Shown: positions 1 through 64,000 of the stretch, piece by piece
Numbering within the stretch: position 1 is the stretch's first letter
Layout of the letters: each line of letters starts with the position of its first letter
Source: Sphingobacterium detergens
GTDB taxonomy: Bacteria; Bacteroidota; Bacteroidia; Sphingobacteriales; Sphingobacteriaceae
Assembly (NCBI RefSeq): GCF_003610355.1
Contig: NZ_RAPY01000001.1
Coordinates: forward strand, 744,001 to 808,000
Direction of reading: 5' to 3'
DNA: 64,000 nt
Position numbers and translations under genes: made by a program
Notes under the pieces: generated by a model
The model's input: only the letters and a program-made list of their open reading frames with translations
Told to the model about the DNA's origin: nothing
Database searches by the model: none

Positions 1-34
1 AAAAAGGAGTGATGGCGCGCCCGCCAATCACTCC
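1..34 (-). terminator. Rho-independent terminator of the first PUL operon
   Basis: Positions 6-17 (GGAGTGATGGCG) pair with 23-34 (GCCAATCACTCC), leaving a short GC loop. On the minus strand the stem is followed by at least five T residues, cut off by the window edge. It lies about 55 bp beyond the stop of the last gene of the minus-strand operon. Confidence 0.8.
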
Positions 35-89
35 CAACTAAATCACACTAAATAAACATATAATAAATAAACGCAGTCTTTTTAGGTTT

Positions 90-1547
90 CTATTCAAAGG
101 CATTTAATTCCCCAAAACCGCCCGCATATGTTCCATAAGCTGTCAGTGTAAAGCGGAAATAACGCGCTTGCACTGGGGCATAGAAACTGATATTCCGAAG
201 TTGGGGATTCGCCGCTGTACCTGCAGGCATGCTGCCTGTATAAGAGCCTTGAACCGTCCAGTTGACCCCGTCACTGCTGCTGGCCACACGTATCGCTGTG
301 GGCGCCGAAATAAACCTCGAACCAAAGTAGTCCCAATATCGCGGCGTAAATGTAAATCCACGCACCTGTTTTGGATTTTGCATATCCACTGTAAAGGTAA
401 CTGCCGGTGGAGTGCCAAAGGCGAGTGCCGAATGCCAACCAGTTGCAAAATCATTGTCAAAGACCATGGCGGGTGTGCCTGCAGCTGCGTAATCGTTGTC
501 TGTAGAGCTTGCTGTTGCTGTCCAGCTCGTACGATCTATGCGATTGCCCGTTGGTGTAGGGTTGGCGGGATCAATATTCTGCAGTTGCACCTCCACCGAA
601 AAATAGGCTAGCCCGCGGGTTTCATGTGGCGCTACAGGCCCCTCATCGACGATACCTACGGGTAGCAGATAGCTGCGGCCCGGCACAAAACTCGTGGTAT
701 TGCGCAATACCAACGCAAAAGGCGTTGTAGCATTTAGGCTTCCACTAGCGATGGAAACGCTGGCCGGACTGAAAGCAAAGCTATTTGCCGGGAAAGCCAC
801 ATAATTTGTCTGGTTGGCCTGATTATATCCCGCCAGCAGATCCTGCCGGTCCTGTAGCGCCACCGTCAGCGCCTGACCAAAGGCTGTATTCAGCCCGGCT
901 GTCAGGTTTAGATTACCACTGATCACATCACCATTAGGGGTGCGGTTGATGATAAGCGGTACCAGGCGGTTGGTAGGTGTTCCATTGAGCTGTGTGGTAA
1001 TTGGATTAAAGGTCACCCGAAGATACATCACCTGCCGGTTGGTACTCAGTGGCAGATTGGAATCGGTACTGCTCAAACGTATCGGAACAATATAAGCTTT
1101 GCTGAAATCTAGGCCCGAAACCTGCCCCAGTCCGATTCGCAATGAATCCGCGGAGCGCAGTTCTCCGGTAGGAATACGAACCTGGCCGTTGTTTTCCAAG
1201 ACAAAAGTCCCTAGGGGAAAGCGTGTGGACACCGTATTATTGGTCTTGTCGTATGCGGCGAGCAGTGTCGTGTCTATGGTCGCCACAACCTGTACATCCC
1301 GGTCTACAGCACGGGTCAGTAATACAGGAAAGGCTGTCCCTGCCCCTGCCAGGACATTATTACGGGCAGTGACATAACTAGCTGCCCCGCTGTTGTAGTT
1401 CAAAGAACCTGCAGGCAGGTAGATGGTCAGATTTTCCGTATCAACCTGCTCTTTGGAGCAGGACGACAACAGGAAAAACAATCCCCCCAGCAAAGAAAAG
1501 AGACTCTGCAAGCGGGAGTATTTGGGCAAAAGAGGAAATATCTTCAT
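90..1547 (-). CDS. DUF1735 and discoidin-domain surface lipoprotein
   Basis: Probable surface glycan-binding lipoprotein of 485 aa. The N-terminus is a lipoprotein signal ending in LLSSC (Cys about 30). Two DUF1735-like (BT_3987_N-type) beta domains follow at roughly residues 35-175 and 195-325. The C-terminal 145 residues look like an F5/8 type C (discoidin) carbohydrate-binding module, with a typical ATASSTDND start and DNDFATGWHS strand. No catalytic motif is visible. It is the last gene of the operon, 36 bp after the GH18 gene. By analogy with Bacteroides N-glycan loci it probably holds glycan or glycoprotein at the outer surface for the GH18 enzyme and SusCD. The exact ligand is unknown. 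Confidence 0.8.
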   Translation of the reverse strand: MKIFPLLPKYSRLQSLFSLLGGLFFLLSSCSKEQVDTENLTIYLPAGSLNYNSGAASYVTARNNVLAGAGTAFPVLLTRAVDRDVQVVATIDTTLLAAYDKTNNTVSTRFPLGTFVLENNGQVRIPTGELRSADSLRIGLGQVSGLDFSKAYIVPIRLSSTDSNLPLSTNRQVMYLRVTFNPITTQLNGTPTNRLVPLIINRTPNGDVISGNLNLTAGLNTAFGQALTVALQDRQDLLAGYNQANQTNYVAFPANSFAFSPASVSIASGSLNATTPFALVLRNTTSFVPGRSYLLPVGIVDEGPVAPHETRGLAYFSVEVQLQNIDPANPTPTGNRIDRTSWTATASSTDNDYAAAGTPAMVFDNDFATGWHSALAFGTPPAVTFTVDMQNPKQVRGFTFTPRYWDYFGSRFISAPTAIRVASSSDGVNWTVQGSYTGSMPAGTAANPQLRNISFYAPVQARYFRFTLTAYGTYAGGFGELNAFE

Positions 1548-1583
1548 TTTTTAGGTTTTTAATCAAAAACAAAAGGTTAATTA

Positions 1584-2579
1584 CTAATAAACGGCTGGAT
1601 TCTGAATCTGAATCCCGCGGCGCAGGTAGTAATAAGATTGCGGTGGACGCGACTTGGCATCAGCCTCGATAATATAGCCCCCAAAGCCGCCCTTTCTACC
1701 CTGTGTCGGATTCCAACTGGCCATGCCCAACACACTGCCAATGTTCACACCACCCAGCATAAAGGTGCTGCCACTGGCTCCATACTGCTGCATATTCTCG
1801 GTGACCACAAATTTCTCGGGCGGCAGTACACCATTAAAACCAAACGATTGATACCGGCTTTGCAATGCAGCAAAGCTTTGAGAATTATAGGTTTGTTGCA
1901 CCAAATAATCAATATAAGGTTCGATCCCCCGCTCATTTTCACCATCGATAATCAACAGTTTCCCCGTGGTAGATTTTGGCCCCATGTATTGCGAAAGTGC
2001 TTTAAAAAGCCGCTGTGTATAAATATCGCCACCGTCATCCTTTGGACCAAAGCCAAATATACTTCGGTCGCCATAACTCGGTTCATAATCCAGGTCAAAT
2101 CCATCCAGTTCATATTTGCTGACGGTATCAGCAATGGACTTGGCTACGCTGTCAATACTTTGCATAATCTCCATATTGGGGAAATTTTTCTGCCGCAGCT
2201 GGTCTACCCCCGAGCCAAACATCACCGAAACAAAACGGGTACCCTTCACGCGCTGGCAATAACGGAGTTCCTCCCAGTTGGCCTCATCTTTGGGCATTCC
2301 ACCCCAGAGGCTGACAATATCCATGCTATCCGGAAGCCCCAGGTATCGGGGTGCCATATCCGGGCCGATCCCGCCCGCACCGCTGGCACCCCACCAGCCA
2401 AAACAAATGGCATGGTCGCTCTTTTTATAGGCCCGCAAAGCTTCATAGTAGGCATCACTGCCAATGATCGGCTGCGTTGCGGCAAATACAATCGGTTCCG
2501 CGATATTCTGTTTGCTGCAATACTGAAAAACCAGACAGCATAACAGCGACAATACAGTTATTTTAATATATCTTTTCAT
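1584..2579 (-). CDS. GH18 endo-beta-N-acetylglucosaminidase-like enzyme
   Basis: A 331-aa exported GH18-family enzyme. The family signature DGFDLDYEP is at about residues 157-166; the final Glu is the expected acid/base of the substrate-assisted GH18 mechanism. The N-terminal hydrophobic segment ends in a Cys followed by SKQN, suggesting a lipoprotein, although the residue before the Cys (Tyr) is unusual for a lipobox. Its length and its neighbours (DUF1735 proteins, SusCD) fit the EndoF/EndoBT-like group, which cuts the chitobiose core of N-glycans, better than chitinases. The inferred role is release of glycans from glycoproteins at the cell surface. Chitin as substrate cannot be excluded from sequence alone. 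Confidence 0.82.
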   Translation of the reverse strand: MKRYIKITVLSLLCCLVFQYCSKQNIAEPIVFAATQPIIGSDAYYEALRAYKKSDHAICFGWWGASGAGGIGPDMAPRYLGLPDSMDIVSLWGGMPKDEANWEELRYCQRVKGTRFVSVMFGSGVDQLRQKNFPNMEIMQSIDSVAKSIADTVSKYELDGFDLDYEPSYGDRSIFGFGPKDDGGDIYTQRLFKALSQYMGPKSTTGKLLIIDGENERGIEPYIDYLVQQTYNSQSFAALQSRYQSFGFNGVLPPEKFVVTENMQQYGASGSTFMLGGVNIGSVLGMASWNPTQGRKGGFGGYIIEADAKSRPPQSYYYLRRGIQIQNPAVY

Positions 2580-2626
2580 GTTACATCTTTCTTGTACAAA
2601 CTTGTGTTTCTATTCCAATCCATGAA

Positions 2627-3754
2627 CTATTGTGGACAGCGTACACCAGGTACCCAGGCGATATTGGTCGATGAGGTCAGGTGATTATTCTTGCCAGAAC
2701 TATCCATTGCCCGATTTCCATTGCCGTCATTCAGCTTCCAGTAGCCCAGCAGATCCGCATCTGAAGGATTTACGGCACAGACAAAAGTTCGCAGCTGCCG
2801 TGGCGTCCGCAAGCTCTTCCATATCCGAAATTCGCTGACTGTCGCACCAGTGCCGGTAGCGTAAGGTGTAATGGCACATTCGCTGAGGGTCAGTCCCGCA
2901 TAAGGAGTCTGACCCACCAGTTCCCCATTGATATAAAGCGTGACCACCCCGCTGGCATAAGTGATGGCAAAATGGTACCAGGTATTCAGCGTGGCCTTCG
3001 CCGTGGTTGTCATAAAGGCCGAACTTGGAAAGCGGATATCAATGGCGCCCTCGCTGTTGACCAAAAACTGTAAACCACAGCCGTTAAAGATATCCGAACG
3101 CCAGTTGCCAGCGACACCAAAGGCTCTGGTCATATTGAAACGGCCTTCAAAGGTAAAGTTGTTGTACGGCTTGCCATTGGCATCCGCCCCAAAAACAGCG
3201 ACGGGAACCGGCAGGTTGGCATTTTGAGCGGCAAAGCCCACCGTTGTCTTGGTGACCAGCACCAAGGCGACATCCGAGCCCGACAGCACCGGGCTGCTCG
3301 CCGGTGCGATCTTTACGGGAACCACATACTGTGCACCATCGATATATTCTGGCCATTCTCTGACCGTGACCGTAATATTCTCCTGTCCCAGTGCCGTTCC
3401 CGCTGCAATGGCCACCGAGCGGCTGGAAAGTGTGACCGCAGATTGGGGCGCCAGCTGATATTCTGTAAAATTCCGGCGATTGAAGTCATTGAGATAGTCC
3501 TGCCCCAGGATGTCCACCCGTACCTCTTCCGTCGCGCCCATGGTATAGGAAGAACCAATGGTAAGTGCTGTAGTGCCTGTACCACCATCCAAAGCCAACG
3601 TCACAACCGGGTTGTTTGCCGTCTGCCGTATAAAGACAAGATTATCAAAGTCCTGTTGCTGCTGTTGCTTACAGCCTGCAATAAAACAAGTGACTGCTCC
3701 CACGAAGATCATCCAACTAAACCAGCTCCGCATATATTGATTTATTTTGTTCAT
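2627..3754 (-). CDS. DUF1735-LamG surface lipoprotein
   Basis: Surface glycan-binding protein candidate of about 375 aa. I place the start at the Met at 3754, because it gives a clean lipoprotein signal ending in CFIAGC; the longer open frame upstream adds 29 residues of non-signal sequence. A DUF1735 domain follows the lipid-anchor Cys, and residues from about 180 form a LamG/concanavalin-like jelly roll (FEGRFNMTRAFG, TWYHFAITYASG, LYINGELVGQ). A Gln-rich patch directly after the Cys may act as a spacer or surface-export signal. It lies between SusD and the GH18 gene, the same arrangement as BT3986-like proteins of Bacteroides N-glycan loci. No catalytic residues are apparent. Confidence 0.8.
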   Translation of the reverse strand: MNKINQYMRSWFSWMIFVGAVTCFIAGCKQQQQQDFDNLVFIRQTANNPVVTLALDGGTGTTALTIGSSYTMGATEEVRVDILGQDYLNDFNRRNFTEYQLAPQSAVTLSSRSVAIAAGTALGQENITVTVREWPEYIDGAQYVVPVKIAPASSPVLSGSDVALVLVTKTTVGFAAQNANLPVPVAVFGADANGKPYNNFTFEGRFNMTRAFGVAGNWRSDIFNGCGLQFLVNSEGAIDIRFPSSAFMTTTAKATLNTWYHFAITYASGVVTLYINGELVGQTPYAGLTLSECAITPYATGTGATVSEFRIWKSLRTPRQLRTFVCAVNPSDADLLGYWKLNDGNGNRAMDSSGKNNHLTSSTNIAWVPGVRCPQ

Positions 3755-3788
3755 AATTTTGTCGTATTTAAAAAATGAATAACGCGTT

Positions 3789-5435
3789 TTAATTTCCCTT
3801 ACGGTCCCACCAAAGCCGTGTACCACCATTGTCAGGTCCACCCAAAAGTGCTATCCCTTGCGTCAGGTTGGCCTGATTCAGCTGATATTCACTGGCGGGG
3901 TAAGGTAAACGCCGCACCTGTATCGCTGTATTGACTGTACCGCCACTCTGGTTGAGGACAACAGGAAATAGCTTTGGATAACCTGTACGGCGGAATTCAG
4001 ACCAGGCTTCTTGTCCATTTGGATACATCGCGATCCATTTTTGCGTAATAATGCGTTCGAGTTTAAGTTCATTGCTTGCCCCTTCCTCCCAGCGGATTGT
4101 CAATGTCGGCAATAGTCCGGATCCGGCACCTACACTGTTGCTACCCACAGGATCCTGGTATGGAGAAGGACGACGGTCGCTGTTCTGGATATAACTATCT
4201 ACCCCCGATACGCCCCATTGCGCAAAGGAGGTCCGGATTCCATTTTCATAGAGGCTCTGTACGGTACCCCCCATATTCCAGCCACGCATGGCCCCTTCGG
4301 CACGCAGAAAATATACTTCCGCCGCAGGCATCCAGATCACATCAAAATCAGACCTCAGTACCGAAAACGGTCTGTAAAGCGAATTATCCGGCATATTGAT
4401 GCCCAGACGGATACCACGGTAGCGCCCTGCAGGATCAGCGCCACGGGTGGATGGCATAAACAAACGTGGTAATCTAGGATCCGCATAACCTGTCAGGTAA
4501 GATTCCATAATGGCGCTGAGCCTTGTTTCATTATAGGCTTCGGACAAGGTTTGCAAGGGATTGTTGTAGGTCGTTCCCTCGATCCCCTGCATGGTGGCAT
4601 TATCGGTATTCTCCGTAATCACACCATATCCGTCCTGCATGGCCTCTTCGGCATATTTTTTGGCATTGACTGGATCCACATAGGCCATCCGCATCGCCAA
4701 GCGAAGTTTTAGCGAATTGGCAAAACGGATCCACTGCCTGTAATTTCCGCGGTATACAGCATCAAAGTAGCGCAATGGTGTTGCGCCAATCTTCGCAAAC
4801 GGTTTTAAGGCGACCACAGCGGAATCCAGATCAGTGAAAAATGACTGGTAAATTTTGTCCATCGGGTCGTATGGTGAACCCAGCTCTCCCAATACCGTAC
4901 CCGTTTTAAAATAAGGGATCGGCCCAAACATATCCACCGTGCGGTGTGCAGCCTGCACTTTGATAATTTTTGCAACCGCAAGAATATCCGGACTTGCCGC
5001 CGCATAACGTGCAATGGTATCATAATTTCGTACAATATTGGTGTAATATTGGTTGAAAGGTGCACTATTCCAGGTGACGGCATTAAAATTATAGGTGGTA
5101 TGATCACCGGCAGCATTCCAGCGGTTGGCCATGCCGTGATAACCACCAAAGATGTCACCGACGAGGTTTTCGGTCAGTTGGTACGCATTGGCCGCATTGG
5201 TGCCCGTGCCCCCTACGGGAAATACACTTTCTTCCATCTGCCTAAAAAAGCCACCCAGGTACACATTGTCCTGATTGATCCGGTTTGCCGGCAAAGCATT
5301 CGGATCGGTGTTATATTTTTCAAAATTCTTGGTACAGGAAAAAAGAAATAAACTGATCAGGACAGGTAATAATCCTTGAACTACATTCGACGAGAATCTT
5401 CGTTCCTTCTTTGCGTTATGATATGTTTTCATCAT
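3789..5435 (-). CDS. SusD/RagB-family outer-membrane lipoprotein
   Basis: A 548-aa SusD-like glycan-binding lipoprotein. The signal ends in LFSC (Cys about 34), followed by the NTDPNALP motif common in the SusD-like_2 branch. The TPR-like helical body includes YFDAVYRGNYRQWIRFANSLKLRLAMRM and the C-terminal WPEAWSEFRRTGYP-type segment. It acts as the lid of the SusC transporter encoded immediately upstream; the 10-bp gap implies co-translation. Two adjacent Met codons start the frame, so the exact start is uncertain by one residue. The ligand is inferred from neighbours to be an N-acetylglucosamine-containing glycan. Confidence 0.92.
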   Translation of the reverse strand: MMKTYHNAKKERRFSSNVVQGLLPVLISLFLFSCTKNFEKYNTDPNALPANRINQDNVYLGGFFRQMEESVFPVGGTGTNAANAYQLTENLVGDIFGGYHGMANRWNAAGDHTTYNFNAVTWNSAPFNQYYTNIVRNYDTIARYAAASPDILAVAKIIKVQAAHRTVDMFGPIPYFKTGTVLGELGSPYDPMDKIYQSFFTDLDSAVVALKPFAKIGATPLRYFDAVYRGNYRQWIRFANSLKLRLAMRMAYVDPVNAKKYAEEAMQDGYGVITENTDNATMQGIEGTTYNNPLQTLSEAYNETRLSAIMESYLTGYADPRLPRLFMPSTRGADPAGRYRGIRLGINMPDNSLYRPFSVLRSDFDVIWMPAAEVYFLRAEGAMRGWNMGGTVQSLYENGIRTSFAQWGVSGVDSYIQNSDRRPSPYQDPVGSNSVGAGSGLLPTLTIRWEEGASNELKLERIITQKWIAMYPNGQEAWSEFRRTGYPKLFPVVLNQSGGTVNTAIQVRRLPYPASEYQLNQANLTQGIALLGGPDNGGTRLWWDRKGN

Positions 5436-5445
5436 CGTTTAAATG

Positions 5446-8400
5446 TTAGAATTGTGCCCGAATACTGAACCCTAGACTTTTTAGGCTAGGTTGCCTGAAA
5501 TAGTCAAATCCTTGAAAGTACGTTCCTGTAGAAGGTGTGCTCTCGGGGTCGAATGGAGCCTTGTTGTACAACATAAATAGATTATTACCGATAATGGAAG
5601 CATTGATGCTTTTGATCCATTTACCCAAGTATTGCTGTGGAATGGTATAACCGAACGCCAGTTCGCGCAGCCGTATATTTGTCGCGCTATAGACATAATA
5701 GGCCAGTACACCATTGGTGCCGCTGCCCATCTGGGTATAGTACTGTTCCACATTTGGATAAGGGGCACCATTGACGGTGACATAACCGAGATCACGCGCA
5801 TCTGCCGTGGTCTGCGAAACGCCATAGGCATCTAACATGGCCTGCGTTGCAGACACCCCCACGCCGCCAAATCGTCCAAAAACCAAAAAGCTTAAATTGA
5901 AATTCTTATAGCGGAAACTGTTGTTAAAACCTATTGTATAGTTGGGGTCTGCATTTCCCGCATAGAAATACTCCCGGTTATCCACAGATACACCCGGGTT
6001 CAGCGCGATGTAGCCATTTTGGTCCCGTGCAAGTTTTGATGTGATGTAAATTGCACTCATATTGCCACCAACAGCGACCTTTTGCTGATAGCTGCCGCCG
6101 CCCGCAATATTGATGGTATCTGTTGCTACACGTCGGCCATCGGCTCCGACAGTGGAATACAGCTCTTTGGCGGTATTCCTGTTTAGCGTAAAGACCGCAT
6201 TGCTATTCCAGTTGACTGCACCGAGCGTTCCGTTATAGCCCAGATTGGCCTCAATCCCTTTGTTATTCACGCGTCCCGCATTCAGCAAGAAGGATTGATT
6301 TCCACCACTGGTCGCAGACTGCGTGATTGTAAAAATCTGATCATAGGTATTGGTATTGTACAGGGTGACATCCAAATTGATTTTGTCCTTCAAAAATTTG
6401 AGGTTCAGCCCCGCTTCCCAGGCGTCGGTACGCTCCGGACGGAGTGGATAGCGCAGTGGTGTATTCTGGTTGATACCACCCGTTGCGAGCAGGTACACCT
6501 GTGGGCCACCTTCGTAAAGACGCGGTGGATTGCCGACCTGTGAAAAGTTGGCCCGAACTTTTAGGTAGGACAAGGCATTGGATTTGATTTCCGGAAAGGC
6601 ATCCGTCAATATCGCTGATACACCGATGGATGGATAGGTCAGATACAGCTTGGAATCCTTGTTGAAATACAATTGCGAATACCAGTCGTAACGGTAGGAA
6701 CCGTCGAGGAACAGCATATTTTTATAAGCAAGGCTAAAATTTCCGAGCAGCGACTGAAAGCTGGTCTTGTCCGGCTGACGGGCCGTTCCAGAGCCCGCCC
6801 CTGTGCCTGTAGATCCACTGATATTATCTGTTGTGAACACATTGGGCGGTGAACCCTGCGCGATGCCACCACCTGCGGCCAGAAAACGGGAGGATGATTC
6901 CACACGTGAACCGCCCACATTGGCTGTCAGGGTAAAATCGACAAAGCTCTTGTTGATATTGGCCAAAAGGTCTCCATACAGCGCCTGGGTATTGTTTTCA
7001 TTGATGAAAAAAGCACCACCATACCCTGCAAAGAGCATATCTGTGCTGGCATACATCTTACGGTCTGAGGTTAACTGCGTACGGTCCAGCTTGGCCCTTC
7101 CAGTGATATTCAACCAGTCATTGACCTTATATTTTAACGAACCACCCAACAACAATCTTGTTGTATTATTTTCCAAAGGAATACGGTAGGCTGTCCAGTA
7201 TGGATTCTGCATCTGAAAAGGTGCACCACCAAATGGCCAGTACTGCGTAGGAAACAAACGGTCAGGATTATAGCGCTCAAATGCTTTGATGGCTTCAAAA
7301 TTTCCGCCCGGAGGAAAGAGGTAAACGGGAACAATCGGATTATGATACAATCCTTGTGCAACCATATTCCGTTCCATTTGCGATAGGTACATACCATTCA
7401 AGTCTAGCTGCAGTTTATCGTCCAGAAAACTTGATGTATTCCGGAAGGAGAAATTATAGCGGCTCAGGTTGTTATTGGGAATAATCCCCCGGCCCTGTGT
7501 CATACCACCCGAAAAGAAGGTCTGGTTATTTTCTTTACCCGTATCAAATGTAAAACCGGTCATGGAGGTCGCTCCAGTCTGGAAAAAGTCGGCAGGACGA
7601 TAGGTTGAGGGTTCGGTCAATTTTGGTCCCCAGCTGAAATAACTGCCCTCGTCACTACGGCCATAGGTGTTCTGAAATTTGGGCATGACGAGTGGCGTCA
7701 TAAAATTGGTGTTGTTCATCAGGCTAAGGCTTGTTCTACCCTTTTGTCCCGACTTGGTATTAATGATGATCACACCATTTTGTCCCTGACTTCCATAGAG
7801 CGCTGCCGCCGCCGCACCGGTCAGGGTGGAGATGCTTTCAATATCATCCGGATTAATCATCGAAATAATATCACTGCCCGTGCTCGCAGAGAAGATATCA
7901 TTAATCTGTCCCGCAGGCATATTGGTTCGCAAATCTGTTGTATTGAGCACCGGAACACCGTCAATAACGTACAAAGCATTGTTGTTCCCGGTAATGGATT
8001 TGGTACCACGCATGACGACGCGGGTCGCACCACCGATTCCCGAGGAACTGGCATTGATCGTTACCCCGGCAATTTTACCCGTTAGACTATTGACGAAATT
8101 CGGATCCCGGTTGCGCGTCAGTTCCTCACCCTTGACATCCTGTATATTATAGGTCAGTGAGCGGGTCGACTTTTTTATACCCAGGGCCGTGACAACGACA
8201 GCATCCAGCACATTGTCACCGGGAGAAAGTGAAATGGAAATTCGGTCCTGAAGCGATACAATGGTATAATCCTTTGTATCGTAGCCTACAAAGCGCACTT
8301 CAAGCACATCATTTACTTTCGCCTGGGGCAAGGTAAAGAGTCCGTCCTTGTCTGTATCTGTACTGAGATTTTTACCTTTTAGAAAGACGGTCGCCCCCTG

Positions 8401-8805
8401 CAGCGGTTTTCCACCGGGATCAGTCACTTTACCCGAGATCCCCTGTTGCTGATTCATCGTCCTTGTTGACACTGGCGACTCCTTTTTCTGGCTATCGCGA
8501 TTGATCATAATTGCGTTATCCTTGATGTTGTATTGCAGATCTGTGCCATCCAGCAGCTTGCTCATGACCTGATGGATTGTCGCCTGATCAAAATCAACAC
8601 TGATCGCCCTTTTGTCGTTAAATATCTGATTAGAATAAAGGATATTATAGCCTGTTTCTTTATTGATTGCTTTAATCAGATCAGCCACTTTGATGGACTG
8701 TTTTTTGAGTGTAAATAGCGTCTGTCCGGCCGCCGAAACTGTACAATAGACGACCAGTACAGCTGTGCACATGGCTCTAGCTAGTTTAAATATGGTTAAC
8801 CTCAT
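5446..8805 (-). CDS. SusC-type TonB-dependent transporter with STN domain
   Basis: Outer-membrane transporter of 1119 aa. Residues about 1-27 are a signal peptide. A secretin/TonB N-terminal (STN) domain at about 28-100 (IKVADLIKAINKETGYN) marks it as a signalling transporter. A carboxypeptidase-D-like domain lies at about 122-205 (ISGKVTDPGGKPLQGATV), then the plug (about 215-350, with VIDGVPV and GQNGVIIINTKSG), then the 22-strand barrel ending in SLGFSIRAQF. The STN domain should contact the FecR protein encoded 92 bp upstream, so that substrate import is reported to the ECF sigma factor. Together with the downstream SusD it forms the uptake complex. The family call is secure; the substrate is inferred. 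Confidence 0.95.
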   Translation of the reverse strand: MRLTIFKLARAMCTAVLVVYCTVSAAGQTLFTLKKQSIKVADLIKAINKETGYNILYSNQIFNDKRAISVDFDQATIHQVMSKLLDGTDLQYNIKDNAIMINRDSQKKESPVSTRTMNQQQGISGKVTDPGGKPLQGATVFLKGKNLSTDTDKDGLFTLPQAKVNDVLEVRFVGYDTKDYTIVSLQDRISISLSPGDNVLDAVVVTALGIKKSTRSLTYNIQDVKGEELTRNRDPNFVNSLTGKIAGVTINASSSGIGGATRVVMRGTKSITGNNNALYVIDGVPVLNTTDLRTNMPAGQINDIFSASTGSDIISMINPDDIESISTLTGAAAAALYGSQGQNGVIIINTKSGQKGRTSLSLMNNTNFMTPLVMPKFQNTYGRSDEGSYFSWGPKLTEPSTYRPADFFQTGATSMTGFTFDTGKENNQTFFSGGMTQGRGIIPNNNLSRYNFSFRNTSSFLDDKLQLDLNGMYLSQMERNMVAQGLYHNPIVPVYLFPPGGNFEAIKAFERYNPDRLFPTQYWPFGGAPFQMQNPYWTAYRIPLENNTTRLLLGGSLKYKVNDWLNITGRAKLDRTQLTSDRKMYASTDMLFAGYGGAFFINENNTQALYGDLLANINKSFVDFTLTANVGGSRVESSSRFLAAGGGIAQGSPPNVFTTDNISGSTGTGAGSGTARQPDKTSFQSLLGNFSLAYKNMLFLDGSYRYDWYSQLYFNKDSKLYLTYPSIGVSAILTDAFPEIKSNALSYLKVRANFSQVGNPPRLYEGGPQVYLLATGGINQNTPLRYPLRPERTDAWEAGLNLKFLKDKINLDVTLYNTNTYDQIFTITQSATSGGNQSFLLNAGRVNNKGIEANLGYNGTLGAVNWNSNAVFTLNRNTAKELYSTVGADGRRVATDTINIAGGGSYQQKVAVGGNMSAIYITSKLARDQNGYIALNPGVSVDNREYFYAGNADPNYTIGFNNSFRYKNFNLSFLVFGRFGGVGVSATQAMLDAYGVSQTTADARDLGYVTVNGAPYPNVEQYYTQMGSGTNGVLAYYVYSATNIRLRELAFGYTIPQQYLGKWIKSINASIIGNNLFMLYNKAPFDPESTPSTGTYFQGFDYFRQPSLKSLGFSIRAQF

Positions 8806-8897
8806 AATTTTTGAAGTATTTTTTAAAAATTGGTTTGTTCTAAGCTTTAATTGGGTTAAAAATGAAGGTTTTGTTTCCAGTAAATCATAGGCAATGG

Positions 8898-10010
8898 TTA
8901 TGGGTTTACGATAATTGTTTTATGCTGTATACTGATTTTGAGATCACTTGCCCCCTGCAGTAGTTCAAGGATCTTTTCAACATCGGCATAGCGCGATATT
9001 TTTCCACTAAATGTGGTGTGTTTGCTGGCTTCGGCTTTATTGATATAAATGACATCCACGTTATACCAACGGGCCACTCTGGTCAGGATAGACTCCAAAG
9101 ATTCATCCCTAAAAATAAATTCATTGTGTTTCCAATCTACGTAGTCATCAACATCCACCTGCGAGACCAAGATCTGTTTTCCTTTGACCCGCGACTGTTG
9201 TCCCGGCACTAATACACGCTCTTTGTTGATTTCTACTTTTCCTTCCAGTAGCGTCGTAATGCTATTATTGAGGTCATAAGTATTCACATTGAAAACCGTA
9301 CCCAGGACACGGACCTCCTGCTGGTCGCTCTTGACAATAAAAGGCCGTTGTTTATCCTTAGCCACCACAAAGTAGCCCTCGCCCTTTAATTCTACCGTAC
9401 GCAGTTTATCATGTGTCAGGTCTGTGGGAAAACGCAGTGAAGAAGCGGCGTTGAGCGTCACTTCCGAACCATCGGAAAGTTCAATCTGGAATTGTCCACC
9501 CCGAGGTGTCTCTATCACCTGATATTCACCCGGGATAACGGCATCTTTGCTGACCACATATTTTAGTTGACCATCGCTGGTGCGGGTCACGGTGATTCCC
9601 GATGCGCTAACAGCCTGTCCGGCTGAAAGTTCGATTTTCTTGCCATTGGCAAGCGTCAGGACAGCCTTGTCAGAGCCGGGAACGACTTTGTCGCCAATCT
9701 GTTGAACGATCGTATTGGAATGCTTTTGGTTGATACGCCAGACCGATACGCTGGCCAGCGCCAGGATCAGAACTGCGGCAGCATAAGGCAGATAACGTTT
9801 CCAGCCGATCTGGCGGATAGGCTGCGCTTGTCTCGATGCGATCTTCGCGTCCAGTTGTTTGAGCAAGAGCTGCTTCTGCTTGGCCGAAAGCGCTACCCGA
9901 TCAGCTTCGGGCAGTGTCTCTATCCAGAGCTCCAATAACATTCTTTCCTCTTCTGAACAAGAGTTATTGGCGTACTTTTCTAAAAGTATGTCTAACTTAT
10001 TTACATCCAT
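8898..10010 (-). CDS. FecR-family anti-sigma factor
   Basis: A 370-aa inner-membrane anti-sigma regulator. The ATG at 10010 is preferred; an in-frame TTG at 10019 would add three residues. The N-terminal cytoplasmic helix bundle (about 1-70) would bind the sigma factor. One membrane helix (about 72-92, YAAAVLILALASVSVW) follows, then the periplasmic FecR domain (about 115-270, including TPRGGQFQIELSDGSEV and VLGTVFNVNTY). A DUF4974-type C-terminal domain with SGKISRYADVEKILELLQ should meet the STN domain of SusC. The gene precedes SusC by 92 bp. Its cognate sigma gene is not adjacent but lies 4.6 kb upstream, separated by GH95 and GH20, which is unusual for this gene pair. Confidence 0.93.
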   Translation of the reverse strand: MDVNKLDILLEKYANNSCSEEERMLLELWIETLPEADRVALSAKQKQLLLKQLDAKIASRQAQPIRQIGWKRYLPYAAAVLILALASVSVWRINQKHSNTIVQQIGDKVVPGSDKAVLTLANGKKIELSAGQAVSASGITVTRTSDGQLKYVVSKDAVIPGEYQVIETPRGGQFQIELSDGSEVTLNAASSLRFPTDLTHDKLRTVELKGEGYFVVAKDKQRPFIVKSDQQEVRVLGTVFNVNTYDLNNSITTLLEGKVEINKERVLVPGQQSRVKGKQILVSQVDVDDYVDWKHNEFIFRDESLESILTRVARWYNVDVIYINKAEASKHTTFSGKISRYADVEKILELLQGASDLKISIQHKTIIVNP

Positions 10011-10031
10011 AATTGGCAACTTATACTATGA

Positions 10032-10093
10032 TGTTGCACAAGTCGGCCTTTGGTAGTAGAAAAAAATGAAATTATTTTTGGGAGAGCAGATAA
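10032..10093. repeat. 62-bp direct repeat, copy 1
   Basis: Identical over all 62 positions to 14613-14674. In this copy it sits between the GH95 stop and the fecR start. Its last 22 bases match the final codons of the sigma-factor gene (LLSQK and stop). The next 39 bp (10094-10132) look like a diverged sigma-gene tail: read on the minus strand in the same frame they give SDQ...YLLSQK-stop. This is best read as a duplication left when the GH20-GH95 block entered between sigma and fecR. Confidence 0.92.
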
Positions 10094-10132
10094 AGCTGAT
10101 TACAATGGCTTTGGTCAGATCTGGCCGGATTA

Positions 10133-12607
10133 CTACACCCGGATCGTTTTAACCTGACCATTGATTTTTACCTGTATTATTTTTTGAACTGGCGAATAGA
10201 TTTTATAGTTCCGTACTTTCCCATTTTGCCATTCCAGATCCACAGTCAAATTACCTTCTGCTTTCAAGCCTTTGATACTTCCGTCCTGCCATGCCGCAGG
10301 CAAAGCTGGCAGGAGCTGTATGATACCGTTTTTATCTGTTTGCAAAAGCATCTCTGCAATAAACCCGGCAAGGGCAAGCGATGTATCAATTTGCCATACC
10401 GGGTACCACTCGCCTTCGGCAGTGGTAAAATAAGCTTCATCTTCTTTTTTTATTTTACCGGCTGGAACATGGTTGTAACTCAGTAAGTTTTCAAAACCTG
10501 CCACATTAATGATGTCATTAAATAATTTGTCAGCTTTTGCGGCTTCATGCAGCCGGATGCGACAGATCATACGTAGCGCCAATGACCAGTTGCCTGCCGT
10601 ATAAATATCGCTATGCGGAACCACTTTGTATTGACGGGCTTCGCCCCTTAATTCCAATGTTTTTTTGACGGCATTGGTCAATGTGTTGTCATCGGCACCA
10701 ATCTGTTTAGCGGGCCATACCGCGTATAAATGAGCAATATGCCGGTGGTTGCATTCGGGATCATCAATATCAGCTTCCCACTCCTGCAATTGTCCCAGAC
10801 GCCCTATTTTGAAAGGCATCAATTGCGCCAGTTTTGATTCAATGGTATGGACCAATGCGCTATCCGTTTGTAATATTTTTGCCGCTTCGATTGTGTTCTG
10901 AAACAGATCGGTAAGCATTTGTATATCCTGGTAAGCACATGGTATATTGCCTACATCTTCCGCAAAGGAACTGCCTGAGGCGACTAATTTTCCATCACGT
11001 ATAAAGGCACCATGTTCAGCAGAAACACTTGGTGCTACGATTAATTTCCCCTGATAGGGAGTCAAATTTTGCAGCCAAAATTGTGTCGCACCTTTTAATA
11101 AAGGGTAGGCGGTGTGACTCAAGTAATTTTTATCCTGTGTATACGCAAAATGCCGCCACAGGTAATGGCAATGCCATGCCGATCCCATGGGGAACATGCC
11201 CCAGATCAGCTCACTTCCCGGTGCGGCATGGCCCCAGATATTGCCCACCGTATGACTTACCCATCCGTCTGTCCCATAATATGCCTTAGCAACTGCCTGT
11301 CCGGGTTTTTCCAGGCTTTTTATCCAATCAATATACGGATGCATGCAATCGTCCAGCCCAACGGCATTTGCACTGTAATAATTCATTTGCAGATTGATAT
11401 TGGACTGGTAGTTGCCCGACCATTGTGCCGACTCCGTCATGTTCCAGCCCCCCTGTAAATTGGCAGGCAAAAAGCCTTTGCGGGAACTGGCGATCAGCAG
11501 ATACCTGCTGAGGTTAAAATACAATACTTTCAACGCTACATCATCCTGCTTTGTCTTGTATGCCGCCCAGCGTTCGTTGGTGGGCAGCGCTTCCCCCATC
11601 CTATTTCCTTTTAACGTAAAGCTGGTGCGGTTGTATAATTTTTTATGGTCGGCTATATGCGTTTTCTTTAACTCCGCATAAGGTATTGATTTTATTTTCC
11701 TAATGGTTTCTCCTGTGCGTTGCTCCGGGTTGTTCCCTTTAAACAAAGGAGCCACTGCGTCATACTCCGTCGCCGATGCCATCCTGATCGTTAGTTCATC
11801 CACTTGATCAATAACCAGGTCATTTCCTTTTAGATAGACTTTGCCACCCGTATGGACAACATGTAGTTTAAGACTAAATTTCTGCTGGTTGCTATTGACA
11901 GTTCCCTTTATTTCATAAATATTGTTTTGATAGGTAACAACGCTCTGTTTCTGAAACAGCTCCCATTGCAGTGTTGCCGTAATGGCTCCCTTTTGAGAAG
12001 CAGTAAAGCGACATACAGCGGCATTGTGTGGATAAGAACAAAAATATTCCCGCTGATACCTAATTCCATCTATTTCATAAGCCACGGTTCCAATGGCATT
12101 GGCCAGACTAAGCTTGCGTGTATAATGGGTGGCATCCTCGCCATGTGCAAAATTTATTGACAATATACCATAAGCAGAAAAGTATCCAAATGCACTGGTA
12201 TCGCCCATAAATTTTGAACTTACCAGCGCATCTGCCTCTTTTAATTTATCGATTTCATTCGCTGTAATAAGCTGTCTTATTTTTTGCAGGTTGTCTTTAC
12301 CGCCGGGCTTTATGCCGAAATTATAATTGGCATCCTGACCTGGGCCACCTGTCCACAAGGTTTTATCCGTAATGGCAAATTTTTCAATGCCTATACCGCC
12401 CAGAAACGAAATTCCCAGGCCGCCATTGCCAATATGTAAGGCTTGGCTGTTCCAGTACCTGCCCGGCTCTTTATACCATAGCAAATGGTTGTAATCTGTT
12501 GCTATATCCAGGTCTGCCAACAGGCTCTCCGAAATACTGCTCCCAAATACCTTATTTTGCGCCAATACACTTAACCCGATCCATTTTATAAACGTATGTC
12601 TTTTCAT
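10133..12607 (-). CDS. GH95-family alpha-L-fucosidase-like enzyme
   Basis: An 824-aa exported glycosidase of family GH95. The start has a weak Tat/Sec-like signal (FIKWIGLSVLAQNKVFG). The N-terminal beta domain contains PGRYWNSQALHIGNGGLGISFLGG. The (alpha/alpha)6 barrel has the typical NLQGGWN and NINLQMNYY segments, and the catalytic-region motif EWEADIDDPECNHRH lies at about residues 608-622. Family members remove alpha-1,2-linked L-fucose by inversion; some act on alpha-L-galactose. Next to GH20 and the GH18 PUL it probably trims fucosylated host-type or plant glycans in the periplasm. GH20 lies 27 bp upstream in the same operon, and the pair appears inserted between the sigma and fecR genes. 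Exact linkage specificity cannot be read from sequence. Confidence 0.86.
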   Translation of the reverse strand: MKRHTFIKWIGLSVLAQNKVFGSSISESLLADLDIATDYNHLLWYKEPGRYWNSQALHIGNGGLGISFLGGIGIEKFAITDKTLWTGGPGQDANYNFGIKPGGKDNLQKIRQLITANEIDKLKEADALVSSKFMGDTSAFGYFSAYGILSINFAHGEDATHYTRKLSLANAIGTVAYEIDGIRYQREYFCSYPHNAAVCRFTASQKGAITATLQWELFQKQSVVTYQNNIYEIKGTVNSNQQKFSLKLHVVHTGGKVYLKGNDLVIDQVDELTIRMASATEYDAVAPLFKGNNPEQRTGETIRKIKSIPYAELKKTHIADHKKLYNRTSFTLKGNRMGEALPTNERWAAYKTKQDDVALKVLYFNLSRYLLIASSRKGFLPANLQGGWNMTESAQWSGNYQSNINLQMNYYSANAVGLDDCMHPYIDWIKSLEKPGQAVAKAYYGTDGWVSHTVGNIWGHAAPGSELIWGMFPMGSAWHCHYLWRHFAYTQDKNYLSHTAYPLLKGATQFWLQNLTPYQGKLIVAPSVSAEHGAFIRDGKLVASGSSFAEDVGNIPCAYQDIQMLTDLFQNTIEAAKILQTDSALVHTIESKLAQLMPFKIGRLGQLQEWEADIDDPECNHRHIAHLYAVWPAKQIGADDNTLTNAVKKTLELRGEARQYKVVPHSDIYTAGNWSLALRMICRIRLHEAAKADKLFNDIINVAGFENLLSYNHVPAGKIKKEDEAYFTTAEGEWYPVWQIDTSLALAGFIAEMLLQTDKNGIIQLLPALPAAWQDGSIKGLKAEGNLTVDLEWQNGKVRNYKIYSPVQKIIQVKINGQVKTIRV

Positions 12608-12634
12608 TGTTCTGCTTCGTGGTTTTGTTGGAAT

Positions 12635-14521
12635 TTACTTCGCTCTTGTTTCCAGTTCAGTACGTGGGGCAATTAAAAGTTTTCCTGCAGGTACCGATCC
12701 CTTAAATGCTTGTGCCCTTAATTGGTACATCCCGTTGGGAATGGCGACAGGCGTACCTGTGTACTTCAAGGAAGTTGTGTCGGGATTGGTATTATCCAAG
12801 GTATAATAAATAGCTAAGCCGTCGATATCTGTTTCCAGCGAAACCAGCAATTGTTTTTGTGTATCGTGTTTTGCTATTGCCAGTATATCAAAAGCCGCTG
12901 TTGAATAATTGATCCGGGCCTGATCCAACAACTTAAAATGTGCCGGTAATTTTTGTTGAAAACCCGGCCAGTTCTGCTTTGTCATGGGCGACCAAAAAAC
13001 TTCTGCTAAGGCTAGTGCACGCGGCCAGGTCATGTATTCAGCATGTTTGCCGCTGGGGACAGACTCTGTCCATAAATTCCCTTGTCCACCCAAAACCAGG
13101 CTACTGTCCACACCGGCGGGAACAGGATTCCATAGATAAGAATTTTTTAAACGCAGCATGCTATAGGTATCTGGTTCCAATAAAGGATCGCCTTGGTATA
13201 AATCCAGATAGGTATGCATATCGGGGGTAAGAATGACCTTGTGCCCCTGTTTTGCCGCCTCAATAGCACCCTGTACACCTTGCCAACTCATTACCGTTGC
13301 ATCCGGTGCCAGACCACCTTCGAGGATCTCGTTCCAACCTATAATTTTTTTCTGGTATTTTTTAACCATTTTCTCCATTCGTTTTATAAAATAGCTCTGT
13401 AATTCATGTTCGGTTTTAATACCTTGCTGTTTCATAAAATCCTGGACTACGGCCGAACGCTGCCAGAAATATTTCGTACACTCATCACCACCGATATGTA
13501 TGTATTGTCCCGGGAACAAAGCTGCAACTTCTTTCATTACTTTTTCAAGAAAAGCATATACGCGATCGTCTGCCGGATTTAATGTATTATCGTCAATATT
13601 ATAAAATTTGCTACCGGGATTCACCATATAGTTATACCCCGTAGCCGATAAATAAGGATAAGCGGCAATAGCAGCAAGCGAGTGACCAGGTACATCGATT
13701 TCGGGCACGACGGTTATATTTCTTGCAGCTGCATAAGCGACTATTTCTTTAATTTCTTCTTGCGTATAGTAGCCGCCATCGGTAGGTTTTTCGTCTTTTT
13801 GCGGGGCTGTATAGGACCACCATCGCCCTGTTCTTGGTACCCGCCAAGCCCCGACTTCTGTTAAGCGAGGCAGCGATTTTATTTCAATGCGCCAACCTTG
13901 GTCGTCGGTTAGATGCCAGTGAAACACATTGTATTTGTAACGGGCCATATCATCAATAAATTTCTTTACAAAATCCGTTGAAAAGAAATGACGGCTTACA
14001 TCCAGCATCAGGCCACGCCACTGAAACCTGGGATAGTCTGTAATTTCCACTACCGGTAAACTTAATTGTTGCTGTTGTGGGCCGTTTCCTGCCTGGCACA
14101 GCAATTGCCGAAAGGTTTGCAGCCCGTTGAATAGTCCTGCCGGTTTACGCGCCTGTAATATGACCTTGTTTTTTGTAATAGATAACTGATACCCTTCGTC
14201 ATTATTTATATTATTCAAAGAAGGGTTCAACAAAAGGCTGATGGTTGAAGTAGATTTTTCCGATCCGTTAGCTATCGCTAACGTAGTACCGTTCAATTCA
14301 GCAATCCATTTGTTGAGATGCTCGGCGAGCGGTTTAAGTTCTGTATGACTTTGGGGTATCACAATGGAAGTACCCGCATCAATCGTAAACGTTCCCTCAC
14401 CCTGCGTATACAATACAGGTTCTGGAATAATGGCGGGTTTTGTTTGTGCTGTAACCATACTGTTCAAGCTGATTAACAACAAAGTCAGGAGCAAATGGTT
14501 CTTTAAAAAAGCTATATTCAT
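12635..14521 (-). CDS. GH20 beta-N-acetylhexosaminidase
   Basis: A 628-aa exported exo-hexosaminidase. The signal peptide ends near SMVTAQ. A GH20b beta-alpha domain (about 30-155) precedes the TIM barrel, with FQWRGLMLDVSRHF, FHWHLTDDQGWRIEIK and the catalytic pair Asp-Glu in HIGGDEC at about residues 343-349. The C-terminus (about 540-620) is a small beta domain (YYTLDNTNPDTTSLKYTG) resembling a chitobiase/beta-hexosaminidase C-terminal domain. It should release terminal GlcNAc or GalNAc from oligosaccharides imported by SusCD, complementing the endo-acting GH18. It is transcribed just before GH95, and 131 bp separate it from the sigma-factor stop. Confidence 0.92.
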   Translation of the reverse strand: MNIAFLKNHLLLTLLLISLNSMVTAQTKPAIIPEPVLYTQGEGTFTIDAGTSIVIPQSHTELKPLAEHLNKWIAELNGTTLAIANGSEKSTSTISLLLNPSLNNINNDEGYQLSITKNKVILQARKPAGLFNGLQTFRQLLCQAGNGPQQQQLSLPVVEITDYPRFQWRGLMLDVSRHFFSTDFVKKFIDDMARYKYNVFHWHLTDDQGWRIEIKSLPRLTEVGAWRVPRTGRWWSYTAPQKDEKPTDGGYYTQEEIKEIVAYAAARNITVVPEIDVPGHSLAAIAAYPYLSATGYNYMVNPGSKFYNIDDNTLNPADDRVYAFLEKVMKEVAALFPGQYIHIGGDECTKYFWQRSAVVQDFMKQQGIKTEHELQSYFIKRMEKMVKKYQKKIIGWNEILEGGLAPDATVMSWQGVQGAIEAAKQGHKVILTPDMHTYLDLYQGDPLLEPDTYSMLRLKNSYLWNPVPAGVDSSLVLGGQGNLWTESVPSGKHAEYMTWPRALALAEVFWSPMTKQNWPGFQQKLPAHFKLLDQARINYSTAAFDILAIAKHDTQKQLLVSLETDIDGLAIYYTLDNTNPDTTSLKYTGTPVAIPNGMYQLRAQAFKGSVPAGKLLIAPRTELETRAK

Positions 14522-14612
14522 ATCTTAAACTCTTGTAGATAGATAAATATATAAAATAAACAACAGTAATAGGAAATTGTCTGTTGCTCGTGTGGGTCAA
14601 CCTATGCGATGG

Positions 14613-14674
14613 TGTTGCACAAGTCGGCCTTTGGTAGTAGAAAAAAATGAAATTATTTTTGGGAGAGCAGATAA
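14613..14674. repeat. 62-bp direct repeat, copy 2
   Basis: Perfect match to 10032-10093. Here it covers the last 22 bases of the sigma-factor gene and 40 bases downstream of its stop. This is probably the original location: joined directly to the sequence after copy 1, it would put sigma and fecR about 60 bp apart, the usual close spacing. Confidence 0.92.
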
Positions 14675-15255
14675 CTGATGATGACGATGACTTTGGCCTG
14701 GTCTGAACTTATCTTGGAGCGAAAGATTTTAAGCACATTGTTAATCTGCTTTTTGACCGTTTTTTCAGATATATTAAGTTCTTCGGCTATTTCACGATAG
14801 GAAAGATAATCCTCTCTGCTCATGCGGAAAACCTGCTGCATCTTGGGTGGCAGTTTTGCAATTTCACGTTCGATAAAGTCTTTCACCTGTTTTTCCTGAA
14901 TCACATCCAAAATGGGGTCGTAGAAAGCGCTGAGGTGCGCTACCAGGCTCTCGGCATATTTTTCCCTGGTTTTCTGTTTGCGTAGGCTAAGCAGCATCTG
15001 CTTGCGTACCGACATATAGAGCCATGCTAATGGCGTCTCCAGCCGAAGCTCGTGCCGGCGCATCCACAATGAAGCGAATACTTCCTGTACAAAATCATTC
15101 GTTTCCTCCTCATCCACATGCAGGCGCATGGCGTATTGAAGGAGGTCTTGAAGATGTCTTAAATAAAGTTCAGTAAAGCCAGCATAATCATCCTGGCCAA
15201 TTAAAACCATTAATTGTTGATCAGAAAGTTGGCTATAATCTATCTCTTTTTGCAT
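14653..15255 (-). CDS. FecI-like ECF sigma-70 factor
   Basis: About 200 aa; the ATG at 15255 is chosen because it begins directly before the sigma region-2 helix (QLMVLIGQDDYAGFTELYLRHL). The open frame upstream to 15405 codes for nothing recognisable and would include the promoter. Region 2 (about 10-80) contains NDFVQEVFASLWMRR. Region 4 (about 125-185) contains LPPKMQQVFRMSREDYLSYREIAEELNISEKTVKKQI. Family members start PUL transcription when FecR releases them. The operon order is sigma, GH20, GH95, fecR, susC, susD and lipoproteins, so it likely autoregulates the whole set. Confidence 0.92.
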   Translation of the reverse strand: MQKEIDYSQLSDQQLMVLIGQDDYAGFTELYLRHLQDLLQYAMRLHVDEEETNDFVQEVFASLWMRRHELRLETPLAWLYMSVRKQMLLSLRKQKTREKYAESLVAHLSAFYDPILDVIQEKQVKDFIEREIAKLPPKMQQVFRMSREDYLSYREIAEELNISEKTVKKQINNVLKIFRSKISSDQAKVIVIISYLLSQK

Positions 15256-15291
15256 GGTAGTACTGTCAGATACTAATGTAGTAAAAGTAAT

Positions 15292-15299
15292 CAAATATA
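15292..15299 (-). promoter_or_regulatory. Putative -7 element of the sigma-factor gene
   Basis: The minus strand reads TATATTTG, matching the Bacteroidota -7 consensus TAnnTTTG, with predicted start near 15286 and about 30 nt of leader before the ATG at 15255. No good -33 TTTG is seen at the usual distance. Confidence 0.45.
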
Positions 15300-15404
15300 G
15301 TTTTTCTCCTGAAATATTCTTAAAAATCTTAAGCCCTGCCTTGAGAAGACGCAGCAACTTGTCGCGAAGCCCAGCCCTGCTTCCAAAGCTATGGGCGTAC
15401 ACCA

Positions 15405-15722
15405 TTAAAACTTATGGTTTATACCAAATTGTATGATTTGATTGATCAGCGGAAGCAGTTCTTTTCCCATATCTGTCAGTGTATATTCTACTTTTGGCGG
15501 GATTTCGGCAAAGGACTTTTTATGAACGAATCCCTTATCGCATAAAAATTTAAGTTGGCTGATCAGCATTTTTTCACTGATCCCTACGATACAACGCTTA
15601 AGTTCTCCATAGCGGATTGTCCGTTCATTGATCTGGAAAATAATAAGCATTGTCCATTTTCCACCGATGATTTCAAGTGTTTTTCGTAAGGGACAGCTCT
15701 CGTCAGAAATATTTATGTTCAT
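15405..15722 (-). CDS. HxlR-family winged-helix regulator
   Basis: About 105 aa. The start at 15722 (MNINISDESCPL) is chosen over 15758 because HxlR proteins begin shortly before the conserved CPLRKTLEIIGGKWTMLIIF block, which is present in full. The rest matches the winged helix (RYGELKRCIVGISEKMLISQLKFLCDKGFVHKKSF, PPKVEYTLTDMGKELLPLI). The CP Cys near the N-terminus is the residue that senses electrophiles or oxidation in some family members. It diverges from the NTF2-like gene at 15849, whose promoter it probably controls from the 126-bp gap. It ends 149 bp before the sigma gene and is not obviously part of that operon. Confidence 0.9.
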   Translation of the reverse strand: MNINISDESCPLRKTLEIIGGKWTMLIIFQINERTIRYGELKRCIVGISEKMLISQLKFLCDKGFVHKKSFAEIPPKVEYTLTDMGKELLPLINQIIQFGINHKF

Positions 15723-15848
15723 TTTATATTGTTGATAATCAACTATTCTTAATTTCAAGTAAGTACCCTACCCTAAGGTAAGTACTTGTATATAAGTGTG
15801 CTAATTTAGACATTTGTATACTATTTAAACCATTAAAATTAAAATGAT

Positions 15849-16253
15849 ATGTCAAAAAATGTAGCGATCGTTCAATCCTATTTTGATGCAGTAGCCAAAG
15901 GAGACTTTGATACCATAGGGAGTTTATTTGCCGATGATGTTATATGGCACCAGCCAGGTGATGGTATCCAATCTGGAACATATAATGGAAAGGAAGCCGT
16001 ATTTGCCCATTTAGGTAATTTTATGAAATGGAGCAACGGTACTTTTGTCATTGATGAAATCGAATATTTAAGTAGCAATGCTGATCTTGTCAGTGCTGCG
16101 ATCCACTTTAAAGCGGAAAAAGGAGGTTTACATCTTGCAATGAAGGGTATGGATTTATTGCGGGTCGAAGACAACAAGATCAAGGAAGTGTGGTTGTTTT
16201 CAGAGAAAATAGCGGATGAAGATGCTTTTTGGAACAGAGCTTCAAAAGATTAA
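15849..16253 (+). CDS. SnoaL/NTF2-like small enzyme or binding protein
   Basis: A 134-aa single-domain protein of the NTF2-like superfamily: an N-terminal helix (VAIVQSYFDAVAKGDFDTIGSLFADDVIWHQPGDG), then a cone-shaped beta sheet with FHFKAEKGGLHLAMKGMDLLRVEDNKIKEVWLFSEK. No signal peptide, so cytoplasmic. Members include ketosteroid-isomerase-like and detoxifying proteins, and no specific reaction can be assigned. It is divergent from the HxlR gene and is followed by a strong terminator, so the pair forms a self-contained regulator/target unit. The DVIWHQPGDG motif is widespread in this subfamily. Confidence 0.85.
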   Translation: MSKNVAIVQSYFDAVAKGDFDTIGSLFADDVIWHQPGDGIQSGTYNGKEAVFAHLGNFMKWSNGTFVIDEIEYLSSNADLVSAAIHFKAEKGGLHLAMKGMDLLRVEDNKIKEVWLFSEKIADEDAFWNRASKD

Positions 16254-16277
16254 ATTTTCAATTGATAATAAGTAGCT

Positions 16278-16320
16278 AAACGGATCCCCGCAAATAACTA
16301 TGTGGGGATTCGTTTATTTT
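16278..16320 (+). terminator. Terminator after the NTF2-like gene
   Basis: AACGGATCCCCGCA (16279-16292) pairs with TGTGGGGATTCGTT (16301-16314), using two G-U pairs, with an 8-base loop and then TATTTT. It lies 25 bp after the stop codon. Confidence 0.8.
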
Positions 16321-16703
16321 CCAATTTAAGGGCTACGGGCAAGGAGTAAGAGACAGCGCTGTAGTGTTATAGTCCGTCCAAAACTGGAGGACAATGAATT
16401 GGAAGCCTGCGAATGGAATCCTTCTGTAAGCAACGATCCGCCAATCTGTGGTTAAGCAAAGCTATAGTTTTAAAAAAATGGGTTTGCAACAAATAATTAA
16501 AGAAAAAAGGTAAAAGTGCCTATTTGCAAAAATAGAAAGTTGCGTTCGACCTGAAAGCAGGAAAATAATAAATGTAAAAAAAACACTTAAAAATTATTAC
16601 CTAATTTATATCTTTGGTTTAACAGTACATTAGCTCATAAAAACCAATAACCAAATCGCTGCATAACGTTATTATGCAGCTGATTAGATACCCTGAATTT
16701 AAA
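16321..16703 (+). other. Leader region of the GH127 gene with promoter and hairpin
   Basis: This non-coding gap holds a TAnnTTTG match, TATCTTTG, at 16609-16616, a likely -7 element. A perfect 9-bp hairpin, GCTGCATAA/TTATGCAGC, lies at 16658-16680. The hairpin covers an upstream ATG (16674) that is in frame with the gene and would add ten non-signal residues. It could be an operator or an initiation-control structure. The rest (16321-16600) shows no recognisable feature. Confidence 0.45.
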
Positions 16704-19067
16704 ATGAAATTAAAGAGTCCTCTTTCCCACACGATCCTTGCATTGTTCTTTTGTTCCTCTTTATTTGCACAGACATCCAAAGAGCTCAATTATTTCGATC
16801 TACAGGATGTCCGATTATTACCAAGCCCCTTTTATCATGCCCAACAACTTGATTTGCAGTATTTATTGGAGATGGACCCCGATCGTCTCCTCGCTCCCTT
16901 CTTAAGGGAAGCGGGATTAGCAGTTGTGAAAGAATCTTATACCAACTGGGAAAACACGGGCTTGGACGGTCATATTGGTGGTCATTATCTTTCCGCACTC
17001 GCGAATATGTACGCCTCCACTGGAGATTTACGCATCAAAGAGCGGCTTGATTATATGCTTGTAAACCTGCAGCGCTGTCAGCAGGCAAATGGAAATGGCT
17101 ATATCGGCGGTGTCCCTGGTGGTAAGCGCATCTGGGAAGAAATTTATGCGGGGAATATCCAGTCAAGTACCTTTAGCCTAAACGGAAAGTGGGTCCCGCT
17201 TTACAATATTCATAAAACCTATGCCGGGTTGCGGGACGTCTACTTGCTAACCGCTGATAAAAGCGCTAAAAATATGCTTATTGCGATGACGGATTGGGCT
17301 TGTAAATTAGTTTCTCGACTGTCTGATACACAGATTCAGGACATGTTACGCAGTGAACATGGCGGGCTCAATGAAAGTTTTGCCGATGTTGCTGCAATTA
17401 CTCAAAACCCCAAATACCTGGAGCTTGCGCGAAAATTCTCCCATCAGTCTATCCTGCTTCCCTTAACGCAACATCAGGATAAGTTGACGGGCCTACACGC
17501 CAATACGCAGATCCCAAAAGTCCTTGGTTTTGCCCGCATTGCAGAACTCTCCAACGACAGGGAATGGACCGCGGCTGTACGCTACTTCTGGGATAATGTG
17601 GTATTGCATAGATCGATTGCCATCGGCGGAAATAGCGTCAGTGAACACTTTAATCCAACAGACGATTTTTCGAAGATGCTGCAGAGCATCGAAGGGCCCG
17701 AGACCTGTAACACCTACAATATGCTGCGGCTCACAAAAATGTTGTACCGCACAGACCAACAGGCCAAATACCTGGATTTTTACGAAAGGGCATTATACAA
17801 TCATATTTTGTCCAGCCAGCATCCCGAACATGGTGGACTTGTATACTTTACACAGATCCGCCCCGGACATTATCGCGTCTATTCGCAGCCCCACACCAGT
17901 ATGTGGTGCTGTGTAGGCTCGGGAATGGAAAATCATGCCAAGTATGGTGAAATGATTTATGCCCATCAACAGGATGACTTGTACGTTAATCTCTTTATTC
18001 CCTCCCGATTACATTGGAAAGAAAAGGGCATCGAGATTATTCAGGACAACAACTTTCCAAAAGAAGCCTTTACCTCGCTGATCATTAACTCCAAAAGCGG
18101 ACATGAATTTACACTTTATATACGTAAACCTAAGTGGTTGAAAAACAACCCTAAAATTTCAATAAATGGAAGAACTTATCCCATTACAGATTCCACAGAG
18201 ACACATATCATCATAAAGCGAAGCTGGAAGCCCGGTGATCGCCTACGTATGGAGTTGCCGATGGAAACCCAGGTCGAACAGCTGCCTGACCAAAGTAACT
18301 ATTACAGCATATCCTATGGTCCTGTTGTGCTCGCCGCACGTTCGGGAACGAGTGATCTCACAGGACTAAAGTCCGACGATAGCCGGATGGGCCATATCGC
18401 ATCTGGAAAACAGATCCCATTGCACGATATCCCTATCCTTGTCGCTGATCCTAAGGCGATCCCGACACTGATCCATCCGATCTCCGATAGACCATTGCAT
18501 TTTACACTCACAGGACTTCGTCAAGGGAAAGACAGCCTAAAAATGGAACTTGAACCTTTCTATGGTATTCACGATAGTAGGTATATTTTGTATTGGCCAC
18601 AAACAACCGCCAGCCAACTTCAACAGCTGCAGGATAAAATTGAAAGGGATGAACGCGAAAGTCTTGCCCTCACTGCCATCACGGTGGACAAGGTGATTGC
18701 GGGTGAACAGCAGCCGGAATCGGATCACTTCTTTCGGGAAGAAAATAGCAAGGCCGGGAGCACTGACGATACGCGTTGGCGTGAAACCAGGGGCTGGTTC
18801 AGTTACCAGCTAAAAAATACAGACGCTACTGCACTATACCTGAAATTTATGACAGATACGGCGCTGCGGAGTACCGAAATCATCGTCAATGGAATCCTTA
18901 TTGAAACCCTAAAGAGCACCGATAGCAGTGCTGTTGTTACCACCTCGCGCATAAAGCTTCCTGAAGGAAGTACCGCGATGCCGACCATAGAAGTAAAAAT
19001 CAAGGGGACAGCAAGGTCCCCTAGTCATAAAATTTTAGAAATACGGACACTCCGCTCGGATGAATAA
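16704..19067 (+). CDS. GH127-type beta-L-arabinofuranosidase (DUF1680)
   Basis: About 787 aa, exported. The start at 16704 gives a direct signal peptide (KSPLSHTILALFFCSSLFAQ). The DUF1680 (alpha/alpha)6 barrel shows GLDGHIGGHYLSALANMYA, the GPETCNTYNMLRLTKML segment (Glu/Cys zinc ligands, about residue 332) and SMWCCVGSGMENH (about residue 398), where the Cys pair includes the family's cysteine nucleophile and a zinc ligand. A C-terminal beta domain extends past residue 560. GH127 and the related GH146 remove terminal beta-L-arabinofuranose from plant glycans. The gene is convergent with the GH2 gene, with 5 bp between stops, and apart from the main operons, but fits the arabinose theme. GH146-type specificity is possible. 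Confidence 0.85.
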   Translation: MKLKSPLSHTILALFFCSSLFAQTSKELNYFDLQDVRLLPSPFYHAQQLDLQYLLEMDPDRLLAPFLREAGLAVVKESYTNWENTGLDGHIGGHYLSALANMYASTGDLRIKERLDYMLVNLQRCQQANGNGYIGGVPGGKRIWEEIYAGNIQSSTFSLNGKWVPLYNIHKTYAGLRDVYLLTADKSAKNMLIAMTDWACKLVSRLSDTQIQDMLRSEHGGLNESFADVAAITQNPKYLELARKFSHQSILLPLTQHQDKLTGLHANTQIPKVLGFARIAELSNDREWTAAVRYFWDNVVLHRSIAIGGNSVSEHFNPTDDFSKMLQSIEGPETCNTYNMLRLTKMLYRTDQQAKYLDFYERALYNHILSSQHPEHGGLVYFTQIRPGHYRVYSQPHTSMWCCVGSGMENHAKYGEMIYAHQQDDLYVNLFIPSRLHWKEKGIEIIQDNNFPKEAFTSLIINSKSGHEFTLYIRKPKWLKNNPKISINGRTYPITDSTETHIIIKRSWKPGDRLRMELPMETQVEQLPDQSNYYSISYGPVVLAARSGTSDLTGLKSDDSRMGHIASGKQIPLHDIPILVADPKAIPTLIHPISDRPLHFTLTGLRQGKDSLKMELEPFYGIHDSRYILYWPQTTASQLQQLQDKIERDERESLALTAITVDKVIAGEQQPESDHFFREENSKAGSTDDTRWRETRGWFSYQLKNTDATALYLKFMTDTALRSTEIIVNGILIETLKSTDSSAVVTTSRIKLPEGSTAMPTIEVKIKGTARSPSHKILEIRTLRSDE

Positions 19068-19072
19068 GCCCA

Positions 19073-21574
19073 TCAGTTAACGCTATAGGATACCGTGGCG
19101 GCTTTCAACCAGGGGGAGCTCAGCCGAATCGTAATCTGGTCACCCGATTTGCCTATTGATTGTACATAAACGATCATTTTGCCTTGATGGACTCGCTGTT
19201 TATTATCCGTATAATCACCCATATCGGCATTATTTCCGGCCTCCATACCCAATAAACGCGCATTCCCGGCGATATCGCAGGTAATTTCATCCTCCGAAAG
19301 AACCACGGGAATGCCCTTTTCATCGACAAGCTGCACCATCACCTGCAGCAGCTCCCCTGCTTTAATCAACGAATCTCCAACACGCACAGCCTGAATGGAT
19401 ACCGGCCGTTGGCTGGATTGAATCGCATGGCGGACAACTTCCTTTCCATTGCTGTCCAATCCAATCACTTCCAGTCTACCCGCGGCATAAGGGATATCCC
19501 AAAAGATAATTCCTGTTTTCGCATCGTATTTTTTCTCTTCACCCACGGTCTGCCCATTCAGTGTTAGTCGGGCAGCAGCACTATTGGTATAACAAACCAC
19601 ACGAATCTGCTGTCCGTCCTGATAATTCCAGATCGGCCAGGCATCCATGGAGGGGCTTTCATTCTTTCGTTGCTTCTGCTGAGCTTCCGAAGCGGACCAC
19701 AGATCGGTCGTACCAGTTGCCCCAGCCAATGGATAGGTTCCCAAATAAGCCATGGCTTTCGCTGCCCATAAAGACTGGCGAAAATACCCCCTGGGTTTGA
19801 TAAAGCCTGCAAAATCAAGTAAGCCCGAATAAAAACCGCGCGAAGGCCAACGGCCCGATTCGCCCAGATAGTCGATCCCTGTCCACAGGAATTGCCCAAA
19901 TATATGTGCATTGTCGCGCACAGCCAGCCATGCCAGAAGATCATGCCGATTTTCACTGCCAAAGATGACACGCTTTGGGTAACGCTGGTGGTCTTCCTGA
20001 TACCGGCTCTCGGTGTAATTGTATCCCGCAATGTCAAGCGCTACGGGATAGGCCGTTTCATTAGACATCGCTACACCCGCCAGACCTGCTGTTACCGCCC
20101 GGCTGCGATCGTACTTTTTTACCACAGCAACGAGGCGTTTGGCAATGTCCCCCAAACGCATGGCGTCCGGTGCATCTTTCTGATAACCGCCATAAGAGGC
20201 CTGGGTAAAACCACCTTCTTTTTTCTCGCCATTCAAAATCGGATGGGAATAGGGATCATTTGGATAATCCACCTCATTGCCTATGCTCCAGGCAAATATC
20301 GACAGGTGATTTCTGTCTCTTTGGACCATATCAGCCAAATCCCGCTCCCCCCACTCTTCAAAAAAATCGTAAGCTCCCTCAAAACCAGGTACGCCGACGT
20401 TCCAGCCCTGTAGCCACTTTCGCTTCGGAAATTCCCATTCATCAAATGCTTCATCCATGACCAAGAGACCAAGCTCATCACATAAATTATAAAGTGAGGT
20501 CGCCTGTGGATTATGGCTCGTACGCACGGCGTTAACACCCAAAGATTTCAGCGTGAGCAGGCGACGCCGCCACACTTCAGGATAAACCTCGGCACCGAGT
20601 ACGCCGGCATCGTGATGCAAGCAGACTCCCTTCACTTTCATCCATTTGTCGTTTAAGGCAAAGCCTTTATCCGGATCAAAGGTAAAGGTCCTAAAACCTG
20701 TCTTTACTTCGGACTGATCTATCTGCTTGCCATTTTGCCAAACTGTTGTCCTCAAGGTGTATTGTGTGGGCTGCGTTAAGTTCCACAGCTTTGGATTTGA
20801 TGCTGTCAATTTCAGATCTAAATGTGCTTTATCTGAGGCAGCGATAGTAAGCTGCCCGGATTTTTTCTCAACGAGCCTACCTTCGGCATCAATGAGCTCC
20901 TGCTGCACGGTAACTGGGCTGCGCAAGGACGAACTGTTGACCACCGTAATTTCTGTATGGAGTATTCCTTTCCCAGCCTTGAGTTCCGGATAGGCATATA
21001 CCCCCCATTGATCCAGATGTACTGGATTGGCCTTGACGAGCCAAACATCGCGGTAGATGCCAGAGCCAGTGTACCAGCGCGAATCCGCGCTTTTGCTATG
21101 GTCGACCTTGACTGCAATGGTATTTTCCTTTCCAAATTCAATATATGGGCTGATATCATAGGAAAATGACACATAGCCATTGGGGCGCTTACCAACAGAT
21201 TTGCCGTTGACAAAGACTTCACTGCGGTTGTAAACACCTTCAAAATAAAGAAAGATCTTCTTTCCTTGGTCTTCAGCAGGGATAGACAGCTGTTTCCGAT
21301 ACCAGCCTATACCGCCGGGTAAATATCCCGTGGCACTGGCCAGGTTAGGACTCAAGGGCAGCTTCACGCCCCAGTCATGGGGTAGTATGACAGATTTCCA
21401 GGCTTGCTCGTTTAGTGCTGTTGCGCTTTGCCCTGCTCCTGCAGTTTCTAACTGAAACTGCCAATCTGCATTGATACGCTGCGCGACACCAAAACCCGGC
21501 TGGGCGTAAACGGAACTCAGCCCGATTAAAACTGATGCCGCAAGGATCGCTATATTTTTAATTAATATGTTCAT
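19073..21574 (-). CDS. GH2 beta-galactosidase-like enzyme with DUF4982
   Basis: An 833-aa exported GH2 enzyme with a signal peptide ending near SSVYAQ. Domains in order: sugar-binding jelly roll (about 30-190, LPHDWGVKLPLS, RWYTGSGIYRDVWL), immunoglobulin-like (about 200-300), TIM barrel (about 305-600), DUF4982 (about 650-725) and a GH2 C5-type domain (about 730-833). The acid/base Glu is in SIGNEVDYP (about 434) and the nucleophile Glu in FGSENRHD (about 538). DUF4982 members are mostly beta-galactosidases; beta-glucuronidase or arabinopyranosidase activity is possible. It is the last gene of the susCD-led operon and likely removes galactose or a related pyranose from arabinose-rich side chains. 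Confidence 0.88.
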   Translation of the reverse strand: MNILIKNIAILAASVLIGLSSVYAQPGFGVAQRINADWQFQLETAGAGQSATALNEQAWKSVILPHDWGVKLPLSPNLASATGYLPGGIGWYRKQLSIPAEDQGKKIFLYFEGVYNRSEVFVNGKSVGKRPNGYVSFSYDISPYIEFGKENTIAVKVDHSKSADSRWYTGSGIYRDVWLVKANPVHLDQWGVYAYPELKAGKGILHTEITVVNSSSLRSPVTVQQELIDAEGRLVEKKSGQLTIAASDKAHLDLKLTASNPKLWNLTQPTQYTLRTTVWQNGKQIDQSEVKTGFRTFTFDPDKGFALNDKWMKVKGVCLHHDAGVLGAEVYPEVWRRRLLTLKSLGVNAVRTSHNPQATSLYNLCDELGLLVMDEAFDEWEFPKRKWLQGWNVGVPGFEGAYDFFEEWGERDLADMVQRDRNHLSIFAWSIGNEVDYPNDPYSHPILNGEKKEGGFTQASYGGYQKDAPDAMRLGDIAKRLVAVVKKYDRSRAVTAGLAGVAMSNETAYPVALDIAGYNYTESRYQEDHQRYPKRVIFGSENRHDLLAWLAVRDNAHIFGQFLWTGIDYLGESGRWPSRGFYSGLLDFAGFIKPRGYFRQSLWAAKAMAYLGTYPLAGATGTTDLWSASEAQQKQRKNESPSMDAWPIWNYQDGQQIRVVCYTNSAAARLTLNGQTVGEEKKYDAKTGIIFWDIPYAAGRLEVIGLDSNGKEVVRHAIQSSQRPVSIQAVRVGDSLIKAGELLQVMVQLVDEKGIPVVLSEDEITCDIAGNARLLGMEAGNNADMGDYTDNKQRVHQGKMIVYVQSIGKSGDQITIRLSSPWLKAATVSYSVN

Positions 21575-21607
21575 GTTATGTAGTCGCTTAGGTTGATCTG
21601 ATTGCTA

Positions 21608-23518
21608 TTAATGGGTTGGAATGACAGGTACGATCTGGCCATTCGCATCAAAATAAAGCCGATCCATGCATACTTCCCGATGGAAACCTGCCGCATCCCC
21701 CATCTTGATCCCATTTGGATAATTAAACCGATGATAGACAATATACCATTCGTCGGTTCCGGGCACCTGTAAGACTGAGTTATGACCAGTGCCATAGATT
21801 CCTTTCGCCGGATCTTTTTGCAAGATCAGATTGTTCTCGGGCACCTGGATTGGCCCATAGGGAGAGGTTGATGTCCCATAGCGAACCCGGTAATTCTCGC
21901 TGCGGGTATCGTCTTCTGACCAAAGAAAATAGTATATTCCATTGCGAAAGATCACATATACCCCTTCACGAAATGTTTTGTCGGGCGTCAATACCTTTAT
22001 TGTATTCTTTTTGATGGAGATCATATCGGTATTTAGTTCGGCAACGGCAAGGTAGCCGTTCCCCCAATACAAATAACTTTTACCCGACCTGGGGTCATTG
22101 AACACCGCGGGATCGATCTCCTGCCCGCCTGTTACACCTGGAGGTTTGAAATCGATCAATGGGGTACCTGAGTCCTTGAATGGACCCGTTGGCTGGTCCG
22201 CTATGGCGACACCGATTTTCTGCGCCGCCGTAAAATAGTAGTAATATTTATAGTCGCCTTTGACTTTTTTCTCTGTAACTGTTGGCGCCCAGGCATGACG
22301 TGGTCCCCAGGCAACCTCCTTTTTAAGATCCAGGATGACGCCCTCATCCCTCCAATGGATAAGATCGGTCGAAGAAAAGGTCTTGAAATAGAAGCCGCCC
22401 CAGCCATCAAAGCCATCACTGGTCGGATAGATATAATATTTTTGGGTTTTGTGAGCGTAAAGAATATCGGGATCTGCATAAAAGCCGTCCAGAACCGGGT
22501 TCCTTTTCAGCGCAAGCGGTATATCCTTAGGTTTGCCCCAATGAGACGTCAATTGGATCAGCTCCTCTCTGGAAAGGGGAATAATGGTCCCGTGACGGGG
22601 ATGAAAATCCATATCAATCTCCTGATCGATCACTTTAAAACGATCCAGATCATCGGAAATACAGAATTGGTATTTCCCTTTACCATACACATCATACATC
22701 AGGATATATTGATCCGACTGATTTCGCTTGAAGACACTTGATCCCTCCACGGCATCCTTTGTCTGCTGCTTATACCCTTCTTGTTCGATCCATTTTCCCG
22801 AAGTCAGCGAATCGGTCATGGCAAGTTTGATCCCGTTGCCATGGCCTTCTGTTTTGTAGAAGAGGTAAAAGAGGCCATTCTTCTCAATAATATCGCCATC
22901 AATACAGGATTTACCATTTTTAGGTACGAAGAGCACTTTTGGTTCCGTTTCAAAATCGGTAAAATCTTTATTCGCATAAGCATAATAGATGATGTCCGGA
23001 CCATTCCCATGCTGCATGGACCAATAGACCATATATTTTCCTGCTGCCGAATCAAAAATGGTCTGTGGTGCCCATACGCGCTTCAAATCTTCTTGCCCAC
23101 TGAATCGCTGCTGGAAATCGATCGCCTGATGCGACCAGTGCAGCAGATCCTGCGATTTTAGCAGGACCATACCGCGATTGGAATCCCAGCCTTTGGAGGA
23201 GGTCATATCGGTCAGCACCATATAGAATGTCTTTCCATCCTCAGCACGGAGAATATGTGGATCCCGGACTCCCCCGGTTTTACTGATGGTCTTCGAATCC
23301 AGCACCGGACGATTACCGTTCAACGCACGGTAGGTATAGCCATCGGTACTAATGGCAAAACAGACCGCTTCATCTGCCACAGCATTGCCCTTAAAATAAG
23401 CGAATAAATAACCGGCAAAATCCTTTTCGGTCGGCCCATTGCGATAGGCCTGTGCATAAATAAAGCAGGTAACATGTACTAAAAATAAGGTAAGGAGGAG
23501 AATAATATTTTTTTTCAT
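21608..23518 (-). CDS. Double-domain GH43 protein
   Basis: A 636-aa exported protein with two five-bladed GH43 propellers. The first half (about 28-335) has VRDPHILRAEDG, WAPQTIFDS, CIDGDII and AVEGSSVFKRN, and resembles the single-domain protein encoded at 36511. The second half (about 338-636) begins with NPVLDGFYADPDILY and has EIDPAVFNDPRSGKSYLYWGNGY and FREGVYVIFRNGIYYFLW, giving the expected three acidic residues. Both halves therefore look catalytically complete. GH43 enzymes are alpha-L-arabinofuranosidases, beta-xylosidases or arabinanases; two different specificities in one chain are likely. It has a Sec signal and no lipobox, so it is probably periplasmic. Confidence 0.85.
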   Translation of the reverse strand: MKKNIILLLTLFLVHVTCFIYAQAYRNGPTEKDFAGYLFAYFKGNAVADEAVCFAISTDGYTYRALNGNRPVLDSKTISKTGGVRDPHILRAEDGKTFYMVLTDMTSSKGWDSNRGMVLLKSQDLLHWSHQAIDFQQRFSGQEDLKRVWAPQTIFDSAAGKYMVYWSMQHGNGPDIIYYAYANKDFTDFETEPKVLFVPKNGKSCIDGDIIEKNGLFYLFYKTEGHGNGIKLAMTDSLTSGKWIEQEGYKQQTKDAVEGSSVFKRNQSDQYILMYDVYGKGKYQFCISDDLDRFKVIDQEIDMDFHPRHGTIIPLSREELIQLTSHWGKPKDIPLALKRNPVLDGFYADPDILYAHKTQKYYIYPTSDGFDGWGGFYFKTFSSTDLIHWRDEGVILDLKKEVAWGPRHAWAPTVTEKKVKGDYKYYYYFTAAQKIGVAIADQPTGPFKDSGTPLIDFKPPGVTGGQEIDPAVFNDPRSGKSYLYWGNGYLAVAELNTDMISIKKNTIKVLTPDKTFREGVYVIFRNGIYYFLWSEDDTRSENYRVRYGTSTSPYGPIQVPENNLILQKDPAKGIYGTGHNSVLQVPGTDEWYIVYHRFNYPNGIKMGDAAGFHREVCMDRLYFDANGQIVPVIPTH

Positions 23519-23575
23519 TCAGATTTATCTTGGATAATTAAAGCATTAAGTTCGGCAATTTTCTGATCAGCATAC

Positions 23576-24253
23576 TTATTTTAAAGCGATCTTTTGAATT
23601 TGTGTATAATAATATTCATTGGACACTGTTGATTTGATACCAATGCGAGCAAACACATAATCCAGGTTTTTCAAATTGTCTGGTAAAGCAACCTGCATGC
23701 TGACCGGCTGCCCAAAGCTGATCAAAGACAGGTTTGCATCTACACGTAGTTCCTGTTGTCCCTGATCCGTCAGTATAAACTTGCCGATATAGAGGCGAAC
23801 AAATTGAAGGTTCGCCGTATTTACAATTTTATTGACTGTGAAATTTGCGGTTATGCCCTTATCATTTTGCTGAAAAGAAGGATTGCTAATCGTAAAATAA
23901 GGCATGACGGGTACATCTAGCTGCGTATTCCCTTTTACCTGAACCAGTATCGTATCGGTAGCCTGTTGCAACCAGGGGGAATCTCCTTTTCGGACGAGCT
24001 TGTACGTGCCGTCGAATAAACTGGCCGCGAAGCTGCCATCCTGATTTAAGAAAACAGGTATATAGGAGCGCAAGGGAAAACCATCTTGCCATAACTCAAG
24101 CTGTGGTCCGTTATTTCTGACACCGACGGGTGTGCCCTCATAAACGATGCGGCCCGAAAGGGTTGATTTGGGAGCCTCATAATTATCATATTCACATCCT
24201 ACAAAAAGTAGGCTTATACAAGCTAACAGGGAGCTTAATAGTTTCATTTTCAT
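23576..24253 (-). CDS. DUF3823 surface lipoprotein
   Basis: A 225-aa lipoprotein whose signal ends in LLFVGC (Cys about 20), followed by EYDNYEAP, typical of the DUF3823 family found next to SusD. The first beta-sandwich (about 30-115) includes LSGRIVYEGTPVGVR and the second (about 118-225) resembles a fibronectin-like fold. The family has no known enzyme activity and is thought to help glycan binding at the surface. It follows SusD by 12 bp. It is the only obvious accessory surface lipoprotein of this PUL besides SusD. Confidence 0.85.
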   Translation of the reverse strand: MKMKLLSSLLACISLLFVGCEYDNYEAPKSTLSGRIVYEGTPVGVRNNGPQLELWQDGFPLRSYIPVFLNQDGSFAASLFDGTYKLVRKGDSPWLQQATDTILVQVKGNTQLDVPVMPYFTISNPSFQQNDKGITANFTVNKIVNTANLQFVRLYIGKFILTDQGQQELRVDANLSLISFGQPVSMQVALPDNLKNLDYVFARIGIKSTVSNEYYYTQIQKIALK

Positions 24254-24265
24254 CGTACGAATAAT

Positions 24266-26128
24266 TTAGTGGAATGGATTTCTAACGATTTTAGGGTTTT
24301 TATTGATGACATCCTGGCTGATGGATGCATAGTAATTGGCCATCCGGAAGAAACGGGCTCTTCGGAAACGTGCCGGTCTGACGCGTTCAAAGATAAACTT
24401 ACCATCATCCACATGTCCGGGACGGGAAATACGGTAAGGATATAAGCCATAGACGACAGCATTTGTGTCATTTTCAGATCCATCCCATACCAGATGTGCC
24501 ATGCGCCATCTTTTGAGGTCATAGAAACGGTGGTCTTCAAATGCGAGTTCAACACGGCGCTCGTTGCGGATGATATCCATGCTTAGGTTGGTCACGCTGT
24601 TGGCTGGAAATCCAGCACGTTCACGCAACTTGTTCACGTAGCCTGTAGCATCGGCCACCTGACCAAGTTCAAAAGCAGCTTCCGTGGCATTCAGGTAGAT
24701 TTCTCCCAGCCGAAACCAGGGCCACCAGTTTGCCGCTGAGGTCCCGCGTGTACTGGCTGCAGGCGCATCGCTTACAAATTTCCGGATGTAGAACCCGGTA
24801 TTGCTCACATCTTGCGCATCGTACAATGGACCATCAAAACCGGTCCATAATCCGCCTGCATATTCCTTCCCGAGTTCATCTTTTAGCTGTTGCCCGAGTT
24901 GTGCGGCTGCATGCAGCTGGTATTTATTGTTGTTCCAAATTGCCACTCCCGCCTGGATACTGACCGCCCGGCCGCGAAAAGTGCTGCCCGGATAAATAAC
25001 CGTCCCATAAAGACGCGCATCTTTGTTGGCAAAAATAGCATCGATATGGGAATAGGCAACATAATTGCCATCCGTATTTTTAGTGTGTAAAGTTCCTTTG
25101 CTACCATCCAGATAGTCAAAGCTCTCGACAAAACTCAGCGATGGGGAAATCGTTGACGAGGACTCATTATCTTCCGTAAGACTTCTGACAATATTGTCGT
25201 AAGCAAAGCGGTGAACTTTCAAGCTGGTCGCAAAATCCTTGGCGAAGATGACCTCGCGGCCGGTTTTCTTATTGAGCATATCGTAGAAATTGGCTCCTTT
25301 ATCAGCGTTTTCCGTATATAAAGCAAAGGGGGCACTGATAATTTCCTTGGATGCCGCCAACGACTTGCTGTAATAGGCCGAGGCCATATTCGCGGGAATA
25401 CCTACTTCACCACCCGTAGTTGTTATCGGCGAAGCCATGAGGTTATTATACTTGGCGATGGATGCTGCATATAACATGGCGCGGCTTTCGAGCGCCAATG
25501 CCGCGTATTTATTTGCTCTTGTTTTGCTTGCGTTGTTTGCCGCCAGGTCTTCTTTGATCTCCTCCAGCTCTTGGTAGATAAAATCATAGACCTCATGTTC
25601 CTTGGAGCGGGCCACTTGCAAAGGTGTTGGATCCCCGCTAAAATCATAGATAAGCTGTGTGGTCACAATAGGTACACCACCCATGCGTTTGACCATTTCA
25701 AAATATACGAAAGCACGAATAAAGCGTATTTCGGCATTATATTGCTTTCGTTGCGCATCACTCAATTGCGTACTGAATTTGGCTATATTCTCTAGCGAAA
25801 GGTTCAGGTCCCGAATTAAGCCATAATCCCAATAGCGACCATAGTCATCACCGAACTGAAAATCATTGCGCCAGTTTTGGTCGCGATGCCCGGACCACAT
25901 GGCGTCATCCAGTTCGGTCATTCCGCCGGTATTGAATACCCCATGCAGGGTCGGCAGCCGATCATAATAGTTGGCCACCAGCGATGTTAGTAGTTTGGGA
26001 TCATTCCAAAGCTGCTGATCTGTAATCAGGGTCTTCGATTCGCGGTCGAACCAGTCGTCATGATTGCAGCTGTTGAGTAAGGAAACCGCAAACATTGCAA
26101 TCCCCATAGATATCAATCGTAATTTCAT
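24266..26128 (-). CDS. SusD/RagB-family nutrient-binding lipoprotein
   Basis: A 620-aa lipoprotein: the signal ends in LLNSC (Cys about 20), followed by NHDDWFDRES. SusD hallmarks include the N-terminal QLWNDPKLLTSLVANYYDRLP, the TPR segment RKQYNAEIRFIRAFVYFEMVKRMGGVPIV and the C-terminal RAGFPANSVTNLSMDIIRNERRVELAFEDHRFYDLKRW motif. It starts 1 bp after the SusC stop, a coupled pair. It should bind arabinose-containing oligosaccharides at the surface and close over SusC. Confidence 0.95.
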   Translation of the reverse strand: MKLRLISMGIAMFAVSLLNSCNHDDWFDRESKTLITDQQLWNDPKLLTSLVANYYDRLPTLHGVFNTGGMTELDDAMWSGHRDQNWRNDFQFGDDYGRYWDYGLIRDLNLSLENIAKFSTQLSDAQRKQYNAEIRFIRAFVYFEMVKRMGGVPIVTTQLIYDFSGDPTPLQVARSKEHEVYDFIYQELEEIKEDLAANNASKTRANKYAALALESRAMLYAASIAKYNNLMASPITTTGGEVGIPANMASAYYSKSLAASKEIISAPFALYTENADKGANFYDMLNKKTGREVIFAKDFATSLKVHRFAYDNIVRSLTEDNESSSTISPSLSFVESFDYLDGSKGTLHTKNTDGNYVAYSHIDAIFANKDARLYGTVIYPGSTFRGRAVSIQAGVAIWNNNKYQLHAAAQLGQQLKDELGKEYAGGLWTGFDGPLYDAQDVSNTGFYIRKFVSDAPAASTRGTSAANWWPWFRLGEIYLNATEAAFELGQVADATGYVNKLRERAGFPANSVTNLSMDIIRNERRVELAFEDHRFYDLKRWRMAHLVWDGSENDTNAVVYGLYPYRISRPGHVDDGKFIFERVRPARFRRARFFRMANYYASISQDVINKNPKIVRNPFH

Positions 26129-26129
26129 G

Positions 26130-29100
26130 TTAAAAAGTCATGTTAAATCCAACCATAAATACTTTCTGCTGCGGATACACCACTGCAGCGCGGGCTTCTA
26201 TCTCAGGGTCGATCTGAAAATCCTTCACATTGTCAAAGGAAATCAGGTTCGAGGCATTGATATAGAACCGTACTTTCTCGGCCTTTAATTTTTGTATCCA
26301 GGCTTTGGGCAGGTTATAGCCAAGCTCAAGGTTCCGGACACGGAGGTAGCGCACATTGGTCAGCCAAAAGTCACTGTTGGCGCTATTGGGGCCTGAATTG
26401 CCATTGCGGATAGCCGGATAATATCCCGGGATCCATTCGCTATTTGGATCGTAGGGATCTTTGCGGTGCCATCTATCTTCAAGCAGGTATGCCGGCGAGT
26501 TACCCCCACCGTGAAAAGCATTGCGCAGTTCATAGTCCTGAAACCAGGATTGAATTGCACCGCCAGCCAGGTCAATATTCAGGTTGATGCCTTTCCAGTC
26601 CAGACCGATCCGGCCGCCAAAAGTCATCATCGGTGCCCAGCCTGTCGGATAACCAATCGGACGTTGGTCCATGTCATTGATGATACCATCGCCATTCACA
26701 TCTTTGTAGATCAGGTCGCCGGGCAATTGCGTGCGGTTATCCTGCCCATCATTGTTGATTGGATGGTTACGGATTTCGTCCTCCGACTGAAACCTTCCAA
26801 CCACCTGATAGCCCCACCAGACGCCACCCCAGCGATCTTCAATCGAGCTCCGGTATTCATTCCATGAATTGCTGAAACGCGGTTTATAGGTTTCGAGGTC
26901 ACGAAAACGGGAGAAAGTCATGTTTCCACTGACAACATAATTGAGTTCGCCAACTTTATCCGTATAGGTAATGATACCCTCCGCACCATAGTATGCATTT
27001 TTACCTAAGTTTTCATTCGGCAGGTCGTATCCAATTTCAGCCGGCAACAGCACATCATAGCGCTTGCCTGGATATCCGGTCCGAATAATCTTAAAGGCAT
27101 CAGCCGTTAGCGTCAGTTTATTATTTAATAGGGAAAGATCCATACCGATGTTGTAATTGGTGTTTTTTACCCAGGAGAGATTACGTACCGGCAATCCCCG
27201 GGGCTGTACACCGGGAACATAAGTGCCATCCAGCACCGCACTTCCTGCCGCCCAGTTATACCCGGCTAGGTAGTCATGCATGCCCACACCTTCTTCAAGT
27301 CCCGTCTGCCCAATGGAAGCCCGCAGTTTTAAATCGTTGACCACAGACTTTAAGGGTTGAAAGAAGCGCTCATCAGAGATCCGCCAACCCAAGGAGGCAC
27401 CGGGAAAAATCCCCCAGCGCTTACCGTCATAATATTTGTAGGACCCGTCATAGCGTCCCAGTACTTCCAATAAATATTTTCCTTTGTAGTTGTAATTAAT
27501 CCGACCAATATAACCTGCACGCGCCTCATAAGCCCATTCATCGCTTAAACCATTGAGTTCCGAAAGACGCAATAGCGGAATGTAATTGTTGGAAGGATTT
27601 GCGCCCAAGGCTTTATACGTTCTGTCCCAATCCGAACGTTCGTACCCCAGCATCCCGGCCAGGCTATGGTCCCCAATCTGTTTATTGTAGTCAATCTGGA
27701 ATTGGGCAAACCTAGAAACAATCTCCCTACTGGTATCGTAGCGCCATCCGGCATCACTTCCCCCCGTCCGTTTGTATATATCGTTTTCATAACGGTATAC
27801 ATCATAGGTATATTGAAAACCTTCAAATTTATTGTTGGTATAATTGTACGAAACCGTTCCTTTCGCCGAGAGGCCAAAAGTGGTTTTGTAAGCCGCAAAG
27901 AGGTTCACGTTTCCAGCAAGGTATTTATTGTCCTTGTACCCCACAATATCCCGACTGAAAAGCGCCGGATTATAAGGGAAATCATTCGTATGATTGATAT
28001 ACTCCGGATTATCGTTGGCATAAGGCCCCACAGTCGGCCGATTTTTCATAATGGCCAATATGGATGAAAAATAGCCATCCCCACCAGGTAGGCCAACATC
28101 CTGCGTACCTTCATGCCGTGCTGAGATCTGCGTTCCTATTGTCAGGCCCTTCAGCACCTCGGCCTCCATATTCGCCTGCAAATTCGTTCGCTTGTAATTA
28201 AAGTCCTTGATCATGGCCTCTTGATTCAAATGGCCGATCGAAAGGAAGTAATTGGATTTTTGGCTTCCGCCGGTAATATTTGCATTGATGTAACTTTGCG
28301 GAATATTTTTACGGATCACCATATCGTAATAGTCATAACCTTGGTAACCGGGTTCGGTCCCGGCCTGCCATTTGGCCAGCTCTTCAGGTGTATACACCGA
28401 GTTAGGATCCCGGTTTACATTTTGAGCAGCCTCCACCAGGCCACGTGTATACTGTTTGGCATTTGCCATTTTCGGAAAGCGTGTCAGATTTTGCCAGCCT
28501 CGGTAACCGTTGAGGTTGATCTTTGCACGATCCCCCTTCGCGCCTTTCTTGGTGGTGATCAGCACCACACCTTTGGACGCACGAAAACCATATACAGCCG
28601 CTGCCGCATCCTTCAGGATAGAAATGCTTTCAATATCCTCCAGGTTGAGTGCATTAAATATATCCGCACCGGAGCCGTTCTGTGTGCCCACCCAGTCTGT
28701 TCCTTCCTGACCACCATAAGCCACTCCGTCAATTACGTAAAGCGGCGAACCCATATTACGAATTTCAATGGACGCTCCGCGGCCAGGACGGGCATCTTTT
28801 GCCCTTACTGAAATACCCTGTACTTTACCAGCCAATGCTCCAGCAGTCGTTGTCGACGAAGAGCGCACAATATCGTCCGACTTGATGTTGCTGACGGCGC
28901 CAGTAATATTGCGTTTGGATTGTTTACCATATCCAACGACCACAACATCTTCTAACACATGGTCGTCGTTTTCCAGCTGGATTTTCAGGTTTTTCGTCCC
29001 ATTTAATGGAACACGGTACGTTTTGTATCCCACAAAGGATACGACAAGAATTCCCTTGCCAGCATGCAGTTCAAAATTCCCCGTTTTGTCGGTGGAGGTT

Positions 29101-29252
29101 CCCTGGCCACCACCTTCAATAACAACGCTAGCACCTACGACAGGTTCATTGGCTTTGTTAAAAACTTGCCCCGTAATCTTCTCTTGGGCATATACCAGTG
29201 TTGGCACAACGCTCAACATGGTATAAAGAGAAACAATCTTTAGGTTGTTCAT
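26130..29252 (-). CDS. SusC-type TonB-dependent transporter
   Basis: A 1040-aa outer-membrane transporter. A signal peptide (to about VYAQ) is followed by a carboxypeptidase-like domain (ITGQVFNKANEPVVGASVVIEG, about 25-100), a plug with VVVGYGKQSKRNITGAV and SPLYVIDGVAYGGQ (about 105-235), and the barrel ending in QQKVFMVGFNMTF. Unlike the SusC at 5446 it has no STN domain, consistent with control by the hybrid two-component regulator encoded immediately upstream rather than by an ECF sigma factor. It begins the susC-susD-DUF3823-GH43-GH2 unit. Confidence 0.95.
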   Translation of the reverse strand: MNNLKIVSLYTMLSVVPTLVYAQEKITGQVFNKANEPVVGASVVIEGGGQGTSTDKTGNFELHAGKGILVVSFVGYKTYRVPLNGTKNLKIQLENDDHVLEDVVVVGYGKQSKRNITGAVSNIKSDDIVRSSSTTTAGALAGKVQGISVRAKDARPGRGASIEIRNMGSPLYVIDGVAYGGQEGTDWVGTQNGSGADIFNALNLEDIESISILKDAAAAVYGFRASKGVVLITTKKGAKGDRAKINLNGYRGWQNLTRFPKMANAKQYTRGLVEAAQNVNRDPNSVYTPEELAKWQAGTEPGYQGYDYYDMVIRKNIPQSYINANITGGSQKSNYFLSIGHLNQEAMIKDFNYKRTNLQANMEAEVLKGLTIGTQISARHEGTQDVGLPGGDGYFSSILAIMKNRPTVGPYANDNPEYINHTNDFPYNPALFSRDIVGYKDNKYLAGNVNLFAAYKTTFGLSAKGTVSYNYTNNKFEGFQYTYDVYRYENDIYKRTGGSDAGWRYDTSREIVSRFAQFQIDYNKQIGDHSLAGMLGYERSDWDRTYKALGANPSNNYIPLLRLSELNGLSDEWAYEARAGYIGRINYNYKGKYLLEVLGRYDGSYKYYDGKRWGIFPGASLGWRISDERFFQPLKSVVNDLKLRASIGQTGLEEGVGMHDYLAGYNWAAGSAVLDGTYVPGVQPRGLPVRNLSWVKNTNYNIGMDLSLLNNKLTLTADAFKIIRTGYPGKRYDVLLPAEIGYDLPNENLGKNAYYGAEGIITYTDKVGELNYVVSGNMTFSRFRDLETYKPRFSNSWNEYRSSIEDRWGGVWWGYQVVGRFQSEDEIRNHPINNDGQDNRTQLPGDLIYKDVNGDGIINDMDQRPIGYPTGWAPMMTFGGRIGLDWKGINLNIDLAGGAIQSWFQDYELRNAFHGGGNSPAYLLEDRWHRKDPYDPNSEWIPGYYPAIRNGNSGPNSANSDFWLTNVRYLRVRNLELGYNLPKAWIQKLKAEKVRFYINASNLISFDNVKDFQIDPEIEARAAVVYPQQKVFMVGFNMTF

Positions 29253-29362
29253 AAATTTTAATACTTATTAATAGTAAATAATAAAATCCAGCTGGTAAAG
29301 ACAGTAAGAATATACTGCCCTGTTCTCGTCCCGCATGTAGATTTATAATTGGATTAACAGTC

Positions 29363-29370
29363 CAAACTTA
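29363..29370 (-). promoter_or_regulatory. Putative -7 element of the susCD operon
   Basis: The minus strand reads TAAGTTTG, matching TAnnTTTG, about 110 bp before the susC start in the 245-bp gap after the regulator gene. A -33 TTTG is not at the usual distance (nearest at 29398-29401), as expected for a promoter that needs an activator. The rest of the gap is A/T-rich without other clear sites. Confidence 0.4.
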
Positions 29371-29497
29371 GCCGTTTTTGATTGTGCAGAACGTATACAA
29401 ATCCGTCAATTAGCATACAATTTTTGGTCAAAAACAGTCTTTTTTGGTGTTCTAGGTTATTTTTTTGTTCGTTGGTCCGAATACTCGAAATCTATTT

Positions 29498-32400
29498 TTA
29501 ATTCCCTTGTACCTGTAACTTCAAATCAGATTTTTGAAATGTTGAAGGCAGCTGTCCAAACTCTTCTTTAAAACATTGCCGAAAATAGATGACACTGTTG
29601 ATACCGACCAGAAAGGATACTTCGGTGACATTGTATTTACCTGTTTTCAGTAAGTCTGCAGCTTTATGAATCCGTATCTTTCGAACGAGCTGATTGATAT
29701 TCTTACCGGTGATTCCCTTCAATTTTCGATAAAGTGTGGATTGGCTCATATTCATTTTTTCTGCCAATGCCGCCGCATCCAGCAGCTCATCCTGCATATG
29801 TTGTTCAACGATGCTCATAAAATCGCGTACAAATTCATTTTCGCGGAACCAGGCATCCTGCGTATCTTTTTGTTCCCGATGATATTCGGGGTTATATTGA
29901 ACCAGCTTGGCCCTTCCCAGCAAATTTTGTATCCGTTTGTGCAATAGCTGCGTGCTAACAGGCTTGACCAAATAAGAATCTATGCCCAGGTCATAACCAC
30001 GCTGTCTATCCATATCCGTATCTTTTGCGGTCAGCAACAGTAAGGGAATGGAATTCGTGCAGTCCGTCTGCTTTAGTTTTTCGACCAGCTGAAAGCCATC
30101 CAGTTCAGGCATCATAATATCGCTTATAATCAAATCTGGCATTCTTGCGCTTGCGAGCTCAAATGCTATTGCGCCATTTTCGGCCAGCAACACATCATAT
30201 TGCTGCGATAGACTGTCGCCCAGATAGGCACGTAGTTCCGGGTTGTCTTCAACAAATAAGATGAGGCTACGCGGCCTGGCCAAGGTTGATTCCACTTCTT
30301 TTGGACTGACTTTGCTCATCCGAAATCTTACCGTAAACACCGTACCCAGCCCCAGCTTACTCTGCACCTCAATCTGCCCCTGATGAATGGCAACAAGCTC
30401 TTTCACCAAGGCGAGTCCTATGCCAGTGCCATGAATACCGGTCTTCGGGATCTGGTAGAACTTCTCAAAAATCCGGTCGATCTCCGGTGCCGGTATTCCA
30501 CAGCCCGTATCCGTCACGCTGAGTACCGCCCAATGGTTTATATCGGAGCCCTCGTAATGTAGATGCAACTTAATGGAGCCCGCAGCTGTATACTTATAGG
30601 CATTAGAAAGTAAGTTATCGACAATAAGTTGTACGATCTCCGGATCAAACAGCGTTCTTACATCTGCTTCGGGTAAATCGGCAAGCAGTGTTAGTTGGGG
30701 TTTGCTATTTAAGGTCTTATATTTATAGACGAGATCAGTGAGCATCTCCGCCAAAGATCCCGCTTCCAGTACAAGTGGCTTAAACTGCGATTCTACTTTT
30801 CTAAATTCAAGGAGCTGGTTGACCAGGTTAAAAAGGCGACTGGCGCTTTGCTGAACCGTCTGCACAAGCCCCCGATGCTTGGCATTTAACTGCTCTTCAT
30901 GCACCAGATCATCCAGTGGCCCAAGGATCAGAGTCAGTGGCGTACGCAGTTCATGCGTTATGTGCGTATAAAAACTCATGCGTTCGTTGTAGAGCTCTTC
31001 CTCCTGTTTATGCTTTCTGTCTTTAAATTTAAGCTCCGCCTCGGCATGCATCCGCTTGATGTAAAAGAAAACCAAGGTGTAGATAAACAGCAAAAGAATT
31101 AACGCATAGGCGATCTTTGCGGGTAGAGTCAGGTAAAAAGGTGCAGCAATATTGATCTTCAGCCGCAGTAATGTTGGCGACCATTGCCCATTTTTCATGC
31201 GCTTGCGGATCAAAAGATCATGGTCACCATAAGGAATATTACGAAAATCGAGGTTTGTCTCCGTTCCCAAAAAAATCCAGTCGTTATTAAATCCCTGTAG
31301 CTGATAGCCAAACTCTACAAGGCCGTTTAGGGCATAATCCATCACAGCGAGCTCAACGCGAAAACTGTTTTCGTCATGCCTGAGCTCCACCTCCTGGGTT
31401 GGGTCGGGATATTTGTCCAATTGCCTGTTGGACTCCCCGGATTGAAATACCGTAAAGCGACCGATGCGCACGGGCGATACGGGCAAGCTCAAAGGTAAAT
31501 TACCCGGTTCAAAAGAACATACACCCTCTTGCATTCCGAAAAATAAACGCCCATGACTATCTTTTCCTACACTCCCATTGATAAAACCACCTAAAGGAAG
31601 GCCGAAGTGTTCGTCATACTGCAAAAAACGTTTCTCTTGCGGCACATAGCGCAGCATGCCCGATTTTGTGGAACACCAGATATTTCCATACTGATCCTCT
31701 GCCAGGGCATTTGTAAACAGCCAGGCGCCTTCTCCCGGCGGCGTCAACAGGATCAGATCCCCTATTTTCTGCTGCGCCCGCTGCATCGCCACACCGGCAT
31801 TAGTCGCGATCCAAATCGTATTGTTGCGGTCGCGCAGCAGGTGGTTGATCGTGTTATTGCGCAGGCCGTTGCCGCGATTCATTTTTCGGATCAGTTTTCG
31901 GTGCTGATCATATACATATAAACCCTGTCCGTAAGTGCCCACCCAGATGTTATGCTTTTCATCTTCCACAATTGCCCTTGGCGCATAGTCCCCCAGCATA
32001 GGCTGATTGATCAACAACTTCTGCACCGTTCGATCCAGTGGATTATAAATAAACAGCCCCTGCTGGGCGGCGATCCAGATAGAACCTTGGTGATCTTCGT
32101 AAATCGTGCGCACGTCAGTCACCTGCTCTCCCAAAGAGATATCCTGCCAACGATCTGATCCCTTATATTTTACCGCCACCCCACCCTTTTTCAGGCCCAG
32201 CCAGATCTGCTGCTTCTGATCCTTGAAAGCCGAAAGGATAAAATCATCCGGAGCACCACTTTTGCTGTTCAATTGCCGCAACAGTCTACCTTTCTGATCG
32301 GTATTCACAATTCCGGAGCCTTCTGTTGTCAAGCTCATGGTCCTGTTTTCGTTTTCATAGATCCCACTGACGGTTGCCAGGCGTTCTGATAGTACACCTT

Positions 32401-33469
32401 CTGCCGGAAAAAAATCAAAGAATGGCTTTAGGTGACTGATGACCCCCAGGCCACCACCATATAATGCCAACCATATATTGCCGAAACGATCAGGCGCAAT
32501 ATGTTGGACCATTGCATTATTTCCTTTTCCCAAATCCACCGTATGCTGTTGCCTGAAACCTGCTACCTGACTGTCATAACCATAGTCTGGCTGCAAGATA
32601 AAAAGCTGTGAAGATTCCGCTCCTATCCATAACTTGTCATCAATTTCTTTAATGGAATATACGAAGGGTTCGGTCTTGCCTTTTGTGAGCCTGGCCAAAG
32701 GGATAAACTGAAGTCGCCCCGTTAAAGGATGGTAAACTGCCAGGCCCTTGCGTGTGCCAATCCAGATATTATCATAACGATCGCAAAAAAGTGCCTTCAC
32801 TTCATTATCGGGCAAGCGATAGTTCGTATTTAGGCTTGTCAATTGTCTGACCGAGCGGCGTACCGGATCCAATATCGTGAGGCCCGCATTCACATGGCCG
32901 ATGTAGAGGGTACGTCTTTTATCTTCGGCCAGGGACCAAATGCTATTTTCGGGAAGCTGTGGCAGATTCTTCTTATTGATCGGCGTGAATACTTTTTTTT
33001 GAGGATCAAAATGCTGAACCCCCTGATGATAAGTTGCCAGCCACAGCGTGCCGTCCTTACTTTTGATCAGATCGGTGATATCGTTTGTAGCGATGGATTT
33101 CGGATTTTTGGGATCGTGCAGGTAATAGCTAAACGTATTGCTGTTCAAGTCAAGCACATTCAGGCCATTGGAGCGTGTGCCGATATATAGCTTTCGATCA
33201 TCAAATAAAAGCGTGTTGATCTCGTTGCTATTGAGTGAAAGGCCATCCTGGCTTTCGGATGCATAATAGGATTTAAAGGATTTTCCAGCAAATCTATTTA
33301 AGCCCAATTCTGTCGCCACCCAGGTAAAGCCCTCGTCATCATGCACAATATCCAGCACTTGCTGGTTGCTCAACCCATCCTGCAAGGAAAAGAAACGAGC
33401 CTGCTTGGGCTGCGCAAACAACAGTGTACACTGGCATACAAAGGCCCACAAAATCAATCTATTTTTCAT
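29498..33469 (-). CDS. Hybrid two-component system regulator (HTCS)
   Basis: A 1323-aa one-protein sensor and transcription factor. Domains: signal or anchor (1-20); two seven-bladed regulator propellers in the periplasm (about 22-690, many WIGT/WLAT repeats); Y_Y_Y domain (about 710-770); membrane helix (about 780-802); histidine kinase with the phospho-His in THITHELRTP (about 840); ATPase with NLLSNAYKY and GTGIGLALV; receiver with Asp in SDIMMPELDG (about 1117); AraC-type DNA-binding domain (about 1215-1315). In Bacteroides such proteins bind oligosaccharides and activate the adjacent susCD. Here it ends the araBDA-GH operon and precedes susC, so arabino-oligosaccharides are the probable signal. 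Confidence 0.94.
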   Translation of the reverse strand: MKNRLILWAFVCQCTLLFAQPKQARFFSLQDGLSNQQVLDIVHDDEGFTWVATELGLNRFAGKSFKSYYASESQDGLSLNSNEINTLLFDDRKLYIGTRSNGLNVLDLNSNTFSYYLHDPKNPKSIATNDITDLIKSKDGTLWLATYHQGVQHFDPQKKVFTPINKKNLPQLPENSIWSLAEDKRRTLYIGHVNAGLTILDPVRRSVRQLTSLNTNYRLPDNEVKALFCDRYDNIWIGTRKGLAVYHPLTGRLQFIPLARLTKGKTEPFVYSIKEIDDKLWIGAESSQLFILQPDYGYDSQVAGFRQQHTVDLGKGNNAMVQHIAPDRFGNIWLALYGGGLGVISHLKPFFDFFPAEGVLSERLATVSGIYENENRTMSLTTEGSGIVNTDQKGRLLRQLNSKSGAPDDFILSAFKDQKQQIWLGLKKGGVAVKYKGSDRWQDISLGEQVTDVRTIYEDHQGSIWIAAQQGLFIYNPLDRTVQKLLINQPMLGDYAPRAIVEDEKHNIWVGTYGQGLYVYDQHRKLIRKMNRGNGLRNNTINHLLRDRNNTIWIATNAGVAMQRAQQKIGDLILLTPPGEGAWLFTNALAEDQYGNIWCSTKSGMLRYVPQEKRFLQYDEHFGLPLGGFINGSVGKDSHGRLFFGMQEGVCSFEPGNLPLSLPVSPVRIGRFTVFQSGESNRQLDKYPDPTQEVELRHDENSFRVELAVMDYALNGLVEFGYQLQGFNNDWIFLGTETNLDFRNIPYGDHDLLIRKRMKNGQWSPTLLRLKINIAAPFYLTLPAKIAYALILLLFIYTLVFFYIKRMHAEAELKFKDRKHKQEEELYNERMSFYTHITHELRTPLTLILGPLDDLVHEEQLNAKHRGLVQTVQQSASRLFNLVNQLLEFRKVESQFKPLVLEAGSLAEMLTDLVYKYKTLNSKPQLTLLADLPEADVRTLFDPEIVQLIVDNLLSNAYKYTAAGSIKLHLHYEGSDINHWAVLSVTDTGCGIPAPEIDRIFEKFYQIPKTGIHGTGIGLALVKELVAIHQGQIEVQSKLGLGTVFTVRFRMSKVSPKEVESTLARPRSLILFVEDNPELRAYLGDSLSQQYDVLLAENGAIAFELASARMPDLIISDIMMPELDGFQLVEKLKQTDCTNSIPLLLLTAKDTDMDRQRGYDLGIDSYLVKPVSTQLLHKRIQNLLGRAKLVQYNPEYHREQKDTQDAWFRENEFVRDFMSIVEQHMQDELLDAAALAEKMNMSQSTLYRKLKGITGKNINQLVRKIRIHKAADLLKTGKYNVTEVSFLVGINSVIYFRQCFKEEFGQLPSTFQKSDLKLQVQGN

Positions 33470-33502
33470 AGCTTAAGTCCAAAAAAGGCAAAACTAAACC
33501 AA

Positions 33503-35485
33503 CTACTTTCCAATCAATAAGGCTCCACCGCCCGGTTGTAAAATCAATCTGACGGTTTTCTCCCGGCTTAGGCGTATCGTTTTCTGCTCCGACCCGCGCG
33601 ACTTATTATCCCCGATGTATTGCACCACTTTTTCAGAAAACATCGGCAGGTTTACTTCGATCGTCTTCTCTTTCCCTTCGGTATTCACTGCAGCGATATA
33701 CCACTGCTCTTTTTTCCGTCTCGCCAGTACCACATATTTTCCGGGATAACCATCCACAAACAGCGTCTCATCCCAAAGGGTGGGAACCTGCTTCATGAAG
33801 TCGATCACATGCGCGGGCATATCCAATAGATTGTTGGGTGTCAGCCCAAAATTCTGTACTGGAGTCTGGAACAACACCGCCGTTGCCAGTTGAAATGTTT
33901 CCGTTGTCTTACGGATCGTCCCGCCATTATTTTCACGATTATGCCTTTTGTTGAGCAGCACAGGGCCAAAATCCATTGCTCCGACAGTATTACGTATAAA
34001 GGGGTGCAAAGTCGCATTGAACGCTTCGTTATCATTGGCATCCTGAGTAAAGATGAGGTTCTCAGAGGCCAATACCGCTTCACTTCCCACGAAGTTAGGG
34101 TACATGCGTTCCCAACCACGGGGTAAAGTGCATCCATGGAAGATCACGGTCAGTCCATAGTCATTTGCATCTGCAAGAATATCTTCATACAGCTGTAATG
34201 TTTCCTGTTTGTCACCGCCAAAAAAATCCACTTTGATCCCTTTGATTCCAATGGACTGCATCCAGGCCATTTCCTTTTTACGGGCGACGGCCGTATTCAT
34301 CCGATTTTTAGGCGTCTGTGGTGCGTCGTTCCAGAATCCGTTGGAGTTGTACCAAAGGCAGAGCCCCACGGCTTTCTCCCGGCCATAGGCCACGAGTTCC
34401 TCAATTTTACGGTGCCCGATCTGCTTGTCCCACCAGTTGTCCACCAGGACAAATTCGTAACCCAAGGCAGCAGATAGGTCGATAAATTTCTTCTGATCTT
34501 CGAAATTAATACTTCCGTCCTGCCACTCCAGCCAGCTCCAGGTGGCCCGTCCAAAGGTATAAGGCTTACTGGCGGCATACTGCGGTTCGACCACATCAAA
34601 AGGAATCGTGGTTTCCACAATAGGTTTTAACGTACTGCCCACGGTGATTGTGCGCCATGGCGTAAAGCCCGGTAGCGCCAACGTTGGAGCCGCGTCGCCC
34701 ATGCCATTATTTTCACCTTGCTCAGGAAAAGCAATTTTATAAAAACCCGATTTTGTGCCTTCGCTGAGTTTGGTCCCACAGTAGCTGCCATTCGACCCGG
34801 TTTCGGAAAGCAGTACCCAACCGCGAGAACCCACATGAAACAGCGCCGGAAAAGTGTAACCAACACCGTATTGTGAAGGTACGCCCATGGCCTGATCCGG
34901 TACGTAAGCTTCTTCGTAGCTCGGTTTTGTTTTCTTCCAGCCGATCATTGCGGTAGCCTGTGCCGTCAGAAAGGTGGTGGTTGAATCCGGAAATTTAAAG
35001 CCACTCATTTCTTCCTCGACTCGAAAATTTGCGGCTTCACCCACCTGTGGAATACCATAGCGAAAAGCAATATCATTATTGCTGACCCTAAAAATCACAA
35101 CAAGCTGTTGTTTTAAGTCATTCTCCAAGGTACACTGCAGTTCATTTGCCTGGTGATGTACCAGCCGACGTTTGATTTTAGGTTCCGCATAGGTTTGGTC
35201 AATTACCCGGTTTTCCGAGGTCAGCACATGCAGCTTACTGGCAAGATCCACCTTGTCGCCCCGCAAGCCCAAAGGCGATCGTGCTAACATCTCTTGCCCA
35301 GCCAGGTTCACGCGATAATAGAGTTTACCCTGCTCCAACGATAAGTTGACCTCCAATTTTCCGTCCGGTCCTGCTACCCGCAATTCCTGTGCACCTAGGC
35401 CCGAAAATAGCAGGAGCAGCAAACCACTAAGGACGATTCGTTTCTTTACGGTAGCTAAATACCACTTATATTTCATACACATCAT
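33503..35485 (-). CDS. GH97 retaining alpha-galactosidase-type enzyme
   Basis: A 660-aa exported GH97 enzyme. The N-terminal beta-sandwich (GPDGKLEVNLSLEQGKLYYRV) precedes a TIM barrel with RATWSWLEWQDGSI, the putative nucleophile Asp in IKVDFFGGD (about 418) and the acid/base Glu region VGSEAVL (about 467). An Asp in that position marks the retaining branch (BtGH97b-like) rather than inverting SusB alpha-glucosidases. Retaining members cleave alpha-galactosides and in some cases beta-L-arabinopyranosides, which have the same ring geometry; the latter fits this arabinose operon. Its ATG overlaps the stop of the upstream GH43 gene by 4 bp, implying translational coupling. Confidence 0.86.
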   Translation of the reverse strand: MMCMKYKWYLATVKKRIVLSGLLLLLFSGLGAQELRVAGPDGKLEVNLSLEQGKLYYRVNLAGQEMLARSPLGLRGDKVDLASKLHVLTSENRVIDQTYAEPKIKRRLVHHQANELQCTLENDLKQQLVVIFRVSNNDIAFRYGIPQVGEAANFRVEEEMSGFKFPDSTTTFLTAQATAMIGWKKTKPSYEEAYVPDQAMGVPSQYGVGYTFPALFHVGSRGWVLLSETGSNGSYCGTKLSEGTKSGFYKIAFPEQGENNGMGDAAPTLALPGFTPWRTITVGSTLKPIVETTIPFDVVEPQYAASKPYTFGRATWSWLEWQDGSINFEDQKKFIDLSAALGYEFVLVDNWWDKQIGHRKIEELVAYGREKAVGLCLWYNSNGFWNDAPQTPKNRMNTAVARKKEMAWMQSIGIKGIKVDFFGGDKQETLQLYEDILADANDYGLTVIFHGCTLPRGWERMYPNFVGSEAVLASENLIFTQDANDNEAFNATLHPFIRNTVGAMDFGPVLLNKRHNRENNGGTIRKTTETFQLATAVLFQTPVQNFGLTPNNLLDMPAHVIDFMKQVPTLWDETLFVDGYPGKYVVLARRKKEQWYIAAVNTEGKEKTIEVNLPMFSEKVVQYIGDNKSRGSEQKTIRLSREKTVRLILQPGGGALLIGK

Positions 35486-36504
35486 TGCGCTATTTCATTA
35501 AAAGGGCCTTCACTTGTCATATTGATCCGTTTTATGGTGCCATCGACACGATATTCCAGTTTGTCGATGCAGATTGATCGGCTATAGCTGCCGCCATCTG
35601 TATTGATGCCCCCATTATGGTAGATAAAATACCATTGATCCTTAAAGTTGACAATGGCCTGGTGGTTTGTGTTGCTATTTCCCGCAATCTCGTTCAACAA
35701 GCCTTTGTAGGTATAGGGTCCCGTGATATGATCAGCCATGGCATAAGCAATTTTCTCGGGAAAGCCAGTTGCATAGCTCAGGTAATATTTACCTTGATAT
35801 TGATGCAGCCAAGGCGCTTCGGTAAACTCGAAGCCATCGAACTTCAGCTGTTTGACCTCTCCGTCAATCTCAATCATATTATCCTTCAGTTTGGCATAAT
35901 AACATTCGCGGTTACCCCAGAATATCCAGGCCTGCCCCTCATCGTCTATATGTACCGCGGGATCAATACAAGCCCAGGCATGGGTGGAAGCAAAACAATC
36001 CTTGTTGGTCAGGAGCGGTTTCCCCAATGCATCCCGGTAAGGTCCTTCAGGACGGTCGGCCACAGCAACACCGATGCCCGACCAATTGGTACTGATGTAC
36101 CAGTAATATTTACCGTTGCGCTCCACGGCATGCCCGGCAAACGCATCGCCACTTTTTGCCCAGGAGAAGTCCGAAATTTTCATGGGCACAGGGTATTCAA
36201 CCCAGTTTTTTAGATCTGTCGTTGCGTATACCAACCAATCTTTCATTTTATAGCCTTTCTGTCCACCCGCAAAATCATGCCCTGCAAAAAGCCACAGCGT
36301 ATCACCTTTGACCAGCGCCGCCGGATCAGCGGTATAATGATGCTTGATGATAGGGTTTCCCTGCGCCACAAAGTGATATCGCTGTCCCGGTTCCAGTTTT
36401 TTTCCGTCAAGTTCGGATTCAGTGGCCACTGTCTGTGCAGTGGCTGTAACTGTCCCCGCCAACAGCAAGGAACAGATCAGTAAAAGTTTTTTTAATCGTT
36501 TCAT
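35482..36504 (-). CDS. GH43 alpha-L-arabinofuranosidase-like enzyme
   Basis: A 340-aa exported single-domain GH43 enzyme with a signal peptide to about TATAQ. Acidic residues at family positions: the base Asp in YTADPAALV (about 61), the modulator Asp in CIDPAVHIDDEGQ (about 180) and the acid Glu in FEFTEAPWLHQYQGKYYLSYA (about 225). The fold is a five-bladed propeller with no carbohydrate-binding module. Likely an exo-acting arabinofuranosidase or beta-xylosidase on periplasmic oligosaccharides. It overlaps the GH97 gene by 4 bp and follows the other GH43 gene by 6 bp. Confidence 0.87.
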   Translation of the reverse strand: MKRLKKLLLICSLLLAGTVTATAQTVATESELDGKKLEPGQRYHFVAQGNPIIKHHYTADPAALVKGDTLWLFAGHDFAGGQKGYKMKDWLVYATTDLKNWVEYPVPMKISDFSWAKSGDAFAGHAVERNGKYYWYISTNWSGIGVAVADRPEGPYRDALGKPLLTNKDCFASTHAWACIDPAVHIDDEGQAWIFWGNRECYYAKLKDNMIEIDGEVKQLKFDGFEFTEAPWLHQYQGKYYLSYATGFPEKIAYAMADHITGPYTYKGLLNEIAGNSNTNHQAIVNFKDQWYFIYHNGGINTDGGSYSRSICIDKLEYRVDGTIKRINMTSEGPFNEIAQ

Positions 36505-36510
36505 GAATTT

Positions 36511-37563
36511 CTATTTTCCTTTAAGCGGCATGTCCAGCTGCCAATGCTGCGCCAGACGATCCGCCTCCCTTTTTGTCAGTGAAATAACGGCTCCGTGTTT
36601 GGGTGACGAAAAATTGGTCGCCTTCATCTTTCCTTCATTAAATCGGCCCAGATTGACGAAATTTTTAAAATCCGAGGTTTCGCTAAAGCCAAAGTTGTGC
36701 GGTGAAATACCATAGATATCGTACATCAATATCCACTTTTGCTCACCATTTTTCTTCCAAACATGCGGGGCCTCACAAGCTGCTGCTTCTGGATCGTACT
36801 CCCTATCGTCATACCGATAAGGACCCGCGGGTTGGTTGGCAGTAGCCTGCTTAATTCCGGGTACATCATCATGGGCAACATAAAATAAGTGATACCTGTC
36901 GCCTACGCGTGTGATATCCCCATCGATATAGTTTTTATTTACTTTGGGATACTGAAAAAGCAACTGCGGCTCGCTTTCCAAAGCGGTAAAATCGGTATTC
37001 ATATACCCATAATACAAGCGGTTCAGGCCATTGCCAAAACGCATGGTGAAATAAATCATCAGCTTGCCTACAGCTTCATCATAAATCAGTTGGGGAGCCC
37101 ATATTGCACCGACATTTTCCCAGCCTTTGAACAGCTGGTCGAGTCGAAGCTCAAGGTGACTCCAATGGATCAGATCAGCGGATTTCATCAGTACAATACC
37201 CCGGTTATTGCCCCAGCCAAATTCCTTACCATCCCTTTCCCATTCCTGGTTGCGATAGCCCTGCTGCTGGCCATAAATGTGCAAGTCGGTCATTACCATA
37301 TAAAAATGACCATCCGGACCCCGTAAGATGTAAGGATCGCGAATCCCCTTTTGTTGGGCAATGCTGTCGCCTGCGATAATCGGCTGGCCTTTGTTTATGT
37401 CCGTAAAGGAATAGCCATCCTTGCTGAGTGCAAAGTAAAGACCATGGCTCTCATCCTTAAAATAAACCATTAAATAAGCCGACAAATCAGCTTCCTTTAC
37501 CTGGGCATGTAAGCCGTGGATAGCATTCAACAAAAAGACAAAGCCGATAAAGATGTTTTTCAT
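36511..37563 (-). CDS. GH43-like glycosidase
   Basis: A 350-aa exported protein (signal to about GLHAQ). It resembles the first half of the double GH43 protein at 21608 segment by segment: YLMVYFKDESHGLYFALSKDGYSF, IRDPYILRGPDGHFYMVMTDLH, NNRGIVLMKSADLIHWSH, IWAPQLIYDE, YIDGDITRVGDRYHLFY and EAPHVWKKNGE. The three acidic positions appear kept. The two proteins are probably paralogues placed in separate operons of the same system. The branch is poorly characterised; arabinofuranosidase activity is the best guess from context. Confidence 0.82.
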   Translation of the reverse strand: MKNIFIGFVFLLNAIHGLHAQVKEADLSAYLMVYFKDESHGLYFALSKDGYSFTDINKGQPIIAGDSIAQQKGIRDPYILRGPDGHFYMVMTDLHIYGQQQGYRNQEWERDGKEFGWGNNRGIVLMKSADLIHWSHLELRLDQLFKGWENVGAIWAPQLIYDEAVGKLMIYFTMRFGNGLNRLYYGYMNTDFTALESEPQLLFQYPKVNKNYIDGDITRVGDRYHLFYVAHDDVPGIKQATANQPAGPYRYDDREYDPEAAACEAPHVWKKNGEQKWILMYDIYGISPHNFGFSETSDFKNFVNLGRFNEGKMKATNFSSPKHGAVISLTKREADRLAQHWQLDMPLKGK

Positions 37564-37581
37564 AGGTTTATAAACGAGCTG

Positions 37582-39555
37582 CTATTTGGTTTGAAGTTTA
37601 ATCAGGGTAAACGAATACGGAGCGAGACTATCGGTGAGAGTCTTGCCTTTAAACCGGATATCCGTTTGCTTTGGTTGTATATTCAATGGTTCTTCGATGC
37701 TATTACTGACATTGAGATCCTTGCTCGCCAGCGTTATTTTCTGGGCAACCTGGGCAAATTTCCTGTCCGTCGCCAGGGCAAAACGCAGAGGCATCGGCTT
37801 ACTGTTGTAATTGACGATTTTGATCAGCAGTTCCATCGTATTTTGATCGTACACCGCAGAGGCATACAAACTATCCCTGCCTGCAACCGGCTGACCATCC
37901 CTGTGTACCGGAATAATATCCGAGCCTTTGTGGGTGGAATATAATTTCTGCACCTGATAGCTCGGTGTTCCATAAACCTGAAGATTATCCACCCAGATCA
38001 AATCCGGCGACCATTGCCAACCATCGACATGTCCGAATAAGGGCGCATAAGAGGCCATCTCAACAACATCGCCGTTGCGTTCGAGCCCGGTCATGAAAGC
38101 CGCTTCGGAAAGCGCAGCCTCCCAAGTACTTTTTCCTGGACCATTGGGTCTGGTGGTATGTGATGCATATTCACCTGCAAAAATCTTCGCCCCTTTGCGA
38201 TCATAATTATCGTAGCGGCTGGCACTGGACAGGAACCAGGACGGTGGTCGGTAGTAATGTTCATCGATGATGTCAATCTTCATCGCGCGTAACTTATCGT
38301 CCAGAAATTCAAAACGCTCCCCTTCGGGATCCGTTCCTGAACTCGCGATAATGGCGATCTCGGGATGCTTTGCATTTAACGTTTTCTTGAAGACCGCAAG
38401 ACGCTCAATGTATTGAGGCCCCCAGTTTTCGTTGCCTACACCGATCATCTTGAGCTTAAACGGTTGGGGATGGCCCATATCCGCGCGTAGTTTACCCCAT
38501 TTGGTCGCTGTTGATCCATTTGCAAATTCAATCAGATCCAGCGCATCCTGTACATATTCGTCGAGCTGGTCCATTGGCACCAGTTCGCCACTGTTAAACT
38601 GGCAGGCCATGCCGCAATTGAGAATCGGAACAGGGGCCGCGCCAATATCTTCAGCCAATAAGAAGTACTCATAAAATCCGAGTCCAAAAGTCTGGAAATA
38701 ATCAGGCGTCAAGCGGTGGCTAAATTCCGTGTTCCAGCGATTGATGATCAATTCGCGTTCATCAATCGGACCCACGGTTTTTTTCCACTGGAACCTATTG
38801 GCCAGATCCCTGCCCTCGACAATACAGCCGCCGGGGAAGCGGATAAATCCAGGCTTCATATCCGCCAGTAGCTGCACCATATCTTTACGCAGTCCTTTCG
38901 GCCGCCCCTTCCAGGTATCCAATGGAAATAGCGATAGCATGTCGACATCCACTGTCCCCGCGCCCGTAAGCCATATCTTTAGTTTTGCTTTAGCCGTTGT
39001 GGCCGTAGCCTGCAGTTTCAGCGCAGTCTCGGTCCATGCTGCTGTTGATTGTAAGGGCATTTGCGCTTCAGCGATCACTTGCTCCCCTTCGTCCAGCAAC
39101 GCTACATGGATGTTCATCGATGAGCTATTGCTTCTATGCTGCAGACTGAATTCATAGGTAGCACCCGCTTTGATGCCCATGCCCCGAAAACCCTCATTTT
39201 GTAAACCCAGCTCGCTGCCTGCACTATTCGTTAATCTTACATACCGTTTATTGCCTTTGCGCTGCGCATCATTAAGCAAGAGGTAGGCCCCCTCCGTTGA
39301 AGCATGTCCCAGTTTTTTCCATCCCATCCAGGGGTTGTCAAATTCAAAGGATCTATTTTTGACCAGCTCGGCATAGATCCCACCATCTGCCCCCAGGTTA
39401 ATATCTTCAAAAAACACACCCCACATATGCGGTGATATCTTGCCTTTGGGTTTATCCAGTTGTATATTCAATTCAACCGGCAACTGTGCGCTTGCCGAAG
39501 CTGCCAGGCCCGTTGCCAGGAGCAACATCGAAATCTTTTTTTTCATCCGTTTCAT
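37582..39555 (-). CDS. GH51 alpha-L-arabinofuranosidase with N-terminal CBM-like domain
   Basis: About 657 aa, exported; the Met at 39555 starts a clean signal (MKKKISMLLLATGLAASASAQ) and lies 7 bp after the preceding stop. Residues about 75-215 form a CBM4/9-like sandwich inserted near the N-terminus (FEFDNPWMGWKKLG, AGATYEFSLQHRS, WTETALKLQATA). The GH51 barrel has FIRFPGGCIVEGRDL, the acid/base Glu in GVGNENWGPQ and the nucleophile Glu in IFAGEYASHT. It should remove alpha-L-arabinofuranosyl units. It differs from the neighbouring GH51 in size and domain content, so the two probably have complementary linkage preference. Confidence 0.92.
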   Translation of the reverse strand: MKRMKKKISMLLLATGLAASASAQLPVELNIQLDKPKGKISPHMWGVFFEDINLGADGGIYAELVKNRSFEFDNPWMGWKKLGHASTEGAYLLLNDAQRKGNKRYVRLTNSAGSELGLQNEGFRGMGIKAGATYEFSLQHRSNSSSMNIHVALLDEGEQVIAEAQMPLQSTAAWTETALKLQATATTAKAKLKIWLTGAGTVDVDMLSLFPLDTWKGRPKGLRKDMVQLLADMKPGFIRFPGGCIVEGRDLANRFQWKKTVGPIDERELIINRWNTEFSHRLTPDYFQTFGLGFYEYFLLAEDIGAAPVPILNCGMACQFNSGELVPMDQLDEYVQDALDLIEFANGSTATKWGKLRADMGHPQPFKLKMIGVGNENWGPQYIERLAVFKKTLNAKHPEIAIIASSGTDPEGERFEFLDDKLRAMKIDIIDEHYYRPPSWFLSSASRYDNYDRKGAKIFAGEYASHTTRPNGPGKSTWEAALSEAAFMTGLERNGDVVEMASYAPLFGHVDGWQWSPDLIWVDNLQVYGTPSYQVQKLYSTHKGSDIIPVHRDGQPVAGRDSLYASAVYDQNTMELLIKIVNYNSKPMPLRFALATDRKFAQVAQKITLASKDLNVSNSIEEPLNIQPKQTDIRFKGKTLTDSLAPYSFTLIKLQTK

Positions 39556-39562
39556 CGCAATT

Positions 39563-41107
39563 TTAATTAAGCTCCAATACAATCACAGAAAATGCCGGAA
39601 TCTCGATATCTACAAGCCCATGTTGAATCTTCGCCTTGTTATAGGCTGCGGGTACGATCTTCGTAGGCACCTTGAAGGAGTTGTAATCCTGCAGCTTGTC
39701 AGCGTGCAAGATTCTTCCCGTGACTTTCGAAGCTTTCAGTTCCCCCAGGTCTACACGGATCTTATTTGTTTTTTTCGGATCAATATTCACGAGGGAAATA
39801 TGTACGCGGCCTTTTGTATCCTGCGAAGCCGAGGCCGATACCGCCGGAAGTTTCTCGCCGTTAAATTCAAAATCTGTCGACTGTAATGTAATCGGGATCA
39901 ATTTCGCATCCTGATGCACCTTATACATCTCCATGACATGATAAGTGGGTGTCAGAATCATATTTTTCCCTTCTGTCAGGATCACCGCCTGCAATACATT
40001 GATCGCTTGAGCAAGATTAGCCATTTTCACACGTCGGGCGTGATTATTGAAAATATTGAGGGTCATTCCTGCAATCATGGCATCGCGCATGGTATTTTGT
40101 TGATACAAAAAGCCCGGATTTGTACCCGGTTCGACTTCGTACCAGCCACCCCATTCATCCACGATCAAATCGATATTTCCTTTCGGATCATATTTGTCCA
40201 TAATGGCGATATTCTTCTCGACCAGTTCATTCATAAACCAGGCCGACTTCATGGTTTTAAAATATTCCGATTCCGAAAATGCTGTTGCGGAACCTTTTTT
40301 GTCCCAATTGATCACCGCATAATGATGCAGCCCCATCCCTTTCATCAAGCTACCGGGAATATTTTTAAGGAGTGTTTCCGTCCAGTTATAATCAGCGCTA
40401 TTCGCCCCCGAGGCAATTCGGTACAGTCCAGCGCCATTGGTCCAGTCGGACATAAAGGTGGCATACTTGCGGTAGATATCTGTATAGTAATCCACGGTCA
40501 TATTGCCGCCGCAGCCCCATGATTCATTTCCTACGCCCCAGAACTTCACCTTCCAGGGCTCTTGACGCCCATTCTTGCGCCGCCAGTCCGACATGGGACT
40601 TTTGCCAGCAAAATTTACATATTGCACCCAATCGGCAAGCTCCTGCACCTCGCCGCTGCCCACATTTCCGGCCAGATACGGTTCAGCCCCGAGCAGTTCG
40701 CACATATTTAGAAAATCATGTGTGCCAAATGAATTATCTTCGGTCACGCCACCCCACCAATTGTTCACCATGGTAGGGCGCTCCGCCTTAGGACCGATTC
40801 CATCTTTCCAATGGTACGTATCCGCGAAACAGCCGCCGGGCCAACGCAGGTTGGGGATATTCAGCTTTTTGAGCGCTTCGATGACATCCGTCCGTACGCC
40901 ATTGGCATGCGGAATCGAATCATTCTTTTCCCCGACATAAAATCCATCGTAAATACAACGGCCCAGGTGTTCGGCAAAATGGCCATAAATATGTTTGCTG
41001 ATCGTGATATCCTTTGCCGAAGGCTCCAGTTTTATGCTGCTCTGTCCCAGGGTGACTCCGCTGATCAGCATGAAAGCAATTCCAAGTTTTAAATTAAGTT
41101 TCATCAT
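39563..41107 (-). CDS. GH51 alpha-L-arabinofuranosidase (AbfA type)
   Basis: A 514-aa GH51 enzyme of compact type with a signal peptide (to about SGVTLGQ). The acid/base Glu lies in FWGVGNESWGCGGNMT and the nucleophile Glu in LIVDEWGGWYEVEPG, with NLRWPGGCFADTYHWKDGIG upstream and a C-terminal beta domain. Compact GH51 enzymes are often cytoplasmic; here the signal peptide suggests the periplasm. It produces free L-arabinose for the symporter encoded in the same operon. It lies 9 bp after the mutarotase gene. Confidence 0.93.
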   Translation of the reverse strand: MMKLNLKLGIAFMLISGVTLGQSSIKLEPSAKDITISKHIYGHFAEHLGRCIYDGFYVGEKNDSIPHANGVRTDVIEALKKLNIPNLRWPGGCFADTYHWKDGIGPKAERPTMVNNWWGGVTEDNSFGTHDFLNMCELLGAEPYLAGNVGSGEVQELADWVQYVNFAGKSPMSDWRRKNGRQEPWKVKFWGVGNESWGCGGNMTVDYYTDIYRKYATFMSDWTNGAGLYRIASGANSADYNWTETLLKNIPGSLMKGMGLHHYAVINWDKKGSATAFSESEYFKTMKSAWFMNELVEKNIAIMDKYDPKGNIDLIVDEWGGWYEVEPGTNPGFLYQQNTMRDAMIAGMTLNIFNNHARRVKMANLAQAINVLQAVILTEGKNMILTPTYHVMEMYKVHQDAKLIPITLQSTDFEFNGEKLPAVSASASQDTKGRVHISLVNIDPKKTNKIRVDLGELKASKVTGRILHADKLQDYNSFKVPTKIVPAAYNKAKIQHGLVDIEIPAFSVIVLELN

Positions 41108-41116
41108 AAAAGACTT

Positions 41117-42268
41117 TTATTTTACCGTAAAGCGATATGTTGTTTTCGAACGATATTTTTCGCCGGGTTTTAATACCGTAGATGCGAAATTGGGGTGGTT
41201 TGGAGCATCCGGGAAATGCTGCGTTTCGAGACAGAATGCTGATCGAAAAGGATAGCTTTGCCCGGATTTTCCCTTCGGATCAGCAGCATCCATAAAATTG
41301 CCGCTGTAGAACTGAAGCCCCGGTTCGGTTGTGAAAATCTCCATTTGAATACCCGTTTTAGGGGCGTATACACTGGCGACTTTCTGAAAACCCGTTTTCT
41401 TGTCAAGCTCAAAATTATGATCGTAGCCCTTTCCGATCTTTAACTGTGGGTCTTTATCTTCAATATGCGCACCTATGAGCCGTGGTTTTGTAAAATCAAA
41501 TGCCGTACCTATTACAGGAAAGCTTTTTCCTGTTGGAATCAGTGTGTTGTCAACTTCTGTAATTGCTTTCGCATCAATCTGCAGCTCATGATCCAGGATG
41601 GAGGGATCACCGGCACCATTGAGGTTAAAATAAGCATGATTGGTCAGATTTAGAACCGTTTCTTTATCTGTTGTCGCCTGATAGGCAATGGCCAAGCCCC
41701 CATTTTCCTCCAGCGTATAAGTCACCTCCATGTTGACCGTGCCGGGATAACCGGCCTCCTTATCCGGTGATGTATACGCCAAGGTGATTGAGGTATCGGT
41801 ATTGCTGACCACATCCCACACTTTGTTGTATAGCCCATTGGTACCACCGTGAAGAGAATGCTCCCCATCATTTTTTTCTAACGAATAAGACGTACCGTTG
41901 CGTGTAAAAGTAGCTTGACCGATACGGTTACCATAGCGTCCGACAATTGCACCGTAAAAATTATCCGCGTTATCTTTATATTCTTTTGCTGAATCGTAAC
42001 CCAAAATCACATCAGTCGTTTTTCCATTCTTTTCGGGAACGCTAAGACTAACCAAACGGGCACCATAATTTGTTAGCGTCACGGCCAGTTTATTGTTCTT
42101 CACGTGGAATAAACGGACATCCTTTCCATCTATCCGGCTATCAAAAGCAGGGCTTGAGGCGGTATCCAGCCCAGTATGCTGCGAAGTGTTTTTTGTTGCA
42201 TTGGACTGGCAGCCATAGGTTAATAAAGTGCAGGCCAGCAAGCCAATAATGATTTTATCATTCATCAA
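41117..42268 (-). CDS. Aldose 1-epimerase (mutarotase), lipoprotein form
   Basis: A 383-aa galactose-mutarotase-family protein with a lipoprotein signal (LLACTLLTYGC). Key segments: GRYGNRIGQATFTRNG, DGEHSLHGGTNGLYNKVW (first catalytic His), NLTNHAYFNLNG (second His) and EIFTTEPGLQFYSGNF (Glu). It interconverts alpha and beta anomers of aldoses. Being exported and encoded with a sugar symporter, it probably supplies the anomer preferred for arabinose uptake. In Bacteroidota arabinose operons such a gene is often listed as araM or galM-like; I give no symbol because the substrate is inferred. Confidence 0.9.
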   Translation of the reverse strand: MMNDKIIIGLLACTLLTYGCQSNATKNTSQHTGLDTASSPAFDSRIDGKDVRLFHVKNNKLAVTLTNYGARLVSLSVPEKNGKTTDVILGYDSAKEYKDNADNFYGAIVGRYGNRIGQATFTRNGTSYSLEKNDGEHSLHGGTNGLYNKVWDVVSNTDTSITLAYTSPDKEAGYPGTVNMEVTYTLEENGGLAIAYQATTDKETVLNLTNHAYFNLNGAGDPSILDHELQIDAKAITEVDNTLIPTGKSFPVIGTAFDFTKPRLIGAHIEDKDPQLKIGKGYDHNFELDKKTGFQKVASVYAPKTGIQMEIFTTEPGLQFYSGNFMDAADPKGKSGQSYPFRSAFCLETQHFPDAPNHPNFASTVLKPGEKYRSKTTYRFTVK

Positions 42269-42285
42269 TTATTCAGGTCTTTATG

Positions 42286-42326
42286 CCATCCTTCGGATGG
42301 ATTTTCTCCTCGTTAAGCCAGGAGAA
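42286..42326 (-). promoter_or_regulatory. Two hairpins between symporter and mutarotase genes
   Basis: Hairpin one is CCATCC/GGATGG (42286-42300) around a UUCG-type core. Hairpin two is TTCTCCT/AGGAGAA (42304-42310 with 42320-42326). They fill the 98-bp gap inside the operon. There is no T-run, so mRNA processing or stabilisation is more likely than termination. Confidence 0.5.
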
Positions 42327-42366
42327 GGTGTATAAATGGATTAATTATTCAACTGCATGCCGTATG

Positions 42367-44067
42367 CTACCAAAAACGAACATAAATTGCCGTTACCATT
42401 AATAGCGTGACCACAATCAGCGCAAGTACCGATGGTTCCACTTTAAACATTGAACGATCCAAGACAAATGCTTTGGGATTGACTTTCGGGCCGAATAAAC
42501 TGACGCCGATCATGGCCAATAGGGTAAAAGCAAAAGCCAAGCCCATACAGATCTGGAAAGGGATCTCATAAACACCCGCTTTATTTGGGTAAGCTGTATA
42601 GATCCATGTTTCGGGGCCAAATACCTTTGTTGCGAACTCATTAAAAAATATCGACAGTGCAAAACCGGAAATCAGCCCAGTGATCGCTGCTGCACCGGTT
42701 GTTCTTTTCCAGAACATCCCCAGTAAAAACATGGCAAAGACGCCGGGACTGATAAAGCCCGTATACTTTTGGATAAATGTAAATCCACCGGCGCCGCCGA
42801 TTCCCAGGCTGTCATTCCAGGTAAATAATACCGAAAGTAAAATCGAAACGACGATTGTGATTTTACCCACCCAGACCATCTTTGTTTCGCTGGCATCCTT
42901 ACGGATGTATTTCTTATAAATGTCGAGGGTAAAGATCGTTGCGATGCTGTTTGCTTTTCCTGCCAATCCAGCTACAATGGCTGCTGTAAGGGCGGCCAGG
43001 GCCAGCCCCTTCATGCCATTGGGCAGGTAGCCCAATATCGCTGAATACGCATTATCCGCATGGAATACCCCGCCGGGGGCCATCTCCTGCTGTAAGGCCC
43101 CATTTTTATAGAGAACATAAGCCGCAATCCCTGGGAGCATCACAATGATGGGCATAAATAGCTTGAGAAAACCCGCAAAAAGGATTCCCGTGCGTGCGGT
43201 CTTTAGATCTGCGCCCAATGCGCGTTGGGTGATATACTGATTGCAGCCCCAGTAATTGAGGTTGACGATCCATATCCCCGCCAGGTACATTCCAATTCCC
43301 GGCAGCATCAGGTATTTATTGATTTCCTCCTGACTGGCCCCGGCTGCCGGTTTCTCGACAAATAAGTTAAAGTGCTCCGGAGCGTCTTCCATCAGCTTAT
43401 TAAATCCGGCAAGCACATCCTTGCCCAATCCAAAATGCTCGCTCACCAGAGTCAGCGCGACATAAGTCGTTGCGATACCACCGACAATCAATACCACCAC
43501 CTGGATGACATCGGTAAAACCAATAACACGCATTCCGCCAAGCGTAATGATGACAGCAAATACAGCGAGGGCAACGGTGATGGTATGGAAACTGTCCCCA
43601 CCACCGGCCATACTCGAAATGGCTATCGCACCCAGGTATAAAATCGAAGTTAGATTGACAAATACATATAAAAACAGCCAGAAAATAGCCATGATCAAAC
43701 TGGTCGTCTCGTTGTACCGATTATTTAAAAACTGCGGCATTGTGAATATCTTGTTTTTCAGATAAACCGGTATAAACCACACCGCGACAATGATGAGTGC
43801 GACAGCAGCGATCAGTTCATAGGCTGCCACTGCAATGCCCACTTCAAATCCATTACCACTCATGCCAATAAACTGTTCCGCTGAAATATTCGATGCAATC
43901 AAGGAGGAACCGATTGCCCACCAGGTCAATGAACCTTCGGCCAAAAAATAATCCTTGCTACTGCTTAAGCTATTGTTTTTTTGACGATAGATATAATAAC
44001 CATATCCCGCCACAATGAAGAAGTAAACCACGAAGATAACGTAGTCCACCATTGCAAATTTTTCCAT
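42367..44067 (-). CDS. Sodium/solute symporter (SSS family), probable arabinose importer
   Basis: About 566 aa; the ATG at 44067 (MEKFAMVDYVIFVVYFFIVAGYGYY) starts right at the first membrane helix, and the longer frame to 44112 adds polar residues. About 14 transmembrane helices are visible. SSS marks include DYFLAEGSLTWWAIGSSLIASNISAEQFIGMSG (sodium-site region) and GLAGKANSIATIFTLDIYKKYI. It is an SglT-like inner-membrane symporter. Its place between araA and the mutarotase makes L-arabinose the likely substrate. Both flanking gaps hold strong hairpins, which could give this membrane-protein transcript its own stability. Confidence 0.9.
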   Translation of the reverse strand: MEKFAMVDYVIFVVYFFIVAGYGYYIYRQKNNSLSSSKDYFLAEGSLTWWAIGSSLIASNISAEQFIGMSGNGFEVGIAVAAYELIAAVALIIVAVWFIPVYLKNKIFTMPQFLNNRYNETTSLIMAIFWLFLYVFVNLTSILYLGAIAISSMAGGGDSFHTITVALAVFAVIITLGGMRVIGFTDVIQVVVLIVGGIATTYVALTLVSEHFGLGKDVLAGFNKLMEDAPEHFNLFVEKPAAGASQEEINKYLMLPGIGMYLAGIWIVNLNYWGCNQYITQRALGADLKTARTGILFAGFLKLFMPIIVMLPGIAAYVLYKNGALQQEMAPGGVFHADNAYSAILGYLPNGMKGLALAALTAAIVAGLAGKANSIATIFTLDIYKKYIRKDASETKMVWVGKITIVVSILLSVLFTWNDSLGIGGAGGFTFIQKYTGFISPGVFAMFLLGMFWKRTTGAAAITGLISGFALSIFFNEFATKVFGPETWIYTAYPNKAGVYEIPFQICMGLAFAFTLLAMIGVSLFGPKVNPKAFVLDRSMFKVEPSVLALIVVTLLMVTAIYVRFW

Positions 44068-44099
44068 ATTTTCCCTAATTGGTTGTATTGCTAAGCGAC

Positions 44100-44164
44100 C
44101 TTCGGATAGCATGCAGCTACCCGAAGATCAATGCCTCTATTATTTACCAAGTAAATAATAGAGG
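44100..44164 (-). promoter_or_regulatory. Tandem strong hairpins after araA
   Basis: Stem one is CCTCTATTATTTAC/GTAAATAATAGAGG, a perfect 14-bp stem with a 3-base loop (44134-44164) overlapping the last codons of araA. Stem two is CTTCGGATAGC/GCTACCCGAAG (44100-44126), 10 of 11 paired. No T-run follows on the minus strand, so it is not a classical terminator. Probably an mRNA-end or processing element between araA and the symporter gene. Confidence 0.65.
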
Positions 44165-45642
44165 TCATTCCATTTCAATTGATTTTCGAGTTTGGCCACT
44201 GTGGTATCCTCGTCGATCAGTACATACTCTATTCCGGCCATACGGGCAAAATCTTGCAGGTATTCCGGTGTTAAGCATAAGCTATAGGCTGTATGATGCG
44301 CTCCACCGGCAAGGATCCAGGCACTGCAGCCCGTCTTCATATCCGGAAGCGGTTTCCATAGTACACGTGCAACGGGAAGATTTGGCAGTTCGGCCTGCAC
44401 CTCAACACCCAATACCTTGTTGACTATCAAACGGAAATGTGTCCCCATGTCTACCAATGATGCATTCAAGGCATCGCCAGATTGGCCATTGAAAACCAGC
44501 CGGGCGGGGTCTGCTTTGCCACCGATCCCCAGCGGGTGAACCTCAATACGTGGTTTTCCGACAGCCAGTGCAGGGTCTACCTCCAGCATATGCGAGCCCA
44601 GCACCATGGCATCCTGCGGGTCAAAATGATAGGTATAATCCTCCATAAAGGCTGTGGTTCCAACCAAACCCGCTCCCATGACCTTGCAAGCTCTGACCAA
44701 TGCTGGTGTCTTCCAGTCCCCTTCACCTGCAAAACCGTAACCTTCAGCCATCAGGCGTTGTACAGCTAACCCCGGAAGCTGAACCAGCCCGTGCAGATCC
44801 TCAAACGTATCCGTAAAGCCCTTAAAGCTTCCCTGTTTCAAAAACTTTCGCAGCCCCACCTCAATCTTAGCCGCCTCAATGAGATTATCATGGAATTCAG
44901 CACCCGCCTTCACATTATCCGCCAGCTCATAATTGGCCTCATACTCCGCTAGTAACGCATTGATTTCATCAGCTGTACTGGCGTTGATGACCTCGACGAG
45001 ATCCCCGACGGCATAGGTGTTGACCGAAAAACCAAATTGTGTTTCCGCTTCAACCTTGTCGCCATCGGTCACCGCCACGTAGCGCATATTATCGCCGAAG
45101 CGAGCAAATTTGGCTCCCTGCCAATCATGCCAACCCGCTGCCGCCCGGCACCAGACATTGATGCGTTCCAGTACCTCCGTATCCTGCCAATGCCCAGTGA
45201 CGACTTTACGTCCTATTTTCAGGCGGCTGACGATATGTCCAAATTCGCGGTCACCATGCGCACTCTGGTTTAAATTCATAAAATCCATATCGATGCCAGT
45301 CCATGGAATGTCGCGGTTGTACTGCGTATGGAGATGTAACAACGGCTTTTGCAAAGCCTTTAAACCGCGTATCCACATTTTCGCCGGCGAAAATGTATGC
45401 ATCCAGGTGATGATACCGATACAATTTGCGCTGCTATTTGCAGCCGTTAGCGTCGCATAGATTTCATCCGTATTTTTTACGATCGGTTTATACTTGACCG
45501 TTACCGGAATCAGGGTCTGGGCATTCAGATAATGTGCAATTTCTTCCGCATGTGCTGCGACCTGTTTCAATGTTTCTTCACCGTATAGATCCTGGCTGCC
45601 AACGACAAACCAGACCTCAAGTTCTTTTAGATTGATATTCAT
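44140..45642 (-). CDS. araA: L-arabinose isomerase
   Basis: A 500-aa cytoplasmic enzyme converting L-arabinose to L-ribulose, full family length. The start reads [21 protein letters not shown], the family's typical opening. Other marks are [51 protein letters not shown] (as [11 protein letters not shown]), [15 protein letters not shown] and [14 protein letters not shown], which carry the metal-binding Glu/His set. It follows araD by 42 bp. First step of the isomerase pathway; the product goes to AraB. Confidence 0.98.
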
Positions 45643-45684
45643 TTTTCAATATTAGTTTCGTTATAGATTTTGGAAAGCAGCAGG

Positions 45685-46386
45685 TTACTGGCCATAGTAG
45701 GCATTTGTACCATGCTTGCGCTCGTAATGTTTTTTGATCAACGCCGGCTTTAGCCGTCCAGCATTCGGGTTAATCTGCTCGGTCAGCCAGGCCATTTTGG
45801 CCACCTGTTCCAATACCGCACTGTTGTAGACAGACTTCATTCCATCCTTACCCCAGGCAAATGGCGCATGATTTCCGACAAGGATCATTTCCACTTCTTT
45901 ATAATCCAGTTGCTGCTGATTAAAGTGAGTGATGATCTGAAAACCCGTTTCATGCTCATAGTTGCCAGCGATCATCTCGTCATCCATTGGCGGCGCGCAG
46001 GGAATATCCGATGTTAAGTGGTCGGCATGCGTCGTTCCGAAAATGGGGATATCCCTTTGGCTTTGCGCCCATGCTGTTGCAAATGTAGAATGGGTATGGG
46101 TGATGCCGCCGATATCCGGCCAATGCTTGTACAGTACCGCATGTGTCTTTGTATCCGAGGAAGGCCTAAGTTTGCCTTCGATGACCTTTCCGTCAAAGTC
46201 CACCACCACCATCAGTTCGGGAGACAATTCTTCGTAGGGCACACCACTGGGTTTAATCGCAAAAACACCCTGCTGACGGTCGACAACACTCACATTTCCA
46301 AAGGTAAAAAGCACGAGTCCCAACTGTGGCAGCTGCATATTGCAGCGATAAGCCTCTTCTTTAATTGAATTATACATAGTACTCAT
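45685..46386 (-). CDS. araD: L-ribulose-5-phosphate 4-epimerase
   Basis: A 233-aa class II aldolase-fold enzyme that makes D-xylulose 5-phosphate from L-ribulose 5-phosphate. Visible signatures: FTFGNVSVVDRQQGVFAIKPSGVPYEEL, the zinc His pair in GGITHTHSTFATAWAQ, IPIFGTTHADH and a third metal His in VGNHAPFAWGK. Length matches the family. It lies 7 bp after araB. It closes the arabinose pathway into the pentose phosphate pathway. Confidence 0.97.
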   Translation of the reverse strand: MSTMYNSIKEEAYRCNMQLPQLGLVLFTFGNVSVVDRQQGVFAIKPSGVPYEELSPELMVVVDFDGKVIEGKLRPSSDTKTHAVLYKHWPDIGGITHTHSTFATAWAQSQRDIPIFGTTHADHLTSDIPCAPPMDDEMIAGNYEHETGFQIITHFNQQQLDYKEVEMILVGNHAPFAWGKDGMKSVYNSAVLEQVAKMAWLTEQINPNAGRLKPALIKKHYERKHGTNAYYGQ

Positions 46387-46393
46387 TTTGTGG

Positions 46394-48082
46394 TTAAACG
46401 GTAACAGGCATTGATACCCTACTTTCTACAAAAGCACCGAGGGCCTTGTATTTTTCATAACGTTCGGCATAGATGGACAGCCATTCCTGTTCAGGTTCAT
46501 ACGTGCATTCAAAGCCCTGACCCATGGCTTGCATGGCATCCTCCACCCGATCATATAATCCAGCAGCGGTGGCCGCAAACATGGCGGCACCAAGCGCACA
46601 GGTCTGCTCGCTTTTATGGATACGAATCGGCATATTCATCACATTGGCCATCATCTGCATGATAAAAGGTGATTTTTTGGCGACACCGCCAAGGCCGATC
46701 AGACCCTTTATGGGGATCCCCTGATCCACAAAACGCTCCACGATGGCTTTGGCCCCAAAGCAGGTCGCTTCGGCAATCGCCCTGAAGATCGCCGGAGCAT
46801 CGGTGCCGAGCTGCAATCCCATGATTGCCGCTTTGAGCGACTGATCCGCATCCGGCGTCCGACGGCCATTGAGCCAGTCCACCGCCAGTTCCGAATCTGC
46901 CGTTAGCGGCAATTTGCTCGCCTTTTCACTTAGTCGCAACAACAATTTTTCCTCCAGTGTGGTCAGTATGTTTTCACGCATTGTATCGCTCAGCCCCTCC
47001 AGTTCCGGTATCAGATTGTATGTTGGCCATAAGAGCAACTGCTTTAACCAGGCATAGGCATCTCCAAAAGCAGACTGGCCAGCCTCCATGCCGATCATTC
47101 CGGGGATGATGGAACCGTCTACCTGACCACAGATACCCTTTACCAGTACATCCGCTACCTCTTCTTTTGGCGCAACCAGCATATCGCAGGTGGATGTTCC
47201 CATGACTTTGCTCAGATAATAAGGTTCAATCTGCCCACCCACGGCACCCATATGGCAATCGAATGCGCCCACACCAACGACAACGGAGGTCGAAAGACCT
47301 AGACGCTCTGCCCATTCCGGCGAAAGGCGGCCCGCCGGCTTATCCGAGGTATAGGTTTCTGAAAACAGACGATCGACAAAGCCGTCCAACAGGGGGTCAA
47401 TACCTGCGAAGAATTCATTGGGGGGCAGACCATCAAACTCAGCAGCCCAGAGCGACTTGTGCCCAGCAGCGCAAACGCTTCGTTTAATTGCGTTGGCCTG
47501 TTTTCCACCTGTTAACAAAAAAGGAATATAATCACAGTGTTCCACCCAGCTAAATGTTGCTTGGCGCACCTGCGGATCTACTCTAACGGTATGGAGCAAT
47601 TTGGCCCAGAACCACTCCGAGGAATAAATACCCCCTACATATTTCAGGTAATCGACAGTGTAGCTTTGGTTGTACCGATTAATCTCTTTGGCCTCATTGA
47701 CAGCGGTATGATCTTTCCAGAGGATGAACATGGCATTGGGATTGTCCTTGAACTCCGGCAGTAATGCCAGCGGCACACCCGCTTCATTCACAGCAACCGG
47801 TGTGGAACCCGTGGTGTCCACCGAAATTGCTTTTACCAGCTCCCCAATATTTTGTATTCCGGATTTTTGTAAACAATCTTTTACAGTGGCCTCCAGGCCT
47901 TCGATGTAATCCAGGGGATGTTGTCTGAACTGGCTGCGGGCGGCATTGCAAAACTCACCCCTTTTCCAGCGCGGATAATAAAATACGGAAGACGCAATCT
48001 CCGCCCCACAACTTGCATCAACCAAGACTGAACGGACAGAATCGCTGCCATAATCCACCCCGATGACATATGATTTACTCAT
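46394..48082 (-). CDS. araB: Ribulokinase
   Basis: A 562-aa FGGY-family sugar kinase, full length. The N-terminal phosphate motif GVDYGSDSVRSVLVD, AISVDTTGSTPVAV, MFILWKDHTAVNEA and the C-terminal GLIGLGGVAKKSPFIMQMMANVMNMPI are typical of AraB. It phosphorylates L-ribulose at O5. It is the first gene of the long minus-strand arabinose operon and is divergent from araR, with the 38-bp palindrome in the gap. Confidence 0.97.
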   Translation of the reverse strand: MSKSYVIGVDYGSDSVRSVLVDASCGAEIASSVFYYPRWKRGEFCNAARSQFRQHPLDYIEGLEATVKDCLQKSGIQNIGELVKAISVDTTGSTPVAVNEAGVPLALLPEFKDNPNAMFILWKDHTAVNEAKEINRYNQSYTVDYLKYVGGIYSSEWFWAKLLHTVRVDPQVRQATFSWVEHCDYIPFLLTGGKQANAIKRSVCAAGHKSLWAAEFDGLPPNEFFAGIDPLLDGFVDRLFSETYTSDKPAGRLSPEWAERLGLSTSVVVGVGAFDCHMGAVGGQIEPYYLSKVMGTSTCDMLVAPKEEVADVLVKGICGQVDGSIIPGMIGMEAGQSAFGDAYAWLKQLLLWPTYNLIPELEGLSDTMRENILTTLEEKLLLRLSEKASKLPLTADSELAVDWLNGRRTPDADQSLKAAIMGLQLGTDAPAIFRAIAEATCFGAKAIVERFVDQGIPIKGLIGLGGVAKKSPFIMQMMANVMNMPIRIHKSEQTCALGAAMFAATAAGLYDRVEDAMQAMGQGFECTYEPEQEWLSIYAERYEKYKALGAFVESRVSMPVTV

Positions 48083-48395
48083 TTTAACTGAATTTGGTTT
48101 ATAATCTATAATTCGATTTAAAGCTTACTTTTTGGTGTTTGTCCAGCAGGATAATCGGCCCAAAATTAATTAGTGTCAAATTAACATTTATTTTTTTAAA
48201 TATGAAAGAATATTTTCATATTTAAAAAATTGAGCTATCTTCATCTCATCGAAATAAGATAAATCCAAGGCTGATGGGTATGGGGTAATTGCAGCTTTCA
48301 AAAGCGGGAGTGCACATTGTACTGTGCATTTGATCAGCTGTTTAGGTTTATCAAAAAAAATAGATTAAGTCAAAAGAGAGACAAAACAATAGATA
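48083..48395. promoter_or_regulatory. araB-araR divergent control region
   Basis: This 313-bp non-coding gap holds three sites. A candidate araB -7 element (minus strand TAATTTTG) lies at 48161-48168. A 38-bp palindrome lies at 48192-48229. A smaller inverted repeat TGCACA/TGTGCA lies at 48311-48328, on the araR side. The last could be an operator for araR itself. No open frame of note is present. Confidence 0.6.
48192..48229. promoter_or_regulatory. 38-bp palindrome, candidate AraR operator
   Basis: Two perfect 16-base arms (TTTTTTAAATATGAAA and its complement) flank a 6-base centre, GAATAT. It sits just upstream of the putative araB -7 element, overlapping the -33 zone, where bound AraR would block or modulate transcription. 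I found no second copy in the window by eye. Confidence 0.65.
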
Positions 48396-49100
48396 ATGGA
48401 ATATTATAGAGAAGACTCAGCAATCCTTTTAGCAGTAGACTGTATTATCTTTGGATTTAATGGCGAATCCCTGCAGGTATTATTGATAAAACGTGATTTT
48501 GAGCCGGAGCGGAACAAATGGAGTTTGATGGGAGGTTTTGTTCAACCGGACGAAAGTCCTGAATTAGCTGCCAGCAGGGTATTAAAAAAACTGACGGGAT
48601 TGGAAAACGTTTACATGGAGCAATGCAGTGTCTTTGGTGATCCAAAACGCGAGCCCAACAGCCGGGTTGTCAGTATCTGTTATTTTGCTTTAATTGATAC
48701 GCAAAAATATACGCATATTTTAAGTGAGGAATATGAGGCCAATTGGTTTCCATTGCAAAACTATCCGACGTTAATCTTTGATCACGACCAGATGATTGCT
48801 TCGGCACAGCATCGACTGCGGATAAAAGCGGCGCTCTATCCTATTCTGTTTGAATTATTGCCGGAGAAATTTACCATTCCCCAGATTGCCGCCTTATACG
48901 AGGGAGTATATAATATCGAATTTGATAAACGCAATTTTAGCCGTAAGTTGCTTTCCTCGGATCTTATTATCAAATTGGAAGAAAAGGACAAAGAAAACTC
49001 CAAGAAAGGCGCTTTTTATTTTAAATTGAATACAGCCATCTACAAGGAGAAAATCATGTCATTTTTGCGCTATTTACCAAGCTGGTTTCCCGAAAACTAA
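48396..49100 (+). CDS. araR: Nudix-type arabinose regulator (NrtR/AraR family)
   Basis: A 234-aa regulator with an N-terminal Nudix-fold domain (about 1-145) and a C-terminal winged helix (about 150-225, IPQIAALYEGVYNIEFDKRNFSRKLL). The Nudix box is degenerate: after GGFVQPDESPELAA the expected REUxEExGU reads RVLKKLTGL, so the metal-binding Glu residues are missing and hydrolysis is unlikely. This is the pattern of effector-binding NrtR-like regulators; a Bacteroides AraR of this kind responds to L-arabinose. Its position divergent from araBDA supports that role. The symbol is assigned by architecture and context. Confidence 0.85.
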   Translation: MEYYREDSAILLAVDCIIFGFNGESLQVLLIKRDFEPERNKWSLMGGFVQPDESPELAASRVLKKLTGLENVYMEQCSVFGDPKREPNSRVVSICYFALIDTQKYTHILSEEYEANWFPLQNYPTLIFDHDQMIASAQHRLRIKAALYPILFELLPEKFTIPQIAALYEGVYNIEFDKRNFSRKLLSSDLIIKLEEKDKENSKKGAFYFKLNTAIYKEKIMSFLRYLPSWFPEN

Positions 49101-49152
49101 TCCGGGAAAAAACAGTAGCAAGCACTTCGAAAATCCCTGCCATATCAAGAAA

Positions 49153-49542
49153 TTATCTGGCCAGAGTTGCTTCAAGCTCCACCTTTAAAGTTTCAAAAAG
49201 AGACTTGACTTCCAAAACGGTACTAGTTTGTTGTACCTGATTTTTGCTGAGCCACCGCTGTATAATATCGAAGTGTTCAACTAATTCCGTCGAATCGGTA
49301 GTGTAAATATTGAGACGAATGAGATCTTTAACTTCATAACCACTTTGTAGAATAACTTTTTCAAGATTTTCAATGCTATGAATAATCTGCGTTCTCATAT
49401 CAGCATTACTCGATATTCCCTCTTCACTGATGGCACATTGTCCCGATACATATAAAGTTGAAGCTGCATGTTTAACTTCCACTGCCTGCACATAATTTCT
49501 GGCATCCTGCCATTTCCAAGGATTGATTACTTGCTTTTCCAT
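49153..49542 (-). CDS. RidA-family protein
   Basis: About 129 aa from the ATG at 49542 (the longer frame adds eight residues). YjgF/YER057c/UK114 fold: VKHAASTLYVSGQCAISEEG, MRTQIIHSIENLEKVILQSGYEVKDLIRLNIYTTD and the C-terminal VLEVKSLFETLKVELEATL. RidA proper hydrolyses reactive enamine/imine intermediates. Here the usual catalytic Arg region near the C-terminus (P-x-x-x-R/E) is altered to TSTVLEVKSL, so it may belong to another subgroup. It is downstream of and on the same strand as the Crp-type regulator gene. Confidence 0.88.
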   Translation of the reverse strand: MEKQVINPWKWQDARNYVQAVEVKHAASTLYVSGQCAISEEGISSNADMRTQIIHSIENLEKVILQSGYEVKDLIRLNIYTTDSTELVEHFDIIQRWLSKNQVQQTSTVLEVKSLFETLKVELEATLAR

Positions 49543-49620
49543 TGTTGTAAATTTATTGTGCGACAAAGCTCCCTATATTTTTATATTTATGGATGTGACA
49601 AACCTCACAATTTAATAAAA

Positions 49621-50193
49621 TCAAGAAAACAGACGGCTTAACGTTTCCCTGGACACACCCAGATAAGAAGCAAGCAGCAATTTTGGGATTCTTTGTACCA
49701 AAGCCGGATTTCGGGCTATCAACTGCTCATATCTCTCTTTTGCTCCAGAAGTTAAAAATGATAAGATCCGTTGTTGTGAACCGATATGACCCGCAATTGA
49801 TTTGCGCAGGAAAAAGCGCTCCATTTTTTGTAAATGATTGCACAATCGATCAAAATTTTCCAGCGATAGACATAGTAATTCAGTGTCCTCTAGGCATGCC
49901 AACGTAAATGAAGCATTTGCATTAGTATAAAAGGCCGAAACGTCCGTTTCCCACCAATCTTCCATTGCAAATGAAACAATATGCTCCTTAATATTCTCAT
50001 CCGTATAATAAAGTTTAAGAAGACCCGACAATACAAAGTATATATATTTTACGTTTTCACCTTCCTTAAAAATACGGTCGGATTTTCTATAGTTCTTGTA
50101 AATAAAACATGCGCTTACACATGCAAACTCTTCGTCAGTAAGAGTAACGACTTTCCCTATATGTTCTTTTAATAAATTATATTTATCTTCCAT
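49621..50193 (-). CDS. Crp/Fnr-family regulator
   Basis: A 190-aa protein with a cyclic-nucleotide-binding-type beta barrel (about 20-115, YIYFVLSGLLKLYYTDENIKEHIVSFAMEDWW) and a dimer helix, ending in a helix-turn-helix (about 165-190, IPKLLLASYLGVSRETLSRLFS). The residues that hold cAMP in E. coli Crp are not evident. Many Bacteroidota genomes have such proteins beside detoxification genes. It probably regulates the RidA gene 78 bp downstream. Confidence 0.88.
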   Translation of the reverse strand: MEDKYNLLKEHIGKVVTLTDEEFACVSACFIYKNYRKSDRIFKEGENVKYIYFVLSGLLKLYYTDENIKEHIVSFAMEDWWETDVSAFYTNANASFTLACLEDTELLCLSLENFDRLCNHLQKMERFFLRKSIAGHIGSQQRILSFLTSGAKERYEQLIARNPALVQRIPKLLLASYLGVSRETLSRLFS

Positions 50194-50245
50194 TGGGTGA
50201 TAAGTAGCAATTGTGGCTGATTTTGGTTTGTTTTTATGTAAAAAG

Positions 50246-51196
50246 TTAATTGAATTGAGCTCTATATTGCTGTGGACTTTGGTTTGTTTTCAATTTAAAT
50301 AATCTGCTAAAGGATTGGGGCTGTTCAAAACCTAATTCAAACGCAATTTCGGAAATACTTAGCGCTGTAGTAGATAACTTATTTTTAGCCCGGTAAATCA
50401 TTTTGTCATGGATAATTTGCTGCGTGTTTTGTCCCGTAAGATTTCGTAATAGATCACTTAAATAACTTGCTGACATATGCAGCTGATCAGCGATATAATT
50501 GACGGTTGGAACGCCGGCATTCAAAACCTTATCACTCTTAAAATAATCCTCCAGCAACTGATCGATACGGTCAGTAAGACTAGGATAATTTTGTTTTCTG
50601 GTCAGAAACTGCCTGTTATAAAATCGTTGGGCATAATTTAGCAAGAGTTCAATCTGGGAGATGATCACATCATGGCTCATGTCGTCTATACGGCTTTCAA
50701 GCTCGTCCTCTATCGCCCTGAATAGCGAAAGCATGGTTTCTTTTTCTTTGGTCGAAAGGTGCAGCGCTTCATTGGTCGCATAAGAGAAAAAGTGATACTG
50801 ATGGATCTTTTGTGCCAGTGGGTATTGTAATAAAAAGTCAGGATCTATAAGGAGTGTGACCTGCGGACTAAGTATTTTTTGTTCCGCAGTTTCCTCTTTA
50901 TCATTCTCTTCTATTGAAGAGAGAATTTGTTGTGGAGCCACAAAAAACAAACCTCCCTCTTTAAAATCAAATTTAGTCTGACCATACCTTAACTCTCCTC
51001 CAGCATCCGGTTTAAAAGCTATTTTATAATAATTCAGTACGTGCGATCTATTCGGTGCACGACCTTTAAGTGGTTTGTCTACACCGTTTAACAAAACGAT
51101 TAAAGGGTGCTTTGGGGGCGGAAAACCAGATGCCGCCATTACGTCAGCCAGTGTATTAAATCTTTTTAAGGAATGATTCGATTTTTTTGAAGCCAT
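50246..51196 (-). CDS. AraC-family regulator (paralogue A)
   Basis: A 316-aa cytoplasmic regulator with an N-terminal cupin-like sensing domain (about 20-190) and C-terminal double HTH (about 215-316, VNYIADQLHMSASYLSDLLRNLTGQNTQQIIHDKMI, LSISEIAFELGFEQPQSFSRLFKLKTNQSPQQYR). It closely parallels the regulator at 56568, including NEALHLS and QRFYNRQFLTRK. It follows the dehydrogenase gene at 51292 on the same strand, so it is one of three oxidoreductase/AraC pairs in this region. The signal is unknown; aldehydes or other electrophiles are possible by analogy with YqhC-type regulators. Confidence 0.9.
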   Translation of the reverse strand: MASKKSNHSLKRFNTLADVMAASGFPPPKHPLIVLLNGVDKPLKGRAPNRSHVLNYYKIAFKPDAGGELRYGQTKFDFKEGGLFFVAPQQILSSIEENDKEETAEQKILSPQVTLLIDPDFLLQYPLAQKIHQYHFFSYATNEALHLSTKEKETMLSLFRAIEDELESRIDDMSHDVIISQIELLLNYAQRFYNRQFLTRKQNYPSLTDRIDQLLEDYFKSDKVLNAGVPTVNYIADQLHMSASYLSDLLRNLTGQNTQQIIHDKMIYRAKNKLSTTALSISEIAFELGFEQPQSFSRLFKLKTNQSPQQYRAQFN

Positions 51197-51291
51197 GTTA
51201 TAAAAATTCCAGATTACAAGTTAAGCAATATTCGCTTTTCCTCACAAAAAAGAAAAGCGAATAAAAGCATGTCAAAAATAGCATCGATGGA

Positions 51292-52128
51292 TTAACCTTG
51301 GGCTGCTTCTGAAATAGTTTTCCAAGTTTTCCATTCCTGAATGCGTTCAGCATAGATTTGTTGAATATGTGGCAAATCGTTTTTACCCAGTAGTAATCTC
51401 AATGGTGGATTTTCATCATCTACCACAGCGAATATAGCCTCGAGAGTGGCCATAGGATTTCCCCGTTCCAGCTTTTGTAAATTTTCCATCAAGCTGCTCT
51501 TTAAAGCGTCATACTCCGATAATTTTTTGCTGGCTATTTTTAGGGATTCAGCACTTCCAAATTCAGTATTATAAGCCCCCGGTTCAATCAGCGTTACTTT
51601 GATGCCAAAGGCCGCAACTTCTTTAGATAAACTATCGTATATCGCTTCAAACGCAAATTTTGAAGAACAATAATACCCAATAAGAGGACTACTATAAATA
51701 CCAACAGCGCTCGACGTCCCCAAAATATGGCCATAACCTTGCGTTCGCAGTATAGGTAATGCTGCCTGAATGACATGGATAGGGCCTATAATATTGGTTT
51801 CATACATCGCTTTTACCTCATCAGTACTGCCCTCTTCGATGGTTCCTACCAAAGAATACCCGGCATTATTGAATACAATATCTAATCTTCCAAAATATTC
51901 ATTGGCTTTGTTCATAGCGTTTTGCACTTGCGAGGCATTCGTTACATCCACTTCAAGAATCAAAACCTGATCGCCATACTTTTCTTTTAATGCGGCAATA
52001 CGATCGATATTACGTGCTGTAGCTGCCACTTTGTCTCCACGTTTCAAGGCGGCTTCTGTCCATATTTTTCCAAATCCTCTTGAGGATCCTGTGATGAACC
52101 AAACTTTTTCTTTCTGTTTATTTTCCAT
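51292..52128 (-). CDS. Short-chain dehydrogenase/reductase
   Basis: A 278-aa classical SDR. Nucleotide-binding motif TGSSRGFGK near the N-terminus, NNAGYS, and catalytic Ser-Tyr-Lys (SSAVGIYSSPLIGYYCSSKFA, YxxxK). Probably NADP(H)-dependent because of the Arg in the glycine loop. The substrate is unknown. It is divergent from the SDR gene at 52351, and the shared 222-bp gap holds repeated operator-like motifs. The AraC gene at 50246 is directly downstream. Confidence 0.92.
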   Translation of the reverse strand: MENKQKEKVWFITGSSRGFGKIWTEAALKRGDKVAATARNIDRIAALKEKYGDQVLILEVDVTNASQVQNAMNKANEYFGRLDIVFNNAGYSLVGTIEEGSTDEVKAMYETNIIGPIHVIQAALPILRTQGYGHILGTSSAVGIYSSPLIGYYCSSKFAFEAIYDSLSKEVAAFGIKVTLIEPGAYNTEFGSAESLKIASKKLSEYDALKSSLMENLQKLERGNPMATLEAIFAVVDDENPPLRLLLGKNDLPHIQQIYAERIQEWKTWKTISEAAQG

Positions 52129-52256
52129 TTTTTAATTGTATTAATCTTCATGCAAAGTTGCTCCTAAATAGCTATACCTTACGTTGCCAGAATGAGGATT
52201 ATCCTAACCAAAACAAAGAAAAACGAACGACTGGTATTGTTATAAAATCACCTGCC

Positions 52257-52320
52257 CTTTTGAACAAAGCTAATTAGGACTTTTGAACAAAACGGCGCAT
52301 GTTAATCCGTCCTAATTTTG
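52257..52320. promoter_or_regulatory. Shared SDR/SDR control region with direct and inverted repeats
   Basis: CTTTTGAACAAA occurs twice, at 52257-52268 and 52280-52291, 23 bp apart. AATTAGGAC (52272-52280) and GTCCTAATT (52309-52317) form an inverted repeat. Putative -7 elements face both ways: TAATTTTG at 52313-52320 for the plus-strand gene and TAGCTTTG (minus strand) at 52265-52272 for the other. Two similar half-sites are typical of AraC-family operators. Confidence 0.55.
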
Positions 52321-52350
52321 TCTCAGTAATAACAATTAAACGTATTCAAA

Positions 52351-53344
52351 ATGGAAAAAGAATAATTATCAGGGAGTTCAACAACAGCCTATCGGTTCGG
52401 GCTTCAATTCAAAATCAACAGCCAATGATGTCATTCAAAACATCGATCTTACCGGAAAAATCGCTATTGTCACTGGCGGTAACACAGGAATTGGGTTGGA
52501 AACCACCAAAGTTCTCGCCGCAGCTGGAGCTACAGTAATCATACCTGCGCGCGATATTGAAAAGGCAAAGAAGAATCTGGAAGGAATTAGAAATGTCGAA
52601 ATTGTCGCAATGGATTTAATGTCTCCCACATCTATTGATGCTTTCGCGGAAAACTTTATCGCGTCAGGAAGACCCTTACATTTACTGATCAACAATGCAG
52701 GTATTATGTGGGTACCACTTCGCAGAGATGCACGGGGTATAGAATCCCAGCTGGCGACCAACTATTTAGCCTTATTCCAGCTCAGCGCCAGACTATGGCC
52801 GTCACTAAAAAAAGCCAATGGAGCACGCGTGATTAATGTTTCTTCCCACGGTCATCATTTTGCGCCTTTTAATTTTGATGATCCTCATTTCCTTCACAGC
52901 GCATATGAAACGTTACAGGGGTACGGACAATCCAAGACCGCTGTCAATCTTTTTTCAATGGAACTGGATGTGCGGGGACAATCTTCCCATATCAGAAGCT
53001 ATGCCGTTCATCCAGGTTCTATTGGTGGGACTGAATTGGGCAGAGAAGCTCCACTGGAACTATTTCAAAAAATGGGTTTTGTGGATGTAAATGGCAACAT
53101 GTTGCCTGAGGTAGCGGCATCATTAAAAACGATCCCACAGGGAGCAGCTACAACAGTATGGTGTGCTACAAGCCCTTTATTGGAGCATATTGGAGGGGTC
53201 TATTGTGAGGATGGGGACATTGCAGTACTATCATCAGATATGACCGACCAAAAAGGCGTACACCCTTATTCACTTGATGAAACCAATGCGAAGAAACTAT
53301 GGAAACTGACAGAAGAGATGACGGGTATTCGCTTCAATCCGTAA
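52351..53344 (+). CDS. SDR oxidoreductase with a frameshift at its start
   Basis: The protein frame runs NNYQGVQQQPIGSGFN, then KIAIVTGGNTGIGLETTK (cofactor motif), NNAGIMW and the catalytic YGQSK, to 53344. The natural ATG at 52351 is out of frame: ATGGAAAAAGAATAA hits a stop at codon 5. Removing one A from the A5 run (52355-52359) gives MEKNNYQGV in the correct frame and a full-length enzyme. The only in-frame alternative, TTG at 52496, starts after the glycine motif and would not bind cofactor. So this is a recent mutation, a slippage-controlled gene or a sequencing error. It belongs to an SDR group paired with the AraC gene 124 bp downstream. Confidence 0.8.
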
Positions 53345-53357
53345 ATCAGCTTACAAC

Positions 53358-53383
53358 TGGGGCAGGATCTGCATTTTGCCCCA
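53358..53383 (+). terminator. Weak hairpin after the frameshifted SDR gene
   Basis: TGGGGCA (53358-53364) pairs with TGCCCCA (53377-53383) around a 12-base loop, 14 bp after the SDR stop codon. The following ATTTAGC is not a good T-run, so termination would be partial. Confidence 0.4.
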
Positions 53384-53468
53384 ATTTAGCAATGAACTTT
53401 TAAACAAAGTAAATGCTGTTATTTCTTATCTTTAGATTATTGATTTCTCTCAAAAAAAAACAAAAATC

Positions 53469-54281
53469 ATGGAATACCAAGCCCGATACATTACCGAAGA
53501 TATAAAGCTTTCAAGCTACGAAGACAAGTTTTTCAAATCAGATATTATGTTTGAACAGCATATGCTGGTCTGGTTTCTTTCCGGAGAAACCAAGATTGTA
53601 CAGGCTGATGCTACCTATATATTTGGAAAAGGGGATATTTTTCTAATTCCCAGAAATCAGTTGGCAACTATTATTAATTATCCTAAAGACGGTGAACCTC
53701 ATAAAACTGTTGTCATGCATTTATCATTAGAAACATTAACGAATTTCTATGCAGGCAAGAATATAAATCCCCAACCCAAAAATTCACCGAAGATTTTTTG
53801 TTTCAATAATCACCCGCTCCTGGAAAGTTGCCTGGCATCACTTATTCCCTATTTCGACATGAAAGACATTCCTGCAGATATTGCCTCCATTAAAATTACC
53901 GAAGCCATCAGTATTCTCCGAACGCTGAACCAAGAGATCGATCAAGTGCTTGCTAATTTTGAGGAGCCCGGAAAAATCAACCTTGTCGATTATATGGAAA
54001 AGAATTTTATGTTCAATCTTCCACTGGAAAAATTTGGTTACCTGACGGGCAGAAGTCTGACAACATTTAAGCGGGACTTCAAAAAGGCTTTCACCATGAC
54101 TCCACAACGCTGGTTAACACATAAACGTTTGGAACTTGCCTATTATCAGCTTACAGAAAAGAAAAAAAAGCCTTTGGAAGTCTGTTATGAGGTAGGATTT
54201 GAAAACCTCTCCCATTTTTCATTTGCTTTCAAAAAGCAATTTGGATTGGCTCCAAGTCGTTTGATCGATCCCCTATCCTAG
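53469..54281 (+). CDS. AraC-family regulator (intact copy)
   Basis: A 270-aa regulator. The N-terminal cupin-like domain (about 10-165) includes LSGETKIVQADATYIFGKGDIFLIPRNQLATI. The C-terminal HTH pair (about 172-268) has FGYLTGRSLTTFKRDFKKAFTMTPQRWL and PLEVCYEVGFENLSHFSFAFKKQFGLAPSRL. It probably controls the SDR genes upstream. Part of this gene exists elsewhere: 54052-54108 recurs at 57831-57887 with two changes, and the 3' end plus downstream DNA (54270-54350) recurs at 59984-60069, showing that a second copy was once present. Confidence 0.92.
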   Translation: MEYQARYITEDIKLSSYEDKFFKSDIMFEQHMLVWFLSGETKIVQADATYIFGKGDIFLIPRNQLATIINYPKDGEPHKTVVMHLSLETLTNFYAGKNINPQPKNSPKIFCFNNHPLLESCLASLIPYFDMKDIPADIASIKITEAISILRTLNQEIDQVLANFEEPGKINLVDYMEKNFMFNLPLEKFGYLTGRSLTTFKRDFKKAFTMTPQRWLTHKRLELAYYQLTEKKKKPLEVCYEVGFENLSHFSFAFKKQFGLAPSRLIDPLS

Positions 54282-54350
54282 TTTCAGGCGTTCTTCCTGC
54301 AGGTCCAAAAGATACAATTGCCTACGAATAGGGTCTTCGTTTATATTGGG
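54270..54350. repeat. 3'-end AraC repeat, copy A
   Basis: 81 bp covering the last codons of the AraC gene and 69 bp beyond. It matches 59984-60069 closely, apart from a 5-bp length difference in a T/C-rich stretch and a few substitutions. Copy A is directly followed by the Rpn-type gene. Confidence 0.88.
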
Positions 54351-54355
54351 AATAA

Positions 54356-55276
54356 TTATTTTTTGTCTCTGGCTAGATCAGCTCGTACTTTCTTTACAAA
54401 ATCAAGCGAAACCCCAGCAACACGCACGATAACATCATCGGTAAGCTTAAGCTCATGAATCAAATTCTCCACGACCTCATAGCTTTTCGCCTCAGCACCT
54501 TGTTCAATACCTGTTTCGAGGCCTTTCTGAATAGCCTCGTTAAGCTGTTGCTCCTGATATTGGCGCACCGCTTCAGCATCCCATTTACGTTTTAGACTTA
54601 CATCATACATTGCTCGTTCCTCCTTATTCAACTTTGCGTATTCTGCTATTTTAAATAATTTTTCAAATATAGTCTTCTTTAGATAGACCGGTATCTTATT
54701 CAGCTTTGACATATTACGTAAAACATAAAGCCAACGATCCAAATCATCTTTTAATTCGGCCTCTACTTTTGTAAAGTTACGCAATTGAACGTAAATAAAC
54801 CCCAACTCTTCATAAAAAACTCGACCTGTCTTCCTGTTACACAAACAGATATCGTGAAGAACAGCGCTGGATTCTTCTGCCTGTGAAAAAGTAAACCCAT
54901 CCATGAGCACCACGATGTATACTTCGGTTATCGCATAATTCCACGCTCGCCGGTTTCCTTTTGGAGCCTGATCGGCAATCAACTTACTGCTGTAGTAAAG
55001 CATGCGTTTTTTTAGATTTATCTGTGCAGTACGTTGTACTTCAATCACAAACTTCTCTCCATTATCAGCGGTACAGATCAGGTCAAAGATCACCGTACCG
55101 ATCTCCTCGCTATCTCCTACATGTTCATTCTTTTCGTACAATAAATCGACAATAGATTTCCGTCCACGGAATAACCCATTCAATAGCGAAATCAATAAAT
55201 CCTTATTGGGTTCTGACCCAAAAATACGCTTAAATGCATAGTCTGAAACTAGATCTATATAAACTGGCTCGTTCAT
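54356..55276 (-). CDS. Rpn-family PD-(D/E)XK nuclease/transposase-like protein
   Basis: About 306 aa; the Met at 55276 (MNEPVYIDLVSDYAFKRIFG) is the family's normal opening, and the longer frame adds 16 residues. The nuclease core is TVIFDLICTADNGEKFVIEVQRT, with Asp and the Glu-x-Gln motif (about 65-90), then KKRMLYYSSKLIADQ. The C-terminus has a charged coil and a short DNA-binding-like tail. Rpn proteins promote recombination in E. coli and are widespread, often mobile, in Bacteroidota. It directly abuts the AraC 3'-end repeat, so it may be connected with the local rearrangements; that link is inference. Confidence 0.88.
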   Translation of the reverse strand: MNEPVYIDLVSDYAFKRIFGSEPNKDLLISLLNGLFRGRKSIVDLLYEKNEHVGDSEEIGTVIFDLICTADNGEKFVIEVQRTAQINLKKRMLYYSSKLIADQAPKGNRRAWNYAITEVYIVVLMDGFTFSQAEESSAVLHDICLCNRKTGRVFYEELGFIYVQLRNFTKVEAELKDDLDRWLYVLRNMSKLNKIPVYLKKTIFEKLFKIAEYAKLNKEERAMYDVSLKRKWDAEAVRQYQEQQLNEAIQKGLETGIEQGAEAKSYEVVENLIHELKLTDDVIVRVAGVSLDFVKKVRADLARDKK

Positions 55277-55404
55277 AGATACAATAATTGGTTGTTGTTT
55301 GTAAATATCGCAAAAATAAATCAATAAAACTAATAATTTTAGTAAAAATAAGTATAACAGAATGTAGCTAGTAAATACTTTTTAATCACCTAATTTTTTT
55401 ACGA

Positions 55405-55477
55405 TCCGTAATTCGGTTACAAGATTCCGTAATTGGGGTAAGCAGCTGGCAGGCCATCCTTCGTAATTTTGGGTAAC
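55405..55477 (+). promoter_or_regulatory. Three direct CGTAATT repeats before the aldo/keto reductase gene
   Basis: Similar boxes of the type CGTAATT-GG-TAA occur at 55405-55420, 55426-55441 and 55460-55477. The first two CGTAATT cores are exactly 21 bp apart (two helix turns), a classical AraC-family half-site spacing. The third is 34 bp further and abuts the start codon at 55493, suggesting repression or looping. The downstream AraC gene at 56568 is the obvious candidate binder. Confidence 0.55.
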
Positions 55478-55492
55478 AAAAATAAGAAGCAG

Positions 55493-56488
55493 ATGAAAAC
55501 AAGAAAATTAGGCCAGCAGGGGCTCGAGATTCCAATGATAGGCTTAGGCTGCATGGGGATGAGCAGTTTTGCCTCCACGGGCGATATCTACGGCAAGGCA
55601 GACGAACAAGAATCCATTGCCACCATCCACCGGTCACTGGAACTGGGTGGCAACTTTTTGGATACGGCCGATCTCTATGGACCTTTTGAAAACGAAAGGC
55701 TGATCTCCAGGGCCATACGCGGCAAACGAGACAAATTTATCCTAGCCAGCAAATTCGGCTTTGAGATTGACGATAATGATCAGGTGACCTGGCGCATCAA
55801 CGGTCGGCCGGAGTATATCCAAAAGTCTATCGAGCGCTCGCTGAAAAATCTCGATACCGATGTAATTGACCTCTATTATATGCACCGCCCAGACCCCAAT
55901 GTGCCGATTGAGGAAACCGTGGGTGCAATGGCTGAGCTGGTTACAGCGGGCAAGGTCAGGTACCTGGGTATTTCCGAAGTCAGTGCTGAGCAAATCCAAA
56001 AAGCACACGCGACCTTCCCGATCACGGCTGTGCAGAATGAAATCTCCTTATTTGGACGTGAGGTGGAGACCAATGGTATATACGACCTGACAAATGAGCT
56101 GGGTATAGGTCTGGTCGCCTACTCCCCTTTGGGCCGTGGATTTATCACGGGTGAGATCAAGTCGCCGGACGATATCCCCGAAGATGATTTCCGCAGGCTT
56201 ATCCCCCGGTTTCAGGGCGAACAGTTTTATAAAAACCTGGATCTGGTGCGGGAACTTGAACAAATTGGAAAAGAGAAAGAAGTTACTCCCTCACAGCTGG
56301 CCCTTGCCTGGCTGATCCAAAAAGGAATCGTGCCGATACCGGGTACAAAAAGAGTGCGCTATGTGGAGCAGAATATTGCTGCGACTGACATCCTATTGAC
56401 AGCCGAAGAGTTGCAGCGCATTGAGGCTATTCTGCCGGTTGGACTGGATACCGGTTCCCGGGATGTAAGGATGCCCTTGCAGCCCTAG
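55493..56488 (+). CDS. Aldo/keto reductase
   Basis: About 331 aa; the ATG at 55493 (MKTRKLGQQGLEIPMIGLGCMGMS) is preferred over an upstream TTG. The AKR tetrad is visible: Asp and Tyr in NFLDTADLYGPFENE, Lys in FILASKFGF, His in IDLYYMHRPDP. NADPH-site residues lie near VPIPGTKRVRYVEQN. It resembles the AKR13/YakC-like group, which reduces aldehydes such as methylglyoxal, but the substrate is not determined. It is followed by a terminator-like hairpin and an AraC gene. Confidence 0.93.
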   Translation: MKTRKLGQQGLEIPMIGLGCMGMSSFASTGDIYGKADEQESIATIHRSLELGGNFLDTADLYGPFENERLISRAIRGKRDKFILASKFGFEIDDNDQVTWRINGRPEYIQKSIERSLKNLDTDVIDLYYMHRPDPNVPIEETVGAMAELVTAGKVRYLGISEVSAEQIQKAHATFPITAVQNEISLFGREVETNGIYDLTNELGIGLVAYSPLGRGFITGEIKSPDDIPEDDFRRLIPRFQGEQFYKNLDLVRELEQIGKEKEVTPSQLALAWLIQKGIVPIPGTKRVRYVEQNIAATDILLTAEELQRIEAILPVGLDTGSRDVRMPLQP

Positions 56489-56496
56489 AAAATATT

Positions 56497-56533
56497 AAAT
56501 GCCATGCTTGCAGCAAGCGCATGGCATTTTCCT
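56497..56533 (+). terminator. Terminator between reductase and AraC genes
   Basis: AAATGCCATG (56497-56506) pairs perfectly with CATGGCATTT (56520-56529). Further pairing of CTTGC with GCAAG inside the loop lengthens the stem. A short TTTTCC tract follows. It lies 9 bp after the reductase stop and should limit read-through into the regulator gene. Confidence 0.7.
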
Positions 56534-56567
56534 TACATTCGTTTATTATTTAACAGGTATTAATAGC

Positions 56568-57497
56568 ATGTCAAAGAAAGAATCAGTATTGATCAGGATC
56601 AATAACATCGCTGACTATCATGAAGCATTGCAGCTCCCCAAACCCCAGCATCCGCTTTTTAGCATCACGGATTTTTCAAAAAACAAACATACGCATCCTG
56701 CGGTCGAGACCACCTTTCAGCTCAATTTATACTGCATTTCTGTCAAAGAAGATGCGCAATGCGTCTTGCGATATGGGCCACATCAATATGACTTTAGGGA
56801 AGGCCTGATGACCTTCTTTAAACCCGGCCAGACCATAAGCGTTGATCCGACGACCGTCCATGCCGAAGTAGGCTATTCCCTAGTTTTTCATCCCGACTTT
56901 ATCCGCAGCTATGACCTGGCAAACAAAATCGGCAGCTACAGTTTTTTTGACTATGAAGTCAACGAAGCGCTTTTTCTGTCCGACCGGGAAAAAGAGCAGA
57001 TCCGAAATATTGGGAAAGGGATCATAAGCGAGTATGAAAATACGATTGACAGCTATAGCCAGGATGCTATTGTCAGTTTCATTGATCTATTGCTGGTTTA
57101 TTCGCAGCGGTTTTATAACCGGCAGTTTATTACACGTAAGGTACACAATGTCCCTTTGGTCAGTCGGTTCGAACAATTATTGGATCACTATTTTAATGAC
57201 GAAACCGAACGCAACGGTTTACCACAGGTTGGGTATTTTGCCGAACAGCTCCATATGTCGAAAAACTATTTAAGTGATTTATTACGTTCACAGACCGGTG
57301 AGAGCGCACAGAACCATATCCAACATAAGCTCATTGAAAAAGCGAAAGATCTACTGTCCGGATCCGAACTTTCCGTTGCCGAGATTGCCTATCAACTGGG
57401 TTTTGAACAGCCGCAGTCACTCAATCGTTTATTCAAAAAGAAAACAGCGGTCTCACCGCTTGAATTTAGAAGAAGGATGAACTTTAACAAGCTTTGA
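56568..57497 (+). CDS. AraC-family regulator (paralogue B)
   Basis: About 309 aa; the ATG at 56568 starts the recognisable MSKKESVLIRINNIADYHEAL. Cupin-type sensor (about 25-190) and HTH domain (about 205-305, VGYFAEQLHMSKNYLSDLLRSQTGESAQNHIQHKLI, LSVAEIAYQLGFEQPQSLNRLFKKKTAVSPLEFR). It is clearly paralogous to the regulator at 50246 (shared NEALFLS, LLLVYSQRFYNRQFITRK). It probably senses the substrate of the upstream aldo/keto reductase. Confidence 0.9.
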   Translation: MSKKESVLIRINNIADYHEALQLPKPQHPLFSITDFSKNKHTHPAVETTFQLNLYCISVKEDAQCVLRYGPHQYDFREGLMTFFKPGQTISVDPTTVHAEVGYSLVFHPDFIRSYDLANKIGSYSFFDYEVNEALFLSDREKEQIRNIGKGIISEYENTIDSYSQDAIVSFIDLLLVYSQRFYNRQFITRKVHNVPLVSRFEQLLDHYFNDETERNGLPQVGYFAEQLHMSKNYLSDLLRSQTGESAQNHIQHKLIEKAKDLLSGSELSVAEIAYQLGFEQPQSLNRLFKKKTAVSPLEFRRRMNFNKL

Positions 57498-57830
57498 CTT
57501 TGCTGCAACCATCTTTAAAATTTTGGCGCATACATTTACATTGTTCTATTGCGCAAGACCGAAAGGCAGTGTTTTTCGGTCGTAAGCGTGGCAAGCTCCA
57601 ACAAATTGATGTAGCATGATTAATTGCGTGCGGGGTACGTTGGCGCGGGATAATCCCTGTCGACATGCATCTGATTAATCAAAATCTCATTGATCAGGTG
57701 GCGCATTGGCTTGTCATTAACCGCAATTTTTACAATTTTGTTTTTGTAATAGATATCACCTTCAAATTCGCTTTGGATTTTCTCCGCGAATGTAGGCGAT
57801 ATCTTAACTGCCGCCGGCAGCTCAGGTGCC
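57498..57830. other. Gene-poor stretch with decayed sequence
   Basis: No convincing gene. A minus-strand open frame between 57620 and 57886 contains EGDIYYKNKIVKIAVNDKP, which reads like real protein, but its N-terminus is simply the antisense of an AraC fragment, so at most it is the tail of a lost gene. A hairpin GACCGAAA/TTTCGGTC at 57557-57581 may be a weak terminator for the AraC gene. Together with the next feature this is recombination debris. Confidence 0.5.
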
Positions 57831-57887
57831 GAAGCCTGACAACATTTAAGCGGGACTTCAAAAAGACTTTCACCATGACTCCACAAC
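57831..57887 (+). pseudogene. Fragment of a second AraC gene
   Basis: 57 bp nearly identical (two substitutions) to 54052-54108 of the intact AraC gene, encoding RSLTTFKRDFKKTFTMTPQ from the first HTH. Sequence on both sides is unrelated. The 3' end of the same gene reappears 2.1 kb further on, at 59984. Confidence 0.85.
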
Positions 57888-58047
57888 CCATATATTCAAT
57901 GTTGCCAAAGTATTTCAATTGGTTTAACAATCCCCCAGCTTATTCGCATTTCGAGATTAATAAAATTGAACCTTAATAAGGGAAAAAGATTTGAAGTAAA
58001 TATTTTTTTATACATTTGCATAACTGGTTATATAATTAATTATTATT

Positions 58048-59004
58048 ATGAACATATTTGAAAAAACTGGTAAAATGGCATTAGGCAGTAGGCTGCGCTT
58101 TATGGCTTCACAGATTACCGAAGAAGCAGCCAAGATTTATGAACTGTACGATGTAGATTTTTCACCAAAATGGTTTCCTGTATTTTTTGTACTGTCAGAA
58201 GACGGAACAAAAACGATAACGGAAATAGCGAACGAAATAGGACATTCTCAACCGTCTGTTACAAAAATCATTAAAGAAATGGCTTTAGCCGGATTAGTTA
58301 TAGACAATATTAAGTCCAATGACAAACGCAGGAATGTAGCAGGACTGACCGAAAAGGGAATAAAGCTTTCTGAAAAAATAAAAGTACAAATTGGCGATGT
58401 TGATCATGCAATCAATGAAATTATCAATGAGGCTACGCACAACCTTTGGGAAGCTCTGGCTGAGTGGGAATTTTTACTTGATCAAAAACCTTTACTGAAA
58501 AGAGTACAGGAACAAAAAAAACTCCGTGAAAGTAAGGATGTACAAATCGTACCCTACGAGCCTAAATACAAAACCGCTTTTAAAGCGTTAAATGAAGAAT
58601 GGATATCCACTTACTTTGAAATGGAAGAAGCCGACTATAAAGCATTGGATAATCCTGAAGATTATATCTTGGCAAAGGGAGGAAAAATATTTGTAGCATT
58701 ATACAACAGCGAACCACTTGGCGTTTGCGCACTAATGAAAATGGATGACCCCAACTATGATTTTGAGCTTGCAAAAATGGCTGTTTCACCAAAAGTTCAA
58801 GGCAAAAATATAGGCTGGTTACTTGGACAGGCTGCTATAAATTCAGCCAAAGATCTGGGAGCATCAAAAATATATCTTGAAAGCAATACTATTTTAAAAC
58901 CAGCCATTAATTTGTATTACAAGTTAGGTTTTAACAAGATAGTAGGACATTCAACTCCTTATAAACGTTGCAATATTCAAATGGAATTACAATTAAAAGA
59001 TTAA
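58048..59004 (+). CDS. MarR-GNAT fusion protein
   Basis: A 318-aa fusion. Residues about 1-150 form a MarR winged helix (TITEIANEIGHSQPSVTKIIKEMALAGLVIDN, KSNDKRRNVAGLTEKG). Residues about 160-318 form a GNAT acetyltransferase domain with the acetyl-CoA loop VSPKVQGKNIGWLLGQAA and NLYYKLGFNKI. Such proteins are common stand-alone regulators that may couple acetylation to transcription; the target is not known. The DUF2000 gene starts 3 bp after its stop. The pair sits in DNA that seems to have replaced the middle of a duplicated AraC gene. Confidence 0.92.
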   Translation: MNIFEKTGKMALGSRLRFMASQITEEAAKIYELYDVDFSPKWFPVFFVLSEDGTKTITEIANEIGHSQPSVTKIIKEMALAGLVIDNIKSNDKRRNVAGLTEKGIKLSEKIKVQIGDVDHAINEIINEATHNLWEALAEWEFLLDQKPLLKRVQEQKKLRESKDVQIVPYEPKYKTAFKALNEEWISTYFEMEEADYKALDNPEDYILAKGGKIFVALYNSEPLGVCALMKMDDPNYDFELAKMAVSPKVQGKNIGWLLGQAAINSAKDLGASKIYLESNTILKPAINLYYKLGFNKIVGHSTPYKRCNIQMELQLKD

Positions 59005-59007
59005 AAA

Positions 59008-59418
59008 ATGTATGATAAAAAAGTAGCAATAGTTATTAAAGACGAGTTATTAATTTGGCAAAAACTAAATGTGGTATCATTTCTGGCAAGTAGTATTGCG
59101 ATTCAGTTTCCCGAAACTCATGGTAATGATTTTATTACTGCAGACAATGTGAAATTTCTTCCGTTTTTGAAGCATCCAGTACTTATTTACAAGGCTGAAT
59201 CACAAGAAAAATTACAACGAGCATTCCTCCGTTCAAAAGACAGAGGACTTGCCATTGGTATTTACACAAAACCACTTTTTGACACACGTTCTGGTGAGGA
59301 AAATATTTTGGAAATCGCAAAACGTAGTACAGACGATTTGGATCTAGTAGGTATTATCGTCTATGGTGAAAATAAGAAAGTCGATAAGGCATTCGATGGA
59401 TTAAAATTCCACGAATAG
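59008..59418 (+). CDS. DUF2000 family protein
   Basis: A 136-aa cytoplasmic protein. MYDKKVAIVIKDELLIWQKLNVVSFLASSIA and HPVLIYKAESQEKLQRAFLRSKDRGLAIGIYT match the DUF2000 family, which has a peptidyl-tRNA-hydrolase-like fold and no settled function. It forms a tight operon with the MarR-GNAT gene (3-bp gap), which is the only functional hint. Confidence 0.82.
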   Translation: MYDKKVAIVIKDELLIWQKLNVVSFLASSIAIQFPETHGNDFITADNVKFLPFLKHPVLIYKAESQEKLQRAFLRSKDRGLAIGIYTKPLFDTRSGEENILEIAKRSTDDLDLVGIIVYGENKKVDKAFDGLKFHE

Positions 59419-59452
59419 ACAACAATTGTAGCTATCATCACTGGTTCACAGC

Positions 59453-59525
59453 GTGCGCCTTGCCATTATTTATGGACGTCTTCGCTTACAGTAGCGTCCC
59501 AGTATCTGACTGGTCGCTAAACCTA
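59453..59525 (-). pseudogene. Decayed copy of the small membrane-protein gene end
   Basis: About 73 bp resemble 62967-63038 (the terminator arm and 3' end of the 57-aa gene) at most positions, for example GCCTTGCCATT, TATGGACGTCTTCG and GACTGGTCGC. No open frame is left. It lies in the 223-bp gap after the DUF2000 gene, whose remainder shows nothing recognisable. Confidence 0.7.
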
Positions 59526-59641
59526 TGGTCAATAACGTTTATTGGGCCTGATCTCAAATTTGATTTTGACAGGTTAGCAATATCTATGGATTATGGCTAT
59601 ATTAGAAACAAATCCAATGTGGACTAAACAATAGTAAAGAT

Positions 59642-59962
59642 ATGAGTATAGCTGATTTTGATGAAATCATTCGCCGCAGTATGGAAATTAGAAAAAAATA
59701 TCGCGAACTGGAATTGCTGCACCATGGAAGTGAATGGACTGTGGAGGAGGATGCGCTGGCTTATTTAACGGATGCTGGTCTAGTAGGCAGAAACGTTATG
59801 TCGCAACAACAACGTTGGCCGAAAGCCGGTTCTGAAGCGGAATTGAAACATAAACTTGGCGAAAACATTTGGTGGCTGATTGTCTTGGCGGAAAGATCTG
59901 GAATTGATATTAGGGAGGCCGTTGATCAATTTTTAACCAAAACGGAGGACGCTTTAAAATAG
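59642..59962 (+). CDS. Small helical protein, possibly MazG-like
   Basis: A 106-aa protein, probably all-helical: FDEIIRRSMEIRKKYRELELLHHGSEWTVEEDALAYLTDAGLVGR, then ELKHKLGENIWWLIVLAERSGIDIREAVDQFLTKTE. The second half resembles the last helices of MazG-type nucleotide pyrophosphohydrolases, but the full EExxE/ExxD metal set is not clear, so the family call is tentative. No signal peptide. It ends 21 bp before the AraC 3'-end repeat copy B. Confidence 0.55.
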   Translation: MSIADFDEIIRRSMEIRKKYRELELLHHGSEWTVEEDALAYLTDAGLVGRNVMSQQQRWPKAGSEAELKHKLGENIWWLIVLAERSGIDIREAVDQFLTKTEDALK

Positions 59963-59983
59963 GTATGTAATTCCACAAAATCG

Positions 59984-60069
59984 CCCCTATCCTAGTTTCA
60001 GGCATTCTTTTCTTCCTGCAGCTCCAAAAGATACAATTGCCTACGAATAGGGTCTTCGTCTATATTGGG
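59984..60069. repeat. 3'-end AraC repeat, copy B
   Basis: 86 bp matching 54270-54350, including the final codons and stop of the AraC gene (CCCCTATCCTAG) and its downstream DNA. No AraC gene is present before this copy, so it marks the far edge of an interrupted duplicate. Confidence 0.88.
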
Positions 60070-60098
60070 GTGCTCATTCAGTCCGGAAAGATATTATT

Positions 60099-60896
60099 TT
60101 ATTCCCTTTGTTTCGGCTTCCAATAGATCTTTTCGATATCGAATTTCTTGGTTTGCGGATTGAAACGGTATTGTATGGCGTTTCCGTTGAGGCAGTTTCC
60201 ATAAGATTCCTGCACTAAATACCAGGAGCTTTCGATTTCAATTTTATCATTTTTAGAAAAGTCGTATTCGAAAATAAGATCTTCCAACTCATCAAACTTC
60301 TCGCTACAATGTTCTACCGGGTCAGTCTTTTTCAAAGTCTCCCTGAAGCCAGAAAGCATGGACTCCCCTTCTTTGTACTCTTTTAGTTTGTTAGACCTAA
60401 CTTCATAAAAATTCAGGGTATGACCATCTCCGACATGATCATCTGTAATAACAATGGTTGAACCATCGGTGGCATGATACAGGTTGATTGACCAAATGCC
60501 GTCAACAATCATAAAGCCTGCCCTGTCCGGTTCAAAATACTTCTGTTTAGAAAACTTGGTAGTAGCATCACTATAAAAATTATTGGCTTTTATTTCATTA
60601 TACCATTTTAATCGATCTTCCGGTTTCCATTCCCAGCTTGAAAATGCGTCGTCCGGCAATAATAAGATCAGGTCGAGTAAAGTTTTATGCTGGGTGAAAT
60701 TGATAGAAACTTTATCTTTTATAGCTGTGTTTCCTCCCCTGTCTATAGCACCAGTTTTTACACTGTCTTTTTTGGGAATTCCTGCCGAATTATCTCCGGT
60801 TTTCCTTGTTGTCACATGCCCACAGGCCCCCAGTATAAAAATAAGCGCAAGCAGAATAGAAAAAAAACCTAAATGTCTTCCTGATATTCGCTGCAT
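60099..60896 (-). CDS. Lipoprotein of unknown function
   Basis: About 265 aa. The ATG at 60896 gives a lipoprotein signal, FSILLALIFILGAC; the longer frame adds 11 residues. A polar linker (about 30-65) is followed by a mixed alpha/beta domain with LPDDAFSSWEWKPEDRLKWYNEIKANN, FMIVDGIWSINLYHATDGSTIVITDD and a C-terminal beta strand region ending EKIYWKPKQRE. I do not recognise the family. It appears monocistronic. Confidence 0.75.
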   Translation of the reverse strand: MQRISGRHLGFFSILLALIFILGACGHVTTRKTGDNSAGIPKKDSVKTGAIDRGGNTAIKDKVSINFTQHKTLLDLILLLPDDAFSSWEWKPEDRLKWYNEIKANNFYSDATTKFSKQKYFEPDRAGFMIVDGIWSINLYHATDGSTIVITDDHVGDGHTLNFYEVRSNKLKEYKEGESMLSGFRETLKKTDPVEHCSEKFDELEDLIFEYDFSKNDKIEIESSWYLVQESYGNCLNGNAIQYRFNPQTKKFDIEKIYWKPKQRE

Positions 60897-61014
60897 CTTG
60901 CTATCGTATTTTGCGGAAAAGATTTTCAATTGCTTTTATTTTTTTGTTTTATTCACTTTGATTGCCGACAATTTCAAAAGAAACGGGGAATATTTCAACC
61001 TGATAAAATAACTT

Positions 61015-62184
61015 TTATCCGTGATGATCTCCGCCAAAAAAACTAATCATTGTAGTTAGTGCATTTTTACTGTGCATTTTTTCTCCATTTTCAAGCGATT
61101 CCTGTGCAATAAGCGAAGCTCTCTTTTGCATTGTTTTTTCGTAAACAGCAATTGCTTCTTTTATTGAATTGTATTTGTCAGTTGTCAAGCATTCACTCAA
61201 TTCCAAAGCATCGAGCATTGCCATATTTACACCTTCGCCTGCAAAAGGTGGCATTACGTGTGCTGCATCGCCGACCAAAGTTAGGTTTGCGATGGTTTCC
61301 CAGGTTTGGTTTAACGGCATACAGTTTATAGGTCGTGGAATAAATGGCGTTTGTACATTTTCAAATAGTTCATACCAAATATCGCTCCAGTCAAAATAGG
61401 TGGTCTTAAACCATTCAAGCAGTTGTGATTTATCCGAAAAATCTAAATTGCTTTTTGCAGCCCAATTTTCCTCAGCTTTAAAACTTGCATAAAACCCGAT
61501 TTCATTATTCGCTTTTTGCCCCATCAAAATATCTTTCTCGTTTCCAAATGCCATTATTTTTCCGCCCCGAAGTATTCCTGAGATTTTTGGCAGGGATTTA
61601 TCGGCTTCATATACATTCCCTTCAAGCATTGTAATACCTGAATAGAAGGATTTAATATCGGTTATGTAGGGTCTTATTTTTGAATTTGCACCATCAGCAG
61701 CTATTACAATGTCGGCATAGGATGTAGTCTCGTTTTTGAATTGTAGCAACCAGCCTTCATTTTGTTTTTGCATGGAAAGAAAATGACTGTTCCACAAAAT
61801 GGTATCATCTTGTAAAGAGTCTATTAAAATTCTTCGTAATGTGCCACGGTCTATTTCCGGACGAAAATGTTCGTGTCCAAAATCTTCGGTTTGTACAGTT
61901 TCGTGGTCACTAAAAAATATCTCTGCTTTTTCATTGGTGATTGTCGTTTTGTCGGCTCCAGGCATATAGTTCTTTTTGAACTCATCCAATAAATTGGCTT
62001 TTTCTAAAGCAGCCAAACCTGAATTGTCGTGCAAGTCAAGTGGCGAACCTTGCACCCGTGCATTTTTATCAATATCTCTTTCATACACTTTTACATCAAC
62101 TCCTTTCAGTTGCAAAAGTTTAGCCAATGTCAGTCCACCTGGTCCACCGCCAACAATGGCTATTTTTTTGTTTTTAATCAACAT
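61015..62184 (-). CDS. FAD-dependent monooxygenase, TetX-related
   Basis: A 389-aa group A flavin monooxygenase. FAD-binding motif KKIAIVGGGPGGLTLAKLLQLKGVDVKVYER, second motif RPEIDRGTLRRILIDSL, NADPH/FAD motif ADIVIAADGANSKIRPYI and GDAAHVMPPFAGEGVNMAMLDALEL are all intact. Length and local motifs (SPLDLHDNSGLAALEKANLL, GDAAHxMPPFAGxGVN) parallel TetX, the tetracycline-inactivating enzyme first found in Bacteroidota. The overall match by eye is far from identical, so the natural substrate is probably another aromatic compound. It lies just downstream of a broken NTF2-like gene on the same strand. Confidence 0.9.
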   Translation of the reverse strand: MLIKNKKIAIVGGGPGGLTLAKLLQLKGVDVKVYERDIDKNARVQGSPLDLHDNSGLAALEKANLLDEFKKNYMPGADKTTITNEKAEIFFSDHETVQTEDFGHEHFRPEIDRGTLRRILIDSLQDDTILWNSHFLSMQKQNEGWLLQFKNETTSYADIVIAADGANSKIRPYITDIKSFYSGITMLEGNVYEADKSLPKISGILRGGKIMAFGNEKDILMGQKANNEIGFYASFKAEENWAAKSNLDFSDKSQLLEWFKTTYFDWSDIWYELFENVQTPFIPRPINCMPLNQTWETIANLTLVGDAAHVMPPFAGEGVNMAMLDALELSECLTTDKYNSIKEAIAVYEKTMQKRASLIAQESLENGEKMHSKNALTTMISFFGGDHHG

Positions 62185-62262
62185 ATTTTTTAGTCAAATT
62201 ATTCTGGTTTCTATTTGTGGCGAATTGAGGAAAGTCTGCCCTGGTTCTTCGTCCGTTTTTTG

Positions 62263-62709
62263 TTAATCCTGTGTATTCGCAGTAATCACTGCCATTGTAT
62301 CCATATAATCTCGCCAATAAACTATTTTTCTGTCCTTAATGGTTATGATAGAGCAAAAGCGGTTATCATACGGTTTGCGAGTTGAAGGAACTGTACCGTG
62401 AACTTCGTATTCAAGAATGATTACATTTTCGGGTTTTGCAGATTTATAAATTCGCAAATTATCGGCTGAAGTAAGTAGATTGTTGTAACCGCCAAACCAA
62501 TCCATATACTTTTTTCGTCCTTCAATTTTTGTCGGAAATCCTTTGAAAATGTATAAAAACTCAAACACACAATCTTCTGCAACTGCGTCCTAAAAATGTT
62601 CGCCCTCAACTTCGCCTTTTAATCCTTCCATGATAATTTGATAAAAAGGTGCTGCATTTTCCCTGAAAGCAGGATGACTTCTGTCCACTTTTGCTATTTT
62701 ATTTTCCAT
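62263..62709 (-). pseudogene. NTF2-like gene with an internal amber codon
   Basis: From ATG 62709 the frame reads MENKIAKVDRSHPAFRENAAPF up to HF, then TAG (62590-62592) at codon 40, and continues in the same frame DAVAEDCVFEFLYIF to 62263. The whole is about 148 codons, a normal SnoaL/NTF2-like length. TGG (Trp) to TAG is the simplest change. The downstream part alone (62568 onwards) lacks the first helix and is unlikely to fold. It was probably co-transcribed with the monooxygenase 78 bp downstream. Confidence 0.8.
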
Positions 62710-62936
62710 TTTTTCAAATAAATTTCACTAGTTAAATATATAAAAAAATGTGTGACAAATTAATTCATCTATTTTGAATTCTATCCACAAACAAAATATA
62801 ATGAATCTCTGTTCGACGATTAAAAAGCGGCAATATGGTCGATAAACCTTAATCTACTACAGCGATCTGAAATAGTTTGGAAATCATTGCTCCATGGCAA
62901 ACTTCTCCATTCCAACGAGCTAAAAAACCAATATCG

Positions 62937-62974
62937 TTTTAAAAAGAACAAGGCGCACCCAAACGGTGCACCTT
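62937..62974 (-). terminator. Terminator of the small membrane-protein operon
   Basis: AAGGCGCACC (62950-62959) pairs with GGTGCACCTT (62965-62974), with one G-U pair and a CAAAC loop. On the minus strand it is followed by GTTCTTTTT. It lies 8 bp beyond the stop of the 57-aa gene. The rest of the 62710-62982 gap shows nothing else. Confidence 0.8.
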
Positions 62975-62982
62975 GCCATCCA

Positions 62983-63156
62983 TTATGGACGTCTTCGTTT
63001 ACTATAGCGCCCCAGCAAACGACTGGTCGCAAAACTTACCAGTGTACCCAAAGCAGCCATAAGGACCGTCTGCAGTACATCGCCAAGCGAGATACTCGCC
63101 CAGATGGAGCAGATTGTTCCACCGATTGTGGAGATACGGAGATCATTCAGCTTCAT
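62983..63156 (-). CDS. 57-aa small membrane protein, holin-like
   Basis: Reads MKLNDLRISTIGGTICSIW, then ASISLGDVLQTVLMAALGTLVSFA, and ends LLGRYSKRRRP. One or two hydrophobic helices with a basic tail are typical of small holins or toxin-like membrane proteins. Its ATG overlaps the end of the 74-aa gene by 14 bp, so the two are translationally coupled. A terminator follows at once. A decayed copy of its 3' end lies at 59453. Confidence 0.65.
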   Translation of the reverse strand: MKLNDLRISTIGGTICSIWASISLGDVLQTVLMAALGTLVSFATSRLLGRYSKRRRP

Positions 63157-63367
63157 CGGCTTTGCTCCTTTCCAATGCTTCCTTAGAGCCTTTCTCTGGT
63201 ATGTCGTGAGCCTCTGGCAGGGGCTCCTCCTGATCCAATACTGTCTCCACGATCCCTAGCCCCAAAGCTAGGTATTTTAATACATTCCCTACCTTACCTG
63301 GTAGTTTAACAGGTGCCGCCAGCACCAGCTGCAGCACCTGCCCGATTTTGTTAACGATTTTTTTCAT
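63143..63367 (-). CDS. 74-aa small membrane-associated protein
   Basis: MKKIVNKIGQVLQLVLAAPV followed by KLPGKVGNVLKYLALGLGIVETVL gives an amphipathic or hydrophobic first half. The second half is acidic (LDQEEPLPEAHDIPEKGSKEALERSKADEAE). Family not recognised. It overlaps the next small gene and follows the DUF5675 gene on the same strand, which suggests a common function. Confidence 0.6.
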   Translation of the reverse strand: MKKIVNKIGQVLQLVLAAPVKLPGKVGNVLKYLALGLGIVETVLDQEEPLPEAHDIPEKGSKEALERSKADEAE

Positions 63368-63743
63368 TTCTGTTACTCTAAATAGGCAGGATTAGCGATC
63401 AGAAGCAAGATATTCCGACCGCTAATCCTGCCTCTCCACCAATACCCCTTTCGATAAATATTGAAGGGCAAAGAATAAGTGACATTGTTTCCCCATCCTC
63501 CAACACACACTTTTCGTTAAGCTAAGGAGATCATAGAATTGAAAGCCTAGCGTTCCGACTACCAATCTCCTTCCTCCACTACACCTTTCGATAAACATGC
63601 CTTGCGTTCCGACTGCTTATCGCTGACGCAAGATGAGGATAGCGTAAATCACTGTCCGAGCGTAGCGAGTTTGATTTATGCCGTCAGCTTGCTAAGAAGA
63701 TGGCACAAAGGAATGCAGCAGGCAATTCCAGATCTCCAAAGCC
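63368..63743. other. Intergenic region with a long inverted repeat
   Basis: Contains a perfect 14-bp inverted repeat, AGGCAGGATTAGCG/CGCTAATCCTGCCT, at 63384-63433, just upstream of the 74-aa gene. Two related stretches, TTCCGAC...CCTTTCGATAAA, lie near 63414-63460 and 63554-63595, and a third TTCCGAC is at about 63606. No convincing gene is present; the 63602-63862 plus-strand frame is low-complexity and antisense to DUF5675. Confidence 0.55.
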
Positions 63744-64000
63744 TTATCGAATACTCAAATACACATCATCACCCATATCCCACAGGCAATACACCAGTGC
63801 TTTCAGCTTGGCCAGGGCCTTCCCACTTCCGACACCCTGCCCCTCTCCGGTTAGACTGGTGACCGGAGCGATGCAGCCGAGCAATTCGTCCTTGGCATTA
63901 TTAGCCGCGTGGATCAAGATTCCTTCACGGTTTAACACATGCGGGATACCGATCTGCTCACCATGCCGCTGGTAACGGACCTTCTCCAGTTTGTACTGAC
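63744..64000 (-). CDS. DUF5675 family protein, C-terminal part
   Basis: The frame is open to the window edge, so the N-terminus is missing. The visible 84 residues start QYKLEKVRYQRHGEQIGIPHV, followed by the family's core GILIHAANNAKDELLGCIAP and the tail SGKALAKLKALVYCLWD. The His and Cys in this core resemble the active site of L,D-transpeptidase or peptidoglycan-acting folds (IHAGN...GCI). DUF5675 proteins occur in Bacteroidota prophage-like and accessory regions. With two small membrane proteins downstream it may form a lysis or secretion cassette; this is inference. Confidence 0.75.
   Translation of the reverse strand, partial: QYKLEKVRYQRHGEQIGIPHVLNREGILIHAANNAKDELLGCIAPVTSLTGEGQGVGSGKALAKLKALVYCLWDMGDDVYLSIR

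Follow-up and report, generated by a model that had tools for sequence, protein, structure and literature searches.

A PUL of Sphingobacterium detergens carries a SusC protein whose signalling head and barrel match two different locus types, with the change at the predicted Ton box, and two glycosidase genes, GH20 and GH95, that stand between its sigma and fecR genes and are flanked by a perfect 62-bp direct repeat. The explanation we regard as probable is that parts of two PULs were joined at the Ton box, and that a unit made of a sigma/fecR junction, GH20 and GH95 recombined at the sigma/fecR junction, duplicating a promoter-like core.

The window, that is the whole stretch of DNA analysed, comprises 64,000 nucleotides (GCF_003610355.1, NZ_RAPY01000001.1, positions 744,001-808,000). 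Type A denotes the locus type of G033 and G093a, and type B that of G076 and G093b. The features of the locus are as follows.

14653..15255, minus strand: type-A ECF (FecI-type) sigma factor gene, 200 aa (Sigma70_r2 and r4 domains)
14613..14674, minus strand: repeat copy 2, now leading into GH20 (sequence identity, junction core conservation)
14613..14624, minus strand: motif ACTTGTGCAACA in copy 2, predicted promoter element (exact motif match)
14522..14612, minus strand: GH20 leader, donor type (match to the G096 GH20 leader)
12635..14521, minus strand: GH20 beta-hexosaminidase gene, 628 aa (Pfam; 91% relative in G096)
10133..12607, minus strand: GH95 (alpha-L-fucosidase family) gene, 824 aa (Pfam)
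10094..10132, minus strand: decayed sigma-gene tail, directly 3' of the GH95 stop (shuffles and control windows)
10032..10093, minus strand: repeat copy 1, leading into fecR (sequence identity)
10032..10043, minus strand: motif ACTTGTGCAACA in copy 1, predicted promoter element (exact motif match)
8898..10010, minus strand: type-A fecR anti-sigma gene, 370 aa (FecR and FecR_C domains)
8181..8805, minus strand: SusC signalling head, type A, STN and CarbopepD_reg (Pfam, identity)
8166..8199, minus strand: recombination joint, predicted Ton box LDAVVVTALGI (best split; nucleotide alignment)
5446..8180, minus strand: SusC plug and barrel, type B (identity to G076/G093b)
3789..5435, minus strand: SusD-like lipoprotein gene, type B locus (identity to G076/G093b)
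2627..3841, minus strand: BT_3987-like_N / Laminin_G_3 protein gene, type B locus (Pfam and locus comparison)
1584..2579, minus strand: GH18 (BT1044-like / EndoS-like) gene, type B locus (Pfam and locus comparison)
90..1547, minus strand: BT_3987-like_N / F5_F8 type C protein gene, type B locus (Pfam and locus comparison)

According to Pfam, the ECF sigma factor contains both regions 2 and 4, the fecR product has a FecR_C domain besides FecR, and SusC is ordered as STN (52-100), CarbopepD_reg (122-204) and Plug (214-344), with STN ahead of the plug. The genes next upstream of sigma are of the HxlR, SnoaL and GH127 types, and on this side of sigma, window genes to 33469 used as queries revealed no synteny with either of the parent types in the stretches fetched.

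SusC head and barrel of different locus types

Fifty SusC ORFs were extracted and 20 used for comparison; those dropped were 16 ORFs that came either from other genera or from two loci of Sphingobacterium, repeated copies of one gene fetched more than once, G060 (1118 of 1120 letters as in G023) and G012, which has a broken frame before the motif. The window SusC head was 60% identical to those of G033 and G093a, and 29% and 22% to those of G076 and G093b, respectively. Its plug and barrel showed 93% identity to G076, 88% to G093b and 43% to G033, and the corresponding values for SusD were 90%, 82% and 41%. Among the 190 SusC pairs, window-G076 and window-G093b (head/barrel 29/93 and 22/88) were the most discordant in one direction, and window-G033 and window-G093a (both 60/43) in the opposite one. 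The median head-minus-barrel difference across SusCs was -20 points, heads being generally faster-evolving; faster evolution of heads cannot explain the specific match to type A.

In the head tree, built on 18 rows from which G027 and G085 (both SusCs without STN in Pfam) were omitted, the window SusC grouped with G033 and G093a (98/96), and its grouping with G076 and G093b was rejected (AU p 3.5e-66). The barrel data, analysed with a quick tree, gave the reverse grouping and rejected that of the head (AU p 2.9e-40). A single change point was located in SusC at window positions 8199-8166, at the predicted Ton box, and was reached by 0 of 2000 permutations. By its head/barrel conflict and this single change point at the Ton box, the window SusC is a natural head-swapped TonB-dependent transducer. 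The head tree, in which the head of G093b lies nearer to that of G096, faintly hints at a further head exchange within type B.

Hybrids were also sought among database proteins, where 55 of the 120 SusC matches listed were scored (P0244-P0299, minus one without a recognised Ton box). P0244 from Sphingobacterium sp. BIGb0165 is the same hybrid SusC (head 96%, barrel 99%), as is P0245 (head 68%, barrel 91%). P0289 from Sphingobacterium spiritivorum is 91% identical to G033 through residue 212 (DAVVVTALGIKR) and 44% thereafter; it thus combines the same head type as the window SusC with a third barrel, and breaks at the same motif. Outside the hybrids, the best head identity to the window SusC was 60%.

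The sigma/fecR junction and the 62-bp repeat

The window sigma factor is 81-82% identical to those of G033 and G093, and FecR 68-69%. The type-B relatives G076 and G093 have a different sigma/fecR pair and a different SusC head, and a type-B sigma ortholog was not found in the genome of S. detergens, where the best match was 40%, compared with 76% in G093 and 74% in G096. In the window, 4642 nt separate the sigma stop from the fecR start, whereas in all nine other type-A loci found the sigma and fecR matches are 67-93 nt apart with no enzymes between them. This bears out two expectations of the earlier note, namely that sigma and fecR are normally adjacent and that relatives exist in which no enzyme genes separate them.

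The 62 bp at 10032-10093 are identical to those at 14613-14674, and the pair can be extended to 77 nt at 95% (10017-10093 and 14598-14674). As had been proposed, each perfect copy corresponds to the final 22 bases of the sigma gene, whose stop codon lies at 14653-14655, followed by 40 bases, which belong to a conserved non-coding element. When the own genome (6.73 Mb) was searched with a 119-nt query containing copy 1 (E <= 0.001), only three matches were obtained: the repeat copies themselves and, where a paralogous sigma gene meets its fecR, 49 nt at 78%. With only two full copies of the 62 bp in the genome, a dispersed repeat was rejected, and the repeat is sigma-junction sequence, as the earlier note had held.

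Because it contains a conserved non-coding element, the repeat is more than a scar. Across seven junctions, the core showed 84% mean pairwise identity, as against 54% for the sigma tail and 72% for the fecR start; these were seven of the nine non-window junctions, G093 and G090 being omitted as near copies of G033 and G018. The 12-nt motif ACTTGTGCAACA was exact in eight of the nine other type-A junctions and mismatched at 2 of 12 positions in that of G079. We predict that the conserved non-coding element of type-A sigma/fecR junctions is the sigma factor's own promoter. The genome has four exact copies of the motif, one in each copy of the repeat, one at the paralogous junction of sigma and fecR, and one within an ORF; a wider regulon defined by the exact motif was therefore rejected, as these occurrences give no sign of further targets.

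The sequences next to the repeat are also related to this junction. The 39 nt at 10094-10132, which the earlier note had taken for a diverged sigma tail, indeed resemble one, with a score as high in 1 of 3000 shuffles and in 0 of 623 cassette windows. At 30-39 nt, this decayed sigma relict is too short to be placed in a tree. Beyond copy 2, on the GH20 side, the sequence resembles a fecR leader (0 to 5 of 1000 shuffles, depending on the length tested), a likeness that the earlier note did not mention. Three of the four repeat flanks were assigned by homology as a crossover predicts (the intact sigma gene, a G096-type GH20 leader and a G033-type fecR leader), and the fourth is the decayed sigma tail, which would represent the donor side of the recombination.

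Origin of the GH20-GH95 insert

Pfam identified a GH20 catalytic domain (PF00728, 393 bits) and a GH95 catalytic domain (PF22124, 411 bits) in the two window genes, in agreement with their previous assignment. These genes are the long ORFs of the insert, and the other listed ORFs lie within them on the opposite strand; the insert holds no recombinase gene.

The two enzymes are unlike in distribution, with a GH20 relative at 91% in the genus and no GH95 relative above 44% in the genus and order samples. The GH20 relative is found in G096, where its leader consists of a decayed sigma tail and the junction and where the sigma gene is absent. Two pieces of the window GH20 leader with its repeat aligned with this leader, one of 125 nt at 80% identity (E 4e-24) and one of 44 nt with 89%. 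Searches with E-value limits gave best GH95 relatives of 42% in the genus sample and 44% in the order sample, and no GH95 besides the own gene was detected in the family sample at E 1e-200; the closest database relative among the matches listed reached 70%. The search for a donor suggested by the earlier note yielded a donor-like locus for GH20, present at 91% after a decayed junction in G096, but none for GH95. For this gene the best G096 match was 36%, and searches with E-value limits in genomes of the genus (93), the family (399) and the order (400) gave no donor; these samples overlap and contain the own genome. A plasmid-borne donor was rejected, since all 208 GH20-matching and all 71 GH95-matching records among 72,556 plasmid records were below 60% identity. 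GC3 was 44.7 in GH95 and 41.5 in GH20, compared with 47-56 in eleven other genes or gene parts, a difference too slight to build an argument on.

We propose that a circle or tandem bearing junction, GH20 and GH95 recombined into the resident sigma/fecR junction. A single crossover within the 62-bp core would produce copies at both ends and swap the flanks, so that one copy of the element would stand ahead of GH20-GH95 and the other ahead of fecR-susC. Under free drift, the identity of the 62 bp has a chance of 5.5e-6 to 6e-4 at the identities seen; this case against free drift is not overwhelming, and the two repeats could also be older and have been made identical by gene conversion later.

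The reading that comes closest to ours, which we nevertheless consider unlikely, makes use of such conversion: an old tandem pair of sigma-fecR junctions would surround GH20 and GH95, with flanks that decayed and 62-bp cores held identical by repeated gene conversion, and neither a circle nor a foreign cassette would be involved. Diverged junction homology on the cassette-facing sides of both copies fits this view, as do the junction-GH20 link outside the window locus in G096 and the fact that gene conversion can act between direct repeats at a distance of 4.6 kb. The junction is seen elsewhere, however, with the GH20 leader only and not with GH95, no GH95 relative exceeds 44% in the genus, family and order samples (with E-value limits), and the fact that the insert is missing from all nine of the other type-A loci found speaks for its later arrival here.

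Much less probable is that sigma, fecR and SusC form a native locus to which only the GH20-GH95 cassette came, by homologous recombination with a related sigma/fecR locus. The insert-free sites and the repeat structure agree with it, but the orthologous loci of G076 and G093 have the other sigma/fecR type and the other SusC head, and the trees reject a single history; these data already contradict the reading where the entire locus is concerned, and its insertion part stands. The same applies to the origin by homologous recombination given in the earlier note, which insert-free relatives and a donor-like locus support, but which did not foresee the hybrid locus or that its sigma/fecR pair is not the usual one of this locus type. 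It is even harder to credit that the cassette was brought in by a transposon or a site-specific integrase for which the 62 bp, at the 3' end of a gene, served as attachment site. Attachment sites often restore gene 3' ends, as the repeat does for sigma; the long ORFs of the insert, however, are only GH95 and GH20, no recombinase gene was found in the insert or among the neighbours scanned, for which this origin was rejected, and an attachment site does not need flanks that are diverged homologs of the same junction. An assembly artefact joining two loci at a short repeat or in susC is barely conceivable, for although assemblers may go wrong at repeats and at susC paralogs, the hybrid SusC recurs in P0244 (96/99) and in a further database protein (68/91), a recurrence that supports the join in susC only and not that at the repeat.

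In the hybrid-and-insertion explanation that we favour, sigma, fecR and the SusC head have one history, and the plug and barrel, SusD and the downstream genes have another. The data show this hybrid structure and its breakpoint, the insert-free sites, the homologies of the flanks and the conservation of the element. We infer the circle or tandem intermediate, the promoter activity and the regulation, as well as any order of the two events and which half moved. A glycan that enters the type-B barrel would send a signal through the STN head, which is of type A, to FecR-A; sigma-A, once set free by FecR-A, would then fire both copies of the predicted promoter element. Uptake and both enzymes are thus likely to be under one borrowed switch.

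Comparison with known systems and significance

In Bacteroides fragilis, SusC/RagA shufflons with invertible promoters change by recombination which outer-membrane importer is made, and they use invertases and inverted repeats. The window locus, in contrast, has direct repeats and homologous joints, with no recombinase among the neighbours scanned. An invertible SusC shufflon was rejected, as none of the eight inverted pairs in window 8000-18000 exceeded 28 nt or 85% complementarity.

With the ECF sigma/FecR/STN-SusC PULs of Bacteroidota, as described in PMC7782687, the window locus shares sigma, anti-sigma, STN-SusC, SusD and GH18-type enzymes; PUL16 and PUL72 of B. thetaiotaomicron are given as examples of PULs under such control (PMC11180146). 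It differs from the PULs described there (PMC7782687) in that two enzyme genes split sigma and fecR, the junction element is duplicated, and the control half and the import half are of different ancestry. Whereas the NTE precedes STN in all the cases covered by PMC7782687, the order noted in the window SusC is STN ahead of CarbopepD_reg.

The window SusC also resembles the PupB/PupA chimeras, as reported in PMC9249621, in that signalling domain and barrel stem from different receptors. In the PupBA chimera (Koster et al. 1994), PupA transport was kept and signalling proceeded through the PupB domain, and therefore head and barrel specificities are separable; the reverse chimera PupAB lost signalling, so that a swap alone does not guarantee it (PMC9249621). 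Those chimeras were hand-made from Pseudomonas siderophore receptors (PMC9249621), whereas the window hybrid is natural, belongs to a glycan importer and is accompanied by its own sigma and anti-sigma genes.

More tentatively, with the chances somewhat against it, Sphingobacterium glycan loci in general may be plug-in modules with two fixed joints, the susC Ton box and the sigma/fecR junction. At the Ton box, which would be a recurrent natural swap joint because its conservation is required in every SusC, the whole sigma/anti-sigma/STN control unit would be exchanged between importers; at the sigma/fecR junction, recombination in the sigma factor's promoter would add enzyme genes together with a working promoter copy.

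The numerous importer loci of Bacteroidota have separate switches, and it is an open question how a locus can change its switch without a period of mismatch. If our explanation is true, the joint move of sigma, anti-sigma and the matching head, at a motif that SusC keeps, would answer this question, and the second joint would let enzyme genes enter a regulon without a transposase, by recombination into the regulator's own conserved junction element.

Ancestry of the locus

The locus is encoded on the minus strand and comprises, in the direction of transcription:

14653-15255, minus strand, sigma gene
14613-14674, minus strand, copy 2 of the 62-bp repeat
minus strand, GH20 gene
minus strand, GH95 gene
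minus strand, 39-nt decayed sigma tail
10032-10093, minus strand, copy 1 of the repeat
minus strand, fecR
5446-8805, minus strand, susC
minus strand, susD
minus strand, LamG/BT_3987-like gene
minus strand, GH18 gene
minus strand, another BT_3987-like gene

A second glycan locus adjoins it at 16674-33469 (GH127, GH2, GH43, DUF3823, SusD, SusC and a hybrid two-component regulator); among its nine domain-scanned proteins, sigma and FecR were absent.

Relatives' loci fell into type A, matching the window's sigma, fecR and SusC head (signal peptide, STN and CarbopepD_reg), and type B, matching the SusC plug and barrel, SusD and the downstream genes. The nearest sigma genes among 93 genus genomes were those of G093 (82%) and G033 (81%), and of 399 family genomes, nine (own genome counted), all belonging to one genus, had fecR matches at E <= 1e-85. 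In the loci with the best sigma and fecR relatives, namely those of G033 and the first locus of G093, SusC and SusD were about 45% and 41% identical to the window's. Relatives of the remaining genes were found in type-B loci, in G076 (SusC 82%, SusD 90%, LamG-type protein 83%, GH18 80%) and in the second locus of G093 (78%, 82%, 68% and 85%, respectively), where the upstream sigma and fecR share about 37% and 32-38% identity with their window counterparts. The single history of sigma, fecR and PUL implicit in the earlier note is contradicted by these values and by the conflict between the SusC head and barrel trees; judged by sequence comparison, the locus is a hybrid. The window's genome has no type-B sigma ortholog (best 40%), and synteny with either parent type was not seen upstream of sigma in the stretches fetched. 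Since both parent types carry a SusD of PF12741, BT1044-like GH18 enzymes and BT_3987-like proteins (for type B, the domain scan covered SusD in the window and GH18 in the window and G076), the exchange would have joined two loci of one class, both presumably for N-glycans.

Position of the switch within SusC

The SusC head shares 60% identity with that of G033 and 29% with that of G076, while for plug and barrel the values are 43% and 93%, respectively; these contrasts are the most extreme of all 190 pairwise comparisons of 20 SusCs. The window's protein falls in different groups on the head and barrel trees, and each data set rejects the grouping of the other (AU p of 3.5e-66 and 2.9e-40, the barrel tree being of the quick kind). 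The best split, reached by none of 2000 permutations, lies at 8199-8166, the codons for LDAVVVTALGI. Because the Ton box of BT1763 is placed at DEVVVTG by a structure paper (PMC7782687), this motif puts the joint at the Ton box. STN precedes CarbopepD_reg in all six STN-bearing SusCs scanned, the window's included, whereas PMC7782687 places the NTE before STN.

The closest SusC (99%) is that of Sphingobacterium sp. BIGb0165. When 55 database SusCs were scored, P0244 (head 96, barrel 99) and P0245 (head 68, barrel 91) showed the same hybrid, which speaks against an assembly artefact at the susC join. A further protein, P0289 of S. spiritivorum (25 member sequences), shares 91% identity with the G033 SusC through residue 212 (DAVVVTALGIKR) and 44% beyond it, with STN, CarbopepD_reg and Plug domains all in place; on the protein alone, it is a second natural head exchange at the same Ton-box motif. 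No natural SusC head exchange was described in titles or abstracts among the matches listed from the open-access literature, subscription papers being mostly outside it.

Two barrels of the set, those of G027 and G085, gave no STN match. The former (L180, 6701-9892) is 63% identical to the window's barrel, and neither sigma nor fecR of the window found a match in the stretch fetched from G027; this SusC apparently represents the same importer lineage without this control.

The sigma/fecR junction and the glycosidase cassette

In the nine other type-A loci (eight in other genomes and one paralog in the window's own), sigma and fecR matches lie 67-93 nt apart, so that close pairs with no enzymes between them, as the earlier note anticipated, are found in all nine; in the window, 4642 nt separate sigma stop from fecR start. 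The 62-bp repeat flanking the insert is exact and lies where that note had placed it. A 119-nt query with copy 1 matched the 6.73-Mb genome at three places (E <= 0.001): copy 1, copy 2 and 49 nt at the paralogous sigma/fecR junction.

Seven aligned type-A junctions show 84% mean pairwise identity from the sigma stop codon through the end of ACTTGTGCAACA, with 54% in the preceding sigma tail, 62% in the spacer remainder and 72% in the fecR start. As this non-coding element is more conserved than the genes flanking it, a cis-acting site is indicated, which is predicted to be the promoter of sigma. The 12-nt motif, whose last base is also the last of the repeat's 40 non-coding bases, is unchanged in 8 of the 9 other type-A junctions and differs at two positions in G079; by eye, the string TACTTGT is common to the element and three aligned type-B junctions.

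Identity to the 62-bp core is 53/62 in G033, 55/62 in G093, 52/62 in the paralog and 51/62 in the G096 relict; had the two copies drifted as far as this (51-55/62), the chance of 62 identical bases would be roughly 5.5e-6 to 6e-4. Beyond the core the flanks of the copies differ, each being sigma/fecR-junction-like. Copy 2 has the intact sigma gene on one side and a GH20 leader resembling that of G096 on the other; copy 1 has a fecR leader resembling that of G033 and, just inside, the diverged sigma tail noticed earlier, which is too short for tracing the donor on its own. A single crossover of a donor junction with the resident one would yield an identical core with exchanged flanks, as found, the cassette being probably delivered by a circle or tandem.

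The comparison gave a donor-like locus for GH20. At E <= 1e-220, two of the 93 genus genomes carry this gene, namely the window's own and G096 (91%). The G096 leader shows homology (80% over 125 nt, E 4e-24) to the repeat together with the flank on its GH20 side, the motif there being ACTTCTACAATA, but the window's GH95 is absent from G096 (best 36%). No sigma gene lies ahead of the G096 GH20, so the link between junction and GH20 exists apart from sigma; next upstream of the relict is a PD-(D/E)XK nuclease-family gene (PF12784; L125, 8106-9191). GH95 had no match at E <= 1e-200 in 398 other family genomes and one at E <= 1e-180 (44%) among 399 other genomes of an order sample; its nearest relative among the database matches listed is 70% identical.

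In L125, the GH20 with its type-A relict stands directly upstream of a locus (11601-18620) whose sigma, fecR and head are of type B (sigma 74% to G076) and whose SusC barrel is just 48% identical to that of G076. Conservation of the window's GH20 leader (14522-14612) with G096 extends to the start codon (44 nt at 89% in a second piece), and the leader may hold its own start site.

Proposed working of the hybrid

According to PMC7782687, SusCs of ECF-sigma-controlled loci possess STN domains with a role in signalling to the anti-sigma factor. The review PMC9249621 reports that the head touches the C-proximal part of FecR; in its account of laboratory chimeras, PupBA retained its barrel's transport specificity while signalling via the other receptor's head, and PupAB transported and lost signalling. 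By analogy, a head transplanted along with its own fecR and sigma would keep these contacts matched. The barrel would set which glycan is taken, and GH20 and GH95 would add a hexosaminidase and a fucosidase step, respectively, under the duplicated predicted element.
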